From NCBI GenBank assembly GCA_003599255.1, contig QZJF01000005.1, forward strand, positions 96,985 to 134,673: a stretch of 37,689 nucleotides of DNA, written 5' to 3'. The stretch is from a candidate division WWE3 bacterium. Lineage in GTDB: Bacteria; Patescibacteriota; WWE3; UBA101185; UBA10185. Under the pieces are notes generated by a model. The model was given only the letters and a program-made list of their open reading frames with translations, did not search any database and was not told where the DNA came from. Position numbers and translations under genes: made by a program. Positions within the stretch are counted from its first letter, which is position 1, and each line of letters starts with the position of its first letter. Of this stretch, positions 1-37,689 are shown in pieces.

Positions 1-1165
1 ATGACTCTCTGGGGATCCTTTCCAGATTGTGATTTCTATCTACATATACCAGCCCGAATTTCGGCCAGTATCCCTGATGCCATTCATAATTGTCCAGTAA
101 AGACCAATAAAAGTAGCCTTTGACATTAACTCCTTGCTTCATAGCCCTGGCAGTTGAGCCTAACATGTCTTTGATGAACTTGATTCTGATTCTGTCTATC
201 TGATCCGCTACTCCGTTTTCGGTTATGTATATTGGCAAGTTATAACGTTTTAGCTTCAGAAGAACTTTTTCCAAGCCGGCGGGGTTTACCCACCATCCTA
301 GATCGCTTTGTACATCATCCACGTTATTTAAAAGAAGTTTTTTTAATCTTGTGGTGAAGTAATAGTTTAACCCTATGAGATCCATATATTTAGACATAGG
401 TTTCAAAAAGAGATCATCGTTTACATAATAAAGGACTTTACTGACAATGTTGTCGAAAAATCTGTACTTTCCGGGTGCGGGCTCAAACCACACTATGTTT
501 TTTACAACACCTACGGGATAGTCACCGACTGATTTTATTGCTTTATATGCCTTTATATGCGCCCGTGCCATGTTTGTTTGTATCATCATGGGTAGGAACA
601 GGTCTTCTTTATTAGGAGGCCAGATGCCCTTTACGTAGGCTTGAAATGCAAAAACGTCGGGTTCATTTATTGTAAGGTATACATCTATCAAATCCCCGAA
701 TTCCTCAGCGCATTTTTTTGCGTATTTTTCAAAGTGTGACGGAGCTCTTAAATTTGCCCATCCGGATTTTTTGGAAAACCACAATGGATTGGTAAAGTGA
801 TGAAGAGTAACAAAAGTCTTCAGGTTGCGGGATTTTGCTGCTTTCAGCACTTTCTTATAATGTTCAATTTCGTTTTGATCAAAAGTATCTTCGGAAGGTT
901 GAATTCTTGCCCATTCTACCGAAATTCTTATTGAATTATTGTTTAGTTTCACCGCCAGATCGAAATCTTCTTCATACCTGTTATAAGAATCGCAGGCAAT
1001 TCCGCAATGTTCTTTTGGAAATTCCTCGTCCGGCTTTTTGTTTTGCTCCCATTCGTACCAGTCGTTATTGGTTATGTTTCCCTCTGTTTGATAGGAAGAA
1101 GTAGCTGTTCCCCATATAAAGTCTTTGGGAAAAATAAAAGTTGAGGCCATAAGAAGAGTATACAT
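1..1165 (-). CDS. Glycoside hydrolase family 1 (beta-glucosidase-like), C-terminus cut by window edge
   Basis: This is a retaining beta-glycosidase of family GH1, which cleaves beta-linked sugars in the cytoplasm. About 388 residues are visible of the usual 430 to 470; the C-terminus lies before base 1. Family motifs are in order: the N-terminal FxWGTATSSYQTEG with sugar-binding Q26, the THHF-type segment near 120, the acid/base in TINEP (E168), the LNYY motif, and the nucleophile in YITENG (E316). Both catalytic glutamates are present, so it should be active. The start at 1165 is chosen because AGGTGG lies 4 nt upstream; a second in-frame ATG at 1150 would also do. It is divergent from the Nudix gene. 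Substrate (glucose, galactose, phosphorylated sugars) cannot be told. Family assignment is firm. Confidence 0.93.
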   Translation of the reverse strand, partial: MYTLLMASTFIFPKDFIWGTATSSYQTEGNITNNDWYEWEQNKKPDEEFPKEHCGIACDSYNRYEEDFDLAVKLNNNSIRISVEWARIQPSEDTFDQNEIEHYKKVLKAAKSRNLKTFVTLHHFTNPLWFSKKSGWANLRAPSHFEKYAKKCAEEFGDLIDVYLTINEPDVFAFQAYVKGIWPPNKEDLFLPMMIQTNMARAHIKAYKAIKSVGDYPVGVVKNIVWFEPAPGKYRFFDNIVSKVLYYVNDDLFLKPMSKYMDLIGLNYYFTTRLKKLLLNNVDDVQSDLGWWVNPAGLEKVLLKLKRYNLPIYITENGVADQIDRIRIKFIKDMLGSTARAMKQGVNVKGYFYWSLLDNYEWHQGYWPKFGLVYVDRNHNLERIPRES

Positions 1166-1191
1166 TATGCCACCTTTGGTAGAATACTCTT
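1154..1191. repeat. Inverted repeat in the divergent GH1/Nudix promoter region
   Basis: AAGAGTAT (1154-1161) is matched by ATACTCTT (1184-1191) with 22 nt between. It covers the start of the GH1 gene and a possible -10 box (TAGAAT, 1180-1185) for the Nudix gene. It could be an operator or an mRNA hairpin; nothing decides between them. Confidence 0.35.
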
Positions 1192-1228
1192 ACCGAATTC
1201 CGATTCCAAAAAATGAGAGGAGACTTAA

Positions 1229-1657
1229 GTGGACTATTACCTTGTGTTGCCGTTTGTTGTGGCACTGATAGAAGGGGAGCGAGGGGGAGTATTAATTGGC
1301 CAACATCCGTATCTTCCTACAAAATCGTATCCGGGCTACTGGGATCTTCCGGGAGGAAAACTTGAACCGGATGAAACTCCGGAACAATGTATCTGGAGGG
1401 AGATTCAGGAAGAATTGTGCGTTGAGCCGATTGCTCTTGCTCTATATGGCGTGTACCATCATGACCGAGGTCATTTTCTGCCGGAAATGCGCAATATGAT
1501 CCCCGGATTGGCTATTGCATACCGTGTCACTATAAACGGAGCAATTACCCCAATGGAGCAGATGAATGTTCATTATGCGTTTAGGGAAGAACTTATCAGA
1601 ATAGGGCCGCTCTCGACCCCCTGGATGAGGTTTTTTCTCAAAGATATGCTGAAATAA
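1229..1657 (+). CDS. Nudix (MutT-type) hydrolase
   Basis: A 142-aa Nudix hydrolase, a cytoplasmic enzyme family that cleaves nucleoside diphosphates linked to another group (damaged dNTPs, sugar nucleotides, dinucleotides). The Nudix box GX5EX7REUXEEXGU is seen as GGKLEPDE...REIQEELCV at about residues 42-64; all metal-binding glutamates are present, but the usual glycine near the end of the box is cysteine. WDLPGG precedes the box, as in MutT-like members. The start is GTG at 1229 with GAGAGGAG 6 nt upstream. The gene is alone and ends before a bidirectional terminator. The substrate cannot be predicted. Confidence 0.9.
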   Translation: MDYYLVLPFVVALIEGERGGVLIGQHPYLPTKSYPGYWDLPGGKLEPDETPEQCIWREIQEELCVEPIALALYGVYHHDRGHFLPEMRNMIPGLAIAYRVTINGAITPMEQMNVHYAFREELIRIGPLSTPWMRFFLKDMLK

Positions 1658-1677
1658 ATTAGGCATATTAAAACGAA

Positions 1678-1719
1678 AAACCCCTGTTTGGTCAGTGATA
1701 CCTCACAGGGGTTTCTTTT
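1678..1719. terminator. Bidirectional rho-independent terminator
   Basis: AAACCCCTGT (1678-1687) pairs with ACAGGGGTTT (1705-1714) around a 17-nt loop. It is followed by a T-run on the plus strand and, read the other way, by TTTTTCGTTTT. It sits between the convergent Nudix and 180-aa genes and serves both. Confidence 0.85.
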
Positions 1720-1720
1720 T

Positions 1721-2263
1721 TTATGACTCGATCCTTGCGTGGCGCACCTTCTCAAGGTACTCACGGAGTGGTTCGGGCTCGATTCGGGAGTGCTCTGCAT
1801 CGTAAAAGTACGTGTTACCCAATCCGATTCCGGCATAAGCTAAAAACGTACTTCCGACAAGCTTATACTCGCCGTTTTTACGTTTTGCTTCTGCTTTACC
1901 GAAGAATCGCCAATTCGGTTGGTTGTAATACCCATCCGAAATTGAGATTCTGGCACCTAGCGTAAAGCCACTGCAAGTTCCATCATCTTTTGACGGATTG
2001 TAAATGATAACCTCCATCCAGATGACCCTCACATCAAGCTTCACAGCATAGATTCGGTAAAAATACATCCCGACATGGTCCGATTGTTCGTCCAGCATGT
2101 TCGGAAAGCCATAGCTTTGCAGATCGTTTATCTGATGTGCATCGCTATCGACTGCCATCATACCCACGATTTCCAAAGGGTCTTTACCCAGTAGCGCCGA
2201 AAAAATTTGGACAGCGTCCATCATGTTTTTCCGACGGGTCCATGACCAAGGATACAGTTTCAT
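1721..2263 (-). CDS. Hypothetical protein, 180 aa
   Basis: I do not recognise this protein. It is soluble by composition, with no signal peptide or membrane segment, many aromatic residues (YxxQPNWRFFG, FYRIYAVKLDVRVIWMEVIIYNP) and a beta-rich pattern in the middle. The start ATG at 2263 has GGAAAGG 9 nt upstream, and a good promoter lies further up (TTTACT, 17 nt, TATAAT at 2376-2348). The roughly 80-nt leader can form GGGC-GAAAA-GCCC and AGCC-GTAAA-GGCT hairpins. It is divergent from an ABC exporter gene and the two promoters share a CTATAGGAC-type repeat, so it may be co-regulated with the exporter. That link is inference only. Confidence 0.72.
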   Translation of the reverse strand: MKLYPWSWTRRKNMMDAVQIFSALLGKDPLEIVGMMAVDSDAHQINDLQSYGFPNMLDEQSDHVGMYFYRIYAVKLDVRVIWMEVIIYNPSKDDGTCSGFTLGARISISDGYYNQPNWRFFGKAEAKRKNGEYKLVGSTFLAYAGIGLGNTYFYDAEHSRIEPEPLREYLEKVRHARIES

Positions 2264-2347
2264 TTCAATGTCCTTTCCGCTTTTCGCGTGAATAAGGGGC
2301 TTTTCGCCCTGAGGATTAAGTAGCCTTTACGGCTGTTGATGGCGTCC

Positions 2348-2376
2348 ATTATACTATAAGATAGGGGATAAGTAAA
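2348..2376 (-). promoter_or_regulatory. Sigma-70-like promoter of the 180-aa gene
   Basis: On the minus strand TTTACT (2376-2371), 17-nt spacer, then a perfect TATAAT (2353-2348). The predicted transcript starts near 2341, leaving a leader of about 78 nt. Confidence 0.65.
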
Positions 2377-2439
2377 CTATAGGACCTGTCAAATATTACA
2401 TATTTATCGGTTAACAAAATCCCTTGCACTGTCCTATAG
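2377..2439. repeat. Inverted repeat CTATAGGAC / GTCCTATAG shared by divergent promoters
   Basis: CTATAGGAC (2377-2385) is the reverse complement of GTCCTATAG (2431-2439). The right copy is part of a perfect 10-bp palindrome TCCTATAGGA (2432-2441), in the spacer of the rightward promoter; the left copy touches the -35 of the leftward promoter. The placement fits a pair of operators for one regulator, so far unidentified. Confidence 0.4.
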
Positions 2440-2452
2440 GATATGTTAATGT
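2424..2452 (+). promoter_or_regulatory. Candidate promoter for the ABC exporter leader
   Basis: TTGCAC (2424-2429), 17-nt spacer, TAATGT (2447-2452). Both boxes are imperfect, but the spacing is ideal and no better candidate precedes the leader. Transcription would start near 2459, giving a leader of about 250 nt before the ABC gene. Confidence 0.42.
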
Positions 2453-2479
2453 AAGTGTCTTGCCCGAAGAAATAGAAAG

Positions 2480-2593
2480 ATGACAGTAATAAAAAACAAA
2501 AACTTAATAGCCGTACAGACCGCCACCTCATTCAGTGAGGTTTCTCCGGTTACGTACAAATATTTGAAAAAAGGGAGGTTTAGGCCTAAATGA
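2480..2593 (+). CDS. Candidate 37-aa leader peptide of the ABC exporter mRNA
   Basis: A 38-codon frame from ATG 2480 to TGA 2591-2593 lies between the candidate promoter and a terminator. The peptide begins MTVIKNKNLIAV and ends with the basic stretch YLKKGRFRPK. A purine-rich AAGAAATAGAAAG precedes the start, only a weak ribosome site. Its last eight bases plus stop overlap GGCCTAAA, which can pair with the 3' arm of the terminator downstream; this is what one expects of a leader whose translation decides termination. It could also be chance: 37 codons without a stop is not rare. No homology is recognised. Confidence 0.35.
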   Translation: MTVIKNKNLIAVQTATSFSEVSPVTYKYLKKGRFRPK

Positions 2594-2625
2594 AGTGTTT
2601 TAAAAAATTCCGTTTAGCAGTCGAT

Positions 2626-2650
2626 ACCGACCTTTTAGGTCGGTTTTTTT
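2626..2650 (+). terminator. Terminator/attenuator hairpin before the ABC exporter
   Basis: ACCGACC (2626-2632), loop TTTTA, GGTCGGT (2638-2644), then a T-run (2644-2650). It lies inside the leader, about 57 nt before the ABC start, rather than at the end of any long gene. GGCCTAAA (2583-2590) can pair with TTTAGGTC (2634-2641), including one G-U pair, which would break this hairpin; the two folds exclude each other. Confidence 0.7.
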
Positions 2651-2706
2651 ATGCTCGTTAACAACTAAATATCAGAATTTCCGTTTCATATCGAAAGGAG
2701 AGGATC

Positions 2707-4461
2707 ATGAAAATGCTGAAGGATGTTCTATTTTTGCTTGGTGAATCAAGAAAACACTTGTATAGAATAGTAGTTTTCATATTCGCCATGGAGGTTGGTC
2801 GCGTCGCGGGCAACGAGTTTTTTGTGAGGTTAGTAGACAATGTTGTAGAAACCTCGCAAATCATGTGGGTGTTGATGTTTGGCTGGATAGGAGTCTCCCT
2901 CATAAATTGGTGGTTCGATGGAGGTGCTGATTACTACATAGTCAAAATGCTAGTCGGAGTGGAATATGTTGTCCCTCTAAGGTCTTTGAAGCACCTTGTC
3001 ACTCTGTCGATGAGATTTTTCAGCGACGCCGGGACAGGCAAAGTGGCCAAAAAGATTGAGCAGGGAGCGGACGGGCTTGCCAGGCTCTTGGAGTCGTTTA
3101 GCTGGGAAGTTGTAAGTTCTACTATCCAGATCACGGTTACAACAGTTTATCTGACTACCGTGTTGAAAGAGTGGGGGATAGTGTTGATTATCACGGCTGT
3201 GATATTCATTTGTCTAACACTATGGCTGGATAAGCTCAAGCGAGGACTCAGGAAACGCCGTTACGATTTGTATGAGATCTGCGGTCATCTGTTGTTTCAG
3301 ATCATGCAGAACATGGCGATCGTCAAAGCGTTTGCAAAGGAGGAAGCCGAAGTAACAAGATACGAGGCAGTTCGATCGGAAATTCACGATACATCTCTAA
3401 AGGAGTTCAGATATGAGATGTGGTTCAATATCCTGCGTGGATCTCTGATTTCTGTAACTTTGGGTGTGATTTTCTATCTAGGCGTCCGAGGCATTTCCGC
3501 CGGTGAAGTTAAGGTAGGAAGCATCGTCGGAGCAATGAACCTGGCAACAGCATCTTTGTTCTCACTCTTCCGTTTAACCAGAATCCTGATCAGATTCATG
3601 GATAATTACGAGGCTATTTCACGCACAGTTGAATTTCTGCGGGAAGTTCCGGATGTAATAGATGTACAGAATGCCATAGAAGTAAGCAGCCTCGCAGGAG
3701 ATGTGGTTTTTGATCATGTTCACTTTTCTTATGGACATGAGGGTGATAAAGATCGGGAATGTCTCGTTGATATAAGCTTTTCCGTTCCCGCTGGAAAGAC
3801 CGTGGCTATAGTGGGGCCTTCTGGAAGCGGAAAGACTACGCTAATAAGTTTGTTACTTCGTTTTATGGATCCCACTTCGGGTGTCATAAAAGTTGGTGGC
3901 CATGATATACGTATGTTGACTCAGTCTTCCTACCGTAAACATCTTTCGGTCGTTCTTCAGGACAGTTTATTGTTTGATAGGACGCTTGGAGATAATGTTG
4001 CCGGTGGTTTGGATGTTTCTGATTATACATATGTAGAAGATGACATCTGGGATGCTTTACATCAGGCCCACGCCGCAGATTTTGTTAAAACACTTCCCGG
4101 CGGAAAGGCATTAGGGACAATGATAGGGGAAAGAGGCGTTAAGTTGTCCGGAGGTCAGCGTCAACGTGTTGCCATAGCAGCTGCGCTTATCAGGAGGCCG
4201 GTAGTATTGGTACTCGATGAGGCAACAAGCAGTTTGGATACACAAAGTGAGCGTGCCATTCAGAAAGCAATGCGAAACCTTCAGAGCAAGGGAGAGACAA
4301 CAATCTTTGTGATTGCTCATAGACTGAGTACTGTCCGAGAAGCCGACATAATAATGGTTTTGAATGAGGGCAGGCTTGTACAGATGGGTTCACATGAGGA
4401 ATTACTTGGAGAGGAAGATGGACTGTATGCGCAGATGGTAGGTGTACAGAACGTCAACTGA
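2707..4461 (+). CDS. ABC transporter half-exporter (membrane domain fused to ATPase)
   Basis: A 584-aa half-transporter of the MsbA/LmrA/BmrA architecture, expected to dimerise in the cytoplasmic membrane and export a lipid, peptide or drug. The N-terminal 320 residues are an ABC type-1 membrane domain with about six helices. The C-terminal ATPase is complete: Walker A GPSGSGKT (370-377), Q-loop VVLQD, signature LSGGQ (480-484), Walker B VVLVLDEA with catalytic E505, and switch H538. The start at 2707 has AAAGGAGAGG just upstream. It is a single gene followed by its own terminator, so it probably works as a homodimer. The leader with a short frame and an internal terminator suggests induction by attenuation. 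The substrate is unknown. Confidence 0.93.
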   Translation: MKMLKDVLFLLGESRKHLYRIVVFIFAMEVGRVAGNEFFVRLVDNVVETSQIMWVLMFGWIGVSLINWWFDGGADYYIVKMLVGVEYVVPLRSLKHLVTLSMRFFSDAGTGKVAKKIEQGADGLARLLESFSWEVVSSTIQITVTTVYLTTVLKEWGIVLIITAVIFICLTLWLDKLKRGLRKRRYDLYEICGHLLFQIMQNMAIVKAFAKEEAEVTRYEAVRSEIHDTSLKEFRYEMWFNILRGSLISVTLGVIFYLGVRGISAGEVKVGSIVGAMNLATASLFSLFRLTRILIRFMDNYEAISRTVEFLREVPDVIDVQNAIEVSSLAGDVVFDHVHFSYGHEGDKDRECLVDISFSVPAGKTVAIVGPSGSGKTTLISLLLRFMDPTSGVIKVGGHDIRMLTQSSYRKHLSVVLQDSLLFDRTLGDNVAGGLDVSDYTYVEDDIWDALHQAHAADFVKTLPGGKALGTMIGERGVKLSGGQRQRVAIAAALIRRPVVLVLDEATSSLDTQSERAIQKAMRNLQSKGETTIFVIAHRLSTVREADIIMVLNEGRLVQMGSHEELLGEEDGLYAQMVGVQNVN

Positions 4462-4477
4462 GATGGAACATGAAGTA

Positions 4478-4518
4478 GGGCGCCGTTTATTGTTTTATAC
4501 AATCCGGCGCCCTTTTTT
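4478..4518 (+). terminator. Rho-independent terminator of the ABC exporter
   Basis: GGGCGCCG (4478-4485) pairs with CGGCGCCC (4505-4512), followed by TTTTTT (4513-4518). Confidence 0.88.
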
Positions 4519-4519
4519 A

Positions 4520-4774
4520 TTAAAGGAGAGAAAGAGAAGCCCCTGGTAATGAAAACAATAATGCTAAAGCAAATTCGACTGGCCAAAAAAGTCTGTTAAT
4601 TATCCATGGGATTGTGTATTCAATTCCTACCGGGCCGCACGCACCATAATCAAACGGGCAGTAATAAGCATTTTTTACAAAGAAAACCTGCAAAAAGATA
4701 CCTATTAACATATAAACCGTGAAAGCTAACAAACCGGTGCCGAAATCTACGAGAAATGTTTTATTTTTGTTCAT
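4520..4774 (-). CDS. Small membrane protein, 84 aa, unknown
   Basis: Not recognised. Two hydrophobic segments are visible: residues about 8-32 (LVDFGTGLLAFTVYMLIGIF) and about 58-82 near the C-terminus, joined by a loop with two cysteines (YYCPFDYGACGP). It has no enzyme motif. TACACT lies on the minus strand (4786-4781) exactly 6 nt before the ATG, the same leaderless arrangement seen at many genes here, which supports it as a real gene. It is convergent with the ABC exporter and downstream of the 105-aa gene's terminator, so it is a separate unit. Confidence 0.6.
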   Translation of the reverse strand: MNKNKTFLVDFGTGLLAFTVYMLIGIFLQVFFVKNAYYCPFDYGACGPVGIEYTIPWIINRLFWPVEFALALLFSLPGASLSLL

Positions 4775-4780
4775 GAATTA

Positions 4781-4786
4781 AGTGTA
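4781..4786 (-). promoter_or_regulatory. -10 box of a leaderless mRNA (84-aa gene)
   Basis: TACACT on the minus strand with 6 nt (TAATTC) before the ATG at 4774. Confidence 0.4.
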
Positions 4787-4789
4787 CAA

Positions 4790-4836
4790 AAAAGAGAAGA
4801 CCTCCGCTTGGGTTTTTATTCCAAATTGCGAAGGTC
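4790..4836 (-). terminator. Terminator of the 105-aa gene
   Basis: On the minus strand GACCTTCGC...TTGG pairs with CCAAGCGGAGGTC (arms within 4836-4799, a few mismatches), followed by TTCTCTTTTTT. Confidence 0.7.
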
Positions 4837-4863
4837 ATTTGATTGTCTTGTGATGCCGTGATT

Positions 4864-5181
4864 TTAGTAGTTAGCTGCCCAGTTTCCGGGGACTCCTACA
4901 AAAATCCGCGACACCTCAAACGGTATGTCACCAAAGAGCGGGGACAGGATACGGACAATCTCGTCCGAAGTGACGTTCGGGTTGTCCGTTTTCAGAATGA
5001 CTTCAACGTGACCGACATTGCACAGGTCGGTTGTACAACGTAACGTTTTGACGATGATGTCATTAGCTGCTACTCCGAGCGTGAAAAGGTCAACTGTTAA
5101 AGCATCGAGAATTTCATCGTACAATTCATTGACCTTTAAACCCAGCTCGAAGCTGGACGGATCAAACGTAAGATGTGCCAT
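4864..5181 (-). CDS. Hypothetical protein, 105 aa
   Basis: Not recognised. A small soluble protein beginning MAHLTFDPSSFELG and ending VGVPGNWAANY, predicted as alternating helix and strand (LYDEILDALTVDLF, then IIVKTLRCTTDL, HVEVILKT, SDEIVRILSPLF). It has two cysteines seven residues apart (C49, C54 region) and no known motif. It has an excellent expression signal: TTTACA-17-TATAAT promoter, AAGGAGAG ribosome site 4 nt before the ATG, and its own terminator. It is therefore very probably expressed well, alone. The length and overall pattern loosely recall a tautomerase/MIF-sized domain, but the N-terminal proline those enzymes need is absent, so I do not assign that. Confidence 0.72.
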   Translation of the reverse strand: MAHLTFDPSSFELGLKVNELYDEILDALTVDLFTLGVAANDIIVKTLRCTTDLCNVGHVEVILKTDNPNVTSDEIVRILSPLFGDIPFEVSRIFVGVPGNWAANY

Positions 5182-5224
5182 TTTCTCTCCTTATGTCTTA
5201 TTTGAGTTCTTCGAATATGCCGTA

Positions 5225-5253
5225 ATTATAACAAAAAATGGTCTTTCTGTAAA
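5225..5253 (-). promoter_or_regulatory. Strong promoter of the 105-aa gene
   Basis: On the minus strand TTTACA (5253-5248), 17-nt spacer, TATAAT (5230-5225) with an upstream TG (TGTTATAAT). It is one of the best matches to the sigma-70 consensus in the window. Confidence 0.72.
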
Positions 5254-5299
5254 TAGCTATAGGCTTTTAGTCCGTGCTTTCACTTTTTACGAAATTGCA

Positions 5300-5305
5300 T
5301 ATAAT
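5300..5305 (+). promoter_or_regulatory. -10 box of a leaderless mRNA (pcm)
   Basis: TATAAT with 8 nt before the ATG at 5314; transcription would start at or next to the start codon. Confidence 0.6.
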
Positions 5306-5313
5306 CAGGATGT

Positions 5314-5892
5314 ATGTACATTTCAAAAACTGTATCGGAGGCCATGAAACGCGTGGACCGAAAAGATTTTGTTGGTCAGGTACACGAACCGTCAGCTTAC
5401 GTTGACGCTCCATTACCAATAGGTTACGGACAGACCATCTCACAACCTACTACAGTTGGAATCATGTTAACAATGTTGGAATTGGCGCCGGGAATGAAAG
5501 TCCTTGAAGTAGGATCTGGCTCCGGGTGGGTAGTAGCTTTAATTTCTCATATTGTCGGAAACTCAGGTGAAGTTATTGGAGTGGAAAGGATTCCCAAATT
5601 AGTGGAGCTGGGAAAAAAGAATATTGAAAAATATTGTAGGGATAAAAATGTTGCAATTTACAATACTGAGAAGGAAATCGGGTATCAACCGCGCGGACCA
5701 TATGACAGGATAATCGTTTCTGCCTCTTCTACCAGTCTCCCTACAGAATTAGTTTACCAACTTAAAACGGAGGGGATCATGATTATTCCTATATTGTACT
5801 CGATCTGGAAAGTTATGAAGAAATCCGACGATCCGGAGGATATCATAAAGCAGGAATACCCTGGTTTTGTTTTTGTACCATTGGTATATTAA
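5314..5892 (+). CDS. pcm: Protein-L-isoaspartate O-methyltransferase
   Basis: A 192-aa SAM-dependent methyltransferase that starts repair of isoaspartyl residues in aged proteins, in the cytoplasm. Seen in order: the N-terminal VSEAMKRVDRKDFV, the family hallmark PLPIGYGQTISQP (about 34-46), SAM-binding motif I VLEVGSGSGW (about 63-72), the acidic residue of motif II in GVERIPKLV, and YDRIIVSAS (motif III region). It is slightly shorter than the usual 205 to 215 residues at the C-terminus. ATG 5314 is chosen because it keeps the conserved N-terminus and follows TATAAT by 8 nt; the ATG at 5344 after GGAGG would delete conserved residues. Confidence 0.93.
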   Translation: MYISKTVSEAMKRVDRKDFVGQVHEPSAYVDAPLPIGYGQTISQPTTVGIMLTMLELAPGMKVLEVGSGSGWVVALISHIVGNSGEVIGVERIPKLVELGKKNIEKYCRDKNVAIYNTEKEIGYQPRGPYDRIIVSASSTSLPTELVYQLKTEGIMIIPILYSIWKVMKKSDDPEDIIKQEYPGFVFVPLVY

Positions 5893-5908
5893 AGTTTTAG
5901 GACGGGGT

Positions 5909-5914
5909 TATAAT
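5909..5914 (+). promoter_or_regulatory. -10 box of a leaderless mRNA (90-aa gene)
   Basis: TATAAT with 7 nt before the GTG at 5922, and no ribosome-binding sequence. Confidence 0.55.
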
Positions 5915-5921
5915 AATCTAG

Positions 5922-6194
5922 GTGATTAAGAAAATATTAAAATTTTTAGGTTATACCACGCTGCTTTTTGTAATGATACTTTTCTTTTATCCCAAACCTG
6001 CAGTTTCTTTTCCCGAAGGGGGATGGATACCTGGTATACAAAGCGAAGGATATGTATGCGAATGTTTAGGGTACAGGACTCCGCTTGTTGAATATATAGA
6101 TATGGGAAAGGGCTACAAAGAAGAATTGCGTATGTTAGCAAAGTGTTACGGTATTCCTTATCACTGTGCAGATTACGATGAGAACGTCGAATAG
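5922..6194 (+). CDS. Small secreted or membrane-tethered protein, 90 aa
   Basis: Not recognised. Residues 1-27 are a basic-hydrophobic signal sequence or anchor (KKILKFLGYTTLLFVMILFFY), followed by a 60-residue exported part with four cysteines (CECLG, KCYGIPYHC), which could form disulfides or bind metal. No lipobox cysteine follows the hydrophobic stretch. It uses a GTG start right behind a TATAAT box. Its stop codon lies 2 nt before the left repeat of the mobile element, so before the insertion this gene would have run convergently into tRNA-Trp. Confidence 0.62.
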   Translation: MIKKILKFLGYTTLLFVMILFFYPKPAVSFPEGGWIPGIQSEGYVCECLGYRTPLVEYIDMGKGYKEELRMLAKCYGIPYHCADYDENVE

Positions 6195-6196
6195 TC

Positions 6197-6203
6197 TGGC
6201 AGG
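6197..6203 (+). repeat. Left attachment-site core (attL), TGGCAGG
   Basis: TGGCAGG is identical to 14489-14495, which is the 3' end of tRNA-Trp read on the other strand (CCTGCCA). It lies between the end of the 90-aa gene and the ribosome site of the first element gene. The identity stops after exactly 7 bp on both sides, as expected for a short recombinase core. Confidence 0.65.
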
Positions 6204-6255
6204 CACTAGTTGATTATGTCGGGAACTTCTATGCAAGTAGCAATCTGGAGGTGAG

Positions 6256-8310
6256 ATGCTAAAAGTACTTTATAAATATCTCCAGTTGAGGTATATATGG
6301 GTTAAGCCAACAAGGTTAACTAAAATGATAAGCACAAAGCAGTTAATTACATTAAACCTAAAATACGGTACTGAGACAAAGCCTCTAAAAGATGTTGCAT
6401 TTGCCCAGTTAGTGTCAAAAGCCTTATATTTAGCGGACTCCCCATTATCGCAAAAACAAATAGCAGTAAAAGTAAAAGAGCTTCTTGGTATTCAAAAAGT
6501 TACGAGGAGCAATATTGTCGGTGGTTTAACCTATCTTAAAGATGAGGGTAAGGTAACAGAAAAAAATGCCGGCATGTGGGAGTTGACATTAAGGGAGAGG
6601 AGCAATATTGAATCTAATCTTAATACTGACCAACACTTGATGGAGGATGTCATAGAAAGGCATTTTCCATCAGATATCGATAAAAAAATAATACGGGAGT
6701 GGTTTATAGATGCAGCGACTGATTTCTTTGGTCATTTTGGCGATGAGTTGGTAACTTCAATAACGAAGAATACTAAAACTAGACCAAAGGATCTAAAAGA
6801 GTTGCTTAAGCCTTCTATTAACAAATACTCATTACTTGCTAACTCATTAGAATTAGAAAAAGGTTTTGTTGACTTTATTTCTTGTGACGACGATAGGGAT
6901 AAACAATACTTCATGCAGCTTATTTATGCTATGTTTTCTGCAAGGTTAGTAGCAGCTGACCTTGGTTACGACCCTATAGCTGTAGATGAAGTGAAAAATG
7001 CTACACTTGTATTAGACACTAACGTTTTATTTGTTCTAGCATTAGAACGCCATAAATCAGCAAAAGCCTTAAAAGCTGTAATCAACACATTAAATAAACT
7101 TGGCTCCCGAGTCGTATATTTGGACTGTACGAGGCAAGAATACTCTAGAGCTGTATCTCATGTTAAAAAAAGTACACTTGAAATAGTTAATTATGGTTAT
7201 CCGTGGGAGGTTCTAGTTAATACGACAGACTCCTTTATGAGAACAGCTATAAAGCGTGGGTGTTCAAAAGAAGAACATTTTAATGAGTTTTTCAGAAGCA
7301 TTATGTCCGTCCCAGATACATCCGAGTTTGGTTTTTCGTTAAGTTTTGAGGCCGATGCTGTAACTGAAGAAGTATCTAAAAAAGCTGAGAATGATAAAGG
7401 TATGCAAGCAAAAATCCAAGACTTTAATACGAGATACGGTTCAAAGCTCAGGGAATATCCAATAAAGTCGCCCTCATCACTGATCCACGATGCCACACTT
7501 ATACACGTTTGCGACGCTAAGAGAAAAGAAGGCGAAAAGTACTGGGTTCTAAGTTTGGACAGGTCCTTGCAAATGTATGCAGTTAATAACACAAATCCAC
7601 ACGGTGTCTCCACGGTGATTTCACTTGATATCCTAGTTCAGGTATTAGCTTTGAATACGACGGCTGGAGCCGTTGATTCAAATGAGTTTGCTCCATTCTT
7701 AGCCATTATGATGTTGAATGAGTGTCTTCCCACGCAAGGTGCTTATAGTATGGTTGACTTAAAAACCATGGCACAGATAAGTGATGAGGTTAAAATATTA
7801 CCCCCAGCAAATATTGATAGATTAGTAGACATAGTTAAAAAAGCACGATTTGCAGGTAAACCAATAGATAGTAGCCAGTTCCTAGTTAGTTTTAATAGGG
7901 CATTACAGACTGAGAAAGAGAATGTTGGAGAAGAACTTAGAAAAGCACATGAGACAATTGAAAGTTATAAAGTTGATTTGGACAAAGAAAAAGAAAAATC
8001 CCTAAAAGTTACTTCTTATTTACAGGATGACCACAAGTCAAAGTTATCTCGTCGTTATTTAAGAGATTTAGTTATCAAAATCCTTATATCAATAATAATA
8101 GGCTTAGTGATAGGAACACCTATTCTTGTATTTTTGCCGAAAGTACTTGGTGAGGCATATGAGGCATACATTTTTCTTGTTACTACGGTTCCTGTATTCG
8201 CATCTGCTTTGTGGATTATTCCAAAATCAGTCAAGACTTACAAAGCTTCAATGGCAAGGATTGAAACAGAGGCTCAAAAGGAAGTTACGGAAAGTATATC
8301 CGGAAAGTGA
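6256..8310 (+). CDS. PIN-domain nuclease-like protein with C-terminal membrane anchor, 684 aa
   Basis: A multidomain protein not matching a named family I know. Residues about 45-110 look like a winged helix (SPLSQKQIAVKVKELLG...LTYLKDEGKV). Residues about 250-445 carry a PIN-like nuclease signature: VLDTN (D254), TRQE (E295), HDATL (D412) and LSLDRS (D435), the acidic set that binds Mg2+ for RNA or DNA cleavage. A helical linker (about 560-600, charged, coiled-coil-like) leads to two membrane helices (about 606-627 and 634-656) and a short charged tail. The nuclease would therefore hang on the inner face of the membrane. GGAGGTGAG lies directly before ATG 6256. It forms a unit with the next membrane gene (12-nt gap). 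The integrated form shows no promoter within the element. Confidence 0.75.
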   Translation: MLKVLYKYLQLRYIWVKPTRLTKMISTKQLITLNLKYGTETKPLKDVAFAQLVSKALYLADSPLSQKQIAVKVKELLGIQKVTRSNIVGGLTYLKDEGKVTEKNAGMWELTLRERSNIESNLNTDQHLMEDVIERHFPSDIDKKIIREWFIDAATDFFGHFGDELVTSITKNTKTRPKDLKELLKPSINKYSLLANSLELEKGFVDFISCDDDRDKQYFMQLIYAMFSARLVAADLGYDPIAVDEVKNATLVLDTNVLFVLALERHKSAKALKAVINTLNKLGSRVVYLDCTRQEYSRAVSHVKKSTLEIVNYGYPWEVLVNTTDSFMRTAIKRGCSKEEHFNEFFRSIMSVPDTSEFGFSLSFEADAVTEEVSKKAENDKGMQAKIQDFNTRYGSKLREYPIKSPSSLIHDATLIHVCDAKRKEGEKYWVLSLDRSLQMYAVNNTNPHGVSTVISLDILVQVLALNTTAGAVDSNEFAPFLAIMMLNECLPTQGAYSMVDLKTMAQISDEVKILPPANIDRLVDIVKKARFAGKPIDSSQFLVSFNRALQTEKENVGEELRKAHETIESYKVDLDKEKEKSLKVTSYLQDDHKSKLSRRYLRDLVIKILISIIIGLVIGTPILVFLPKVLGEAYEAYIFLVTTVPVFASALWIIPKSVKTYKASMARIETEAQKEVTESISGK

Positions 8311-8322
8311 TATCGATAAAAT

Positions 8323-8865
8323 ATGGATTTTGATAAATACATACTTTGGCAAATGGAACAGGACAGTAAGTTAAGAGACGAGGTCGGGCACACCTATTTC
8401 CAAGCACAATTGAATAACCTAAACAAGTTAAGGGATTTAGTTGTACATATGACAACAATATCCGCCGGAATAATAGGATTCACCATACCAGTGTTTGGTA
8501 GCAGTACTCTTGTTAAAACACCTGCTCTTCTGATTGGAGGATTGCTGGAGTTACTGGTTCTAACAACTTACGGTATATGGTATCTAAAGTGGATATTGGA
8601 GACCGAAAACCGTGATTTAACCCTTCAACACAGGAAATACAACGAAGTTGTAGATTCTATACGGGATTCTCACTTAAAAACCTTTGAAAATCCTACTGAA
8701 AAATCATTTCAGCATCAACAGGAAGTGGGGGAGGAAGTTATGAAGGCACTCATTGCTGACCCCGTTAAGGATAAAAGAGACTACGCTTTAGACATTCTTT
8801 TTATCGCATTTACTTTGGGCCTTCTTCTAATAATACTGTCTTTGGTTCCCGTTAAAGTTGGATAG
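8323..8865 (+). CDS. Three-helix membrane protein, partner of the PIN gene
   Basis: A 180-aa unknown membrane protein. The N-terminal 40 residues are charged and helical, then come two adjacent membrane helices (about 42-62, TTISAGIIGFTIPVFG; and about 66-88, LLIGGLLELLVLTTYGIWYL), a roughly 65-residue cytoplasmic helical region rich in charges, and a third helix (about 155-176, LDILFIAFTLGLLLIILSLV). The paired helices with a cytoplasmic helical arm resemble in layout the small membrane effectors found with defence nucleases or sensors, but no family can be named. It starts 12 nt after the PIN gene and its 3' end overlaps the converging 372-aa gene by 14 nt. Confidence 0.72.
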   Translation: MDFDKYILWQMEQDSKLRDEVGHTYFQAQLNNLNKLRDLVVHMTTISAGIIGFTIPVFGSSTLVKTPALLIGGLLELLVLTTYGIWYLKWILETENRDLTLQHRKYNEVVDSIRDSHLKTFENPTEKSFQHQQEVGEEVMKALIADPVKDKRDYALDILFIAFTLGLLLIILSLVPVKVG

Positions 8866-9970
8866 GGTATGTACCACTAATCCGGTCGTCTATACCCTCT
8901 TGTTTCAACCGGTGTGTGTCACCGTCCGACTTTATGATAACTTCAATCTTTAACTTGCCGTCCGTACTGTTATTATCCTGCTCTTGTACCTTGTATAGAA
9001 AATAGCCCTTTTCTGTAAACCCCTCGTTTTCAGGTCTCTTTTCCGAGTAGTATTTGTTAAACATACCCGAGTTTGAGCTAAACTTGTAAAACATTTTTCT
9101 TTCTACTAAATCCTGTGTTCCCACTCCTATGAAAATGTAATCTCCAACTTTAAGAGGGGTAGGAAAGTCATTATTATTGAAAGTTTCGATGCCAGAGTAT
9201 TTGTTGTACTCAGATAACTTAGTCTCATTGCCGTGGTCGTCTGATAAATAAGTGATGATTGGATAAGGTTCCGTGTCTTCATAGCTTTCGGTGACTTCTG
9301 GATTGCCTCCCCAAAAATCTTTGAACAACCCCGTAAGTGTTGGTTTGTATTTTGAGATTGCGATATTATCAAGTTCTTCATAGGGCGGATTTAGCTCTAT
9401 TTTGTTGTCAATATTGAACTGTGTGTTATTTTGGCTAAGTTGATTCCATTCATCTATGAGGGCCGGGTAGGTCTTTTGACTGTAGTTATTCCACTCTTCG
9501 TCAGACATTTCTTGCTGTTCGTATAAACGCATTTTAGCTATATAATCTTCTTCAATGTCAACTAACTTTAGTTTTTCAGATAATCTTTTGTCTAATAGTT
9601 CCGTAAGTTTTGACCATACCCTTGGGTTAGTGTTTTTAGCTTCTGTGGTAAGTTCTACGGACTTTTTAAGGTTGGTGTTGAGGTTATCTTCGAATAACCT
9701 AACTACTTCATGACCTTCCGGTGACCTTATGAGGGCGTGACTATACATCTCTTCGACAGCTAAACTCTTTGTTGTATACAACGTGGCATAATCATAGGCT
9801 TTATGCAGCAGATTTCTCGTATGCTCAATATCATTGAACACCAAGTCTTGTTTGTAGTTATCAAATGCAATGATTAAAGTAACACCAAAGCCTAATACTC
9901 CCAAAAATAGGCAAGATAGTAAAAATGGCACAACTATTTTTCTTGTTAACTTTAGTAGAGTTTGAACCAT
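8852..9970 (-). CDS. Membrane-anchored protein with large extracellular region, 372 aa
   Basis: Not recognised. One N-terminal membrane helix (about 12-37, VVPFLLSCLFLGVLGFGVTLIIAF) is followed by a roughly 330-residue domain: first helical and charged (about 40-190; EDYIAKMRLYEQQEMSDEEW), then beta-rich with a motif-like VGDYIFIGVGTQDLVE near 275 and GYFLYKVQEQD near 320. No catalytic signature is seen. The layout recalls a sensor domain without its signalling output. It overlaps the end of the upstream 137-aa gene by 19 nt, so the two are translated together. The gene is convergent with the PIN/three-helix unit. Confidence 0.7.
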   Translation of the reverse strand: MVQTLLKLTRKIVVPFLLSCLFLGVLGFGVTLIIAFDNYKQDLVFNDIEHTRNLLHKAYDYATLYTTKSLAVEEMYSHALIRSPEGHEVVRLFEDNLNTNLKKSVELTTEAKNTNPRVWSKLTELLDKRLSEKLKLVDIEEDYIAKMRLYEQQEMSDEEWNNYSQKTYPALIDEWNQLSQNNTQFNIDNKIELNPPYEELDNIAISKYKPTLTGLFKDFWGGNPEVTESYEDTEPYPIITYLSDDHGNETKLSEYNKYSGIETFNNNDFPTPLKVGDYIFIGVGTQDLVERKMFYKFSSNSGMFNKYYSEKRPENEGFTEKGYFLYKVQEQDNNSTDGKLKIEVIIKSDGDTHRLKQEGIDDRISGTYPIQL

Positions 9971-10365
9971 AAATCATCGACTTTTTCTTGTACGTCATTT
10001 AGCTTGCTCTCTAGGTTTGATATATCCCTCTGAATACGGCCTATTTCTCCGTTTATATCATTTTCCATAAGTGGTGCATCAAGTGTATTTTCAATAGAGT
10101 CTAGAGTATCACCGATTTTATCTATTTCCAGATTGTAGTAGAGAGATGAGTTTATATTTTCTACCTTCCTTAACCTAATATTAGTATCTATAAGCAAAGC
10201 AGCTAAGGCAACAAACACAACGATTAAAACCTTATTTCTTGCCAGATAAGGCAGTACCAGTGATTTATATGGAATTGATATTTTATTCATAAATCCCGCC
10301 ATACAAAGTAAAAACGATAATGTTATGGCATCTGTGCCATAGAGCCATTTTGGCATAAAAGCCAT
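9952..10365 (-). CDS. Membrane protein with C-terminal coiled coil, 137 aa
   Basis: Not recognised. Two hydrophobic segments (about 10-27, GTDAITLSFLLCMAGFM; and about 43-62, NKVLIVVFVALAALLI) are followed by a 70-residue coiled coil (IDKIGDTLDSIENTL...GEIGRIQRDISNLESKL), probably cytoplasmic or periplasmic depending on topology. It is first in a two-gene unit with the 372-aa protein. ATG 10365 begins 16 bp from the divergent XRE regulator; an in-frame ATG at 10356 is an alternative. Its 5' end contains a cluster of GCCATA-type half-sites, so it is probably the regulator's target. Confidence 0.68.
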   Translation of the reverse strand: MAFMPKWLYGTDAITLSFLLCMAGFMNKISIPYKSLVLPYLARNKVLIVVFVALAALLIDTNIRLRKVENINSSLYYNLEIDKIGDTLDSIENTLDAPLMENDINGEIGRIQRDISNLESKLNDVQEKVDDLWFKLY

Positions 10366-10393
10366 AATCAGACAAGAACTTATGACTATGGCA
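10324..10393. promoter_or_regulatory. Cluster of TATGGCA/TGCCATA half-sites at the divergent XRE promoter
   Basis: A perfect inverted repeat, TATGGCA-TCTG-TGCCATA, lies at 10324-10341. Related half-sites follow: AGCCATT (10343-10349), TTGGCAT (10350-10356), AGCCATA (10360-10366) and TATGGCA (10387-10393). About six half-sites in 70 bp spanning both start codons suggest operator sites for the adjacent XRE protein. The sites lie partly within coding sequence, so the repeat is not imposed by an intergenic terminator. Confidence 0.5.
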
Positions 10394-10582
10394 ACACTTT
10401 ATGAAAAAGTAGGAATTAATATAAAATACTACAGAAAGAAACTGGGTTTATCTCAAGAACAATTAGCTTTTAAGGCAAAAATCGATATGACTAGTGTAAG
10501 TGAAACTGAAAGCGGGTTACGAAATACTTCTCTTAAAACAATCGCTAAACTTGCAAAAAGCATTAAATATAGAGCCTTTTGA
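10382..10582 (+). CDS. XRE-family helix-turn-helix regulator, frameshifted near its C-terminus
   Basis: A 66-aa single-domain transcriptional regulator of the Cro/C1 type. The DNA-binding fold is clear: GINIKYYRKKLGLSQEQLAFKAKIDMTSVSETESG then LKTIAKLAKSI. The annotated frame ends abnormally in KYRAF. One base less in the run of five A's at 10555-10559 would give ALNIEPFELLK and a stop at 10593-10595, which is the standard ending of this family. The gene therefore carries a +1 insertion, from real mutation, sequencing or assembly error, or slippage. All five helices needed for DNA binding are mostly present, so the short product might still bind. It is divergent from the membrane pair and probably represses it. 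Confidence 0.85.
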   Translation: MTMATLYEKVGINIKYYRKKLGLSQEQLAFKAKIDMTSVSETESGLRNTSLKTIAKLAKSIKYRAF

Positions 10583-10595
10583 GCTACTAAAGTGA

Positions 10596-10864
10596 TAGAT
10601 TACTACCTCAGTCAATATGGGATTTTGTTTGTTATTCCAGTGTTCTATACAAATACAACATAAAAAATAAAAAATGGCAGAGAAAGTATATGGATTACAT
10701 ACTTTTTGACCTGTGTATCCTTTTTTTACAACTGTTATTTTTCACAAAAAGTGTGAGGATACAACATTCATAACTATAAGGGGTGGATCAAACTGGAGCT
10801 ACCCGTACCCTATATACCTCTGTATCGAAATAAGTATTAGAATAAGCCCAGTAGAGCAACTATT
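10596..10864. other. AT-rich intergenic stretch with nested inverted repeats
   Basis: No gene is seen. TGTATCC (10714-10720) pairs with GGATACA (10757-10763), and inside it TCACA-AAAAG-TGTGA (10742-10756) forms a small hairpin. GTATATGGATTACATAC (10686-10702) is also partly palindromic. TAGAAT at about 10838-10843 is a possible -10 for the next gene but lies 21 nt from its ATG. The function of the repeats is unknown; a replication or recombinase accessory site is possible. Confidence 0.4.
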
Positions 10865-11797
10865 ATGATTACTGTTTCATCAGAGGATATTGAATACCTT
10901 GAGAAATCAAGGAGCGATTTCCTAGAACAACTGAAGATTAAAAATAACGACTTGTTATTTGGCGTAGGTGACTTAGTTGTAGAAGTAATAAAGCCATTAT
11001 CCAAAGGAACAGTGGTAGAAAACAAAACAGATTTCTTATTGGAAATACTCGCTTACGTAGCGGGGGTAGAGTATGTGACTTTGAATAAGCTTTCGATACT
11101 CAAGTTCGATACAGATATAAAAGCCACTAAATATAAGGCTTTTTTAGATATTAGGTCCGCTTTAGGCTACGGAACAATAAAAATCAATAAAAAACTGCTT
11201 AAAACCTTGATGTATTACAAAGACCAAGCTGAAAGTATGAACTGTCTTTCTGACTGGTGTCACGACGAGGCCAACAGGATACAAAGGAAATATCAAATCC
11301 CGATAGATGCGTTGCAGAAGTTACCGGAAGCTATTTACGAGATTATTTTGGAGTTTCTGAAAGATAAACAAACACTTACTAATGGAGAAGAGATGTATAT
11401 AGCGTTTCTAAATGATAGTATCGATATTGCTTTGACGAGGTTTTCCGAAGATTTAGGATTGATTCCAATTACACTTTACAGTTTGCGAGCGAAAACTCCC
11501 AAGGGCATTAAAAACACTTATTGTAGATACTGTCACAACTCTATAAACAGGGGAGACGCAGGAGATTATTGCACAAAAAGAGGCAATCGGGTCTGTTTTG
11601 AGCAGAATGTTGGAAGTAGAACAAAGAGGAAATCTACAAATGAGCTGGTTTTTATTAACACAAAAGATAAGGTGTGCGTCTCATGCGGAATACCACTTGA
11701 ATATAATGTTTGCCGTATAGTAGGCGATAAGCTATTGTGTAAAAAACCTCAATGTTACGAGAGATTAAAATACAAGAGCAAAAAACTAAAGAGATAA
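10865..11797 (+). CDS. Cysteine-rich (zinc-finger-like) element protein, 310 aa
   Basis: Not recognised. The first 210 residues are helical and charged, without membrane segments. The C-terminal third has two cysteine clusters: CRYCHN (C220, C223) continuing into DYCTKRGNRVCF, and CVSCG (C271, C274) continuing into LLCKKPQC (C292, C297), each suited to bind one zinc ion. The last residues are strongly basic (KYKSKKLKR), which suggests nucleic-acid binding. It is not a resolvase, primase or helicase by any motif visible. It is the first of a row of four plus-strand genes that lead to the recombinase, so a role in element maintenance is the simplest guess. Confidence 0.65.
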   Translation: MITVSSEDIEYLEKSRSDFLEQLKIKNNDLLFGVGDLVVEVIKPLSKGTVVENKTDFLLEILAYVAGVEYVTLNKLSILKFDTDIKATKYKAFLDIRSALGYGTIKINKKLLKTLMYYKDQAESMNCLSDWCHDEANRIQRKYQIPIDALQKLPEAIYEIILEFLKDKQTLTNGEEMYIAFLNDSIDIALTRFSEDLGLIPITLYSLRAKTPKGIKNTYCRYCHNSINRGDAGDYCTKRGNRVCFEQNVGSRTKRKSTNELVFINTKDKVCVSCGIPLEYNVCRIVGDKLLCKKPQCYERLKYKSKKLKR

Positions 11798-11859
11798 GAA
11801 GATTCCCCAAAAACGTGCCTTAGCGATTGATGCATATTCTTCTATGAGATGCTGAAAAC

Positions 11860-12075
11860 ATGGAAAAACCAGTTTTCACACTAGATGAAGTTAAAGCACT
11901 CAAGATATTAGGACTCTTTGATTCTGAGATATCCCTTATATCCTATATTAGAACTCTAAAATGGGGTTCTGTTGAAATAACTGTCCAAAACTCTGAGCCT
12001 GTATTCGCAAAATCAGCTTATCAAACAATTAAGTTTGCTTCCGGTCAAGGAAGGGTATCAAGTGAACACGGATAA
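11860..12075 (+). CDS. Small DUF2292-like protein, 71 aa
   Basis: A short protein with the pattern of DUF2292-type proteins found beside mobile genes: a helix, then LKWGSVEITVQNSEPVF followed by a strand ending in IKF. In that family the core reads roughly YGSIEIxIxDGKxxxI. Function is unknown. There is no good ribosome site before ATG 11860. The last 14 nt overlap the next gene, whose ribosome site (AAGGAAGGG) lies inside this gene, so the two are translationally linked. The family assignment rests on a short pattern only. Confidence 0.6.
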   Translation: MEKPVFTLDEVKALKILGLFDSEISLISYIRTLKWGSVEITVQNSEPVFAKSAYQTIKFASGQGRVSSEHG

Positions 12076-12244
12076 CCAATTGACTTGGTTAACAGAGGAG
12101 TTGTGTGACAAGATTAGGGTCGTTTTTGAGCCTAAATACGGACATTTACTTAGTGATAATGAAGTTTACGATATAGCAAATAATCTAGTTTCGTTTTTAG
12201 AGCTAATACTGAAAAACAGAGGTGCTCAATATGAAGGGAAATAG
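12062..12244 (+). CDS. Small conserved recombinase-neighbour protein, 60 aa
   Basis: The protein has the pattern LTEELCDKIRVVFEPKYGHLLSDNEVYDIANNLVSFLELI: an FEPxYGxxLxDxEVxxIAxNL core that I associate with small unnamed proteins encoded next to recombinases in mobile elements; the biochemical role is not known. GTG 12062 is chosen because AAGGAAGGG sits 6 nt upstream; an upstream TTG at 12035 would add nine residues without a ribosome site. It overlaps the gene before by 14 nt and the gene after by 14 nt, so it belongs to one operon. Confidence 0.65.
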   Translation: MNTDNQLTWLTEELCDKIRVVFEPKYGHLLSDNEVYDIANNLVSFLELILKNRGAQYEGK

Positions 12245-12887
12245 ACGAGGTTATACATCATTTTCAAACGATTCTCTACGTGAGGGTTACCTCCCAGACC
12301 ACCTTTTTAGATTTAGGGCCATTATGGAATCTCATTTAGGTTCTGCAGGTAGAGCAGTTGTAAAGTTAGAAACTATAGCATATGAGATGGGTAAAAACAG
12401 AAGAGCTGCAGAGCGTGCGAAGAAGTGGTTCCTTCGGAACTCTAATCTGCAAGCAAAAAAGCGTGGGTATTTATATGAGTTCTACACAGAACCAGACAGG
12501 AGTGTCTTATATGGTCAGACTCGTGTGTCGCATGTCGTAGTACACCCAGATACCTTTACAAAAATAACAAAAGAAAAAGACTTATATAAAAACCCTAAAG
12601 AGGTTTTTTCAAATAAGTGGGAAAAGAGTGGAAAACCTCCAGAGTTAAGTGGTGAAGAAAAGGTGTTAGTGGAAAACATAGTTAAATGGGTAATGAACCC
12701 GATGTTTAAAACGTGGTTACCAGAAAAGGTTGAGAAGTACAGAGCTATTGGTGCCATTCGCAAATATGGCTATGCGGCGATTTTAAAAATATATAAAGAG
12801 GAGGCAGAGTGGGGACTTTCTCCGCATCCCAAGCCGTTTTGGGAACGTATAAAGGAGTTGGACAATATGGCACAGACGCCAAAATAG
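12231..12887 (+). CDS. Helix-turn-helix protein, possible replication or partition initiator, 218 aa
   Basis: Residues about 20-85 look like a winged helix or HTH (FRFRAIMESHLG...VKLETIAYEMGKNRRAAERAKKWFLRNSNL), a layout seen in plasmid and phage replication or regulatory proteins that bind DNA; the rest is helical with a conserved-looking WGLSPHPKPFWERI near the end. No named family can be assigned. ATG 12231 has AGAGGTG 6 nt upstream; the GTG at 12222 is less likely. It overlaps the previous gene by 14 nt. Its own 3' end lies just before the recombinase promoter. Confidence 0.62.
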   Translation: MKGNRRGYTSFSNDSLREGYLPDHLFRFRAIMESHLGSAGRAVVKLETIAYEMGKNRRAAERAKKWFLRNSNLQAKKRGYLYEFYTEPDRSVLYGQTRVSHVVVHPDTFTKITKEKDLYKNPKEVFSNKWEKSGKPPELSGEEKVLVENIVKWVMNPMFKTWLPEKVEKYRAIGAIRKYGYAAILKIYKEEAEWGLSPHPKPFWERIKELDNMAQTPK

Positions 12888-12889
12888 TA

Positions 12890-12895
12890 TATAAT
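12890..12895 (+). promoter_or_regulatory. -10 box of the recombinase promoter
   Basis: TATAAT; the transcript would begin around 12901-12903, that is, at the first base of the folded leader described next. The -35 region is poor. Confidence 0.55.
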
Positions 12896-12900
12896 TAAAG

Positions 12901-12987
12901 TGTACCCAACTTAATAGAATCGCTATTTTAATGGCCGTCTCAGTCAACTTGAAGCGATTCTTGTTGGGTACAACTGGGGCGGCCATT
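12901..12987 (+). ncRNA. Pseudoknotted 5' leader RNA of the serine recombinase mRNA
   Basis: Three sets of long complementary segments lie within 87 nt. TGTACCCAAC (12901-12910) pairs with GTTGGGTACA (12963-12972), 10 bp. GAATCGC (12917-12923) pairs with GCGATTC (12954-12960), 7 bp, stacked inside the first. AATGGCCG (12930-12937), in the loop, pairs with CGGCCATT (12980-12987), 8 bp, beyond the outer stem, which makes an H-type pseudoknot. No T-run follows, so it is not a terminator. The fold begins at the predicted transcription start and ends 22 nt before the recombinase ATG. It could be a ligand- or protein-sensing leader, or a recombinase/accessory DNA site made of inverted repeats. No known riboswitch class was recognised. 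Confidence 0.6.
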
Positions 12988-13009
12988 TAATTGCTTTAAA
13001 AGGAAAAAT

Positions 13010-14521
13010 ATGAACGATTTAAGATATGTACAATATGCAAGAAAGTCTACGGAAGCCAAGGAAAGACAAATCCTATCTATTCCGGAGCAAGACGCTGAAA
13101 ACAAAAAATATCGGGAAAGGGAAGGTTTAAATGTAGTTAAAGAGTTTCGGGAAAGTAAATCGGCATTCAAATCCGACAATCGAATAGAGTTTGACGAAAT
13201 GTTGCGAATGATAAAAAGAGATGAAGCCGACGCTATTTTAACGTGGAAACCTGACAGGCTTTGTCGTAATCCTAAAGAGGGTGGAGAGATACTCCAGTTA
13301 CTTCAAAATGGAGTAATTAGGGAAATACGAACACCGTTAGGTGACGTTTATACTCCAGAATCTGACCAGCTTATCTTGTTAATACACTTTGGTATGGCTA
13401 ATCAATACTCAAGGAATATAAGTCAGAATGTTAAAAGGTCTATGCCTTACAAAGTTGCAAGAGGGGAGTATTACCGAGCGGCTCCTATTGGTTACGAAAA
13501 CTTTGGAGAACAAAGAGGACATCGAAATATAAGGCCTCACCATTTTGAAGCACCTCTAATCAAAGAAGTTTTTGAACTTTGTGCAAAAGGCGGCTATTCT
13601 CTTGGTTATTTAACCCGATTTTTGTCAGAAAAAGGTTTGAAGAGCAAAAAAGGTAAAGAAATAGCTAAAAGTAATATGCATAGTATTTTAACTAGCCCCA
13701 TTTATTATGGTTATTTTTACTATAAAGGTGAGCTTTATAAGGGTGACTACGTTCCTTTAATATCCAAAGATACTTACGATGCTGTTCAAGTTGCGTTAGG
13801 GGACAGAAGTGTACCCAAAGTAAACTCATGGAAGCACCCATACAATGGCTTACTGAAGTGTGCTGAGTGTGGTTGTGCTATTACAACTTCTGTAAAAAAG
13901 AAATACTATAAAGGAACTAATCGCTTTGTAACCTATGCTTATCATCATTGTACCAAGCGAAAGGGAGTATGTTCGCAAAAACCAATGTCATCTGCCAAAC
14001 TGGAAAGTATATTTATTGACGCCATCTCAAAGATAAACATAGATGCTGACGTATGGTCTTTGGGTATGGAGTTAGTAAAAGCTAAATATCATAGCCAAGT
14101 TAATCAAAATAACACTCAACTCGACCACTTTAGAATCGAATACAACCGTATTGAAGGCAGGATAAACAGATTGATTACAATGCGTGCGGATGCGGAGATA
14201 ACCGCCGAAGAGTTTAAGGCACAAAAGAACAGCATGCTTGAGGAGCGTGCGAAAGTTGAAAATAAGATTAACGACACCAAGTTTTCCTCTGATAATTGGT
14301 TAGAACGTACGGAAGAGTTCTTAAATACAGCTTTTTATGCCAAAGGAATCATTGAGGGTAAGGATATTTTGAAAAAACGAAAGTTAATTATGGACATAGG
14401 TTACGACCTCAAGCTAGATAAAGGAAATGTTGTTGTTACTTACAGAAAACCCTTTGATATACTGCTTGACCCGGCATATCGTACTAATTGGCAGGGGTGG
14501 AAGGAATCGAACCCTCGTTAA
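13010..14521 (+). CDS. Large serine recombinase (integrase) of the element
   Basis: A 503-aa site-specific recombinase that integrates and excises DNA through a covalent phosphoserine. The N-terminal resolvase domain begins YVQYARKSTE with catalytic S13, then SIPEQ and WKPDRLCRNP. The recombinase domain follows (about 150-260, PIGYENF...ILTSPIYYGYF), then a zinc ribbon (C284, C287; HHCTKRKGVC) and a coiled coil (about 365-425). The start has AAGGAAAAAT upstream. The last ten codons (from W494) lie in the attachment core and in the tRNA-Trp gene; the residues GWKESNPR are a translation of tRNA. In the circular form the frame would instead continue from 6204 to a stop at 6260-6262, giving 514 residues. 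Confidence 0.95.
   Translation: MNDLRYVQYARKSTEAKERQILSIPEQDAENKKYREREGLNVVKEFRESKSAFKSDNRIEFDEMLRMIKRDEADAILTWKPDRLCRNPKEGGEILQLLQNGVIREIRTPLGDVYTPESDQLILLIHFGMANQYSRNISQNVKRSMPYKVARGEYYRAAPIGYENFGEQRGHRNIRPHHFEAPLIKEVFELCAKGGYSLGYLTRFLSEKGLKSKKGKEIAKSNMHSILTSPIYYGYFYYKGELYKGDYVPLISKDTYDAVQVALGDRSVPKVNSWKHPYNGLLKCAECGCAITTSVKKKYYKGTNRFVTYAYHHCTKRKGVCSQKPMSSAKLESIFIDAISKINIDADVWSLGMELVKAKYHSQVNQNNTQLDHFRIEYNRIEGRINRLITMRADAEITAEEFKAQKNSMLEERAKVENKINDTKFSSDNWLERTEEFLNTAFYAKGIIEGKDILKKRKLIMDIGYDLKLDKGNVVVTYRKPFDILLDPAYRTNWQGWKESNPR
14489..14495 (+). repeat. Right attachment-site core (attR), TGGCAGG
   Basis: This is the second copy of the 7-bp repeat at 6197-6203. It is the 3' end of tRNA-Trp (last two stem bases, discriminator G and encoded CCA) and also codons 494-495 of the recombinase. 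Confidence 0.65.
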
Positions 14522-14562
14522 CGGTTTTGGAGACCGCTGTACTACCACTGTACGACACCCCT
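14489..14562 (-). tRNA. tRNA-Trp (CCA anticodon)
   Basis: The acceptor stem AGGGGTG pairs with CACCCCT. The anticodon stem GCGGT/ACCGT carries loop CTCCAAA with anticodon CCA. The T-arm is GAGGG-TTCGATT-CCTTC. The 3' end G-CCA is encoded. The 3' end is the integration site of the element, and the recombinase frame overlaps it by 33 nt. Confidence 0.95.
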
Positions 14563-14585
14563 AAAATCCTGCTTTTTAAATACTC

Positions 14586-14661
14586 TGGAGCCCACTCGCG
14601 GAATCGAACCGCGGACCACTTCCTTACCATGGAAGTGCTCTACCAACTGAGCTAAGTGGGC
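14586..14661 (-). tRNA. tRNA-Thr (GGT anticodon)
   Basis: Acceptor GCCCACT/AGTGGGC; anticodon stem CTTCC/GGAAG with loop ATGGTAA, anticodon GGT; T-arm CGCGG-TTCGATT-CCGCG; discriminator T and CCA encoded. Confidence 0.95.
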
Positions 14662-14679
14662 ACTTTCCTTTATTATTTA

Positions 14680-14765
14680 TGGTGCCGAGGGAGGGATTCG
14701 AACCCCCGAAGGCATACGCCAGCTGATTTACAGTCAGCTCCAGTTGGCCACTTTGGTACCTCGGC
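14680..14765 (-). tRNA. tRNA-Tyr (GTA anticodon)
   Basis: Acceptor GCCGAGG/CCTCGGC; anticodon loop CTGTAAA with anticodon GTA; a long variable arm (86 nt in total), as is usual for bacterial tRNA-Tyr; T-arm GGGGG-TTCGAAT-CCCTC; A-CCA encoded. Confidence 0.95.
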
Positions 14766-14790
14766 AAGAATCAACAATCACGTAATTTTA

Positions 14791-14865
14791 TGGAGCCAGA
14801 GGTGGGATTTGAACCCACGACCTAACGCTTACAAAGCGCTTGCTCTGCCACTGAGCTACTCTGGC
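14791..14865 (-). tRNA. tRNA-Thr (TGT anticodon)
   Basis: Acceptor GCCAGAG/CTCTGGC; anticodon stem AGCGC/GCGTT with loop TTTGTAA, anticodon TGT; T-arm GTGGG-TTCAAAT-CCCAC; T-CCA encoded. It is first in the minus-strand tRNA row. Confidence 0.95.
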
Positions 14866-14938
14866 GAACGAAGTGAGACAGAGGTGTGCACCGCAGACAC
14901 TCCGGCGCGACAGCTCGCCACTCCCGATGTGCTGGATT

Positions 14939-14944
14939 ATTTTA
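14939..14944 (-). promoter_or_regulatory. Extended -10 box of the tRNA cluster
   Basis: On the minus strand TGATAAAAT (TG, one base, TAAAAT). A second candidate, TATAAT, lies at 14963-14958. The transcript leader contains a GCGA-CAGC-TCGC hairpin before the first tRNA. Confidence 0.45.
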
Positions 14945-14971
14945 TCATGCGCTAAGTATTATAAAAACATA

Positions 14972-15002
14972 TTGAACAATAAATAGCCATCTGTTATATA
15001 AT
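14972..15002 (+). promoter_or_regulatory. Promoter of the 82-aa gene
   Basis: TTGAAC (14972-14977), 19-nt spacer, TATAAT (14997-15002). It is back to back with the tRNA promoter. Confidence 0.5.
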
Positions 15003-15039
15003 TGACACCCGAATTGTTCAGAAAAGGAGAGTAAAGCTT

Positions 15040-15288
15040 ATGTCAAAGAATTCTTCAGATGTACCGGAAGCCGTAGAGGGCACAAAAGTGCCGCCTATAC
15101 GTTCTGTTCGTTCCGGCGCGTGTTTATGGATGATTGGTCTGGATAGTAGTCTTAGTTCACCAGGCCAAAATCATGATGTAGTTTTGAGAGAAACATCCGG
15201 GTGTCCCTGCATCAATTGTCTTCACGTACATTCCGGAACAATGTGCGGCAAGCTTGAAAAATGCCCAAAACCGGTCGTGCTGACTTAG
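15040..15288 (+). CDS. Small cysteine-rich protein, 82 aa
   Basis: Not recognised. The N-terminal half is polar and probably disordered. The C-terminal part has six cysteines and two histidines in about 30 residues (GCPCINCLHVHSGTMCGKL, then KCPK), an arrangement that could bind one or two zinc ions. There is no signal peptide. AAAAGGAGAG lies 8 nt before ATG 15040, and a promoter precedes it, so it is probably expressed. The next gene is also short and contains the same CPCI tetrapeptide, which suggests a related function. Confidence 0.62.
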   Translation: MSKNSSDVPEAVEGTKVPPIRSVRSGACLWMIGLDSSLSSPGQNHDVVLRETSGCPCINCLHVHSGTMCGKLEKCPKPVVLT

Positions 15289-15322
15289 ACTTTCCGGCAT
15301 AAGCGCAAGCATTTTCATTTTT

Positions 15323-15358
15323 GGGGTGTTGATAAACAAACAACATTTATCTCACCCC
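15323..15358 (+). other. Hairpin between the two small cysteine-rich genes
   Basis: GGGGTG (15323-15328) pairs with CACCCC (15353-15358); GATAAA and TTTATC extend the stem inside. No T-run follows on either strand, so a protective or processing hairpin is more likely than a terminator. TGCTAATAT (15366-15374) just after it may be an extended -10 for the next gene. Confidence 0.45.
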
Positions 15359-15417
15359 GAATTTCTGCTAATATCTAAACCATCCCTGTCCGATAACCAA
15401 ATAAGAAAGGAGCATGT

Positions 15418-15633
15418 ATGTCAGATTCAGACGAGGAAGCTAGAGTATTTACGCCGGAAGTTCCGGTAAACTCGGATCTATTCGAAGACGAAGTTGACGA
15501 AGAAGATCTGGAGTGTCCGTGTATAGAGGAAGGATGTCCCGGTGCCAAAAGATCCAACCCAATATGTTGGAACGGTCTGTACCGGCAGTGTTGTCTGTTT
15601 TGCAACGGGCACACGTTCCATTCCGAACTCTAA
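15418..15633 (+). CDS. Small acidic cysteine-rich protein, 71 aa
   Basis: Not recognised. Residues 1-31 are very acidic and disorder-like (SDSDEEAR..., FEDEVDEEDLE). The second half holds eight cysteines (ECPCIEEGCPG, ICWNGLYRQCCLFCNGHTF), probably a zinc-binding or disulfide fold. AGAAAGGAG lies 6 nt before ATG 15418. It shares CPCI and the disordered-head, cysteine-tail layout with the gene 130 nt upstream. A folded RNA with its own promoter follows. Confidence 0.62.
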   Translation: MSDSDEEARVFTPEVPVNSDLFEDEVDEEDLECPCIEEGCPGAKRSNPICWNGLYRQCCLFCNGHTFHSEL

Positions 15634-15640
15634 CGTCTGA

Positions 15641-15668
15641 CTGACGAACCCAAGGAGTCTTTTATAAT
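15641..15668 (+). promoter_or_regulatory. Promoter before the folded RNA
   Basis: CTGACG (15641-15646), 16-nt spacer, TATAAT (15663-15668). Transcription would start near 15675, 12 nt before the long stem. Confidence 0.5.
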
Positions 15669-15674
15669 GAAAGG

Positions 15675-15765
15675 CATCTGACTTGTGCGGGGGCCCTCTA
15701 AAGGTTGCAACAATTGAATATACTAGCCGCCACGCTATTATCTTCGCAACCGGGCCCCCGCCCAA
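15675..15765 (+). ncRNA. Candidate structured small RNA
   Basis: GCGGGGGCCC (15687-15696), a 6-nt bulge TCTAAA, and GGTTGC (15703-15708) pair with the unbroken GCAACCGGGCCCCCGC (15746-15761): 16 bp, very GC-rich in an AT-rich region, capped by a 37-nt loop. No T-run follows on either strand, so it is unlikely to be a terminator. A promoter stands just upstream and no protein frame fills the stretch. The 5' GGGGGC and 3' GCCCCC ends recall small SRP RNA, but the conserved SRP apical loop is missing. It may be an independent RNA or a 5' processing hairpin. Confidence 0.45.
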
Positions 15766-15814
15766 CCCCTTACCCTTGAAAACTTTTATTTAACGTGGTT
15801 TAATCTACACTGCT

Positions 15815-16072
15815 ATGGCTAAAGTTTGTGATATTTGTCTAAAATCTTATCAGAAGGGCAATTTGGTACCGAGAGGTATCGGTAGACGTGTTACCAGAAG
15901 AACCACAGTCAGAAGACAACCCAATCTTAGATATAAAAAGTTTGAGATTAATGGAATTTCGGTAAGGTTGTGGCTATGCGCTTCATGCCTTAAGAGGATT
16001 AAATTTGACAGCAAGAAGCTTTCCGAAGCCGCAGAGGTTGCTGTCGAAACTGCAGGCAAAACAGCCAATTAA
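15815..16072 (+). CDS. rpmB: 50S ribosomal protein L28
   Basis: An 85-aa component of the large ribosomal subunit. The family start MAKVCDICLKSYQKGN and the arginine-rich segment RRVTRRTTVRRQPNL, then LWLCASCLKRIKF, are all present. Two CxxC pairs (C6/C9 and C55/C58 region) make the zinc-binding form of L28. ATG 15815 has no ribosome-binding sequence; an extended -10 TGGTTTAAT (15796-15804) ends 10 nt upstream, suggesting a leaderless mRNA. Its stop is 3 nt from the convergent fmt stop. Confidence 0.95.
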   Translation: MAKVCDICLKSYQKGNLVPRGIGRRVTRRTTVRRQPNLRYKKFEINGISVRLWLCASCLKRIKFDSKKLSEAAEVAVETAGKTAN

Positions 16073-16075
16073 CAA

Positions 16076-17095
16076 TCAGTCAGTTTTATCCCTATTCAAC
16101 AGCTTGTCCTTAAGCCCTTTCGGTTCTTGGATGACAGGCAGTACATATCCGTTTTCAAATTCTTCCCAATTGATTTTGTTTCTTCCCTCAGGTTGTAAGG
16201 TCCTTATTTTGAGTTTATTTTGATCGTCAAGTTCAGCCGAGTGTATCCTAATTTTTGACTCTTTGTTGATATTTGACCTCAATATGAAGTTTCTTCCGCT
16301 TAGTTTAGGATTCTTTTCAAGATATTCTGCGAGGGTCCAGGCAATTGGCCACGGATTGTATGCACGTATTTTCCGCTCAATGACGTCAGCCGGACTTTTC
16401 CATTTAATTTCAGCGTCCTCTTTGAATATAAACGTGCTTTGCGGTTGGGTTGGTGAGTAAGTATATGTCGCGCTATCCTCATCCTGGGGGATCTGTGTTA
16501 TCTGGCCTTGACTATATCTTTCTAAAACTTCTGTAATATTTTCAGCCGCAAGCTTGAAAAGCAGATCGTACAATGTTCCGGACGTTTCGTTGCCTGCCAT
16601 TTTGTACCCAATTTGATGTAATATGTCCCCGCTATCCATTCTTTTTTCGACCAAATGAATTGTGATGCCTGTTATCGAATCTCCATTGAGGATGGCGTGT
16701 TGCACAGGACTTGCGCCCCGGTATTTAGGTAATAATGAAAAATGAATATTTATTAGCTTTTTCGGGAATGTTTCGATAAGCGGTGCCGGAATAATAAAAC
16801 TGAAGTCCGCGACTAAGACAAAGTCAACATTTGAGTTATTTAATTGTTCAATTACCTTTTCAAGATCAGTTCCTTTTAGTCCGGATATAGTTACGTATTT
16901 AACATTGTTTGTTTTCGCCCATTTTTTTACTTCAGTTTCTTTTAACTTCTGATGTCTCCCCACTTTAACGTCATTTTTAGTTACACAAAGTACGAGTTCA
17001 AATGTTTCATTTAACTTTTCAAGTATGGGGATTGAACGATCCGAAGTCCCGAAAAATGCTACCTTTAATTTCTTATGCTCATTTACTTCATCCAT
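16076..17095 (-). CDS. fmt: Methionyl-tRNA formyltransferase
   Basis: A 339-aa enzyme that formylates initiator Met-tRNA using 10-formyl-THF. The N-terminal Rossmann domain starts KVAFFGTSDRSIPILEKL. The catalytic/folate motif is seen as NIHFSLLPKYRGASPVQ near 115-130 (N, H and the downstream D in KRMDSGDIL). The C-terminal tRNA-binding domain has IRAYNPWPIAWT near 240. It overlaps def by 8 nt, so the two are co-translated: one adds the formyl group, the other removes it after synthesis. Confidence 0.95.
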   Translation of the reverse strand: MDEVNEHKKLKVAFFGTSDRSIPILEKLNETFELVLCVTKNDVKVGRHQKLKETEVKKWAKTNNVKYVTISGLKGTDLEKVIEQLNNSNVDFVLVADFSFIIPAPLIETFPKKLINIHFSLLPKYRGASPVQHAILNGDSITGITIHLVEKRMDSGDILHQIGYKMAGNETSGTLYDLLFKLAAENITEVLERYSQGQITQIPQDEDSATYTYSPTQPQSTFIFKEDAEIKWKSPADVIERKIRAYNPWPIAWTLAEYLEKNPKLSGRNFILRSNINKESKIRIHSAELDDQNKLKIRTLQPEGRNKINWEEFENGYVLPVIQEPKGLKDKLLNRDKTD

Positions 17096-17636
17096 TGTTT
17101 TTTCTTGCCTCGTTTTGAAGTATTTTATCCAGTTCTTTTTCGCTAATGGCCTTTCCTATTACTCTGGAAGTGAATAAAATACCGTCCAAATGATCGATCT
17201 CGTGTTGTACAACTCTGGCAAAGAAGTCCTCCGCAGTAAAAGTAATTTCATTGCCGCTTAAGGTTAAGGATTTTACTTTGACTTTGGTGTGACGTTGAAC
17301 CTCTCCGTACACGTCCGGAATACTTAGACAGCCTTCCCAGTCAACATCCGTCTCCTTTGATTTGCTTATGATCTCGGGGTTTATTAATATCATATCTTCA
17401 TAATCGAATCCGTGAGGTATGGTAGGACTTTCAAAGAATCTCCTTACTACGCAAACTCTATTTGGGTTCCCGATTTGAGTTGAGGCAATCCCGGCACCTT
17501 CCGGTTCCTTGGCACTATTTAAGGTATCTATTAGTGTCTGGGTCAATGCCTTTATATCATCATCAATGACTTTGACCTTTTTGGTTTTTTGGGTCAATAT
17601 TTTATCTGGTATTGTTACAATTTGGGCTTTAGCCAT
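17088..17636 (-). CDS. def: Peptide deformylase
   Basis: A metalloenzyme removing the N-formyl group from new proteins. The three motifs are present: GAGIASTQIG (usually GxGLAAPQ), EGCLSIP with metal ligand C103, and QHEIDHLDG with ligands H145 and H149 and catalytic E146. Numbering uses the ATG at 17636. I prefer it to the in-frame ATG at 17642, because TAAAAT (17648-17643) is exactly 6 nt before it, the leaderless spacing used by frr, cysS and recR here; the other start would abut the -10 box. It is followed by and overlaps fmt. Confidence 0.94.
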   Translation of the reverse strand: MAKAQIVTIPDKILTQKTKKVKVIDDDIKALTQTLIDTLNSAKEPEGAGIASTQIGNPNRVCVVRRFFESPTIPHGFDYEDMILINPEIISKSKETDVDWEGCLSIPDVYGEVQRHTKVKVKSLTLSGNEITFTAEDFFARVVQHEIDHLDGILFTSRVIGKAISEKELDKILQNEARKNNG

Positions 17637-17642
17637 GCGCAT

Positions 17643-17648
17643 ATTTTA
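17643..17648 (-). promoter_or_regulatory. -10 box of the def-fmt leaderless mRNA
   Basis: TAAAAT on the minus strand, 6 nt before ATG 17636. Confidence 0.5.
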
Positions 17649-17670
17649 TCATTTTTGCCGACATTTATGT

Positions 17671-17676
17671 TAAACT
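17671..17676 (+). promoter_or_regulatory. -10 box of the mreB leaderless mRNA
   Basis: Extended TGTTAAACT; 9 nt separate it from ATG 17686. Back to back with the def promoter. Confidence 0.5.
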
Positions 17677-17685
17677 TCCCCTGTT

Positions 17686-18726
17686 ATGATAAATAAAATC
17701 CTTAGTTACTTTTCTCATGACATCGGCATAGATCTTGGAACCGCAAATGTGTTGGTGTATGTAAAAGGGAAGGGGATTTTGATTCGCGAGCCAAGTGTTG
17801 TTGCCGTACACAAAAAAAGCAAAGAAGTACTTGCGGTGGGTACCGAGGCCAAGCGAATGCTGGGCAAAACGCCACAGAATATTGTGGCAATACGCCCGTT
17901 AAGACACGGAGTAATTTCTGATTTTAGCGCCGCGGAAAAAATGATTCTTCATTTCATTAGATTAGTACACAGCATTCCTTCAAAAATGCCGAAAATTCCA
18001 AAACCACGTATTGTTATTGGTGTACCGTCAGGAGTTACCTCTGTAGAGAGGAAAGCAGTTATAGATGCCGCCAAGAATGCAGGTGCCCGGGAAGTTTTTC
18101 TTCTGGAAGAGCCTATGGCCGCTGCCATTGGTGCGGAGCTTCCAATTACGGAGCCGCGTGGAACAATGATAGTAGATATGGGCGGCGGTACATGTGAAAT
18201 AGCCGTGATCTCCTTGGGAGGAATAGTTGTCAACAAATCAATTAGAGTGGCTGGGGATGAACTGGATATGGACATAGTCACTTACGCAAAGTCCAAGTAC
18301 AACTTGCTTTTGGGTGAAAGATCCGCGGAGGAAATTAAGCTTGCTGTCGGTAATGCAATTGAGACTGAGGACGAAGAAAAGTACAAATATTTAATGAGGG
18401 GGCGGGACCTCAAATCAGGACTTCCAAGGTCGATCGAAATTACACCCGCTGAAGTTCGTGAGGCTCTTAAAGGTTCCATATCCAGAATAATCGGATCCAT
18501 AAAAGACGCAATTGAAGAAACCCCAGCGGAACTAATGACCGATATTGTCCGGGATGGATTGGTACTTGCCGGTGGAACTTCTCAATTAAGAGGATTGGAC
18601 AGGTTGATGTCGATGGAATTGAAAATTCCGGTTAGAATTGCTAAAGATCCCATGACTTGTGTGGTGAAGGGATGTGGAAGAGTCCTTGATGATTTTGTAT
18701 TGCTAAACAAAGTAAAAATAGCGTAG
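17686..18726 (+). CDS. mreB: Rod-shape actin MreB
   Basis: A 346-aa bacterial actin that forms membrane-bound filaments guiding side-wall peptidoglycan synthesis. Actin-fold ATP motifs are in order: phosphate-1 GIDLGTANVLVY (about 13-24), VIGVPSGVTSVERKAV, EEPMAAAIG, phosphate-2 VDMGGGTCEIAV (about 163-174) and the adenosine motif LAGGTSQLRG (about 290). Full length for the family. It heads the mreB-mreC-mreD-mrdA row. Confidence 0.97.
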   Translation: MINKILSYFSHDIGIDLGTANVLVYVKGKGILIREPSVVAVHKKSKEVLAVGTEAKRMLGKTPQNIVAIRPLRHGVISDFSAAEKMILHFIRLVHSIPSKMPKIPKPRIVIGVPSGVTSVERKAVIDAAKNAGAREVFLLEEPMAAAIGAELPITEPRGTMIVDMGGGTCEIAVISLGGIVVNKSIRVAGDELDMDIVTYAKSKYNLLLGERSAEEIKLAVGNAIETEDEEKYKYLMRGRDLKSGLPRSIEITPAEVREALKGSISRIIGSIKDAIEETPAELMTDIVRDGLVLAGGTSQLRGLDRLMSMELKIPVRIAKDPMTCVVKGCGRVLDDFVLLNKVKIA

Positions 18727-18729
18727 TGA

Positions 18730-18735
18730 TAAAAT
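18730..18735 (+). promoter_or_regulatory. Possible internal -10 box before mreC
   Basis: TAAAAT with 6 nt before GTG 18742; overlaps the end of mreB and may allow separate transcription of mreC. Confidence 0.35.
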
Positions 18736-18741
18736 AACTTT

Positions 18742-19524
18742 GTGAAATATCTTGCTACCTCTCTAATCATATTGTTGCTAGGTGTAATTGGTGTTTTAAA
18801 TCCGGTTAGGGATTTTGTGCTTGCCATTTCAGCGCCGGTCCAATTTGGCTTGTACCAGAGTGCGGTATCCATAAAGGAATTTGCCGGATTTTTTGCCGGA
18901 ATAGGTGATGTAAGGAATGAGAATTTGAAAATGCGGGAGGAAATAATTTCATTAAAAACACAGTTATTCGAACAAGAAACAATCAAAAAAGAAAACGACA
19001 TGCTTCGGGAACAGCTTGAACTTGCTGACCAGAATAGACTTGACTACAAATATGTGCAGGCACATGTTATGGGCAACCCCAAGGATCTTACAAGCGGAAC
19101 AATAATTTTAGACAAGGGTTCCAGACACGGTATCAGAATAGGGGACAATGTGATAAGAGGATTAAATTTGATTGGAATAGTGAGGAGTGTTTCATTTAAT
19201 CGCGCCTATGTAGAAGTTATAACATCACCAAATATGTCATTTACTGTTTATAATTTGAGCGCAGCTGAGGGCACAGAAGCTCTTGCTGTGGGGAAATATG
19301 GCTCCTCCATATCAATGGAAAGAATATTGCCTACGGAACACGTTGGAGTAGGGGATATGATCGCAACTTCAGGCAAAGATGGTTTGTTTTTGCCGGAATT
19401 ATTTGTAGGGCGTGTGACTTCAGTCCAGGACGATCCGGCACAGCCGTTGAAAACTGCTTCTCTCTCAACACTACTGGATTTTTCTAAACTTGATAGCGTC
19501 TTTGTTATTGTTTCGGAGGAGTAA
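18742..19524 (+). CDS. mreC: Rod-shape protein MreC
   Basis: A 260-aa membrane protein linking MreB inside the cell to the cell-wall synthesis complex outside. It has one N-terminal membrane helix (about 2-28), a coiled coil (about 50-100, ENLKMREEIISLKTQL...DMLREQLELA) and the beta-barrel MreC domain (about 105-255, with LDKGSRHGIRIGDNVI and GVGDMIATSG). The start is GTG, 15 nt after mreB. No ribosome site is visible. Confidence 0.93.
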   Translation: MKYLATSLIILLLGVIGVLNPVRDFVLAISAPVQFGLYQSAVSIKEFAGFFAGIGDVRNENLKMREEIISLKTQLFEQETIKKENDMLREQLELADQNRLDYKYVQAHVMGNPKDLTSGTIILDKGSRHGIRIGDNVIRGLNLIGIVRSVSFNRAYVEVITSPNMSFTVYNLSAAEGTEALAVGKYGSSISMERILPTEHVGVGDMIATSGKDGLFLPELFVGRVTSVQDDPAQPLKTASLSTLLDFSKLDSVFVIVSEE

Positions 19525-19527
19525 TTT

Positions 19528-19989
19528 ATGAGAAAAATTATTATCTTATTCTTAATGGGGACTGTGCTAGTAATACTTCAGACGTCTTTTTTTTCGGTTC
19601 TATTTGGAAATCTTGCCAATCCTAATTTGATATTCGCTTTCTGTTTTGCATTTCTGATTGTAGGAGATAAAGAGTCAGCATTTCAGGGAGGGATAATTTT
19701 TGGTTTAACCTTAGACATATTGCTGGCGACTATTCCGGGACTAACCTCGGTTTTTCTTGTAGTTTCCATTGCACTGGCAGATGTATTTGAAAGGACTATT
19801 TTGAGAGGTACGAGGAGTTATTATCTGGTTTTAGCCGTTTCAAGTTATTTATATCATTTTCTGGGTACCGGAAAAATCTACATTTCGTCAGGTATGTTTT
19901 TGGGTATTATATTAACTTTGGTAAGTTGTGTCGGTTTTGCTTGGGGGATTATGAATTATTCTGGTTTTAAGCGCAAATCTATTATATGA
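19528..19989 (+). CDS. mreD: Rod-shape membrane protein MreD
   Basis: A 153-aa integral membrane protein with about five hydrophobic segments (from IIILFLMGTVLVILQT to FLGIILTLVSCVGFAWG). Sequence is weakly conserved in this family, so the name rests on length, topology, the PNLIFAFCFAFLIVG segment and the position between mreC and mrdA. It starts 3 nt after mreC with GGAGG upstream and overlaps mrdA by 4 nt (ATGA), so they are translationally coupled. Confidence 0.88.
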   Translation: MRKIIILFLMGTVLVILQTSFFSVLFGNLANPNLIFAFCFAFLIVGDKESAFQGGIIFGLTLDILLATIPGLTSVFLVVSIALADVFERTILRGTRSYYLVLAVSSYLYHFLGTGKIYISSGMFLGIILTLVSCVGFAWGIMNYSGFKRKSII

Positions 19990-21875
19990 GAAATCTGATA
20001 TTTGAGGAGATTGATAAATACAATCCTGTTAAAAAATTTAATGTATTTAAGGGTCGCCCCGAGCCGCTTGAGTTTGATTCCATGATTCCGGGGAAAAACA
20101 TTGAGCAAAAGTCTGATTCGCAATTTTCAAGTTTTAAGCAATGGAATTTATCGATTTTTGTATGTGTGGTGATATTTGTCTACTTTATTTTTTTAGGCAG
20201 GGCAATCAATCTTCAGATTGTGAACAATTCAAAGTACGCTACTTTAGCTTTAGAAAATAAAACAAGAAAGTCCGTTATCATCCCGGAACGTGGAGTGATT
20301 TATGATAAAAACGAACAAGTACTGGCAAGAAATAAGCCATCATTTGCTTTGGAGCTCAACTTAAGTTTTTGCAGCACCAGGTTTATCTGCGAACAGATTC
20401 TTGAGAGAGTCGGCGCAATAATTTCAGTTAAATTGAACAAGGAAAAAATACTAAGTGAAATAGATTCCGGTAAGTCTTCCGTGATAATTGCACAAGGCCT
20501 TAAAAAGGAGGAAATTCTCGAGGTAGAGTCGAATCTTTACCAGCTTCCCGGAATATCCGTTGCCGTCTATCCGGTTCGGTCATATGAGCACGGAGATGTA
20601 TTTTCGCACGTTTTGGGTTATGTTGGTTTGGATGACGAGTCGATCCAACCAAAGATAGTTGGCAAGTCAGGGGTTGAGGAATCCTACGATGAAATACTAT
20701 CCGGAATACCGGGAAGTATAATTACCAAAGTTGATTCAACAGGTAGAAACTTTGTTGTTGTTGCCAAGGAAGATGCCCTGCCAGGTAGAAATATAATTAC
20801 TTTTCTTGACGTAAAACTTCAGGTAAAAGCTTACGAATTGCTTAAAAAAGCCGTAGATGAGGATAAGGACACTACGGGGGGAGTTATTGTTGCTCAGGAT
20901 CCGCAGACAGGTGGAATTTTAGCGCTGGTAAGCTACCCGGCCTTTGACCCCAATAAGTTAGTTGAGGGTCTAAGCCAGGAAGAGTTCAATCTTTTACAGG
21001 AGGACGCATCGTATCCGTTCTTTAACAGGGCAATCTCTGCCGCATATGCGCCGGGTTCCACATTCAAAATGGTGACTGCATCAGCTGCACTGAGCGAAGG
21101 GACAATTACTCCGAATACAACTATTTTTGATCCGGGGTATCTTCAGATTGGAACTTATATATTCAGAAACTGGAAACTTGACGGCCATGGAGAAGTGAAT
21201 TTGAAGAGGGCGCTACAGGTCAGCAATGATACTTATTTTTATACTGTTGGAGGTGGATACGGGGATGTAAAAGGTGTTGGAATAGAATTGCTCTCTGCAT
21301 GGGCTGAAAAATTCGGGTTTGGTTATATCACGGGAATTGATATACCAGGGGAAGTTGAGGGCTTTATGCCGGACGGTGCCGGACGCGAGTGGTACTTAGG
21401 AGATACTTATATAACTTCCATTGGGCAGGGAGATGTTCTGGCTACTCCATTGCAGGTAAACAATATGACTTCGTATTTTGGAAACGGCGGTTACATTATG
21501 AAACCACGCGTGGTGAAAGAAATTCAAGGTGTGCAAGATTTTGAAACGGAGATACTATACCAAAGTTTGATAAGCAAAAAAGATATAGAAACTATACGGG
21601 AGGGATTGAAAATGGCTGTCGAGCCCGGAGGTACAGGATATCCCTTGTTTGATTTTTCTACCAGACATCCGGGCATAGAATTGGCCGGTAAAACAGGTAC
21701 CAGCGAGTATATTGATGGTAAAGGCGAGGACAAGACTCACGCGTGGTTTACGGTTTTTGGTCCTTACGAGGAAGCAGAAATAGCTTTAACCGTGTTTCTT
21801 GAAGGCGGCGGTTCCGGATCCGATGACGCAGCCCCTATTGCTAAAGAACTTCTGGACGTCTGGTTTGAAAAATGA
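19986..21875 (+). CDS. mrdA: Penicillin-binding protein 2 (peptidoglycan transpeptidase)
   Basis: A 629-aa class B penicillin-binding protein that cross-links peptidoglycan during elongation. It has a cytoplasmic N-terminus of about 50 residues, longer than usual, one membrane helix (about 52-75), the pedestal domain beginning RGVIYDKNEQVLARN, and a transpeptidase domain with all three motifs: STFK (S358-K361, nucleophile S358), SND (413-415) and KTGT (569-572). It overlaps mreD by 4 nt. The usual partner RodA is not in the window. The presence of the complete row suggests a rod-shaped, wall-making cell. Confidence 0.95.
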   Translation: MRNLIFEEIDKYNPVKKFNVFKGRPEPLEFDSMIPGKNIEQKSDSQFSSFKQWNLSIFVCVVIFVYFIFLGRAINLQIVNNSKYATLALENKTRKSVIIPERGVIYDKNEQVLARNKPSFALELNLSFCSTRFICEQILERVGAIISVKLNKEKILSEIDSGKSSVIIAQGLKKEEILEVESNLYQLPGISVAVYPVRSYEHGDVFSHVLGYVGLDDESIQPKIVGKSGVEESYDEILSGIPGSIITKVDSTGRNFVVVAKEDALPGRNIITFLDVKLQVKAYELLKKAVDEDKDTTGGVIVAQDPQTGGILALVSYPAFDPNKLVEGLSQEEFNLLQEDASYPFFNRAISAAYAPGSTFKMVTASAALSEGTITPNTTIFDPGYLQIGTYIFRNWKLDGHGEVNLKRALQVSNDTYFYTVGGGYGDVKGVGIELLSAWAEKFGFGYITGIDIPGEVEGFMPDGAGREWYLGDTYITSIGQGDVLATPLQVNNMTSYFGNGGYIMKPRVVKEIQGVQDFETEILYQSLISKKDIETIREGLKMAVEPGGTGYPLFDFSTRHPGIELAGKTGTSEYIDGKGEDKTHAWFTVFGPYEEAEIALTVFLEGGGSGSDDAAPIAKELLDVWFEK

Positions 21876-21905
21876 ATCCTGTTATCAGAAAATAATTTGT
21901 GATGT

Positions 21906-21911
21906 TATACT
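21906..21911 (+). promoter_or_regulatory. -10 box of the topA leaderless mRNA
   Basis: Extended TGTTATACT (TATACT at 21906-21911), 9 nt before ATG 21921. Confidence 0.55.
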
Positions 21912-21920
21912 CAAACCTGT

Positions 21921-24077
21921 ATGTCCAAGTTAGTAATTGTTGAATCTCCTACAAAAGCGAAGACTCTTTCGGGATATCTTGCGAAGGATTACGATGTAAA
22001 AGCCTCTATGGGGCATATACGCGATTTGCCTAAGAGCGGAATGGGAATAGATATTGATCACGATTTCACTCCTGAGTACGTGGTTCCGGATAAAGCCAAA
22101 AAGACACTTAACGAGCTCAAAAAAGCACTTAAGGATAAGGATTCTGTAATTTTAGCGACGGATCCCGATAGAGAAGGGGAGGCGATTGCCTGGCATCTTC
22201 AAGAGCTGCTGGGGCCCAAACGCGGAAAAAATAAAATCGAATTTAAGCGTGTAGTCTTCCACGAGCTTACAAAAGATGCGATTGAAGAAGCATTTAAGAA
22301 TCAAACCGATTTGAATTCGGATTTAGTAAATGCGCAGCAGGCGAGAAGGATTTTGGACAGGCTTGTTGGATACAAATTGTCGCCATTATTATGGAAAAAA
22401 GTTAGGTACGGGCTTTCGGCCGGGCGTGTCCAAAGTGTGGCGGTAAGACTTATAGTGGAAAGAGAACGAGAGCGGCAGGCATTTAATCCCGAGGAATATT
22501 GGACTGTTGAGGGAAAATTTACAGATACAAAAAACAAGAGGCCATTTAAAGCGGAGCTTGTAGAGTACAAAAACAAAAAAATTGATATAACAGACGAGAA
22601 CAAGGCTAAAAAGATTCAGTCCGAGTTAATTAATGATTCGTTTACTATAAAATCCGTAAAAAAAACTGAAAGGAAGAAAAACCCATACCCTCCCTACAAG
22701 ACTTCAACTCTCCAGCAAGCCTTGTCTAATGTTTTTGGTTTTACTGCTAAACGTACGATGAGCTCTGCACAAGGGTTGTTTGAAAAAGGTTATATAACGT
22801 ATCACAGAACCGATTCACTCAATCTTTCTCCTCAGTTTGTCAATAGTGCCAGAACTTACATTTCATCAAACTATGGAAAAGAATTTCTGCCGGAAAAAGG
22901 AGTTTTTTACAAGACTAAGTCAGCAAATGCTCAGGAAGCACACGAAGCCATTAGACCTACCGAACTTTCAAGAAGACCCGACAAGAAAAACGGGATGACC
23001 GCAGATGAACTTAAAGTTTACATGATGATATGGAAAAGGTCTTTAGAATGCCAGATGCTTCCGGCGATTTATGATCAAACTTCAATGGAAGTACTATCGG
23101 AAACGGGTTATGGCTTTAGAGCTACAGGATCTCTATTAAAATTTGAAGGTTGGATGAGGGTCGGAAAATTGTTATCTGTATCTGAAGAAGAAGAAACTCT
23201 CAACATTCTTCCGGAATATAGTGAGAGCGAAAAGGTTTTAATTTCAGAAATTACACCAGCTCAGCATTTCACTCAACCACCGGCCAGATACAGCGATGCT
23301 ACATTAATAAAACAATTGGAAGAACTTGGAATAGGAAGACCATCTACTTATGCGCCTACTATTGCCACTATACAGGCGAGAGGATATGTAACAAAAGATA
23401 ACCGATACTTTATTCCGGGCGATTTTGCATATGTCGTAACCGATTTGTTGGTTGAGCACTTTCCTGAAGTCATTGATTATCAGTTCACGGCCCAAATGGA
23501 GGATAGTTTGGACGAAATTGCAAATGGTGATAAAGAATGGGTTCCGGTAATTAGGGAATTTTATGAGCCATTTGAAAAAGAAATTGTTGAAAAAGACAAA
23601 ACATTACAAAAATCAGAAATTACGACATTGGGAAAAAGTGATGAGAAGTGTCCGGAATGCGGACATGATCTTGTAATTAAATTAGGCAAGTATGGTAAAT
23701 TTCTTAGCTGTTCAAATTACCCAGAATGTGAATATGCCAAACCAATTGAAGATGAAAATTCCGATAATGACAAAAATCAGGATTACGGAAAATGCCCGAA
23801 TTGTGAAGACGGGACATTTATTTTAAAGACCGGGAGATTTGGAAAGTTTCTTGCGTGCAGCAATTATCCGAAATGTAAAACAACAAAGCCATATCTTCAA
23901 AAAATCGGGATGAAGTGTCCCAAATGCAACGAAGGTGAAGTAATTGTAAAAAAAGCCAAGAGAAAAATTTTCTACGGTTGCAGCAGATATCCGGACTGCG
24001 ACTATTCCAGCTGGACAAACCCTATGGGTAAACAAAAAAGTCCTGACGAAACCGAATCCTTATCATCCATAGTATAA
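21921..24077 (+). CDS. topA: DNA topoisomerase I
   Basis: A 718-aa type IA topoisomerase that relaxes negative supercoils. The TOPRIM domain has VESPTKAKT and DPDREGEAIAWH with the metal-binding acids. The catalytic tyrosine is Y294 in ITYHRTDS, where most members have TYMRTDS, so the residue after Tyr is His. PPARYSDATLIKQLEELGIGRPSTYA is present. Three C-terminal C4 zinc ribbons follow (from CPECG, CPNCED and CPKCNEG, about 575-700), each ending in a CSNYPxC or CSRYPxC signature. Confidence 0.97.
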   Translation: MSKLVIVESPTKAKTLSGYLAKDYDVKASMGHIRDLPKSGMGIDIDHDFTPEYVVPDKAKKTLNELKKALKDKDSVILATDPDREGEAIAWHLQELLGPKRGKNKIEFKRVVFHELTKDAIEEAFKNQTDLNSDLVNAQQARRILDRLVGYKLSPLLWKKVRYGLSAGRVQSVAVRLIVERERERQAFNPEEYWTVEGKFTDTKNKRPFKAELVEYKNKKIDITDENKAKKIQSELINDSFTIKSVKKTERKKNPYPPYKTSTLQQALSNVFGFTAKRTMSSAQGLFEKGYITYHRTDSLNLSPQFVNSARTYISSNYGKEFLPEKGVFYKTKSANAQEAHEAIRPTELSRRPDKKNGMTADELKVYMMIWKRSLECQMLPAIYDQTSMEVLSETGYGFRATGSLLKFEGWMRVGKLLSVSEEEETLNILPEYSESEKVLISEITPAQHFTQPPARYSDATLIKQLEELGIGRPSTYAPTIATIQARGYVTKDNRYFIPGDFAYVVTDLLVEHFPEVIDYQFTAQMEDSLDEIANGDKEWVPVIREFYEPFEKEIVEKDKTLQKSEITTLGKSDEKCPECGHDLVIKLGKYGKFLSCSNYPECEYAKPIEDENSDNDKNQDYGKCPNCEDGTFILKTGRFGKFLACSNYPKCKTTKPYLQKIGMKCPKCNEGEVIVKKAKRKIFYGCSRYPDCDYSSWTNPMGKQKSPDETESLSSIV

Positions 24078-24111
24078 TTGGACCATCCAAAATCACATCA
24101 GGAGAGGACAT

Positions 24112-24573
24112 ATGACATCCAAAAATTCTTTTGTTGATGGAACTTATACTGCAGGAAAGCCGGAGTACAGTAATGTTATAAAGGAAATTCTAAGCAGGGG
24201 AGTTTGCCCTTTTTGTCCGGAAAACTTTTCCTGGCATAAAAAACCGTTACTCGGAGAGGACGGAAACTGGATCGTTACCGAGAACAGTTGGCCCTATAAG
24301 AATGCCAGGTATCACTTCTTGCTTATCTGCACAGTTCACAAAACAGATGTTGCGGAACTTACTATTGAAGATTTTGTCAGTTTGCATAATCTGGTAAGTG
24401 GCGTGCGCGAACGATTCGAAATTTCCGGAGGGGCATTGACTTTAAGATTCGGGGACAGCCGTTTTACAGGGGCAACCGTAGCGCACCTGCACTTTCATTT
24501 AATAGTGCCTTCGCTTTTTAAAAGCGGTAAGAAAAAAGGCCGGGCAAGGCCAGTATGGTTTCCAGTGGGGTAA
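24112..24573 (+). CDS. HIT-family nucleotide hydrolase/transferase
   Basis: A 153-aa histidine-triad protein. The active-site motif is HLHFH (H125, H127, H129) in GATVAHLHFHLIVP. CPFC near residue 32 probably binds zinc, as in many HIT proteins. The family cleaves or transfers nucleoside phosphates such as adenylylated compounds; the actual substrate cannot be told. The order of conserved parts (CPFC, then NxWPYKNARYHFLLIC, then the triad) is complete. ATG 24112 has AGGAGAGG 4 nt upstream. It ends before a strong terminator. Confidence 0.88.
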   Translation: MTSKNSFVDGTYTAGKPEYSNVIKEILSRGVCPFCPENFSWHKKPLLGEDGNWIVTENSWPYKNARYHFLLICTVHKTDVAELTIEDFVSLHNLVSGVRERFEISGGALTLRFGDSRFTGATVAHLHFHLIVPSLFKSGKKKGRARPVWFPVG

Positions 24574-24592
24574 CTTCACGGGAAATAAAATC

Positions 24593-24648
24593 GGGACCAG
24601 GACAGGTAAACACATTAACATAATGTTTACAGGTCAAGGTCCCTTTTT
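24593..24648 (+). terminator. Terminator of the HIT gene
   Basis: GGGACC (24593-24598) pairs with GGTCCC (24638-24643); GTAAACA (24606-24612) pairs with TGTTTAC (24624-24630) inside; TTTTT follows. Also positioned to end thyA transcription from the other side. Confidence 0.8.
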
Positions 24649-24659
24649 GTTTGTTGCGG

Positions 24660-25529
24660 CTACAGTGCAGCCTTTGACCTAATTATCGGATGAGGATCAT
24701 ATCCGTTTAGTGCAAAATGATCCGGCCATCTGAAATCAAAAATATCCGACACAGTGGGATTCAACCTGAGTTTCGGCCAGCTGCGGGGTTCTCTTTTTAG
24801 CTGTAAATCGGCCGCTTCCAGTTGATCAGCATAAAGATGTGAATCCGAAGTTATCTGCACAAGTTTACCCGGTTTTAGCCCTGTTACCTGGCATATCATT
24901 CTGAGTAGCAAAGCGTACGACGCTATGTTATACGGAACTCCAAGAAACCAGTCACCACTGCGTTGCATGTGATGCAGCTCAAGGTGTCCGTCTACCAGTA
25001 AACAGTGGAAAGTACCGTGGCACGGTGCCAAAAAAGCTTTGTCAATAAACTCCGGGTTCCAGGCCGATACCCACCAGCGTCTCCACTGGGGATGATTATT
25101 TAAACCGTCAATTAACCATTGAATTTGGTTAATTTCGGAAACATCCGAAGCCTTTGTGGTAGGCCAGTGTATCCAGTTTGGACCATAAATTCTTCCCACA
25201 TCTCCGGCTTCAAGTCCATATGGTTTGCCTGTCTCTTCGGTAGCCCACATGTCCCAAAAGTGTGTGTTGTAATCGTGCAGAAAATCCAGGCGGCTGTCGC
25301 CTCTGAGAAACCAAAGAAGTTCTACTACTATATTCTTAAAGCTCATCTTCTTTGTAGTCAGAAGCGGTATATGTCCCTGGCTGAGATCAAACTCCATTTT
25401 GGTAAGCCCAAGTGAGACTGAACTCACATCCTGCGGGCCTTGTTGACGCGCGTTGGTAGGGGTTTTTCTCAGCTTGTCAGCAAGCTGCGCTAAGACGGCC
25501 AAATATTGGCCTTCTTCGGTAATGATCAT
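24660..25529 (-). CDS. thyA: Thymidylate synthase
   Basis: A 289-aa folate-dependent enzyme converting dUMP to dTMP. The catalytic cysteine is C170 in LAPCHGTFH. The dUMP-binding RSGDWFLGVPYNIASYA and the C-terminal DxYDPHPxI-type segment (NGYDPHPIIRSKAA) are present. Its start has AAAGGAGTAGGAG upstream. It is the last gene of a unit with dCMP deaminase, whose product it uses: dCMP to dUMP to dTMP. Confidence 0.96.
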   Translation of the reverse strand: MIITEEGQYLAVLAQLADKLRKTPTNARQQGPQDVSSVSLGLTKMEFDLSQGHIPLLTTKKMSFKNIVVELLWFLRGDSRLDFLHDYNTHFWDMWATEETGKPYGLEAGDVGRIYGPNWIHWPTTKASDVSEINQIQWLIDGLNNHPQWRRWWVSAWNPEFIDKAFLAPCHGTFHCLLVDGHLELHHMQRSGDWFLGVPYNIASYALLLRMICQVTGLKPGKLVQITSDSHLYADQLEAADLQLKREPRSWPKLRLNPTVSDIFDFRWPDHFALNGYDPHPIIRSKAAL

Positions 25530-25544
25530 GAACTCCTACTCCTT

Positions 25545-26387
25545 TCAAATTCTATTTTGGATGGAAACCTTAATAAGGTTTGTGTTAGCTGATTTTAACA
25601 CAACTTCTCCGTCTGAATTCGAGGAACCTTCCGCAAAAAAACAGGTGCTTATGCCTGCTGCGGAAATTAATTTTGCACAAACTGCACAGGGAAAATGAGT
25701 AACATATAAACTTGCACCCCTTGTACTAATTCCTTTTTTTGATGCTGTTGATATTATCAGTTGCTCAGCATGAATTGTGGAGGAGAGTTCGGGTTTTTCG
25801 CCAACATTCATAAAATCCCTAATTGCCCCATACTTATAAGGTGCATGGTCATCGGGCATTCCCTTATTGTATGCACGAAGCAGGATTTTGCCGTCTCTAA
25901 CAAGAATTGCCCCAACCTGACGCCACCAATCGCTGCTTTTGTCGGCTTCGAAATAAGCTTCTTTCATAAAACTTATGTTTTCTGAAGATTTTGTTACGGG
26001 ACACTTGACGTTGGTTGCCGAAATAACTTTGGATTTATCCCAACGCAAAAAGATTTTCTGCCATTTTACTTTCTTTGTTGCGAAATATTTGCTATGTAGC
26101 TTTTTTGATATTTCATCGTCAATTAAAATTATCGACTCATCCTGAACGGTTCGTATATTTTTCGAATTAAGGATCGCTATGTTTTTAAACCCGAAGTTTA
26201 TCAAGAATTTCCTGATCTCTGCCGACTTTAGAGATGCTATATCCGGTTTTTGTTCCGAAAGTGACCTAATTAATTTTTCGTCTAGTATATAAATTTTTCT
26301 GACTTTTCTCTTTCTTAGGGTATCAAGTAAACGGATATAACCGCGGTGTACCACGGGCATGTGAATTAAGAGAGTGTGAGCATTCAT
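25545..26387 (-). CDS. dCMP/cytidine deaminase-family protein with an extra N-terminal domain
   Basis: A 280-aa protein. Residues about 140-270 are a zinc-dependent deoxycytidylate deaminase domain: WWRQVGAILVRDGKIL, HAE (H206, proton-shuttle E208) and PCAVC (C234, C237). It should deaminate dCMP to dUMP, feeding thyA 15 nt downstream. The N-terminal 130 residues are unusual for the family: LLIHMPVVHRGYIRLLDTL...RKIYILD resembles the opening strand-helix of a nucleotidyltransferase fold but lacks its HxGH motif, so it may be a dead or divergent copy of the neighbouring gene's domain. The ATG shares one base with the previous stop (TAATG). Confidence 0.87.
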   Translation of the reverse strand: MNAHTLLIHMPVVHRGYIRLLDTLRKRKVRKIYILDEKLIRSLSEQKPDIASLKSAEIRKFLINFGFKNIAILNSKNIRTVQDESIILIDDEISKKLHSKYFATKKVKWQKIFLRWDKSKVISATNVKCPVTKSSENISFMKEAYFEADKSSDWWRQVGAILVRDGKILLRAYNKGMPDDHAPYKYGAIRDFMNVGEKPELSSTIHAEQLIISTASKKGISTRGASLYVTHFPCAVCAKLISAAGISTCFFAEGSSNSDGEVVLKSANTNLIKVSIQNRI

Positions 26388-26923
26388 TATTTTGACTTAA
26401 ATTGTTCGACAAGTTCGAGCAGGTGTGATTTAAGAATGTTCTGAATGATATCAGTTGATGAAGTTTGGATGGCTTGTCTTGGTATCTCGGTGACCGACTT
26501 GCATAAGGCCTTAATTTCTTTTATTTGGTCTTCGGGGTAGCTGTCATTCTGAACGGTGATAAAAACATCAATTGGAACCTCTTTTATTAGTTTGTATTGC
26601 CAGTTCCCCTTGGTATCAATATCATCAACAACTGTTATGTAGTCCACGCAGCTTTGGTAAGTGAGCATTTCAATCCTTTCTTTTTCGGGAATAATAGGTC
26701 TAAGATCGCCTTTATAAGATTTAATTCCGCGGTCGCTGTCAACACCCACAAGCAAAATGTCTCCGTATTCCTTGGCTTTATGCAAATATCTTAGATGACC
26801 TATATGCAGCATATCCCAGGAACCTATGGTACAGACAATCTTATGTCCCAGAACCTTATGTGCCCTAATTCTTTTTTTTAGGTCTTTGTAGTCAAAAATT
26901 ACTTTTGCAAGCGGAGATGACAT
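26387..26923 (-). CDS. Cytidylyltransferase-like (RfaE/TagD-type) nucleotidyltransferase
   Basis: An enzyme of about 178 aa of the cytidylyltransferase superfamily, which joins a nucleotide to a phosphorylated sugar or alcohol. The ATP/CTP-binding motif is GSWDMLHIGHLRYL (HIGH type) near the N-terminus, then LLVGVDSDRGIKSYKG and a QTSSTDII segment in place of the usual ISTTxI. I start it at ATG 26923: TAAACT lies 10 nt upstream on the minus strand, as for mreB. The longer frame would need a TTG at 26962 inside the promoter. It overlaps the deaminase by one base. The substrate is unknown; co-occurrence with dCMP deaminase and thyA is odd. Confidence 0.85.
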   Translation of the reverse strand: MSSPLAKVIFDYKDLKKRIRAHKVLGHKIVCTIGSWDMLHIGHLRYLHKAKEYGDILLVGVDSDRGIKSYKGDLRPIIPEKERIEMLTYQSCVDYITVVDDIDTKGNWQYKLIKEVPIDVFITVQNDSYPEDQIKEIKALCKSVTEIPRQAIQTSSTDIIQNILKSHLLELVEQFKSK

Positions 26924-26933
26924 TATGAATTTG

Positions 26934-26939
26934 AGTTTA
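26934..26939 (-). promoter_or_regulatory. -10 box of the nucleotidyltransferase-deaminase-thyA operon
   Basis: Extended TGTTAAACT on the minus strand, 10 nt before ATG 26923; identical to the mreB box. Confidence 0.5.
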
Positions 26940-26990
26940 ACACTCAGATATTGCGTGTTCAACTTGACATTTTGCCCTTGATTTGTCCGC

Positions 26991-26996
26991 TAATAT
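26991..26996 (+). promoter_or_regulatory. Possible -10 box of the rpsB operon
   Basis: TAATAT preceded by TTGACA at 26964-26969, but 21 nt apart, longer than usual. The transcript would start near 27003, giving a leader of about 180 nt. Confidence 0.35.
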
Positions 26997-27007
26997 TTGC
27001 TACTGTT

Positions 27008-27148
27008 ATCACGTTCCCGAACTCCCTGGTCATTTGACTTTCGGGTGAGAGATTCATTTAAATCTCAACAAACGGCGTGATGCCACGTCTGCTTAGCAGA
27101 CAAAAGGGAGAAAGAAACTCTAATCCTGTAGGATTTTCCCGTTTTTTT
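27008..27148 (+). promoter_or_regulatory. Structured rpsB mRNA leader with terminator-like hairpin
   Basis: ATCACG (27008-27013) pairs with CGTGAT (27076-27081) and encloses two hairpins, CCCGA/TCGGG (27016-27020, 27041-27045) and GAGATT/AATCTC (27049-27054, 27061-27066): a three-way junction. Next come GTCTGC-TTA-GCAGAC (27087-27101) and AATCC-TGTA-GGATT (27122-27135), the latter flanked by GGGA/TCCC and followed by a run of seven T's (27142-27148), like a terminator. Ribosomal-protein operons are often controlled by their own product binding such leaders; S2 is the likely ligand here, by analogy only. Confidence 0.6.
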
Positions 27149-27184
27149 CTCCGTGAAATATTTATTTTAGATAAGGAATTTTAA

Positions 27185-28129
27185 ATGGCTAAGTACAAGT
27201 TACCAAAAATAGAAGAATTGTTTGAAGCCGGAGTGCACATAGGTCACCAGGCTAGAAGATGGCATCCCAAAATGGAACGGTATATTTTCACCGTTGAGAA
27301 GAAAATACACATTATTAATCTGGAAGAAACAGAAAAAAACCTGGATAATGCCTGTGAATTTTTGTACAAAACTGCATCAGAAGGCGGTCAGATCATTTTT
27401 GTAGGCACCAAACGCCAGGCCAGCCAGATTGTAAAAGCAGAAGCGGCAAGAGCCGGAGCCTTGTTTGTTACCGAGAGATGGCTGGGTGGCACCATCACAA
27501 ATTACCGTATTATAAAGAAAAACATGGACAAACTTGTATCAAATCTGAAAAAGAGGGAGACAGGTGAATTTCAGGTTTACACAAAAAAAGAGAGATTATT
27601 GATTGATAGGGAAATTGAGAATCTTCAGAGGTTTGTGGGTGGGATTGTTAATCTAAAAGGAAAGCCGGAGGCCGTGTTTGTAATTGACCCCCGAAAGGAA
27701 AAAACTGCTGTCAAAGAAGCAAAGAAGTACAAAGTACCGGTAGTAGCTCTTATAGACACAAATTCAGATCCTTCGGATATAGATTATCCGATTCCCGGTA
27801 ACGACGATGCTATAAAATCAATTTCTTTGATCGTATCAACTGTAGCTGATGCCGTTGAATCGGGGTACAAAGAGTACGATAAGAATAAAGATAAAATAGA
27901 AAAGAAAGCAGAGAAGAAAGAGGACTCAACTGAAGAAACCGTCGAAGAAAAGGAAATTGCTCCTATCATCATAAACACAGATGAAACTGTGGTTAAGGAT
28001 GCAGAGGCTATCCTGAAGGCGGAAGACACCATTCCACTGCCTGAGGAAAGTATAGAACCCATAGGTGGGGCAGGAGAGGTTGCGGAAAAAGAAAAAAAAG
28101 AGAGCACAAAGAGCAAGTCTAAAAAATAA
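27185..28129 (+). CDS. rpsB: 30S ribosomal protein S2
   Basis: A 314-aa small-subunit protein. The S2 core is complete: LFEAGVHIGHQARRWHPKM at the start, ITNYRIIKKN, VFVIDPRKEKTAVKEA, VPVVALIDTNSDP and IDYPIPGNDDAIKSI. A tail of about 85 residues (from 230) is made almost only of Glu, Lys, Thr and Ser with short hydrophobic patches; it is longer than in most bacteria and probably disordered. AAGGA precedes the ATG. It heads rpsB-tsf-frr-rseP. Confidence 0.96.
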   Translation: MAKYKLPKIEELFEAGVHIGHQARRWHPKMERYIFTVEKKIHIINLEETEKNLDNACEFLYKTASEGGQIIFVGTKRQASQIVKAEAARAGALFVTERWLGGTITNYRIIKKNMDKLVSNLKKRETGEFQVYTKKERLLIDREIENLQRFVGGIVNLKGKPEAVFVIDPRKEKTAVKEAKKYKVPVVALIDTNSDPSDIDYPIPGNDDAIKSISLIVSTVADAVESGYKEYDKNKDKIEKKAEKKEDSTEETVEEKEIAPIIINTDETVVKDAEAILKAEDTIPLPEESIEPIGGAGEVAEKEKKESTKSKSKK

Positions 28130-28143
28130 TTTAGGAGAACAAA

Positions 28144-28602
28144 ATGAGTTTTAACATCAATGACATAAAAAAACTGAGAGAAGAAACAGGTGCAGGAGTG
28201 CTTGAAGTAAAACAGGCACTTGAGAATGCGGAAGGTGACTATGAAAAAGCAAAAGCCGAACTTATGAAGAAAGTTGCTGCCAAGGCAGCCAAAAAAGCGG
28301 ACAGAGTTACTAAAGACGGTCTCGTGGAATCGTATATACATGCAGGAGGAAAGGTTGGAAGTTTAGTAACTTTAGCATGTGAAACTGACTTTGTAGCCAA
28401 GACTGATGACTTTAAGAAACTTGCTCACGAAGTAGCAATGCAAGTATGTACCGAGGAATTTGAAAATGTTGATGAGCTGCTGAATTCCGAATACATCAGG
28501 GATCCTGGAAAAAAGATAAAAGACTTAATTGATGAAGTAGTCGCCAAGGTAGGTGAAAAAGTCGAGATTAGAGAATTCACGAAGTTTAATGTTAGAGCAT
28601 AA
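28144..28602 (+). CDS. tsf: Elongation factor Ts, short form
   Basis: A 152-aa guanine-nucleotide exchange factor for EF-Tu. The N-terminal UBA-like domain (IKKLREETGAGVLEVKQALENAEGDYEKA) and the TDFVAKTDDF exchange motif (about 83-92) are clear. It is about half the E. coli length and shorter than the roughly 196-aa Thermus form: the second half-repeat of the core and the coiled coil are missing. It ends naturally with a stop and the next gene follows closely, so it is not a frameshift artefact by appearance. TTAGGAG precedes the ATG. Confidence 0.94.
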   Translation: MSFNINDIKKLREETGAGVLEVKQALENAEGDYEKAKAELMKKVAAKAAKKADRVTKDGLVESYIHAGGKVGSLVTLACETDFVAKTDDFKKLAHEVAMQVCTEEFENVDELLNSEYIRDPGKKIKDLIDEVVAKVGEKVEIREFTKFNVRA

Positions 28603-28612
28603 TTGCTTGTGT

Positions 28613-28618
28613 TAAAAT
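28613..28618 (+). promoter_or_regulatory. -10 box of the frr leaderless mRNA
   Basis: Extended TGTTAAAAT, 6 nt before ATG 28625. Confidence 0.5.
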
Positions 28619-28624
28619 CTTTAC

Positions 28625-29173
28625 ATGACTAACACTGAATTTAAATCCAGATTGTCGAAATCCATTGATTTTCTGAAGACTGAATTGAATCAGATAAGAA
28701 CAGGTAGAGCTACGCCTGCATTAATTGAGGATATTAAAGTAGATGCATACGGTACAACCATGAGCCTTAAAGAGCTTTCTTCTATTTCTTTAATAGACAC
28801 ACAGAATCTTTCAGTTGCTCCCTGGGACAAAGGACTTATCAAATCCATTGCAAAAGCTATAAGAGAAAGCGAATTGAAGCTGAATCCTGTAGATGAATCA
28901 GATAAAATACGCGTCCCGATTCCGGCTCTTACGGAAGAACGTAGAAAAGAATTCACAAAGATTGTTTCCGTTAAACTTGAAGAATGCAAGAATTCAATGA
29001 GAAATGTACGTCAGGAAGCTATGAAGGATATAGATAAGGATTTTACTGAGAAAACAATAGGGGAAGATGAAAAGTTCAGATTAAAGGAAGAAGTTGAAAA
29101 AATGATGAAAGAGTTTTTAGTTGAGGCAGAGGAACTTGGGGAAAATAAAAAAGAAGAACTTCTTAGAATATAA
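28625..29173 (+). CDS. frr: Ribosome recycling factor
   Basis: A 182-aa factor that, with EF-G, splits the ribosome after termination. Family hallmarks: LNQIRTGRATPALIEDIKVDAYG, the SVAPWDKGLIKSIAKAI segment, RVPIPALTEERRKEF and the long C-terminal three-helix bundle. Full length. No ribosome-binding sequence; a TAAAAT box is 6 nt upstream. The stop overlaps the -10 box of rseP. Note that pyrH, often found between tsf and frr, is absent here. Confidence 0.96.
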   Translation: MTNTEFKSRLSKSIDFLKTELNQIRTGRATPALIEDIKVDAYGTTMSLKELSSISLIDTQNLSVAPWDKGLIKSIAKAIRESELKLNPVDESDKIRVPIPALTEERRKEFTKIVSVKLEECKNSMRNVRQEAMKDIDKDFTEKTIGEDEKFRLKEEVEKMMKEFLVEAEELGENKKEELLRI

Positions 29174-29174
29174 T
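29169..29174 (+). promoter_or_regulatory. -10 box of the rseP leaderless mRNA
   Basis: TATAAT formed by the last codons and stop of frr, 5 nt before ATG 29180. Confidence 0.42.
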
Positions 29175-29179
29175 TTGTT

Positions 29180-30313
29180 ATGGCCCTTTTAGTATTTATA
29201 ATAATTTTGTCCGTATTGGTACTTGTCCATGAATTTGGACATTTTTGGGTTGCAAAACGCCTAGGTATAAAAGTAGAGGAATTTGGACTAGGTTTGCCTC
29301 CGAGGGTATTTGGCAAGAAAATCGGAGAAACAATATACTCGCTGAATCTCCTTCCCTTTGGCGGTTTTGTTAAAGTCCTGGGTGAAGAAGTAGAGGAGGG
29401 ACAGGAAGACTCACTTGAAAGAGATCCTCGGAGTTTTGCCTCCAGAAGCCCTCTACAGAGGTCACTGGTATTGGCTGCCGGCGTTTTTAACAATGCAGTG
29501 CTGGCGGTTATACTTTTTTATATCGTTTTGATATCTGCGGGGTTTAAAACCGCGTATATTCCACTTTTTTTTGATTACAAATTTCGTTTCGGCGAAGAAG
29601 CAATTATAGGTACCGTTGTCACCGCATTGGAAGAAGGTTCACCGGCTGAATCTTCAGGAATAGAACTGGGAGAAGCCGTAATGAAGATCGATGATTCCCC
29701 GGTATATAGCTCTAAGGATATCCGAAGTGTACTTGAAAATAAGAGGGATCAGGTAGTAACTGTCGAACTTATGGATATTAAAGATGGAGATACAGGTGCG
29801 ACTCGGACGGTAGGCTTGACACCGATGCTGGATGAAAAGGGGAACCCTGTCTTGGGAGTGTATCTTACAAAGTCAGTTTCCATTCGATACGAATCATTAC
29901 CTCAAAAACTATTTTCGGGATTTTTCCACGCTTACAATGTCACTGCATATTCAATGACATCTTTTGGAAAATTGATAAGTCTGTCCGTTGAAAGCAGGGA
30001 TATATCCCCGGTGTCTCAGAGTGTTGCGGGACCGGTTGGAATCTACCAGGTTGTTGGCAGTGTACTTGAGTATGGCGGAGACAAAGTGATAATAAACATT
30101 TTGGACTTTGTAGCATTGATGTCCGTGAGCCTTGCCTTTATAAATATTTTGCCTTTTCCAGCGCTGGATGGAGGAAGGTTGCTTTTTGTAATAATTGAGC
30201 GTATCCGAGGCAAAAAAATATCTCCTGTGATAGAAGCAAATATTCATAAATTGGGTATTATGTTTCTTTTGGCTTTGATTGTTCTTATAACAATAAAGGA
30301 CATCGTACAGTAG
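29180..30313 (+). CDS. rseP: Site-2 protease (RseP/RasP-type zinc metalloprotease)
   Basis: A 377-aa membrane protease that cleaves substrates such as anti-sigma factors or signal peptides within the membrane. The zinc site is HEFGH (H17, E18, H21) in the first helix, with the third ligand in NILPFPALDGGRL (D330). A single PDZ domain lies at about 150-235 (VVTALEEGSPAESSGIELGEAVMKI). There are about four membrane helices. Gene order after frr is common for this family. Substrate not predictable from the window. Confidence 0.94.
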   Translation: MALLVFIIILSVLVLVHEFGHFWVAKRLGIKVEEFGLGLPPRVFGKKIGETIYSLNLLPFGGFVKVLGEEVEEGQEDSLERDPRSFASRSPLQRSLVLAAGVFNNAVLAVILFYIVLISAGFKTAYIPLFFDYKFRFGEEAIIGTVVTALEEGSPAESSGIELGEAVMKIDDSPVYSSKDIRSVLENKRDQVVTVELMDIKDGDTGATRTVGLTPMLDEKGNPVLGVYLTKSVSIRYESLPQKLFSGFFHAYNVTAYSMTSFGKLISLSVESRDISPVSQSVAGPVGIYQVVGSVLEYGGDKVIINILDFVALMSVSLAFINILPFPALDGGRLLFVIIERIRGKKISPVIEANIHKLGIMFLLALIVLITIKDIVQ

Positions 30314-30544
30314 TTTTTCCTTTAGCTAGGCTACATTTCACTGATACCATTTTTTACTCATAGTGAAAGAAAATTGGGTATGTCGTAAATTTTGTGCTTA
30401 CATGTAATGACCTCTATACTTAATTACAGAAGTGACTTTTGAAAAAAATCTGCTAGAATATGCAGGCTATGAGTTGTCACAATGTCTTTTTTCGAACGAT
30501 TTCTGACACTTGGCTTTAGTAGATTGCCAGATTTTATCAAGGCA

Positions 30545-30573
30545 TAAATACCTATCTGGTATTTAGTTATAAT
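30545..30573 (+). promoter_or_regulatory. rpsU promoter with palindromic operator
   Basis: TAAATACC-TATCT-GGTATTTA (30545-30565) is a perfect 8-bp inverted repeat that occupies the -35 region of TATAAT (30568-30573). There is no clear -35 hexamer, so transcription may depend on a factor that binds the palindrome, or be blocked by one. Confidence 0.55.
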
Positions 30574-30587
30574 ATACAGGTTGGGAG

Positions 30588-30659
30588 GTGTTTCTTAATA
30601 GCACACGTACGTTTGGTGTGACAGAATTCTATCAAACAGTACATGTGACTGATACTTAA
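30588..30659 (+). CDS. Candidate 23-aa leader peptide in front of rpsU
   Basis: GTG 30588 opens 23 codons (beginning MFLNSTRTFG) ending TAA at 30657-30659, directly followed by the rpsU ATG in the same frame. GGGAGG overlaps the GTG rather than preceding it at a good distance, so initiation is doubtful. rpsU itself has no ribosome site in front of its ATG, which makes termination-reinitiation from this frame possible. Low confidence. Confidence 0.22.
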   Translation: MFLNSTRTFGVTEFYQTVHVTDT

Positions 30660-30851
30660 ATGACTAAAATAAAGGTTAGAAATGGCGAGTCTCTTGAACA
30701 GGCCCTTCGAAGGTTTAATAGGGAAGTACAGCGAGCAGGGATTTTGCAGGAACTACGCGATAGAGACCGATATAGAAAACCTAGCGAAATAAGACGCCAA
30801 AAGGCTAAAGAGTTGGCGCATAAGATTTATTTGGAGAAATATCGAAGGTGA
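30660..30851 (+). CDS. rpsU: 30S ribosomal protein S21
   Basis: A 63-aa basic small-subunit protein. The family pattern is clear: KVRNGESLEQALRRFNREVQRAGILQELRDRDRYRKPSEIRRQKAKE, with the arginine/lysine-rich C-terminus. No ribosome-binding sequence precedes ATG 30660; see the leader above. It overlaps yqeY by 4 nt (GTGA). Confidence 0.94.
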   Translation: MTKIKVRNGESLEQALRRFNREVQRAGILQELRDRDRYRKPSEIRRQKAKELAHKIYLEKYRR

Positions 30852-31150
30852 TTCTCGATAAACTTAAATCTTTACTAACAGAATATACCAAGTCCAAAGA
30901 CATTGAACGTCTTGGTGTGTTGAGGTATTTCCTATCAGCTGTTAAAAATAAGGAAATTGAGCTCAGACCTCAAGGAATCGAGCTAAATGATGAGCATGTT
31001 TTTAAGGTGCTTAAGAAACAACTAAAGCAATTAAAAGAATCTCTTGAGATGTATCAGAAAGGCGGACGCGCAGAATCCGTTGAAAAGACAAAAAAAGAAA
31101 TCGAAATACTCTTGGAGTTTGCCGCTATGTTTCCATTTCCCTTGGAATAA
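30848..31150 (+). CDS. GatB/YqeY domain protein, short
   Basis: A 100-aa protein similar to YqeY, a small tRNA-amidotransferase-related protein commonly encoded after rpsU. Visible family features: LKSLLTEYTKSKDIERLGVLRYFLSAVKNKEIELR and the KKQLKQLKESLEMYQKGGR region. Usual length is about 148; here the protein stops just after EIEILLEFAAMFPFPLE, where others continue with the PxQLSEEE segment and a C-terminal helical domain, so the second domain is missing. The GTG start overlaps the rpsU stop. The role is not known. Confidence 0.87.
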   Translation: MILDKLKSLLTEYTKSKDIERLGVLRYFLSAVKNKEIELRPQGIELNDEHVFKVLKKQLKQLKESLEMYQKGGRAESVEKTKKEIEILLEFAAMFPFPLE

Positions 31151-31153
31151 GGT

Positions 31154-31462
31154 ATGAAAAAAGTCTTTGAAAAAAGCTTTCGTGACGTTGAAATTTCCGT
31201 TACCCTCACAACTGATAAAGAAATTCGTAAATTAAACAAAAAATTCCGGAGCAAAGATTATCCTACGGACGTTTTATCGTTCAATATTGAAGAAAAGAAA
31301 GAAGATGGCGGACTTTATCTTGGGGATGTTATTGTTAATGTGCAGCAAGCAAAGCGCCAGGCTAAAGAATTTGGTAATTCACTGGAACAGGAAATCGCTG
31401 CTCTGGTTGAACACGGTGTGTTACATTTATTAGGTGTTCATCACGACGGAGATGATCATTAA
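31154..31462 (+). CDS. ybeY: Endoribonuclease YbeY (rRNA maturation factor)
   Basis: A 102-aa zinc-dependent RNase for 16S rRNA maturation and ribosome quality control. The zinc motif HGxLHLxGxxH is present with H87, H91 and H97; the usual Asp before the last His is His96. LNKKFRSKDYPTDVLSFNI and GDVIVNVQQAKRQA are also typical. It is short at both ends (family 140-150), but the catalytic core is complete. It ends directly before pth (TAA-ATG). Confidence 0.93.
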   Translation: MKKVFEKSFRDVEISVTLTTDKEIRKLNKKFRSKDYPTDVLSFNIEEKKEDGGLYLGDVIVNVQQAKRQAKEFGNSLEQEIAALVEHGVLHLLGVHHDGDDH

Positions 31463-31969
31463 ATGAAAGTTATAGTCGGGCTGGGAAACCCCGGAGAAAA
31501 ATACATTAATACCAGACATAATTTCGGTTTTATTATCCTCGAGAGTATTGCCAGAGAAATTCAGCAGACATTTTCAAGTGACGAAAAATTTAAATCGGAA
31601 ATTGCCCGTTCTGATAAGTTCATACTTGTTAAGCCTACAACATTTATGAATAACTCAGGTGAAGCCGTTTCAAGGATTCTCAACTTCTATAAGATTCAAC
31701 CTAAAGATCTTTATGTTATTCATGATGATGTTGATCTTCCGTTCGGAAAGATTAAGAAACAGTTCGGTGCCAGCTCGGCAGGACATCGGGGAGTGGAAAG
31801 CATAATTAATGAGCTTGGAACCAAGGAGTTTTGGCGTGTAAGGATAGGTGTAGGCAAGCCGGTAGATACAAGAATTGAAATTGAAGACTGGGTGCTTACC
31901 AATATGCTGCCTGATGAATTAACACAAGTAATTGGGCTTGTTCCCGCAGTTAAAAAGCTTGTTTTCTAA
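31463..31969 (+). CDS. pth: Peptidyl-tRNA hydrolase
   Basis: A 168-aa enzyme that releases peptides from prematurely dropped tRNAs. Family parts: VGLGNPGEKYINTRHNFGF with catalytic H19, TFMNNSGEAV, the HDDVDLPFGKIK segment (H87, D88), GHRGVESIINELG and FWRVRIGVGKP. The C-terminus is about 20 residues shorter than in E. coli but keeps VLTNMLPDE. ATG follows the ybeY stop without a gap. Confidence 0.95.
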   Translation: MKVIVGLGNPGEKYINTRHNFGFIILESIAREIQQTFSSDEKFKSEIARSDKFILVKPTTFMNNSGEAVSRILNFYKIQPKDLYVIHDDVDLPFGKIKKQFGASSAGHRGVESIINELGTKEFWRVRIGVGKPVDTRIEIEDWVLTNMLPDELTQVIGLVPAVKKLVF

Positions 31970-32001
31970 TTGGTATTGGTTGATTGAGTAAGTTTCGAAT
32001 G

Positions 32002-32007
32002 TATACT
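32002..32007 (+). promoter_or_regulatory. -10 box of the dnaX leaderless mRNA
   Basis: TATACT (within ATGTATACT), 9 nt before ATG 32017. Confidence 0.5.
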
Positions 32008-32016
32008 TGTTAATGG

Positions 32017-33606
32017 ATGTTTTATACAAAATACCGCCCGCAAAAATTCAGTGAGATTTCAAGACCAAATGAGGCTGCAGATGCACTTTCCAAGCAGGTA
32101 GTAACCGGAAAAGCAGTACATGCTTACTTGTTTGTAGGTCCCAGGGGAACTGGAAAGACCTCTACGGCACGTATCCTATCCAAGGCTCTTAATTGCCCGG
32201 ATCTGGACAAGAATGGAGATCCCTGTGATAAATGTTCCACTTGTGATGATATTAGAAAAGGCTCTTTCCTGGATTTAATTGAGATTGATGCGGCAAGCAA
32301 CCGGGGTATAGATGACATCAGGGATTTGAAGAACAAGGTGAGGCTTGCTCCCACCTCAGGAAAGAATAAGATCTATATCATTGATGAAGTTCATATGTTA
32401 ACGAACGAGGCTTTCAATGCTCTTCTTAAAACATTAGAAGAGCCCCCAAAACACACCACTTTTATTTTATGTACAACAGAGCTACATAAGGTACCCGAGA
32501 CAATTAAGTCCAGATGCCAGGTATTCAAATTTAAGAGAGCGACAATTAAGCAGCTTGTCACAAAATTAGAATATATTTCCAAGCAGGAAAAAATTAAGAT
32601 ATCAACAGAAGATTTGGAACGTATAGCAAGGGCGTCACTAGGAGGCTTTCGGGATGCCGAGACATTACTGCAGCAAGTTAGTGAAGGGGAGATAAAGATT
32701 GATTCTTTGTTAAATAACAGTTCATGGGATTCTTACATCGAGTTTGTAGATTACCTGACGCAGGGAGATGTTTCTAAAGCAATAGCAAATGTAAATAAAG
32801 CCTACGAAGATGGTATAGATTTATATGTGTGGTGCGGGGATCTATTAAAGTACTTTAGGGACTTGATGCTTTTGAAATCAGGGGTACCTGATGATTTTCT
32901 TGAAGTACCTACGGATATATTGGAGAGTTTAAAAAAACAGGTTGTACATTTGGAGACCGCTGATTTACTTTTAATAATCGAGAATTTTGCTGATGCTCAT
33001 AGTTTGATTAAAAATAATACAATTCCGCAGCTACCCATAGAGATTGCTATCATTAAGGTTTGTGGCCGTCAGGGCGGGTCTTATAAAAAACAGACGATAA
33101 TTCCCCCGGAACCGGTATCTGGACCCAAGCCTAAAAAGGAGAAAACTTCAATAAGTAATGAACAAAGCAACGATACACAAGAAAGTGAATTAACAAATTC
33201 GGATGAAAGTCATTTGGACGCGGCAGTAGATGTTGCGGCAGTAAAAGAAAAGTGGACGGTAGTCATCGAAAAAATGAATGATTTGAACAGATCGCTTTTA
33301 GCTCTACTTAAAGCGTCTAATCCGGTAAAGGTTGAAGGCCGTACCCTGGTGCTGGAAGTGTTTTATGCGTTTCATAAAGAAAGACTGGAATCACCGAAAA
33401 ATAGAAAAATGGTTGAAGACGTGATTAGAGATATTGTCTCTGCAGACATTAACATAAAATGCATATTGAGCAATGAAAAACCCAAAAAACTAAAGGGAAA
33501 TGAGGTAGGCGTACTCACTGACATAAATGTTGTAATGCCTGCAACGCAGAAAATAGTTGAAAAAGAGGCTGTTTTAGGGATGCTCGACGGAGAACTTCCT
33601 TTTTAG
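32017..33606 (+). CDS. dnaX: DNA polymerase III subunits gamma/tau
   Basis: A 529-aa AAA+ clamp-loader subunit. Seen: YRPQKFSEI at the start, Walker A GPRGTGKT (41-48), a zinc-binding four-cysteine module (CPDLDKNGDPCDKCSTCDD, about 64-81), Walker B/DExH IIDEVHML, the SRC sensor LCTTELHKVPETIKSRCQVF, and a C-terminal region of about 200 residues with a charged linker (about 355-405). The tau-like tail is shorter than in E. coli. Confidence 0.96.
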   Translation: MFYTKYRPQKFSEISRPNEAADALSKQVVTGKAVHAYLFVGPRGTGKTSTARILSKALNCPDLDKNGDPCDKCSTCDDIRKGSFLDLIEIDAASNRGIDDIRDLKNKVRLAPTSGKNKIYIIDEVHMLTNEAFNALLKTLEEPPKHTTFILCTTELHKVPETIKSRCQVFKFKRATIKQLVTKLEYISKQEKIKISTEDLERIARASLGGFRDAETLLQQVSEGEIKIDSLLNNSSWDSYIEFVDYLTQGDVSKAIANVNKAYEDGIDLYVWCGDLLKYFRDLMLLKSGVPDDFLEVPTDILESLKKQVVHLETADLLLIIENFADAHSLIKNNTIPQLPIEIAIIKVCGRQGGSYKKQTIIPPEPVSGPKPKKEKTSISNEQSNDTQESELTNSDESHLDAAVDVAAVKEKWTVVIEKMNDLNRSLLALLKASNPVKVEGRTLVLEVFYAFHKERLESPKNRKMVEDVIRDIVSADINIKCILSNEKPKKLKGNEVGVLTDINVVMPATQKIVEKEAVLGMLDGELPF

Positions 33607-33618
33607 TCCCCATTTAAG

Positions 33619-33624
33619 TAGAAT
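33619..33624 (+). promoter_or_regulatory. -10 box of the recR leaderless mRNA
   Basis: TAGAAT, 6 nt before GTG 33631. Confidence 0.42.
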
Positions 33625-33630
33625 AGCTTA

Positions 33631-34257
33631 GTGAATGTTCCAAAACCAATTTTAAGACTTATAGAATCTTTTGAAAGTTTGCCGGGCATAGGTCCTAAGA
33701 CAGCGCAGAGATTAACGTTCTATCTTTTGCACTTTCCACAGGAGCAACTTCAGAAGTTTGCTGACTCGCTTGCTGACCTCAAGAAAAATATTAACTTATG
33801 CGATACCTGTAAAAATGTTACCGAATTTTCAATTTGTGAACTTTGCAGCGATGCTTCACGTGATCACACTACAATTGCTGTCGTCGCAAATCCACTGGAT
33901 GTATTTGCTCTTGAGAAGACAGGTTACAAAGGGGTATATCATGTCCTGCACGGAGTTATAGATCCGTTAAATAATATTGGTCCTGAAGAGATCTTCGTCA
34001 ATGATCTCAAATTAAGAGTTAAAAGTATGATTGATGAGGGAAAAAACCTGGAGATAATTATGGCAACTAACAGCAGTATGGAAGGAGAATCCACGGCTTT
34101 GTACATCACCAAAATGCTCAGAGATGCAGGTTTCAACGATCAGGTGTTAAGAATTTCCAGAATCGCCAGAGGTCTCCCTGTGGGAAGTGATATTGAGTTT
34201 GCCGATGATATTACTTTGAGCAGAGCTATGGAAGGTAGGTCAAATTACACGTCTTAA
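33631..34257 (+). CDS. recR: Recombination mediator RecR
   Basis: A 208-aa zinc-binding protein that acts with RecO/RecF in loading RecA at gaps. It has the helix-hairpin-helix LPGIGPKTAQRLTFYLL, the C4 zinc finger CDTCKNVTEFSICELC (about 57-72), a TOPRIM domain (TTIAVVANPLDVFALEKTG, then IIMATNSSMEGESTALYI) and a C-terminal SRIARGLPVGSDIEFADDITLSRAMEGR. The GTG start stands behind a TAGAAT box. It follows dnaX, a very common neighbour. Confidence 0.96.
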   Translation: MNVPKPILRLIESFESLPGIGPKTAQRLTFYLLHFPQEQLQKFADSLADLKKNINLCDTCKNVTEFSICELCSDASRDHTTIAVVANPLDVFALEKTGYKGVYHVLHGVIDPLNNIGPEEIFVNDLKLRVKSMIDEGKNLEIIMATNSSMEGESTALYITKMLRDAGFNDQVLRISRIARGLPVGSDIEFADDITLSRAMEGRSNYTS

Positions 34258-34294
34258 AATCCCACTTTATAGTCTGGAACTTGTAACAGTGTGC

Positions 34295-34300
34295 TAAAAT
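34295..34300 (+). promoter_or_regulatory. -10 box of the cysS leaderless mRNA
   Basis: Extended TGCTAAAAT, 6 nt before ATG 34307. Confidence 0.55.
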
Positions 34301-34306
34301 ACACTC

Positions 34307-35701
34307 ATGGCAATAAGGATATACAATTCTCTTACCAGAAAAGTCGAAGATTTCAAACCTTTGAACCCGGATGTAGTTTCGATTTATCTTTGCGGCCCAA
34401 CGGTTTATGATTACGTTTCCATAGGAAATTACAGGACTTATATGCTGGGGGATTTTGTACACAGAACTTTCCTTTCCAATAATTACAAAGTCAAATATAT
34501 TATGAATTTCACGGATGTGGGACATATGACAGGGGATAACGCGGGCGATGCGGACGTTGGAAAAGACAGGCTTGAAATTGCCGCGGAAAGGGAAGGAAGA
34601 AGTGCCAAGGATCTGGCCGATTACTATATAAATGATTTTCTCAGCGGATATGACAGTTTGAATATTATAAAGCCCCACAAATTTACACGGGCAACGGAAT
34701 ATATAGGCGACCAGATAGCGTTAGTACGCGAATTAGAGAAAAAGGGTTTTACATACAGAATATCGGACGGAGTTTATTTTGATACTTCGAGATTTGAGAA
34801 GTATGGGCAACTATCGGGTCTCAGCCCCGACACTATAAAAGAAGGTGCCAGGGTAGAACCGAATCCGGAAAAAAGAAATGCCTCAGATTTTGCTCTTTGG
34901 AAGTTCTCACCAAAAGACGAAAAGAGATGGCAGGAGTGGGATTCACCCTGGGGCGTAGGTTTCCCCGGCTGGCATGTAGAGTGTTCCGCTATGGCCATGA
35001 AAGAGCTGGGAGATACGATTGACCTTCATCTTGGCGGTGAGGATTTGCGTATGATACATCATCAAAATGAGATAGCGCAGAGTGAGTGTGCCTCCGGCAA
35101 GGAATTTGTAAAGTATTGGATGCATGGGGCATTCCTGCAAGTTGATGGCGGAAGGATGGGAAGGAGTATAGGAAATGCCTATACGATGACCGATATAGAA
35201 GAGAAAGGGTATGACCCCCTGGCTCTGCGATACTTATACATGACCGCCCACTACAGGAGTTCGCTCAACTTTACATGGGAGAGTCTCCAAAATGCACAAA
35301 ATTCCCTCAAACACCTTTATGATATTTTAAGCGGCTACAAAGAAGCGGAAAAGGCGCAGCCCTCTGAGAGACATTTGGCAAGTTTCATGGAGGTGTTAAA
35401 CGACGATATCAACATTCCGGAATCACTTGCAATATGCTGGGAAATGCTGAAGAGCAATCTTAGCGAGCCCGTAAAATTGGCGACTATATTACAAATGGAT
35501 AAAGTTCTGGGACTTAAGCTTGAGGACTCGATTGGTTATGAAATACCTGAGGAAGTTCTCAATCTTGTCAAGACACGACTAGAGTACAGAAAAAACGGTA
35601 TTTGGGACAAAGCGGATCTTGTGCGGCGCCAGATTAATGACCTTGGCTATGTAGTCGAGGATCTTCCAAATGATAAATTCAAGGTGAGAAGGAAGATTTA
35701 A
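34307..35701 (+). CDS. cysS: Cysteinyl-tRNA synthetase
   Basis: A 464-aa class I synthetase charging tRNA-Cys. LCGPTVYDYVSIGNYRTYMLGD holds zinc ligand C29 and the HIGH-type motif, here SIGN (38-41). FPGWHVECSAM and LHLGGEDLRMIHHQNEIAQSE provide the other zinc ligands. The second ATP motif, usually KMSKS, is RMGRS (283-287) followed by IGN, an unusual form in which the first and fourth Lys are Arg. The C-terminal helical domain is present. It is otherwise full length, so it should be active. Confidence 0.95.
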   Translation: MAIRIYNSLTRKVEDFKPLNPDVVSIYLCGPTVYDYVSIGNYRTYMLGDFVHRTFLSNNYKVKYIMNFTDVGHMTGDNAGDADVGKDRLEIAAEREGRSAKDLADYYINDFLSGYDSLNIIKPHKFTRATEYIGDQIALVRELEKKGFTYRISDGVYFDTSRFEKYGQLSGLSPDTIKEGARVEPNPEKRNASDFALWKFSPKDEKRWQEWDSPWGVGFPGWHVECSAMAMKELGDTIDLHLGGEDLRMIHHQNEIAQSECASGKEFVKYWMHGAFLQVDGGRMGRSIGNAYTMTDIEEKGYDPLALRYLYMTAHYRSSLNFTWESLQNAQNSLKHLYDILSGYKEAEKAQPSERHLASFMEVLNDDINIPESLAICWEMLKSNLSEPVKLATILQMDKVLGLKLEDSIGYEIPEEVLNLVKTRLEYRKNGIWDKADLVRRQINDLGYVVEDLPNDKFKVRRKI

Positions 35702-35708
35702 TTAGGGG

Positions 35709-37676
35709 CTATTTGGTTTGTAGCCACCTTACTGAGTTCACTCCCAGATAATCTCTTAATTTAGTTAAATACTTAGCCTCGTAAGCAAAGCTTTCGGAAG
35801 GGTAGCGCGTGTTGTTTGTGCCTTGTAACGTTCTCTGGAAGTGAAATTTATTTGTACTATACATGCCGTTTAAGGTTAAGGTGTCCGCTGCTTCACCTTC
35901 CTGAAGATCATATGCGGAATAAATATCACCGTCCGCAAATATTGCAATTCCGACAGTATTTACTGACTTAGATATCTCGACGTTTCCTTTCACAACAAAC
36001 AATGCAGCTGAATCCTGCGAGATACTAATGTCCCGCGAAATTCTGAGGTCTCCATTTACAAACACTATTTGAGTGAATGTATCCGAATCATAGTCGTTTG
36101 GAATAGTCCCGATTCTGATTTCATAATTACCGTCAACTTGGAATACTCCGGAATTTGTGTTTAAAGTGCTTATTCCCGTAGGATTTGGTTTTACGGTTTG
36201 TAGAAGCTTGTCGTAGTCATACGCCGCAGGAGCAAGGGAATTCATAACGACCCAATTTGTGCTGGATGTAAAAAAACTTAATAATGTGTTTCCAATTTCT
36301 ATAAGTCCGTCCGTATTGTCTTCTTCCGGCTCCGAAATCATGTTAATACCCCCGTTCGATCTAACAGTTCCGCCCCCATCGAATTTAACCCATGGGCCGT
36401 TTATACAAAAATCTTTTGTAGCAAAGTTTCCGGCCAGGTCTTCCGCCCAGAACCTTACGGTTTTGCAGGTTTTCCAGTCGTTGTTGCAGAAATTTGTTTT
36501 TGGAGTTAAAAGGTAGGCGGAATTAGCTCCTGGAACAAAAGGGGGTGATATCAAGATTACCCATTCATCGTCCTGCCAAGCTGAGCTACAGTCAGATATA
36601 TCGGTGTACCTTCCAAAGCTTCCAACAGGTGAGAAATCAGTGTGATATTGGTACTTATCAGTGAGCGTGGATAAGCCGGATGTAACATCTTCCACGAACG
36701 TGTACACATAAAGCTCGTGTGATGCCCCCAAAAGTCCTCTAAAGGCTCCTGAATCATGCCAGTTGCCCGGAGGTGTCTGATCAATTTTAAAAGTAACGCA
36801 GTTAATTGGTGTGCCGCAGGAATAAATTTCCGTGTTGTCAGCCCTGTCGATGCTATAAAATTCCAATGTATGCTCTCCGTCTTGACCTACAACCACGTCG
36901 GTTGTGGCATTGGTGTTTGAGTGTGAAATCGTTACCGCATCGGCCCAAATAGTGCCAGCTCCATTCAGTCCTATATCGAGATATACGCCTACGGCATTAA
37001 GGTCCGTCACTACAAAATTTAAAGATAATTGAGTCCAGTCATTTGTCCCTGACAGAGTCGAGCTTTGGACCAGGTACACTGTTTGTTGTCCGGCCCCATC
37101 CTGGGTGACCATGTAGACTTTAAAAAAGGCACTTTCGCTGACGTTCTCTGTTTTAATCCATACTGACGCATTCATGTTGCTGAGAGGGGACGCAACGGCA
37201 AAATTTCCGTAATTATTTACGCCATGCCACCCGCTCCCCGTAGTTGTGATTTTAGCTGAAGTACTTTCAAAGCCCGTAAGATAATTGGCAGTGTCCCGTT
37301 GATATGCGGTCTGTGCATCGGTAACAGTTGCACTCCATGCCTGAATTATGGGCGTGTTGCTGTAATCGATTATTTCAAATGATGGATTCGGCGCCAAATT
37401 TAACGAGTCGGAGAATGTTACTGTCTGCCATACGCCGCCGTTTAATCTGTAGTTGATTTCTTTTACACCGCTCTCAAGGTCAGTTGCTGTCAGGGTGTAA
37501 GTAACAGGCGAGACATACCAGTCATTATCCCCATCGGGTGTATTTGGAGATCTTGTGTATGTGGTAACAGGGGGAGTAATGTCAGTTTGAGCCTCTGCAT
37601 AGAATACATCTGTTGAAATTGTAAATAAAAAGATAAACAGCAGAGATTTGAGGTTGAGAATACTATTTCTGGGCAT
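35709..37676 (-). CDS. Large secreted surface protein with OmpL47-like and carbohydrate-binding-like domains, 655 aa
   Basis: An exported protein with an N-terminal signal sequence (about 1-30, NLKSLLFIFLFTISTDVFYAEAQ). Residues about 32-90 begin an OmpL47-type beta domain (WYVSPVTYTLTATDLESGVKEI..YRLNGGVW), which resumes after about 258 (VVVGQDGEHTLEFYSIDRADNTE). Between them lies a jelly-roll carbohydrate-binding-like domain (about 92-256, from NPSFE to GTIWADAVTI). A second Ig-like region follows (about 275-400), then a C-terminal repeat-like beta part (about 500-590, IVFVNGDLRIS, FVVKGNVEIS, IFADGDIYS) and a final FAYEAKYLTKLRDYLG. No anchor or sorting signal is visible at the end. TAGTAT stands 7 nt before the ATG. 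Probably cell-surface adhesion; function inferred. Confidence 0.82.
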   Translation of the reverse strand: MPRNSILNLKSLLFIFLFTISTDVFYAEAQTDITPPVTTYTRSPNTPDGDNDWYVSPVTYTLTATDLESGVKEINYRLNGGVWQTVTFSDSLNLAPNPSFEIIDYSNTPIIQAWSATVTDAQTAYQRDTANYLTGFESTSAKITTTGSGWHGVNNYGNFAVASPLSNMNASVWIKTENVSESAFFKVYMVTQDGAGQQTVYLVQSSTLSGTNDWTQLSLNFVVTDLNAVGVYLDIGLNGAGTIWADAVTISHSNTNATTDVVVGQDGEHTLEFYSIDRADNTEIYSCGTPINCVTFKIDQTPPGNWHDSGAFRGLLGASHELYVYTFVEDVTSGLSTLTDKYQYHTDFSPVGSFGRYTDISDCSSAWQDDEWVILISPPFVPGANSAYLLTPKTNFCNNDWKTCKTVRFWAEDLAGNFATKDFCINGPWVKFDGGGTVRSNGGINMISEPEEDNTDGLIEIGNTLLSFFTSSTNWVVMNSLAPAAYDYDKLLQTVKPNPTGISTLNTNSGVFQVDGNYEIRIGTIPNDYDSDTFTQIVFVNGDLRISRDISISQDSAALFVVKGNVEISKSVNTVGIAIFADGDIYSAYDLQEGEAADTLTLNGMYSTNKFHFQRTLQGTNNTRYPSESFAYEAKYLTKLRDYLGVNSVRWLQTK

Positions 37677-37683
37677 TAGATCA

Positions 37684-37689
37684 ATACTA
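37684..37689 (-). promoter_or_regulatory. -10 box of the surface-protein gene
   Basis: TAGTAT at the window edge on the minus strand, 7 nt before ATG 37676. Confidence 0.4.

Follow-up and report, generated by a model that had tools for sequence, protein, structure and literature searches.

A gap of 443 nt separates two divergently oriented genes in the stretch of DNA analyzed here (37.7 kb, hereafter the window), which is part of contig 2 of a genome of 1.10 Mb in 25 contigs whose relatives are themselves small genomes. The contig is assigned to its lineage because the top match of a cell-wall gene further along the window, 71% identical, belongs to the same genus. The sizes of these genomes would fit a placement in the candidate phyla radiation. 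On the minus strand, the gap is flanked by a gene of unassigned family, and on the plus strand by an ABC exporter, whose domains bear out the identification made in an earlier note on this DNA (Table 1). The exporter is a single half-transporter and lacks the two-gene make-up of bmrCD, and the next gene recognized by Pfam on its 3′ side codes for a PCMT methyltransferase. Further downstream, at 6256-9970, three neighboring genes (684, 180, and 372 aa) have no match in Pfam, NCBIfam, PHROGs or PADLOC.

The leader and the exporter are apparently carried by an integrated element, of which positions 1-14521 of the window would constitute the right end. Positions 1-14000 have no DNA match in a genome of the same genus (G001), positions 14488-28000 match this genome at 68-87%, and the match breaks at the 3′ end of a tRNA-Trp gene located beside the gene of a large serine recombinase; the left end of the apparent element was not found. 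Such a location is a likely reason why the searches described below returned no close relative of the exporter. The surroundings of the exporter promoter region also contain an inverted repeat, CTATAGGAC and GTCCTATAG, that includes two copies of CCTATAG, the most enriched heptamer in the intergenic DNA of the genome (28 observed vs. 5.6 expected). CTATAG was considered as a promoter-spacer element and rejected, as it showed no enrichment beside −10-like sites relative to other hexamers.

Table 1. Features discussed in the text, with their positions in the window.
Feature	Positions	Strand	Basis or details
Divergent gene	1721-2263	-	family unassigned
Inverted repeat, first arm	2377-2385		CTATAGGAC
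Weak promoter-like site, TTGCAC-17-TAATGT	2424-2452	+	PWM scan
Inverted repeat, second arm	2431-2439		GTCCTATAG
Leader frame 1, 37 codons, MTVIKNKNLIAVQTATSFSEVSPVTYKYLKKGRFRPK	2480-2593	+	length, gene-like codons, weak SD
Hairpin I, within frame 1	2513-2557	+	-16.4 kcal/mol for 2510-2560, z -3.4
Predicted antiterminator hairpin, takes terminator 5′ arm	2569-2636	+	MFE pairs; parameter-dependent
GGGAGG, ribosome-binding-like site of frame 2 and antiterminator strand	2573-2578	+	SD scoring
Pairing segment of the earlier note, GGCCTAAA	2583-2590	+	partner TTTAGGTC at 2634-2641; 8 bp, one G-U
Frame 2, 23 codons	2590-2661	+	begins on frame 1 stop (ATGA), crosses terminator; strong SD
Intrinsic terminator, 8-bp stem, 3-nt loop, T run	2626-2650	+	terminator scan
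ABC half-exporter	2707-4461	+	584 aa; PF00664 and PF00005; strong SD
Large serine recombinase	13010-14521
tRNA-Trp gene	14489-14562
Cell-wall gene	19986-21875		top match 71% identical, same genus

The gap contains an intrinsic terminator, already proposed in the earlier note and confirmed by a terminator scan: the stem ACCGACCT-TTT-AGGTCGGT at 2626-2644 is followed by TTTTTT, the hairpin is computed at −11.5 kcal/mol, and it counts among the genome's stronger terminators. Its stem lies 62 nt 5′ of the start codon of the exporter and 362 nt away from the divergent gene; it therefore lies within the 300 nt of a gene, and nearer to that gene than to the upstream one, that define the position of ABC-leaders. 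Since the gap is divergent, there is no known upstream gene whose transcript the terminator would end; it is most simply read as premature, and anatomy and position together make it likely that transcription of the exporter is attenuated in some way. Among 54 divergent gaps of the same genome (~400 kb), four terminator-like hairpins lie inside the gap facing a gene, counts that are approximate because gene calling relied on a simple script; two of the four are weak, one is the terminator of the exporter leader, and the last, a strong hairpin on contig 4, was discarded as a parallel case, as it sits among unannotated tRNA genes. Strong terminators so placed are accordingly very rare in the rest of the genome portion covered. 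A further strong hairpin, at 16854 of contig 1, overlaps the start of a divergent gene. The ~400 kb of unmasked background comprised most of contigs 1 and 2, where 17 kb of contig 2 were N, together with 20-kb stretches of contig 3 and of contig 4.

Upstream of the terminator, the promoter postulated in the earlier note corresponds to a recognizable but weak site, the score of which in the PWM scan is equalled by 22% of shuffles and which is absent from the list returned by a consensus scan. Transcription starting past the terminator, which would have spoken against attenuation, finds no better candidate: on the 3′ side of the terminator the top score is 2.8, a value reached by 90% of shuffles. 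The 37-codon frame (frame 1) announced in the same note is present and looks coding, judging from its sequence: its length exceeds chance expectation (P = 0.0125 in dinucleotide shuffles of 2452-2626), and its codon usage falls at the 37th percentile among equally long pieces of real genes from this genome (P = 0.03 vs. stop-free shuffles). Its ribosome-binding site is weak, the end of the peptide is very basic, and its stop codon, TGA at 2591-2593, is located 32 nt before the terminator stem. Codons 5-7 code for KNK, which matches the Arg/Lys-X-Arg/Lys rule for arrest by macrolides and ketolides (PMC8298421), a match expected within the first ten residues of 27% of shuffled peptides.

A second frame, overlooked in the earlier note, is in frame with the exporter but stops at 2659-2661. 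Its ribosome-binding site is matched by only 1.2% of random ATGs, and a frame with a strong Shine-Dalgarno sequence crossing the terminator is found in 0.25% of shuffles. On the other hand, the 11-nt spacing of this site is long, the predicted antiterminator would sequester it, and the codons of frame 2 are not gene-like (1.6th percentile of real genes). The chance tests on both frames and on the terminator were picked after looking at the sequence, and their values are to be read as leads rather than proofs.

How the leader could govern its terminator was addressed by computed folds, which represent equilibrium and ignore kinetics. The earlier note had proposed that the end of frame 1 pairs with the terminator loop and 3′ arm. 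The helix between GGCCTAAA and TTTAGGTC does exist, with 8 bp and one G-U as described, but it is at chance level, as a helix of at least 8 bp with the terminator occurs in 72% of shuffled leaders, or in 16% when confined to 2560-2600, and the probability of its pairs in the computed ensemble is 0.0. The predicted antiterminator is a different hairpin, composed of the pairs 2569-2574/2631-2636, 2577-2579/2626-2628, and 2583-2596/2607-2622. With the Turner 2004 parameters, the probability of the terminator is 0.02-0.27 without a ribosome vs. 0.98-1.0 once a ribosome occupies the stop codon of frame 1, and equally strong suppression of the terminator is seen in only 1.7% of shuffled leaders. The Langdon 2018 parameters mostly agree with Turner 2004. 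Under Turner 1999 and Andronescu 2007, however, the terminator is for the most part the prevailing fold even when no ribosome is present (0.63-0.99), so that a clear switch appears in two of the four energy parameter sets and the modeled switch is not robust across them. The liberation of the terminator by a ribosome at the frame 1 stop is, by contrast, a robust prediction, returned by all four energy models. The claim that a ribosome finishing the frame leads to termination is therefore borne out by the models in its outcome and altered in its means, which would be the disruption of the antiterminator at 2569-2636 instead of the pairing originally proposed. The complementary claim, that a ribosome stalled earlier lets the exporter be transcribed, survives in part: readthrough is predicted for a stall within about the first nine codons, whereas under Turner 2004 a ribosome at codons 11-17 favors termination, because hairpin I, once opened, has a 3′ arm free to pair with the GGGAGG segment. 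As a consequence, only a failure to initiate or an arrest in approximately the first nine codons would switch the exporter on.

Conservation of the leader was sought at several taxonomic depths. No leader homologue was found in genomes of the family, of the class or among 379 genomes of the phylum, where DNA matches were limited to chance-level stretches of 18-44 nt; a match in one genome (G006) was dismissed as a homologue, as it covers only the terminator. Likewise, no orthologue of the exporter above about 40% identity was detected in 27 genomes of the family and order, the 379 phylum genomes, GTDB contigs, plasmids or viral contigs, the best identity in the 379 phylum genomes being 35-38%. 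A search of Rfam returned no riboswitch or leader family above the gathering score at 2300-2800, and tRNAs only over the whole window. The leaders of ~43 readable exporters from elsewhere in the phylum were also examined for attenuators. Two (L049 and L052) were set aside as containing only the terminator of the preceding gene, and another (L103) as having only a weak hairpin. In one genome (G212; L043, L111), a promoter, a 49-codon frame and a terminator precede the exporter. At ~1800-2200 of L111 (minus strand), the promoter-like site has TTGACA, part of the frame is rich in glycine (MVTNENILKQLQLGGLPGG...), and the terminator is computed at −23 kcal/mol. This leader was rejected as support for a switch, with a terminator probability of 1.0 and no antiterminator, and its 49-codon frame may instead be the gene of a peptide.

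The best explanation of the locus, which we advance tentatively and with somewhat less than even confidence, is ribosome-controlled attenuation through frame 1 and the modeled antiterminator at 2569-2636. A leader transcript would run from ~2459 to 2650 and end in the premature intrinsic terminator, as anatomy and position suggest. A ribosome reaching the frame 1 stop would cover ~2576-2605 and break the antiterminator, upon which the terminator would form and the exporter would be off; because the stop lies 32 nt before the stem, a ribosome bound there would cover the antiterminator but not the terminator. Hairpin I and the antiterminator would fold if translation failed to initiate or if the ribosome stalled in approximately the first nine codons; the antiterminator would then occupy the 5′ arm of the terminator, and RNA polymerase would continue into the exporter. 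A plausible signal would be a drug or a shortage that slows ribosomes, although its identity is a guess.

Several other readings of the same features deserve consideration. The terminator could act without any control by ribosomes, either by constantly damping expression of the exporter or in response to a protein or ligand that binds the leader, with hairpin I as the sensor. This is possible, if on the unlikely side: two of the four energy models form the terminator largely irrespective of the ribosome, hairpin I is unusually stable, and sensors are unidentified for most of the ABC-leaders shown in a published survey (PMC2965389), but Rfam recognizes no known riboswitch or leader here, and frame 1 has the look of a coding sequence, with its stop at a suitable distance from the stem. 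Frame 1 could instead be an independent small gene with a terminator of its own, whose product is either its RNA or a basic peptide that is perhaps secreted, in which case the exporter would be expressed by readthrough or would export the product. The gene-like codons and very basic end of frame 1 agree with such a gene, as does the G212 exporter (L111), which likewise lies behind a 49-codon frame and a strong terminator unrivalled by any antiterminator; still, in the absence of a recognized precursor motif, of a modification gene nearby and of any DNA-level homologue of the stretch among the sequences searched, we regard this as rather unlikely.

The role of ribosomes might also be the reverse of that proposed above, should those that initiate on frame 2 at 2590 trail the polymerase and block the terminator, so that active translation raises expression of the exporter. 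The overlap of frame 2 with the frame 1 stop (ATGA), its GGGAGG site and its passage across the terminator, a combination seen in as few as 0.25% of shuffles, point in this direction, and the terminator of bmrB is likewise found within the leader frame (PMC4191407). The codon usage of frame 2, at only the 1.6th percentile of real genes, the long spacing of 11 nt and the location of the site inside the predicted antiterminator nonetheless render this scheme quite unlikely. Both frames might even be combined into a single ribosome sensor, carried by an integrated mobile element of a small-genome, probably candidate-phyla bacterium, in which completion of frame 1 would favor termination and re-initiation on frame 2 through the terminator would favor readthrough, the exporter thereby tracking the state of translation; we consider this elaboration improbable. 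Lastly, an open frame and a hairpin followed by a T run could have arisen side by side in AT-rich intergenic DNA with no regulatory role at all. The 8-bp pairing is indeed at chance level and neither a leader homologue nor a close relative of the exporter was found in the collections searched, yet several features each have a probability below 5% by chance, in tests picked after looking, and the terminator is among the genome's stronger ones, which makes sheer coincidence improbable.

If ribosome-controlled attenuation through frame 1 were confirmed, ribosome-sensing attenuation of drug-type exporters, known from Firmicutes, would be extended to an uncultured small-genome lineage, in which gene regulation is little studied (PMC11665869). 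A full-text search of one literature collection found no paper combining candidate phyla radiation, attenuation and leader peptide. Among the systems to which the locus can be compared, pyrBI of E. coli exemplifies antitermination by a coupled ribosome, with a leader frame that runs through the terminator; frame 2 likewise does so here but has no gene-like codons. In a genome survey, no family had more attenuator candidates in absolute terms than the ABC transporters, with 205 (Naville and Gautheret, 2010; PMC2965389). These ABC-leaders share with the present one a premature terminator and a possible antiterminator 5′ of an ABC transporter gene, but those shown are conserved between species, whereas no relative of the exporter leader was found in the genomes searched here. 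The bmrCD genes of B. subtilis, induced by lincomycin, erythromycin, and chloramphenicol, are controlled by ribosomes translating bmrB, inside which the terminator lies (PMC4191407), in keeping with the earlier note, which had cited them as an example of a translation-dependent leader in Firmicutes. Both loci have a short frame and an intrinsic terminator 5′ of an ABC exporter, together with an alternative antiterminator fold, which here is predicted to exclude the terminator under Turner 2004 and mostly under Langdon 2018, but not under the other two parameter sets. Membership in the bmrB type nevertheless fails on the position of the terminator and on the make-up of the exporter: the terminator is within the coding region of bmrB, whereas here it is located 32 nt past frame 1 (2626-2650, beyond the stop ending at 2593) and inside frame 2 only, and the exporter consists of two proteins there (bmrC and bmrD) and of one half-exporter here. 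The switch, if real, would introduce no new principle and would join the kind of leaders represented by the ABC-leaders and bmrB.

Follow-up and report, generated by a model that had tools for sequence, protein, structure and literature searches.

A predicted leader RNA with three covarying helices, one of them crossing, ahead of serine recombinase genes in mobile DNAs of the Candidate Phyla Radiation

We identified ahead of a large serine recombinase gene of a candidate division WWE3 bacterium a leader RNA of about 90 bases that is predicted to form the 5′ end of the recombinase message and in which a third helix crosses the first two. The gene lies in a stretch of 37,689 nucleotides of contig QZJF01000005.1 (hereafter the window), and in most of its relatives too the leader stands between a predicted promoter and the start codon of one gene family, on the same strand. 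The RNA has the appearance of a hitherto undescribed control element that belongs to mobile DNAs residing in tRNA genes. Judging from sequence comparisons, we put at about even odds (a probability near 0.5) that it acts in cis to set the amount of recombinase made.

Results

Three helices precede the recombinase gene

All three complementary pairs that a first-pass annotation of the window had described after a TATAAT box are present (Table 1), and the helices are real. Helix 1 has the 10 bp first assigned to it, but helix 2 has 9 bp rather than 7 and the crossing helix has 15 bp, two of them G-U, rather than 8. The suggestion that such pairing is unlikely by chance agrees with dinucleotide shuffling. 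Of 2000 shuffled versions of 12890-13012, 272 contained one or more perfect helices of ≥8 bp, 17 contained two and none contained three. Folding restricted to nested pairs gave −33.9 kcal/mol for 12895-13015 (shuffles, −22.2 ± 3.6; z −3.25; 1 of 200 shuffles as good), and this minimum-energy fold contains the 15-bp crossing helix without helices 1 and 2. The Resolvase, Recombinase and zinc ribbon domains of the downstream gene are those that define a large serine recombinase.

Table 1. Positions of the leader RNA and neighboring features in the window
Feature	Position	Strand	Remarks
−35 box ATGGCA (4/6 match to TTGACA)	12867..12872	+	17-bp spacer to TATAAT, as family-wide
−10 box TATAAT	12890..12895	+	predicted transcription start ~12901-12902
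Helix 1, 5′ strand (TGTACCCAAC)	12901..12910	+	pairs with 12963-12972, 10 bp
Helix 2, 5′ strand (AGAATCGCT)	12916..12924	+	pairs with 12953-12961, 9 bp
U-rich linker AUUUU	12925..12929	+	UUUUU in 51/79 aligned rows
Helix 3 (crossing), 5′ strand	12930..12944	+	pairs with 12973-12987, 15 bp including two G-U
Linker CAACTTGA	12945..12952	+	in relatives often ACAA.. or ACAGA
Helix 2, 3′ strand (AGCGATTCT)	12953..12961	+	
Helix 1, 3′ strand (GTTGGGTACA)	12963..12972	+	
Helix 3 (crossing), 3′ strand	12973..12987	+	0 nt after helix 1 3′ strand
Shine-Dalgarno-like AAGGA	13000..13004	+	
Large serine recombinase, 503 aa	13010..14521	+	Resolvase, Recombinase, zinc-ribbon domains; phrog_95 integrase, E 5.5e-69
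tRNA-Trp	14492..14562	−	CCA end 14489-14491 = right edge of inserted DNA

All three helices covary among relatives

Homologues of the serine recombinase were found in 16 of the 27 genomes of the window's family (30 listed loci), and the same three-helix layout stands upstream of several of them with quite different helix sequences. Seven seed sequences, chosen by eye after the three-helix layout was known, make up alignment A1, in which 96.0% of 201 cells pair (32-46% with slid partners) and 22 of 29 pairs change on both sides. In the covariance model (R1), the base pairs are those of helices 1 and 2 only, helix 3 being entered as plain sequence. The 79 matches at E ≤0.001, 77 of them distinct and with the seven model seeds included, form alignment A3. 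It leaves out R1 matches without a locus (G208, G136, G254, G144:C9, G327, G346, G202, G091, G219:C18), additional copies that turned up only later, and repeats (L001, L017, L020, L027, L032, L034, L035, L041, L063, L065-L072, L074-L080, L085, L086, L088, L090, L091, L104, L105, L126, L128, L130).

Among the 77 distinct copies, 97.4% of 2148 cells pair, compared with only 29-44% for slid partners, and 23 of 28 pairs change on both sides (478 such cells vs 125 ± 10 in shuffles). Covariation, which the first-pass annotation had proposed as a check, extends to all three helices, and no loss of a helix was seen among the aligned copies. Helix 1 is paired in 99.5% of cells, with changes on both sides in 7 of its 8 pairs, and helix 2 in 97.1%, with such changes in 6 of 6. 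Because A3 was fitted to helices 1 and 2, the cleanest test is helix 3, which is paired in 96.4% of cells and changes on both sides in 10 of 14 pairs. G-U cells outnumber A-C cells by 172 to 7, or by 104 to 7 without one U-G pair within helix 3 that is kept in 68 of the 77 copies; selection therefore acts on the sense RNA. Conservation outside the helices comes in short pieces (U-rich, ACA and often URAGUU).

Searches for further pairing in the 77 copies gave small signals at most. No support emerged for a fourth helix formed by the bases 3′ of helix 1 and the tail that follows helix 3 (z 0.92; 206 of 1000 shuffles as high). Pairing of the U-rich linker with the same tail scored 5.15 (4.89 in shuffles; 2 of 1000 as high) and would only lengthen helix 3 outward. 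The linker after the 5′ strand of helix 3 mimics the inner end of helix 1 to a small extent: 3.22 vs 2.90 bp over all copies (0 of 2000 shuffles as high) and 3.37 vs 2.97 over 41 distinct loops (1 of 2000).

A promoter is predicted at a fixed distance from helix 1

The mean match to TATAAT over the 77 copies reaches 4.81 of 6 at a single offset, where the box ends 6 nt short of helix 1; none of the other 15 offsets listed exceeds 3.21. For TTGACA the mean is highest, at 2.75 of 6, 17 bp further upstream, the next value being 2.13 among the 20 offsets listed. The predicted promoter is thus sigma70-like and at a fixed distance from helix 1 and, given the usual spacing between a −10 box and the start, the transcript should begin at helix 1. 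The constant position of TATAAT across the family upholds the earlier placement of the fold at the predicted 5′ end of the transcript. Together with the excess of G-U cells, it also supports the view that the conserved unit is an RNA and not a DNA recombination site.

The RNA is spread across the Candidate Phyla Radiation

Of 379 genomes sampled from the phylum, 37 had a match to R1 at E ≤0.1, and in 29 of these it reached E ≤1e-5. Within the window's family, the motif was present in 8 of the 30 recombinase loci and, in a run over fewer genomes, in 9 of the 27 genomes. The 13 genomes checked for copy number had 1-4 copies each. An independent, degenerate pattern of helix 3 and its neighbors, which says nothing on helices 1 and 2 and catches 10 of 37 known copies, found 47 stretches among 84,980 species. 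All of them also match R1 at E ≤1.3e-8 (the L096 copy is cut by the locus end), and in the 48 aligned copies found in this way helix 1 is paired in 380 of 382 cells and helix 2 in 276 of 283. The titles of 44 stretches assign them to the Candidate Phyla Radiation, including WWE3, Microgenomates, Parcubacteria and Saccharibacteria lineages; two more, titled 'TM6' and 'bacterium', apparently come from G226 and G375, of the window's phylum. The last lies on a Woesearchaeota contig that is probably misplaced or the product of a recent transfer, because its motif is identical to that of a Gottesmanbacteria contig. The same pattern had no match in the viral contigs of IMG/VR, a weak negative given that it catches only 10 of 37 known copies; a protein scan of viral contigs likewise found no relative. 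Four contigs (those of L114, L124, L115 and L125) end 20-172 nt 3′ of the RNA, which suggests repeated or rearranging sequence downstream of it.

Most copies precede a serine recombinase

The proposed tie to serine recombinases is borne out by 53 of the 77 copies, which precede one; the other 24 have none in the available sequence, 10 of them with <270 nt downstream and 14 with at least 270 nt. The latter 14 keep their pairing (109/110, 79/82 and 179/196 cells in helices 1, 2 and 3, respectively), that of helix 3 at 91.3% vs 97.2% in the 53, and in eight of them a tRNA 3′ end follows at 64-304 nt. Two incomplete genomes (G002 and G015) contain recombinase-less copies and gave no relative of the recombinases searched. 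Copies without a recombinase (L067, L068, L110, L116, L093 and L113) often have one divergent ORF that starts 48-114 nt upstream of the RNA, in the manner of a single-gene cassette. No family search gave an identity for these ORFs.

The distance from helix 3 to the start codon, taken as the first in-frame ATG and so possibly wrong in some copies, falls into three ranges in the 53 recombinase copies: 4-9 nt with no Shine-Dalgarno-like motif between (21 copies), 11-44 nt (21 copies) and 64-406 nt (11 copies, among them L122, at 64 nt, whose true start is probably further on). The shortest distances suit the translational control by the leader suggested earlier; the 11 longest do not. A candidate reading of the class-2 downstream sequence as an rRNA leader was dropped, as no rRNA was found.

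The helices are intact in the aligned copies, but some close recombinase homologues are without any such leader, as at L004, where a recombinase 59% identical and with an internal stop codon lies at a tRNA-Trp. We mapped the presence of the RNA on a recombinase tree of 72 tips, which comprised 51 of the 53 motif recombinases and 21 of the 22 motif-less loci, short pieces being left out. The label needs 9 changes (shuffled mean, 18.2), at least 8 of them by well-supported branches, so the RNA is a movable module or one that is often lost. Further, clearly different recombinase groups carry the same RNA, making it more likely that it is read by host machinery than by one enzyme.

Many of the elements end in tRNA genes

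The last codons of the window recombinase (14488-14521) overlap the tRNA-Trp gene, which is encoded on the opposite strand. Homology with the two relatives G003 and G017 begins at 14487 and 14488, supporting a right edge at the CCA end of the tRNA, and homology to G003 resumes 7.7 kb left of the window. The left edge of the element was not found, and the window holds no second att copy. Large ORFs left of the recombinase (6256-8310, 8852-9970 and 10865-11797) had no Pfam or PHROG match at E ≤0.01. Among the 34 recombinase copies with at least 1.7 kb of downstream sequence, 24 have an opposite-strand tRNA near the recombinase end. The recombinase ORF enters the tRNA in 22 of these, stopping inside it in 14 and running past it in 8. 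The last residues, encoded by the antisense of the target tRNA (GRDSNP.., GIEP..), should change on excision.

Of the 45 copies with at least 1.6 kb downstream, 12 have the recombinase end and att side a second time, in inverted form. This inverted copy lies between the RNA and the recombinase at L102, L099, L037, L100, L073 and L118 and upstream of the RNA at L045, L048, L082, L092, L131 and L089. A tRNA was found in 10 of the 12, and in 8 of them the inverted copy extends 4-7 bases into it (not in L082 and L089). In the former group (L102, L099, L037/L066, L073, L100 and L118), an insert of a few hundred nt separates the RNA from the recombinase. The insert has inverted repeats at its ends (AAAGTTCTTTAAAATTTTTGCG... 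or similar), and the half closer to the recombinase is the inverted copy, 94-100% identical, of the 3′ end of the recombinase gene. In the five loci where the tRNA was found, this half holds 4-6 bases of the tRNA end and makes up an extra att-like site. In the latter group, inverted repeats flank the RNA and recombinase together, which might invert. At L069 (G198:C15, ~4800-7900), a module of cargo, promoter and RNA looks inverted relative to a nearby recombinase and lies between inverted repeats; a recombinase-driven promoter switch is possible at this one locus, read by eye. L073 (G188:C1:390500-404000) is a possible minimal autonomous unit: it carries two recombinases and several tRNAs, with repeat copies on either side of a ~2.3-kb stretch.

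Discussion

The fold described by the first-pass annotation, an H-type pseudoknot, stands in part. A hairpin loop pairs outside itself with covariation, through a helix absent from the fitted structure (10 of 14 pairs change on both sides), as in pseudoknots of this type. The linker lengths argue against a simple coaxial fold, and the energies of the two folds are balanced. Between the 3′ strands of helices 1 and 3, the gap is 1-2 nt in 75 of the 77 copies when core columns are counted (0 nt in the window when helix 1 is extended). Linker J2, which in a simple coaxial fold has to bridge helices 1 and 2, is no longer than 5 nt in 25 copies out of 77, for a stem of ~21 bp, and does not grow with these helices (Spearman −0.22, p 0.056). 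Because the linkers are so short, a plain coaxial H-type fold with every pair formed would be hard to build; either the stem folds back sharply or two folds alternate. Between the fold with helices 1 and 2 (fold A) and that with helix 3 (fold B), the median energy difference is −0.1 kcal/mol, the middle half of the values running from −3.2 to 2.5, and fold A is better in 39 of the 77 copies. The balance holds on average only; in individual copies, the energies of the core helices do not track each other (Spearman 0.19, p 0.09). Based on the balanced energies and short linkers, we favor, with moderate confidence, alternation over coexistence.

The reading that we prefer is a switch in the leader of the recombinase message. 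In the ON form, helices 1 and 2, which would be the first to fold on the emerging RNA, would keep the 5′ strand of helix 3 in their loop and leave the region before the start codon open. In the OFF form, helix 3 would form instead or in addition and close the last bases before the start codon, stop RNA polymerase early, or both. The balance could be shifted by a host factor common to these bacteria; since very different recombinases share this RNA, the recombinase itself is a less likely candidate. Supporting such a switch are the covariation of all three helices, the crossing one outside the model structure, the fixed promoter distance, the near-equal fold energies, the position before serine recombinases in 53 of the 77 copies and the occurrence of many in tRNA-targeting elements. 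Against it, the RNA was present at no more than 8 of the 30 recombinase loci from the family search, and neither level of control suits every copy well. Of the GC-rich hairpin and U tract that make up a transcription attenuator, helix 3 qualifies as the hairpin. The tail after it, which starts as TAAGTT in 25 copies (out of 77 minus the truncated ones), has a mean of 4.05 U in 9 nt and is a poor terminator. Start codons more than 60 nt away in 11 of the 53 copies do not fit translational control, and the 14 recombinase-less copies suit neither mechanism.

A static, compact pseudoknot in which the three helices coexist, helix 1 stacked end to end on helix 3 and the RNA 5′ end at the junction, is a possibility that we hold more doubtful. 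Its role could be that of a message-stabilizing 5′ cap, a ribosome standby platform or an antiterminator that modifies RNA polymerase. This arrangement is consistent with the near abutment of helices 1 and 3 and with a 5′ end that should fall at helix 1, and it would be workable at any start-codon distance, suiting all distance classes; the 25 copies with a J2 of 5 nt or less, on the other hand, would need helices 1 and 2 to be folded back sharply. The recombinase-less copies, with their retained pairing, the eight that face a tRNA 3′ end and those of G002 and G015, would be expected if the RNA acted beyond its own message, as a small RNA or a cofactor for the moving element. These copies may, however, be recent deletions, given the lower pairing of helix 3, and one RNA serves very different recombinases. 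In IS110-bridge-like RNA guides, a segment of the RNA matches its own target or donor site. Here, the match of the RNA to its own tRNA or 60-bp att flank was no better than to those of other elements (own/other scores of 9.44/9.26, 6.41/6.35 and 6.31/6.32 for 32 elements), and we consider a role in trans unlikely. To be taken with the same reserve is the idea that the RNA helps to mobilize cassette-like units in the Candidate Phyla Radiation, each of which would comprise a promoter and folded RNA beside an att site at a tRNA CCA end, even without a recombinase gene. Inversion of att-flanked modules by the recombinase could turn the promoter and RNA toward or away from the recombinase, so that the state of the RNA and the orientation of the DNA would together control movement.

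The proximity of att-like repeats in 12 of 45 copies could point to a feature of the DNA, such as an attachment site, an operator or folded single-stranded DNA. This is very improbable in view of the ratio of G-U to A-C cells and the fixed promoter distance; further, the att-like inverted copy is found now between the RNA and the recombinase and now upstream of the RNA, which is thus not tied to att. There is hardly any more room for a member of a known ribozyme or riboswitch class missed by Rfam models, despite the compact shape and crossing helix, as the strand order is unlike that of HDV-like and pistol ribozymes and no Rfam match rose above chance in this part of the window. The search for known classes returned nothing alike at the gathering score in the window, where it found four tRNAs only, or in relatives' loci. 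In 12800-13100 there were four chance-like matches (best E 3.3). At E ≤0.5, six relatives' loci gave only a SurA sRNA match outside the motif, with 28.9 bits of the 100-bit gathering score, and eight further loci gave only tRNAs.

A switch in the leader of the recombinase message would have partial counterparts in better known systems. In the leaders of the IS10 and IS50 transposase genes, a hairpin formed via the terminal inverted repeats hides the ribosome site in transcripts that come from outside. The RNA described here is like them in that RNA structure would limit the synthesis of a DNA-moving enzyme and unlike them in having its own promoter and three helices. Retroregulation of lambda int also controls an integrase gene at the RNA level, but sib acts from the 3′ side through RNase III, whereas the structure here is a 5′ leader. 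Attenuators and pseudoknot riboswitches such as SAM-II and preQ1 are, as here, compact 5′ leaders with alternative or crossing helices; unlike SAM-II and preQ1, the present RNA has no large conserved core as a ligand pocket. The tisB mRNA has a 5′ pseudoknot for standby translation (PMC7708055). That system is one toxin gene of E. coli, while the RNA reported here is a family with long covarying helices that stands before recombinases across the Candidate Phyla Radiation. In the part of the open-licence literature covered, with a 2017 catalogue of 224 candidate structured RNAs outside the comparison, we found no paper describing this RNA, nor any other structured RNA with a regulatory role from the Candidate Phyla Radiation.

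The RNA stands out for its unusually strong covariation, which includes a crossing helix of 14-15 bp. It would give large serine recombinases, which have practical uses, an RNA switch that can be tested, and it serves as a marker for a group of mobile elements, poorly described so far, whose ends lie in tRNA genes.

Follow-up and report, generated by a model that had tools for sequence, protein, structure and literature searches.

The large serine recombinase encoded at positions 13010..14521 (+ strand) of the window, by which we mean the whole 37,689-nucleotide stretch of WWE3 DNA analysed here, ends inside a tRNA gene. Comparison with related elements indicates that attP lies inside the integrase's own gene, and that the C-terminus of the enzyme would be swapped on integration and restored by excision or tandem stacking. 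The placement of attP within the recombinase gene is suggested by the fact that the left end of an element, or a tandem neighbour, restores a native-type tail. Judging from the genomes sampled, this state-dependent C-terminus recurs across Patescibacteria and appears to be a widespread design.

Anatomy of the element

The genome that carries the element amounts to 1.10 Mb in 25 contigs. Identical copies of a 7-bp core, TGGCAGG, are present at 6197..6203 and 14489..14495. The right copy forms the 3′ end of a tRNA-Trp(CCA) detected by ARAGORN at 14489..14562 (− strand), the integration target, and its TGG both encodes the conserved Trp494 and is complementary to the CCA end of the tRNA. The recombinase ORF runs across this core, and its final eight residues (GWKESNPR, 14495..14518, + strand) are antisense of tRNA-Trp. 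In the integrated state the protein has 503 aa and its ending, NW followed by QGWKESNPR, is tRNA-encoded. Splicing 13010-14495 in silico to position 6204 onward yields a protein of 514 aa, in which NW is followed by QALVDYVGNFYASSNLEVRC and a TAA at 6260-6262. The codons of this native tail, ALVDYVGNFYASSNLEVRC plus TAA, occupy 6203..6262 (+ strand) and come into frame only upon excision or tandem joining. The predicted circle junction reads CGTACTAAT, TGGCAGG, CACTAGTTG. An earlier note on this DNA had proposed that the recombinase frame crosses the core, that its last codons are tRNA sequence, and that rejoining at the 7-bp core adds 19 residues before the TAA; the ORF and ARAGORN coordinates bear out the former two claims and the splice confirms the latter, and each of the note's coordinates that was checked holds.

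A tRNA-Trp free of the element is present in a genome of the same genus (G017), and the similarity of the window to that genome ends at 14488; this empty site is informative on one side only, since the left flank of the window is absent from G017. An exact-repeat search for long att repeats returned none, and generic repeat finding failed because the att cores span just 5-9 bp. No contig or read of a circular form was seen, and IMG/VR scans for the circular junction and for relatives of the element gave no match. Dyad analysis of attP and attB yielded no consistent symmetry centre for a crossover dinucleotide.

The recombinase and its leader

Large serine recombinases as a class join attP to attB without host factors and rely on a recombination directionality factor (RDF) for excision. 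The enzyme of the window is a member of this class, structurally nearest to the SPbeta integrase. It displayed the Resolvase (PF00239, E 9.9e-20), Recombinase (PF07508, E 3.4e-16), and Zn_ribbon_recom (PF13408, E 9.8e-7) domains, and the catalytic motif Y-x-R-x-S was found as YARKS, with Ser13 nearly invariant in the alignment. The AlphaFold2 model of the related G023a recombinase contains a long coiled coil (helices 346-393 and 399-449), and the cores shared by attP and attB are short, at about 5-9 bp. The best PDB matches were both SPbeta integrase (9dxh, E 1.1e-36; 9dxd, E 2.8e-22), and the sequence match to it stops at profile position 460, ahead of the tryptophan and the tail. Trp494 is conserved in at least 90% of a 44-sequence alignment. 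In the G023a model, the tail forms a helix at 494-507 of which this tryptophan is the first residue, at low confidence.

The best promoter-like site 5′ of the recombinase is ATGGCA-17-TATAAT (10/12) at 12867..12895 (+ strand). It is followed by a structured leader at 12896..13009 (+ strand; fold z = −3.9) in which two inverted repeats, TGTACCCAAC/GTTGGGTACA and AATGGCCG/CGGCCATT, interleave. The leader of G023a (L031 5866-5982) displayed compensatory changes in these repeats (GTAGCCAAC/GTTGGCTAC and AATGACCG/CGGTCATT). Pairing of the repeats would give alternative hairpins or a pseudoknot, and the leader matched no Rfam family.

Conservation of the native tail

A 7-bp core followed by 19 open codons is not significant in isolation, and support for the native tail comes from comparison. 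A recombinase 58-59% identical to that of the window resides in another tRNA-Trp in G020, where the gene ends as NWQGR inside the tRNA and the left end of the element restores the tail WQALVEYLVNFYCAVQC. In G383, a recombinase of about 44% identity is likewise found in a tRNA-Trp, and its left ends read QALNNFLGTYFYKAQW and QGLVNYVGNFYTQY. Meanwhile, the G023a recombinase (70% identical) is uninterrupted, with the tail WLRTVDNVRNYFKEQ in place. Related tails were restored from the opposite ends of ten further elements: besides G020 and G383 at tRNA-Trp, these target tRNA-Ala (G006), tRNA-His (G003), tRNA-Asn (G012, G029, and G098), tRNA-Asp (G007), tRNA-Met (G140), and tRNA-Val (G389). The earlier note had suggested comparing the C-termini of relatives integrated at other sites, and the tails at these ten left ends answered in its favour. 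Left ends were identified for some elements, not for every one.

The restored tails have in common the motif W-x-x-[ILV]-h-[DEN]-x-[VLF]-[RG]-[TN]-[YF]. In a leave-out test, a tail profile was trained without the tested element and only residues past the core were scored. In 8 of 11 elements the core-matching TGG took first rank, and in all 11 it was third or better (Fisher p 5e-8); in the window, the left core at 6197 was rank 1 among 187 upstream TGG sites. Differences between the tail of the window and the second G383 tail number 1, 1, and 7 at codon positions 1, 2, and 3 (pN 0.08, pS 0.95), and this excess at third positions suggests selection on the protein. The G140 pair of tails behaves similarly (1, 1, and 6 by codon position), and the G020/G383 pair displayed little bias (pN 0.39, pS 0.42). 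Based on these substitution patterns, the pairs that are informative point to selection on the tails at the protein level, and the signal in other pairs is less clear.

Occurrence across Patescibacteria

Of the 380 Patescibacteria genomes sampled, 91 contain homologues of the recombinase (E ≤ 1e-80), with Falkowbacteria, Berkelbacteria, and Staskawiczbacteria among the named carriers. In a set of 72 non-redundant loci that was examined, the 3′ end of a tRNA or tmRNA faces the end of the recombinase in 60 and overlaps it in 58. The facing gene is always on the opposite strand, and 17 tRNA isotypes plus tmRNA serve as targets. Among loci with an encoded CCA and an open frame, the TGG complementary to CCA is read in frame as tryptophan in 41 of 47 (binomial against 1/3, p 3e-14, a value that is optimistic because the sampled loci are related and the counts are not independent). 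The exceptions use frame 1 (five loci) or frame 2 (one locus), and in a further 11 loci CCA is not encoded or no TGG can be identified at the junction, so the tryptophan is not essential. The replacement tails vary in length from a few up to about 90 residues, and at most loci the integrated recombinase gene has a reading frame longer than 1.4 kb. The broader claim of the earlier note, that integration state determines how the recombinase ends, is thereby strongly supported for most of the Patescibacteria recombinases sampled.

Distant relatives of the recombinase are encoded in two human faecal "Bacteriophage sp." records (L165, MT837677.1, 841-2385; L166, MT836653.1, 7556-9034), in which the genes run into the 3′ ends of tRNA-Leu and tRNA-Glu. 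These records are probably integrated chromosomal fragments. Two contigs (G210:C18, L097, and G106:C8, L098) end a few bases from the recombinase core or within the target tRNA, as expected if excised and integrated forms coexist in the sample.

Tandem arrays and tail donation

Contigs from G023 and G025 have in common a stretch of 19,868 bp with 100.000% identity (G023:C4 17594-37461, L031/L042; G025:C32 5136-25003, L039/L045), and the adjoining chromosome is 82% identical. The first base of this stretch is the T of TGG and its other end is a tRNA-Gln. The exact start at TGG fixes the boundary of the element. The recombinases that precede the junction in the two genomes are 26.5% identical, yet both end in WLFIGEQVRTAILV, which is encoded by the shared element. 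Such junctions show that in tandem arrays the preceding recombinase receives its tail from the element that comes in next to it. The identity of the two copies suggests that this 19.9-kb element was recently mobile, with the caveat that contigs of a shared sample may have been co-binned. Two recombinase-tail left ends also occur in succession in L033 (421 and 2275), L103 (7457 and 9184), and L095 (9312 and 12526), which suggests stacked elements or remnants of older ones.

The PIN gene

The first cargo gene of the element (6256..8310, + strand) encodes a PIN-like protein of 684 aa with an apparent C-terminal transmembrane stretch and weak matches only (PIN_8, E 0.017; Mtu_PIN_fam, E 0.013). 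It is followed by a small membrane protein of 180 aa with no family match (8323..8865, + strand), and neither protein had a PADLOC defence match. The restored stop codon of the recombinase overlaps the PIN start (ATG 6256) by 7 nt, and the ribosome-binding site of the PIN gene, GGAGGTGAG (6247..6255, + strand), lies within the tail codons, both as the earlier note had described. From this arrangement the note had derived a switch by which excision would control the expression of the PIN and membrane genes. As the selected function of the tail this is very unlikely in our judgement. It fits the anatomy of this element: the overlap comes with a strong ribosome-binding site, the promoter scan found no promoter-like site on the + strand in 6197-6255, where according to the note an active promoter would speak against it, and no terminator turned up between the recombinase and the end of the element. 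The note's further point that the PIN gene has no clear promoter when integrated stands for 6197-6255, but transcription could arrive from upstream. No + strand terminator was found in 5250-6255; therefore, read-through from 5314-6194 is possible, with a 90-aa gene whose stop lies 2 nt ahead of the left core (5922..6194, + strand) as a possible source.

As a general function, the switch is at odds with the relatives. Among the roughly 20 left ends or native junctions that were examined, a single one has a start-stop overlap; the others have gaps of +15, +31, +146, or +414 nt or are without a co-oriented gene. Co-oriented and tightly coupled cargo, as a circle-dependent operon would have, was not found across relatives. 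In G020, a TATAAT located 6 nt ahead of the first cargo ATG would serve either state. No relatives of the PIN protein were detected among the 380 phylum genomes; with these variable gaps and orientations, conserved PIN coupling was rejected. The PIN switch is thus possible and credible in the anatomy of this element, where it is at most a by-product, and is not conserved. The tail swap is widespread in Patescibacteria, and the proposed connection with a nuclease gene is confined to the element of the window.

Other first cargo genes differ in content. That of the G020 element (L032 16151-19615, − strand) encodes a possible defence protein of 1155 aa, which combines HEAT repeats with an N-terminus resembling HamA (PADLOC, E 2.8e-8). 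The first cargo at L038 2530-3420 is rRNA adenine dimethylase-like (PF00398), and that at L103 9365-9874 is SocA/Panacea antitoxin-like (PF13274).

Proposed mechanism and alternatives

We regard it as probable that the element is integrative, with attP in the end of its recombinase gene, and that the tail swap governs integration competence. We propose that attP occupies the last part of the gene, at the conserved tryptophan codon, where TGG is the complement of CCA. Crossover in the core, which would comprise TGG and a few acceptor-stem bases, would fuse the gene body to the tRNA; a conserved tail of about 15-35 residues would be lost and a short antisense-tRNA tail gained. Excision, or the entry of a second element into the same tRNA, would return a native-type tail. 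This tail may contribute to the synapsis of attP with attB, or to its control, near the base of the coiled coil. The circle would accordingly make an integration-competent enzyme, and integration would disable or redirect it, favouring the integrated state. For the element of the window alone, a further effect of excision would be to put the PIN gene 3′ of the recombinase with its 7-nt overlap.

The C-terminus of the LI integrase is located near the coiled coil, and attL x attR recombination is activated when the RDF is fused to the C-terminus of the integrase of phiC31 or Bxb1 (PMC5737554). Taken together with the modelled tail helix, these observations suggest that the native tail assists integration; most likely it is required for integration or biases the enzyme toward it.

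What the swapped enzyme does is less certain. It might carry a built-in directionality switch, whereby the native tail drives attP x attB and the antisense-tRNA tail makes the enzyme excision-biased or silenced; the tRNA would then write the integrated-state C-terminus, and tandem elements would reprogram each other by swapping tails. We consider this full version quite unlikely. Integration could also be suicidal, the tailless enzyme being dead and exit needing a complete recombinase in trans or a tail from a tandem neighbour. The existence of tail-restoring tandem arrays and the parallel with archaeal suicidal integrases (PMC8371274) favour such an outcome, but the catalytic and DNA-binding domains are all intact in the integrated form, and the long open frames (more than 1.4 kb) of the integrated genes at most loci suggest retained use; we find it somewhat doubtful.

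The overlap might, finally, be compact and without consequence, the tail change leaving activity alone and the tail being conserved mainly as the right arm of attP. In large serine recombinases the attP arms are under sequence constraint, and the variable length of the replacement tails and the existence of other frames and Trp-less junctions agree with this. We nevertheless deem it unlikely: in the 33 nt next to the core, tail differences fall mostly on third codon positions, and the motif is common to recombinases about 30% identical with different tRNA targets. A switch or silencing on one side, and neutral overlap and plain suicide together on the other, are roughly evenly balanced.

Comparison with known systems

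The archaeal suicidal tyrosine integrases (SSV1, pTN3, pT26-2) also have the att site in their own gene, which integration alters, and typically target tRNAs. They differ in being tyrosine recombinases, whereas the enzyme described here has serine recombinase domains, and in that integration breaks their gene into Int(N) and Int(C) and detaches the catalytic part, whereas here only a short C-terminal tail is lost. A 2021 review described self-disrupting recombinases as exclusively archaeal (PMC8371274). In mycobacteriophage BPs, attP lies in the repressor gene, and integration removes the C-terminal 33 residues, with an ssrA-like degradation tag (PMC4557955). This integration-dependent immunity is reminiscent of the present case in that attP lies in a coding gene and integration cuts the C-terminus and changes protein behaviour, but the gene concerned is that of the repressor and not of the recombinase.

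ICEKp1 displays state-dependent integrase transcription (PMC13023037): the joined ends of its circle change gene control and a structured integrase leader lies near a tRNA, but the switch is one of promoters, whereas here it would be one of protein ends. Domain order and fold are common to the SPbeta, A118/LI, phiC31, and Bxb1 integrases, although the sequence match to SPbeta ends before the tryptophan and tail. In the literature searched (open-licence papers), we found no description of a bacterial large serine recombinase with attP in the integrase gene.

Implications

Self-altering recombinases had been described as exclusive to archaeal tyrosine enzymes, and these findings point to a recurrent bacterial version among the serine recombinases of Patescibacteria, in which the CCA end of a tRNA doubles as a conserved tryptophan codon. 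They account for the xRDSNP-type, tRNA-antisense C-termini of predicted proteins in Patescibacteria genomes, and the TGG core offers a precise boundary marker with which to find mobile elements in candidate-phylum genomes. They also suggest tRNA-targeting recombinases for genome engineering. The tail swap provides a candidate mechanism, open to testing, by which serine integrases may sense their integration state.
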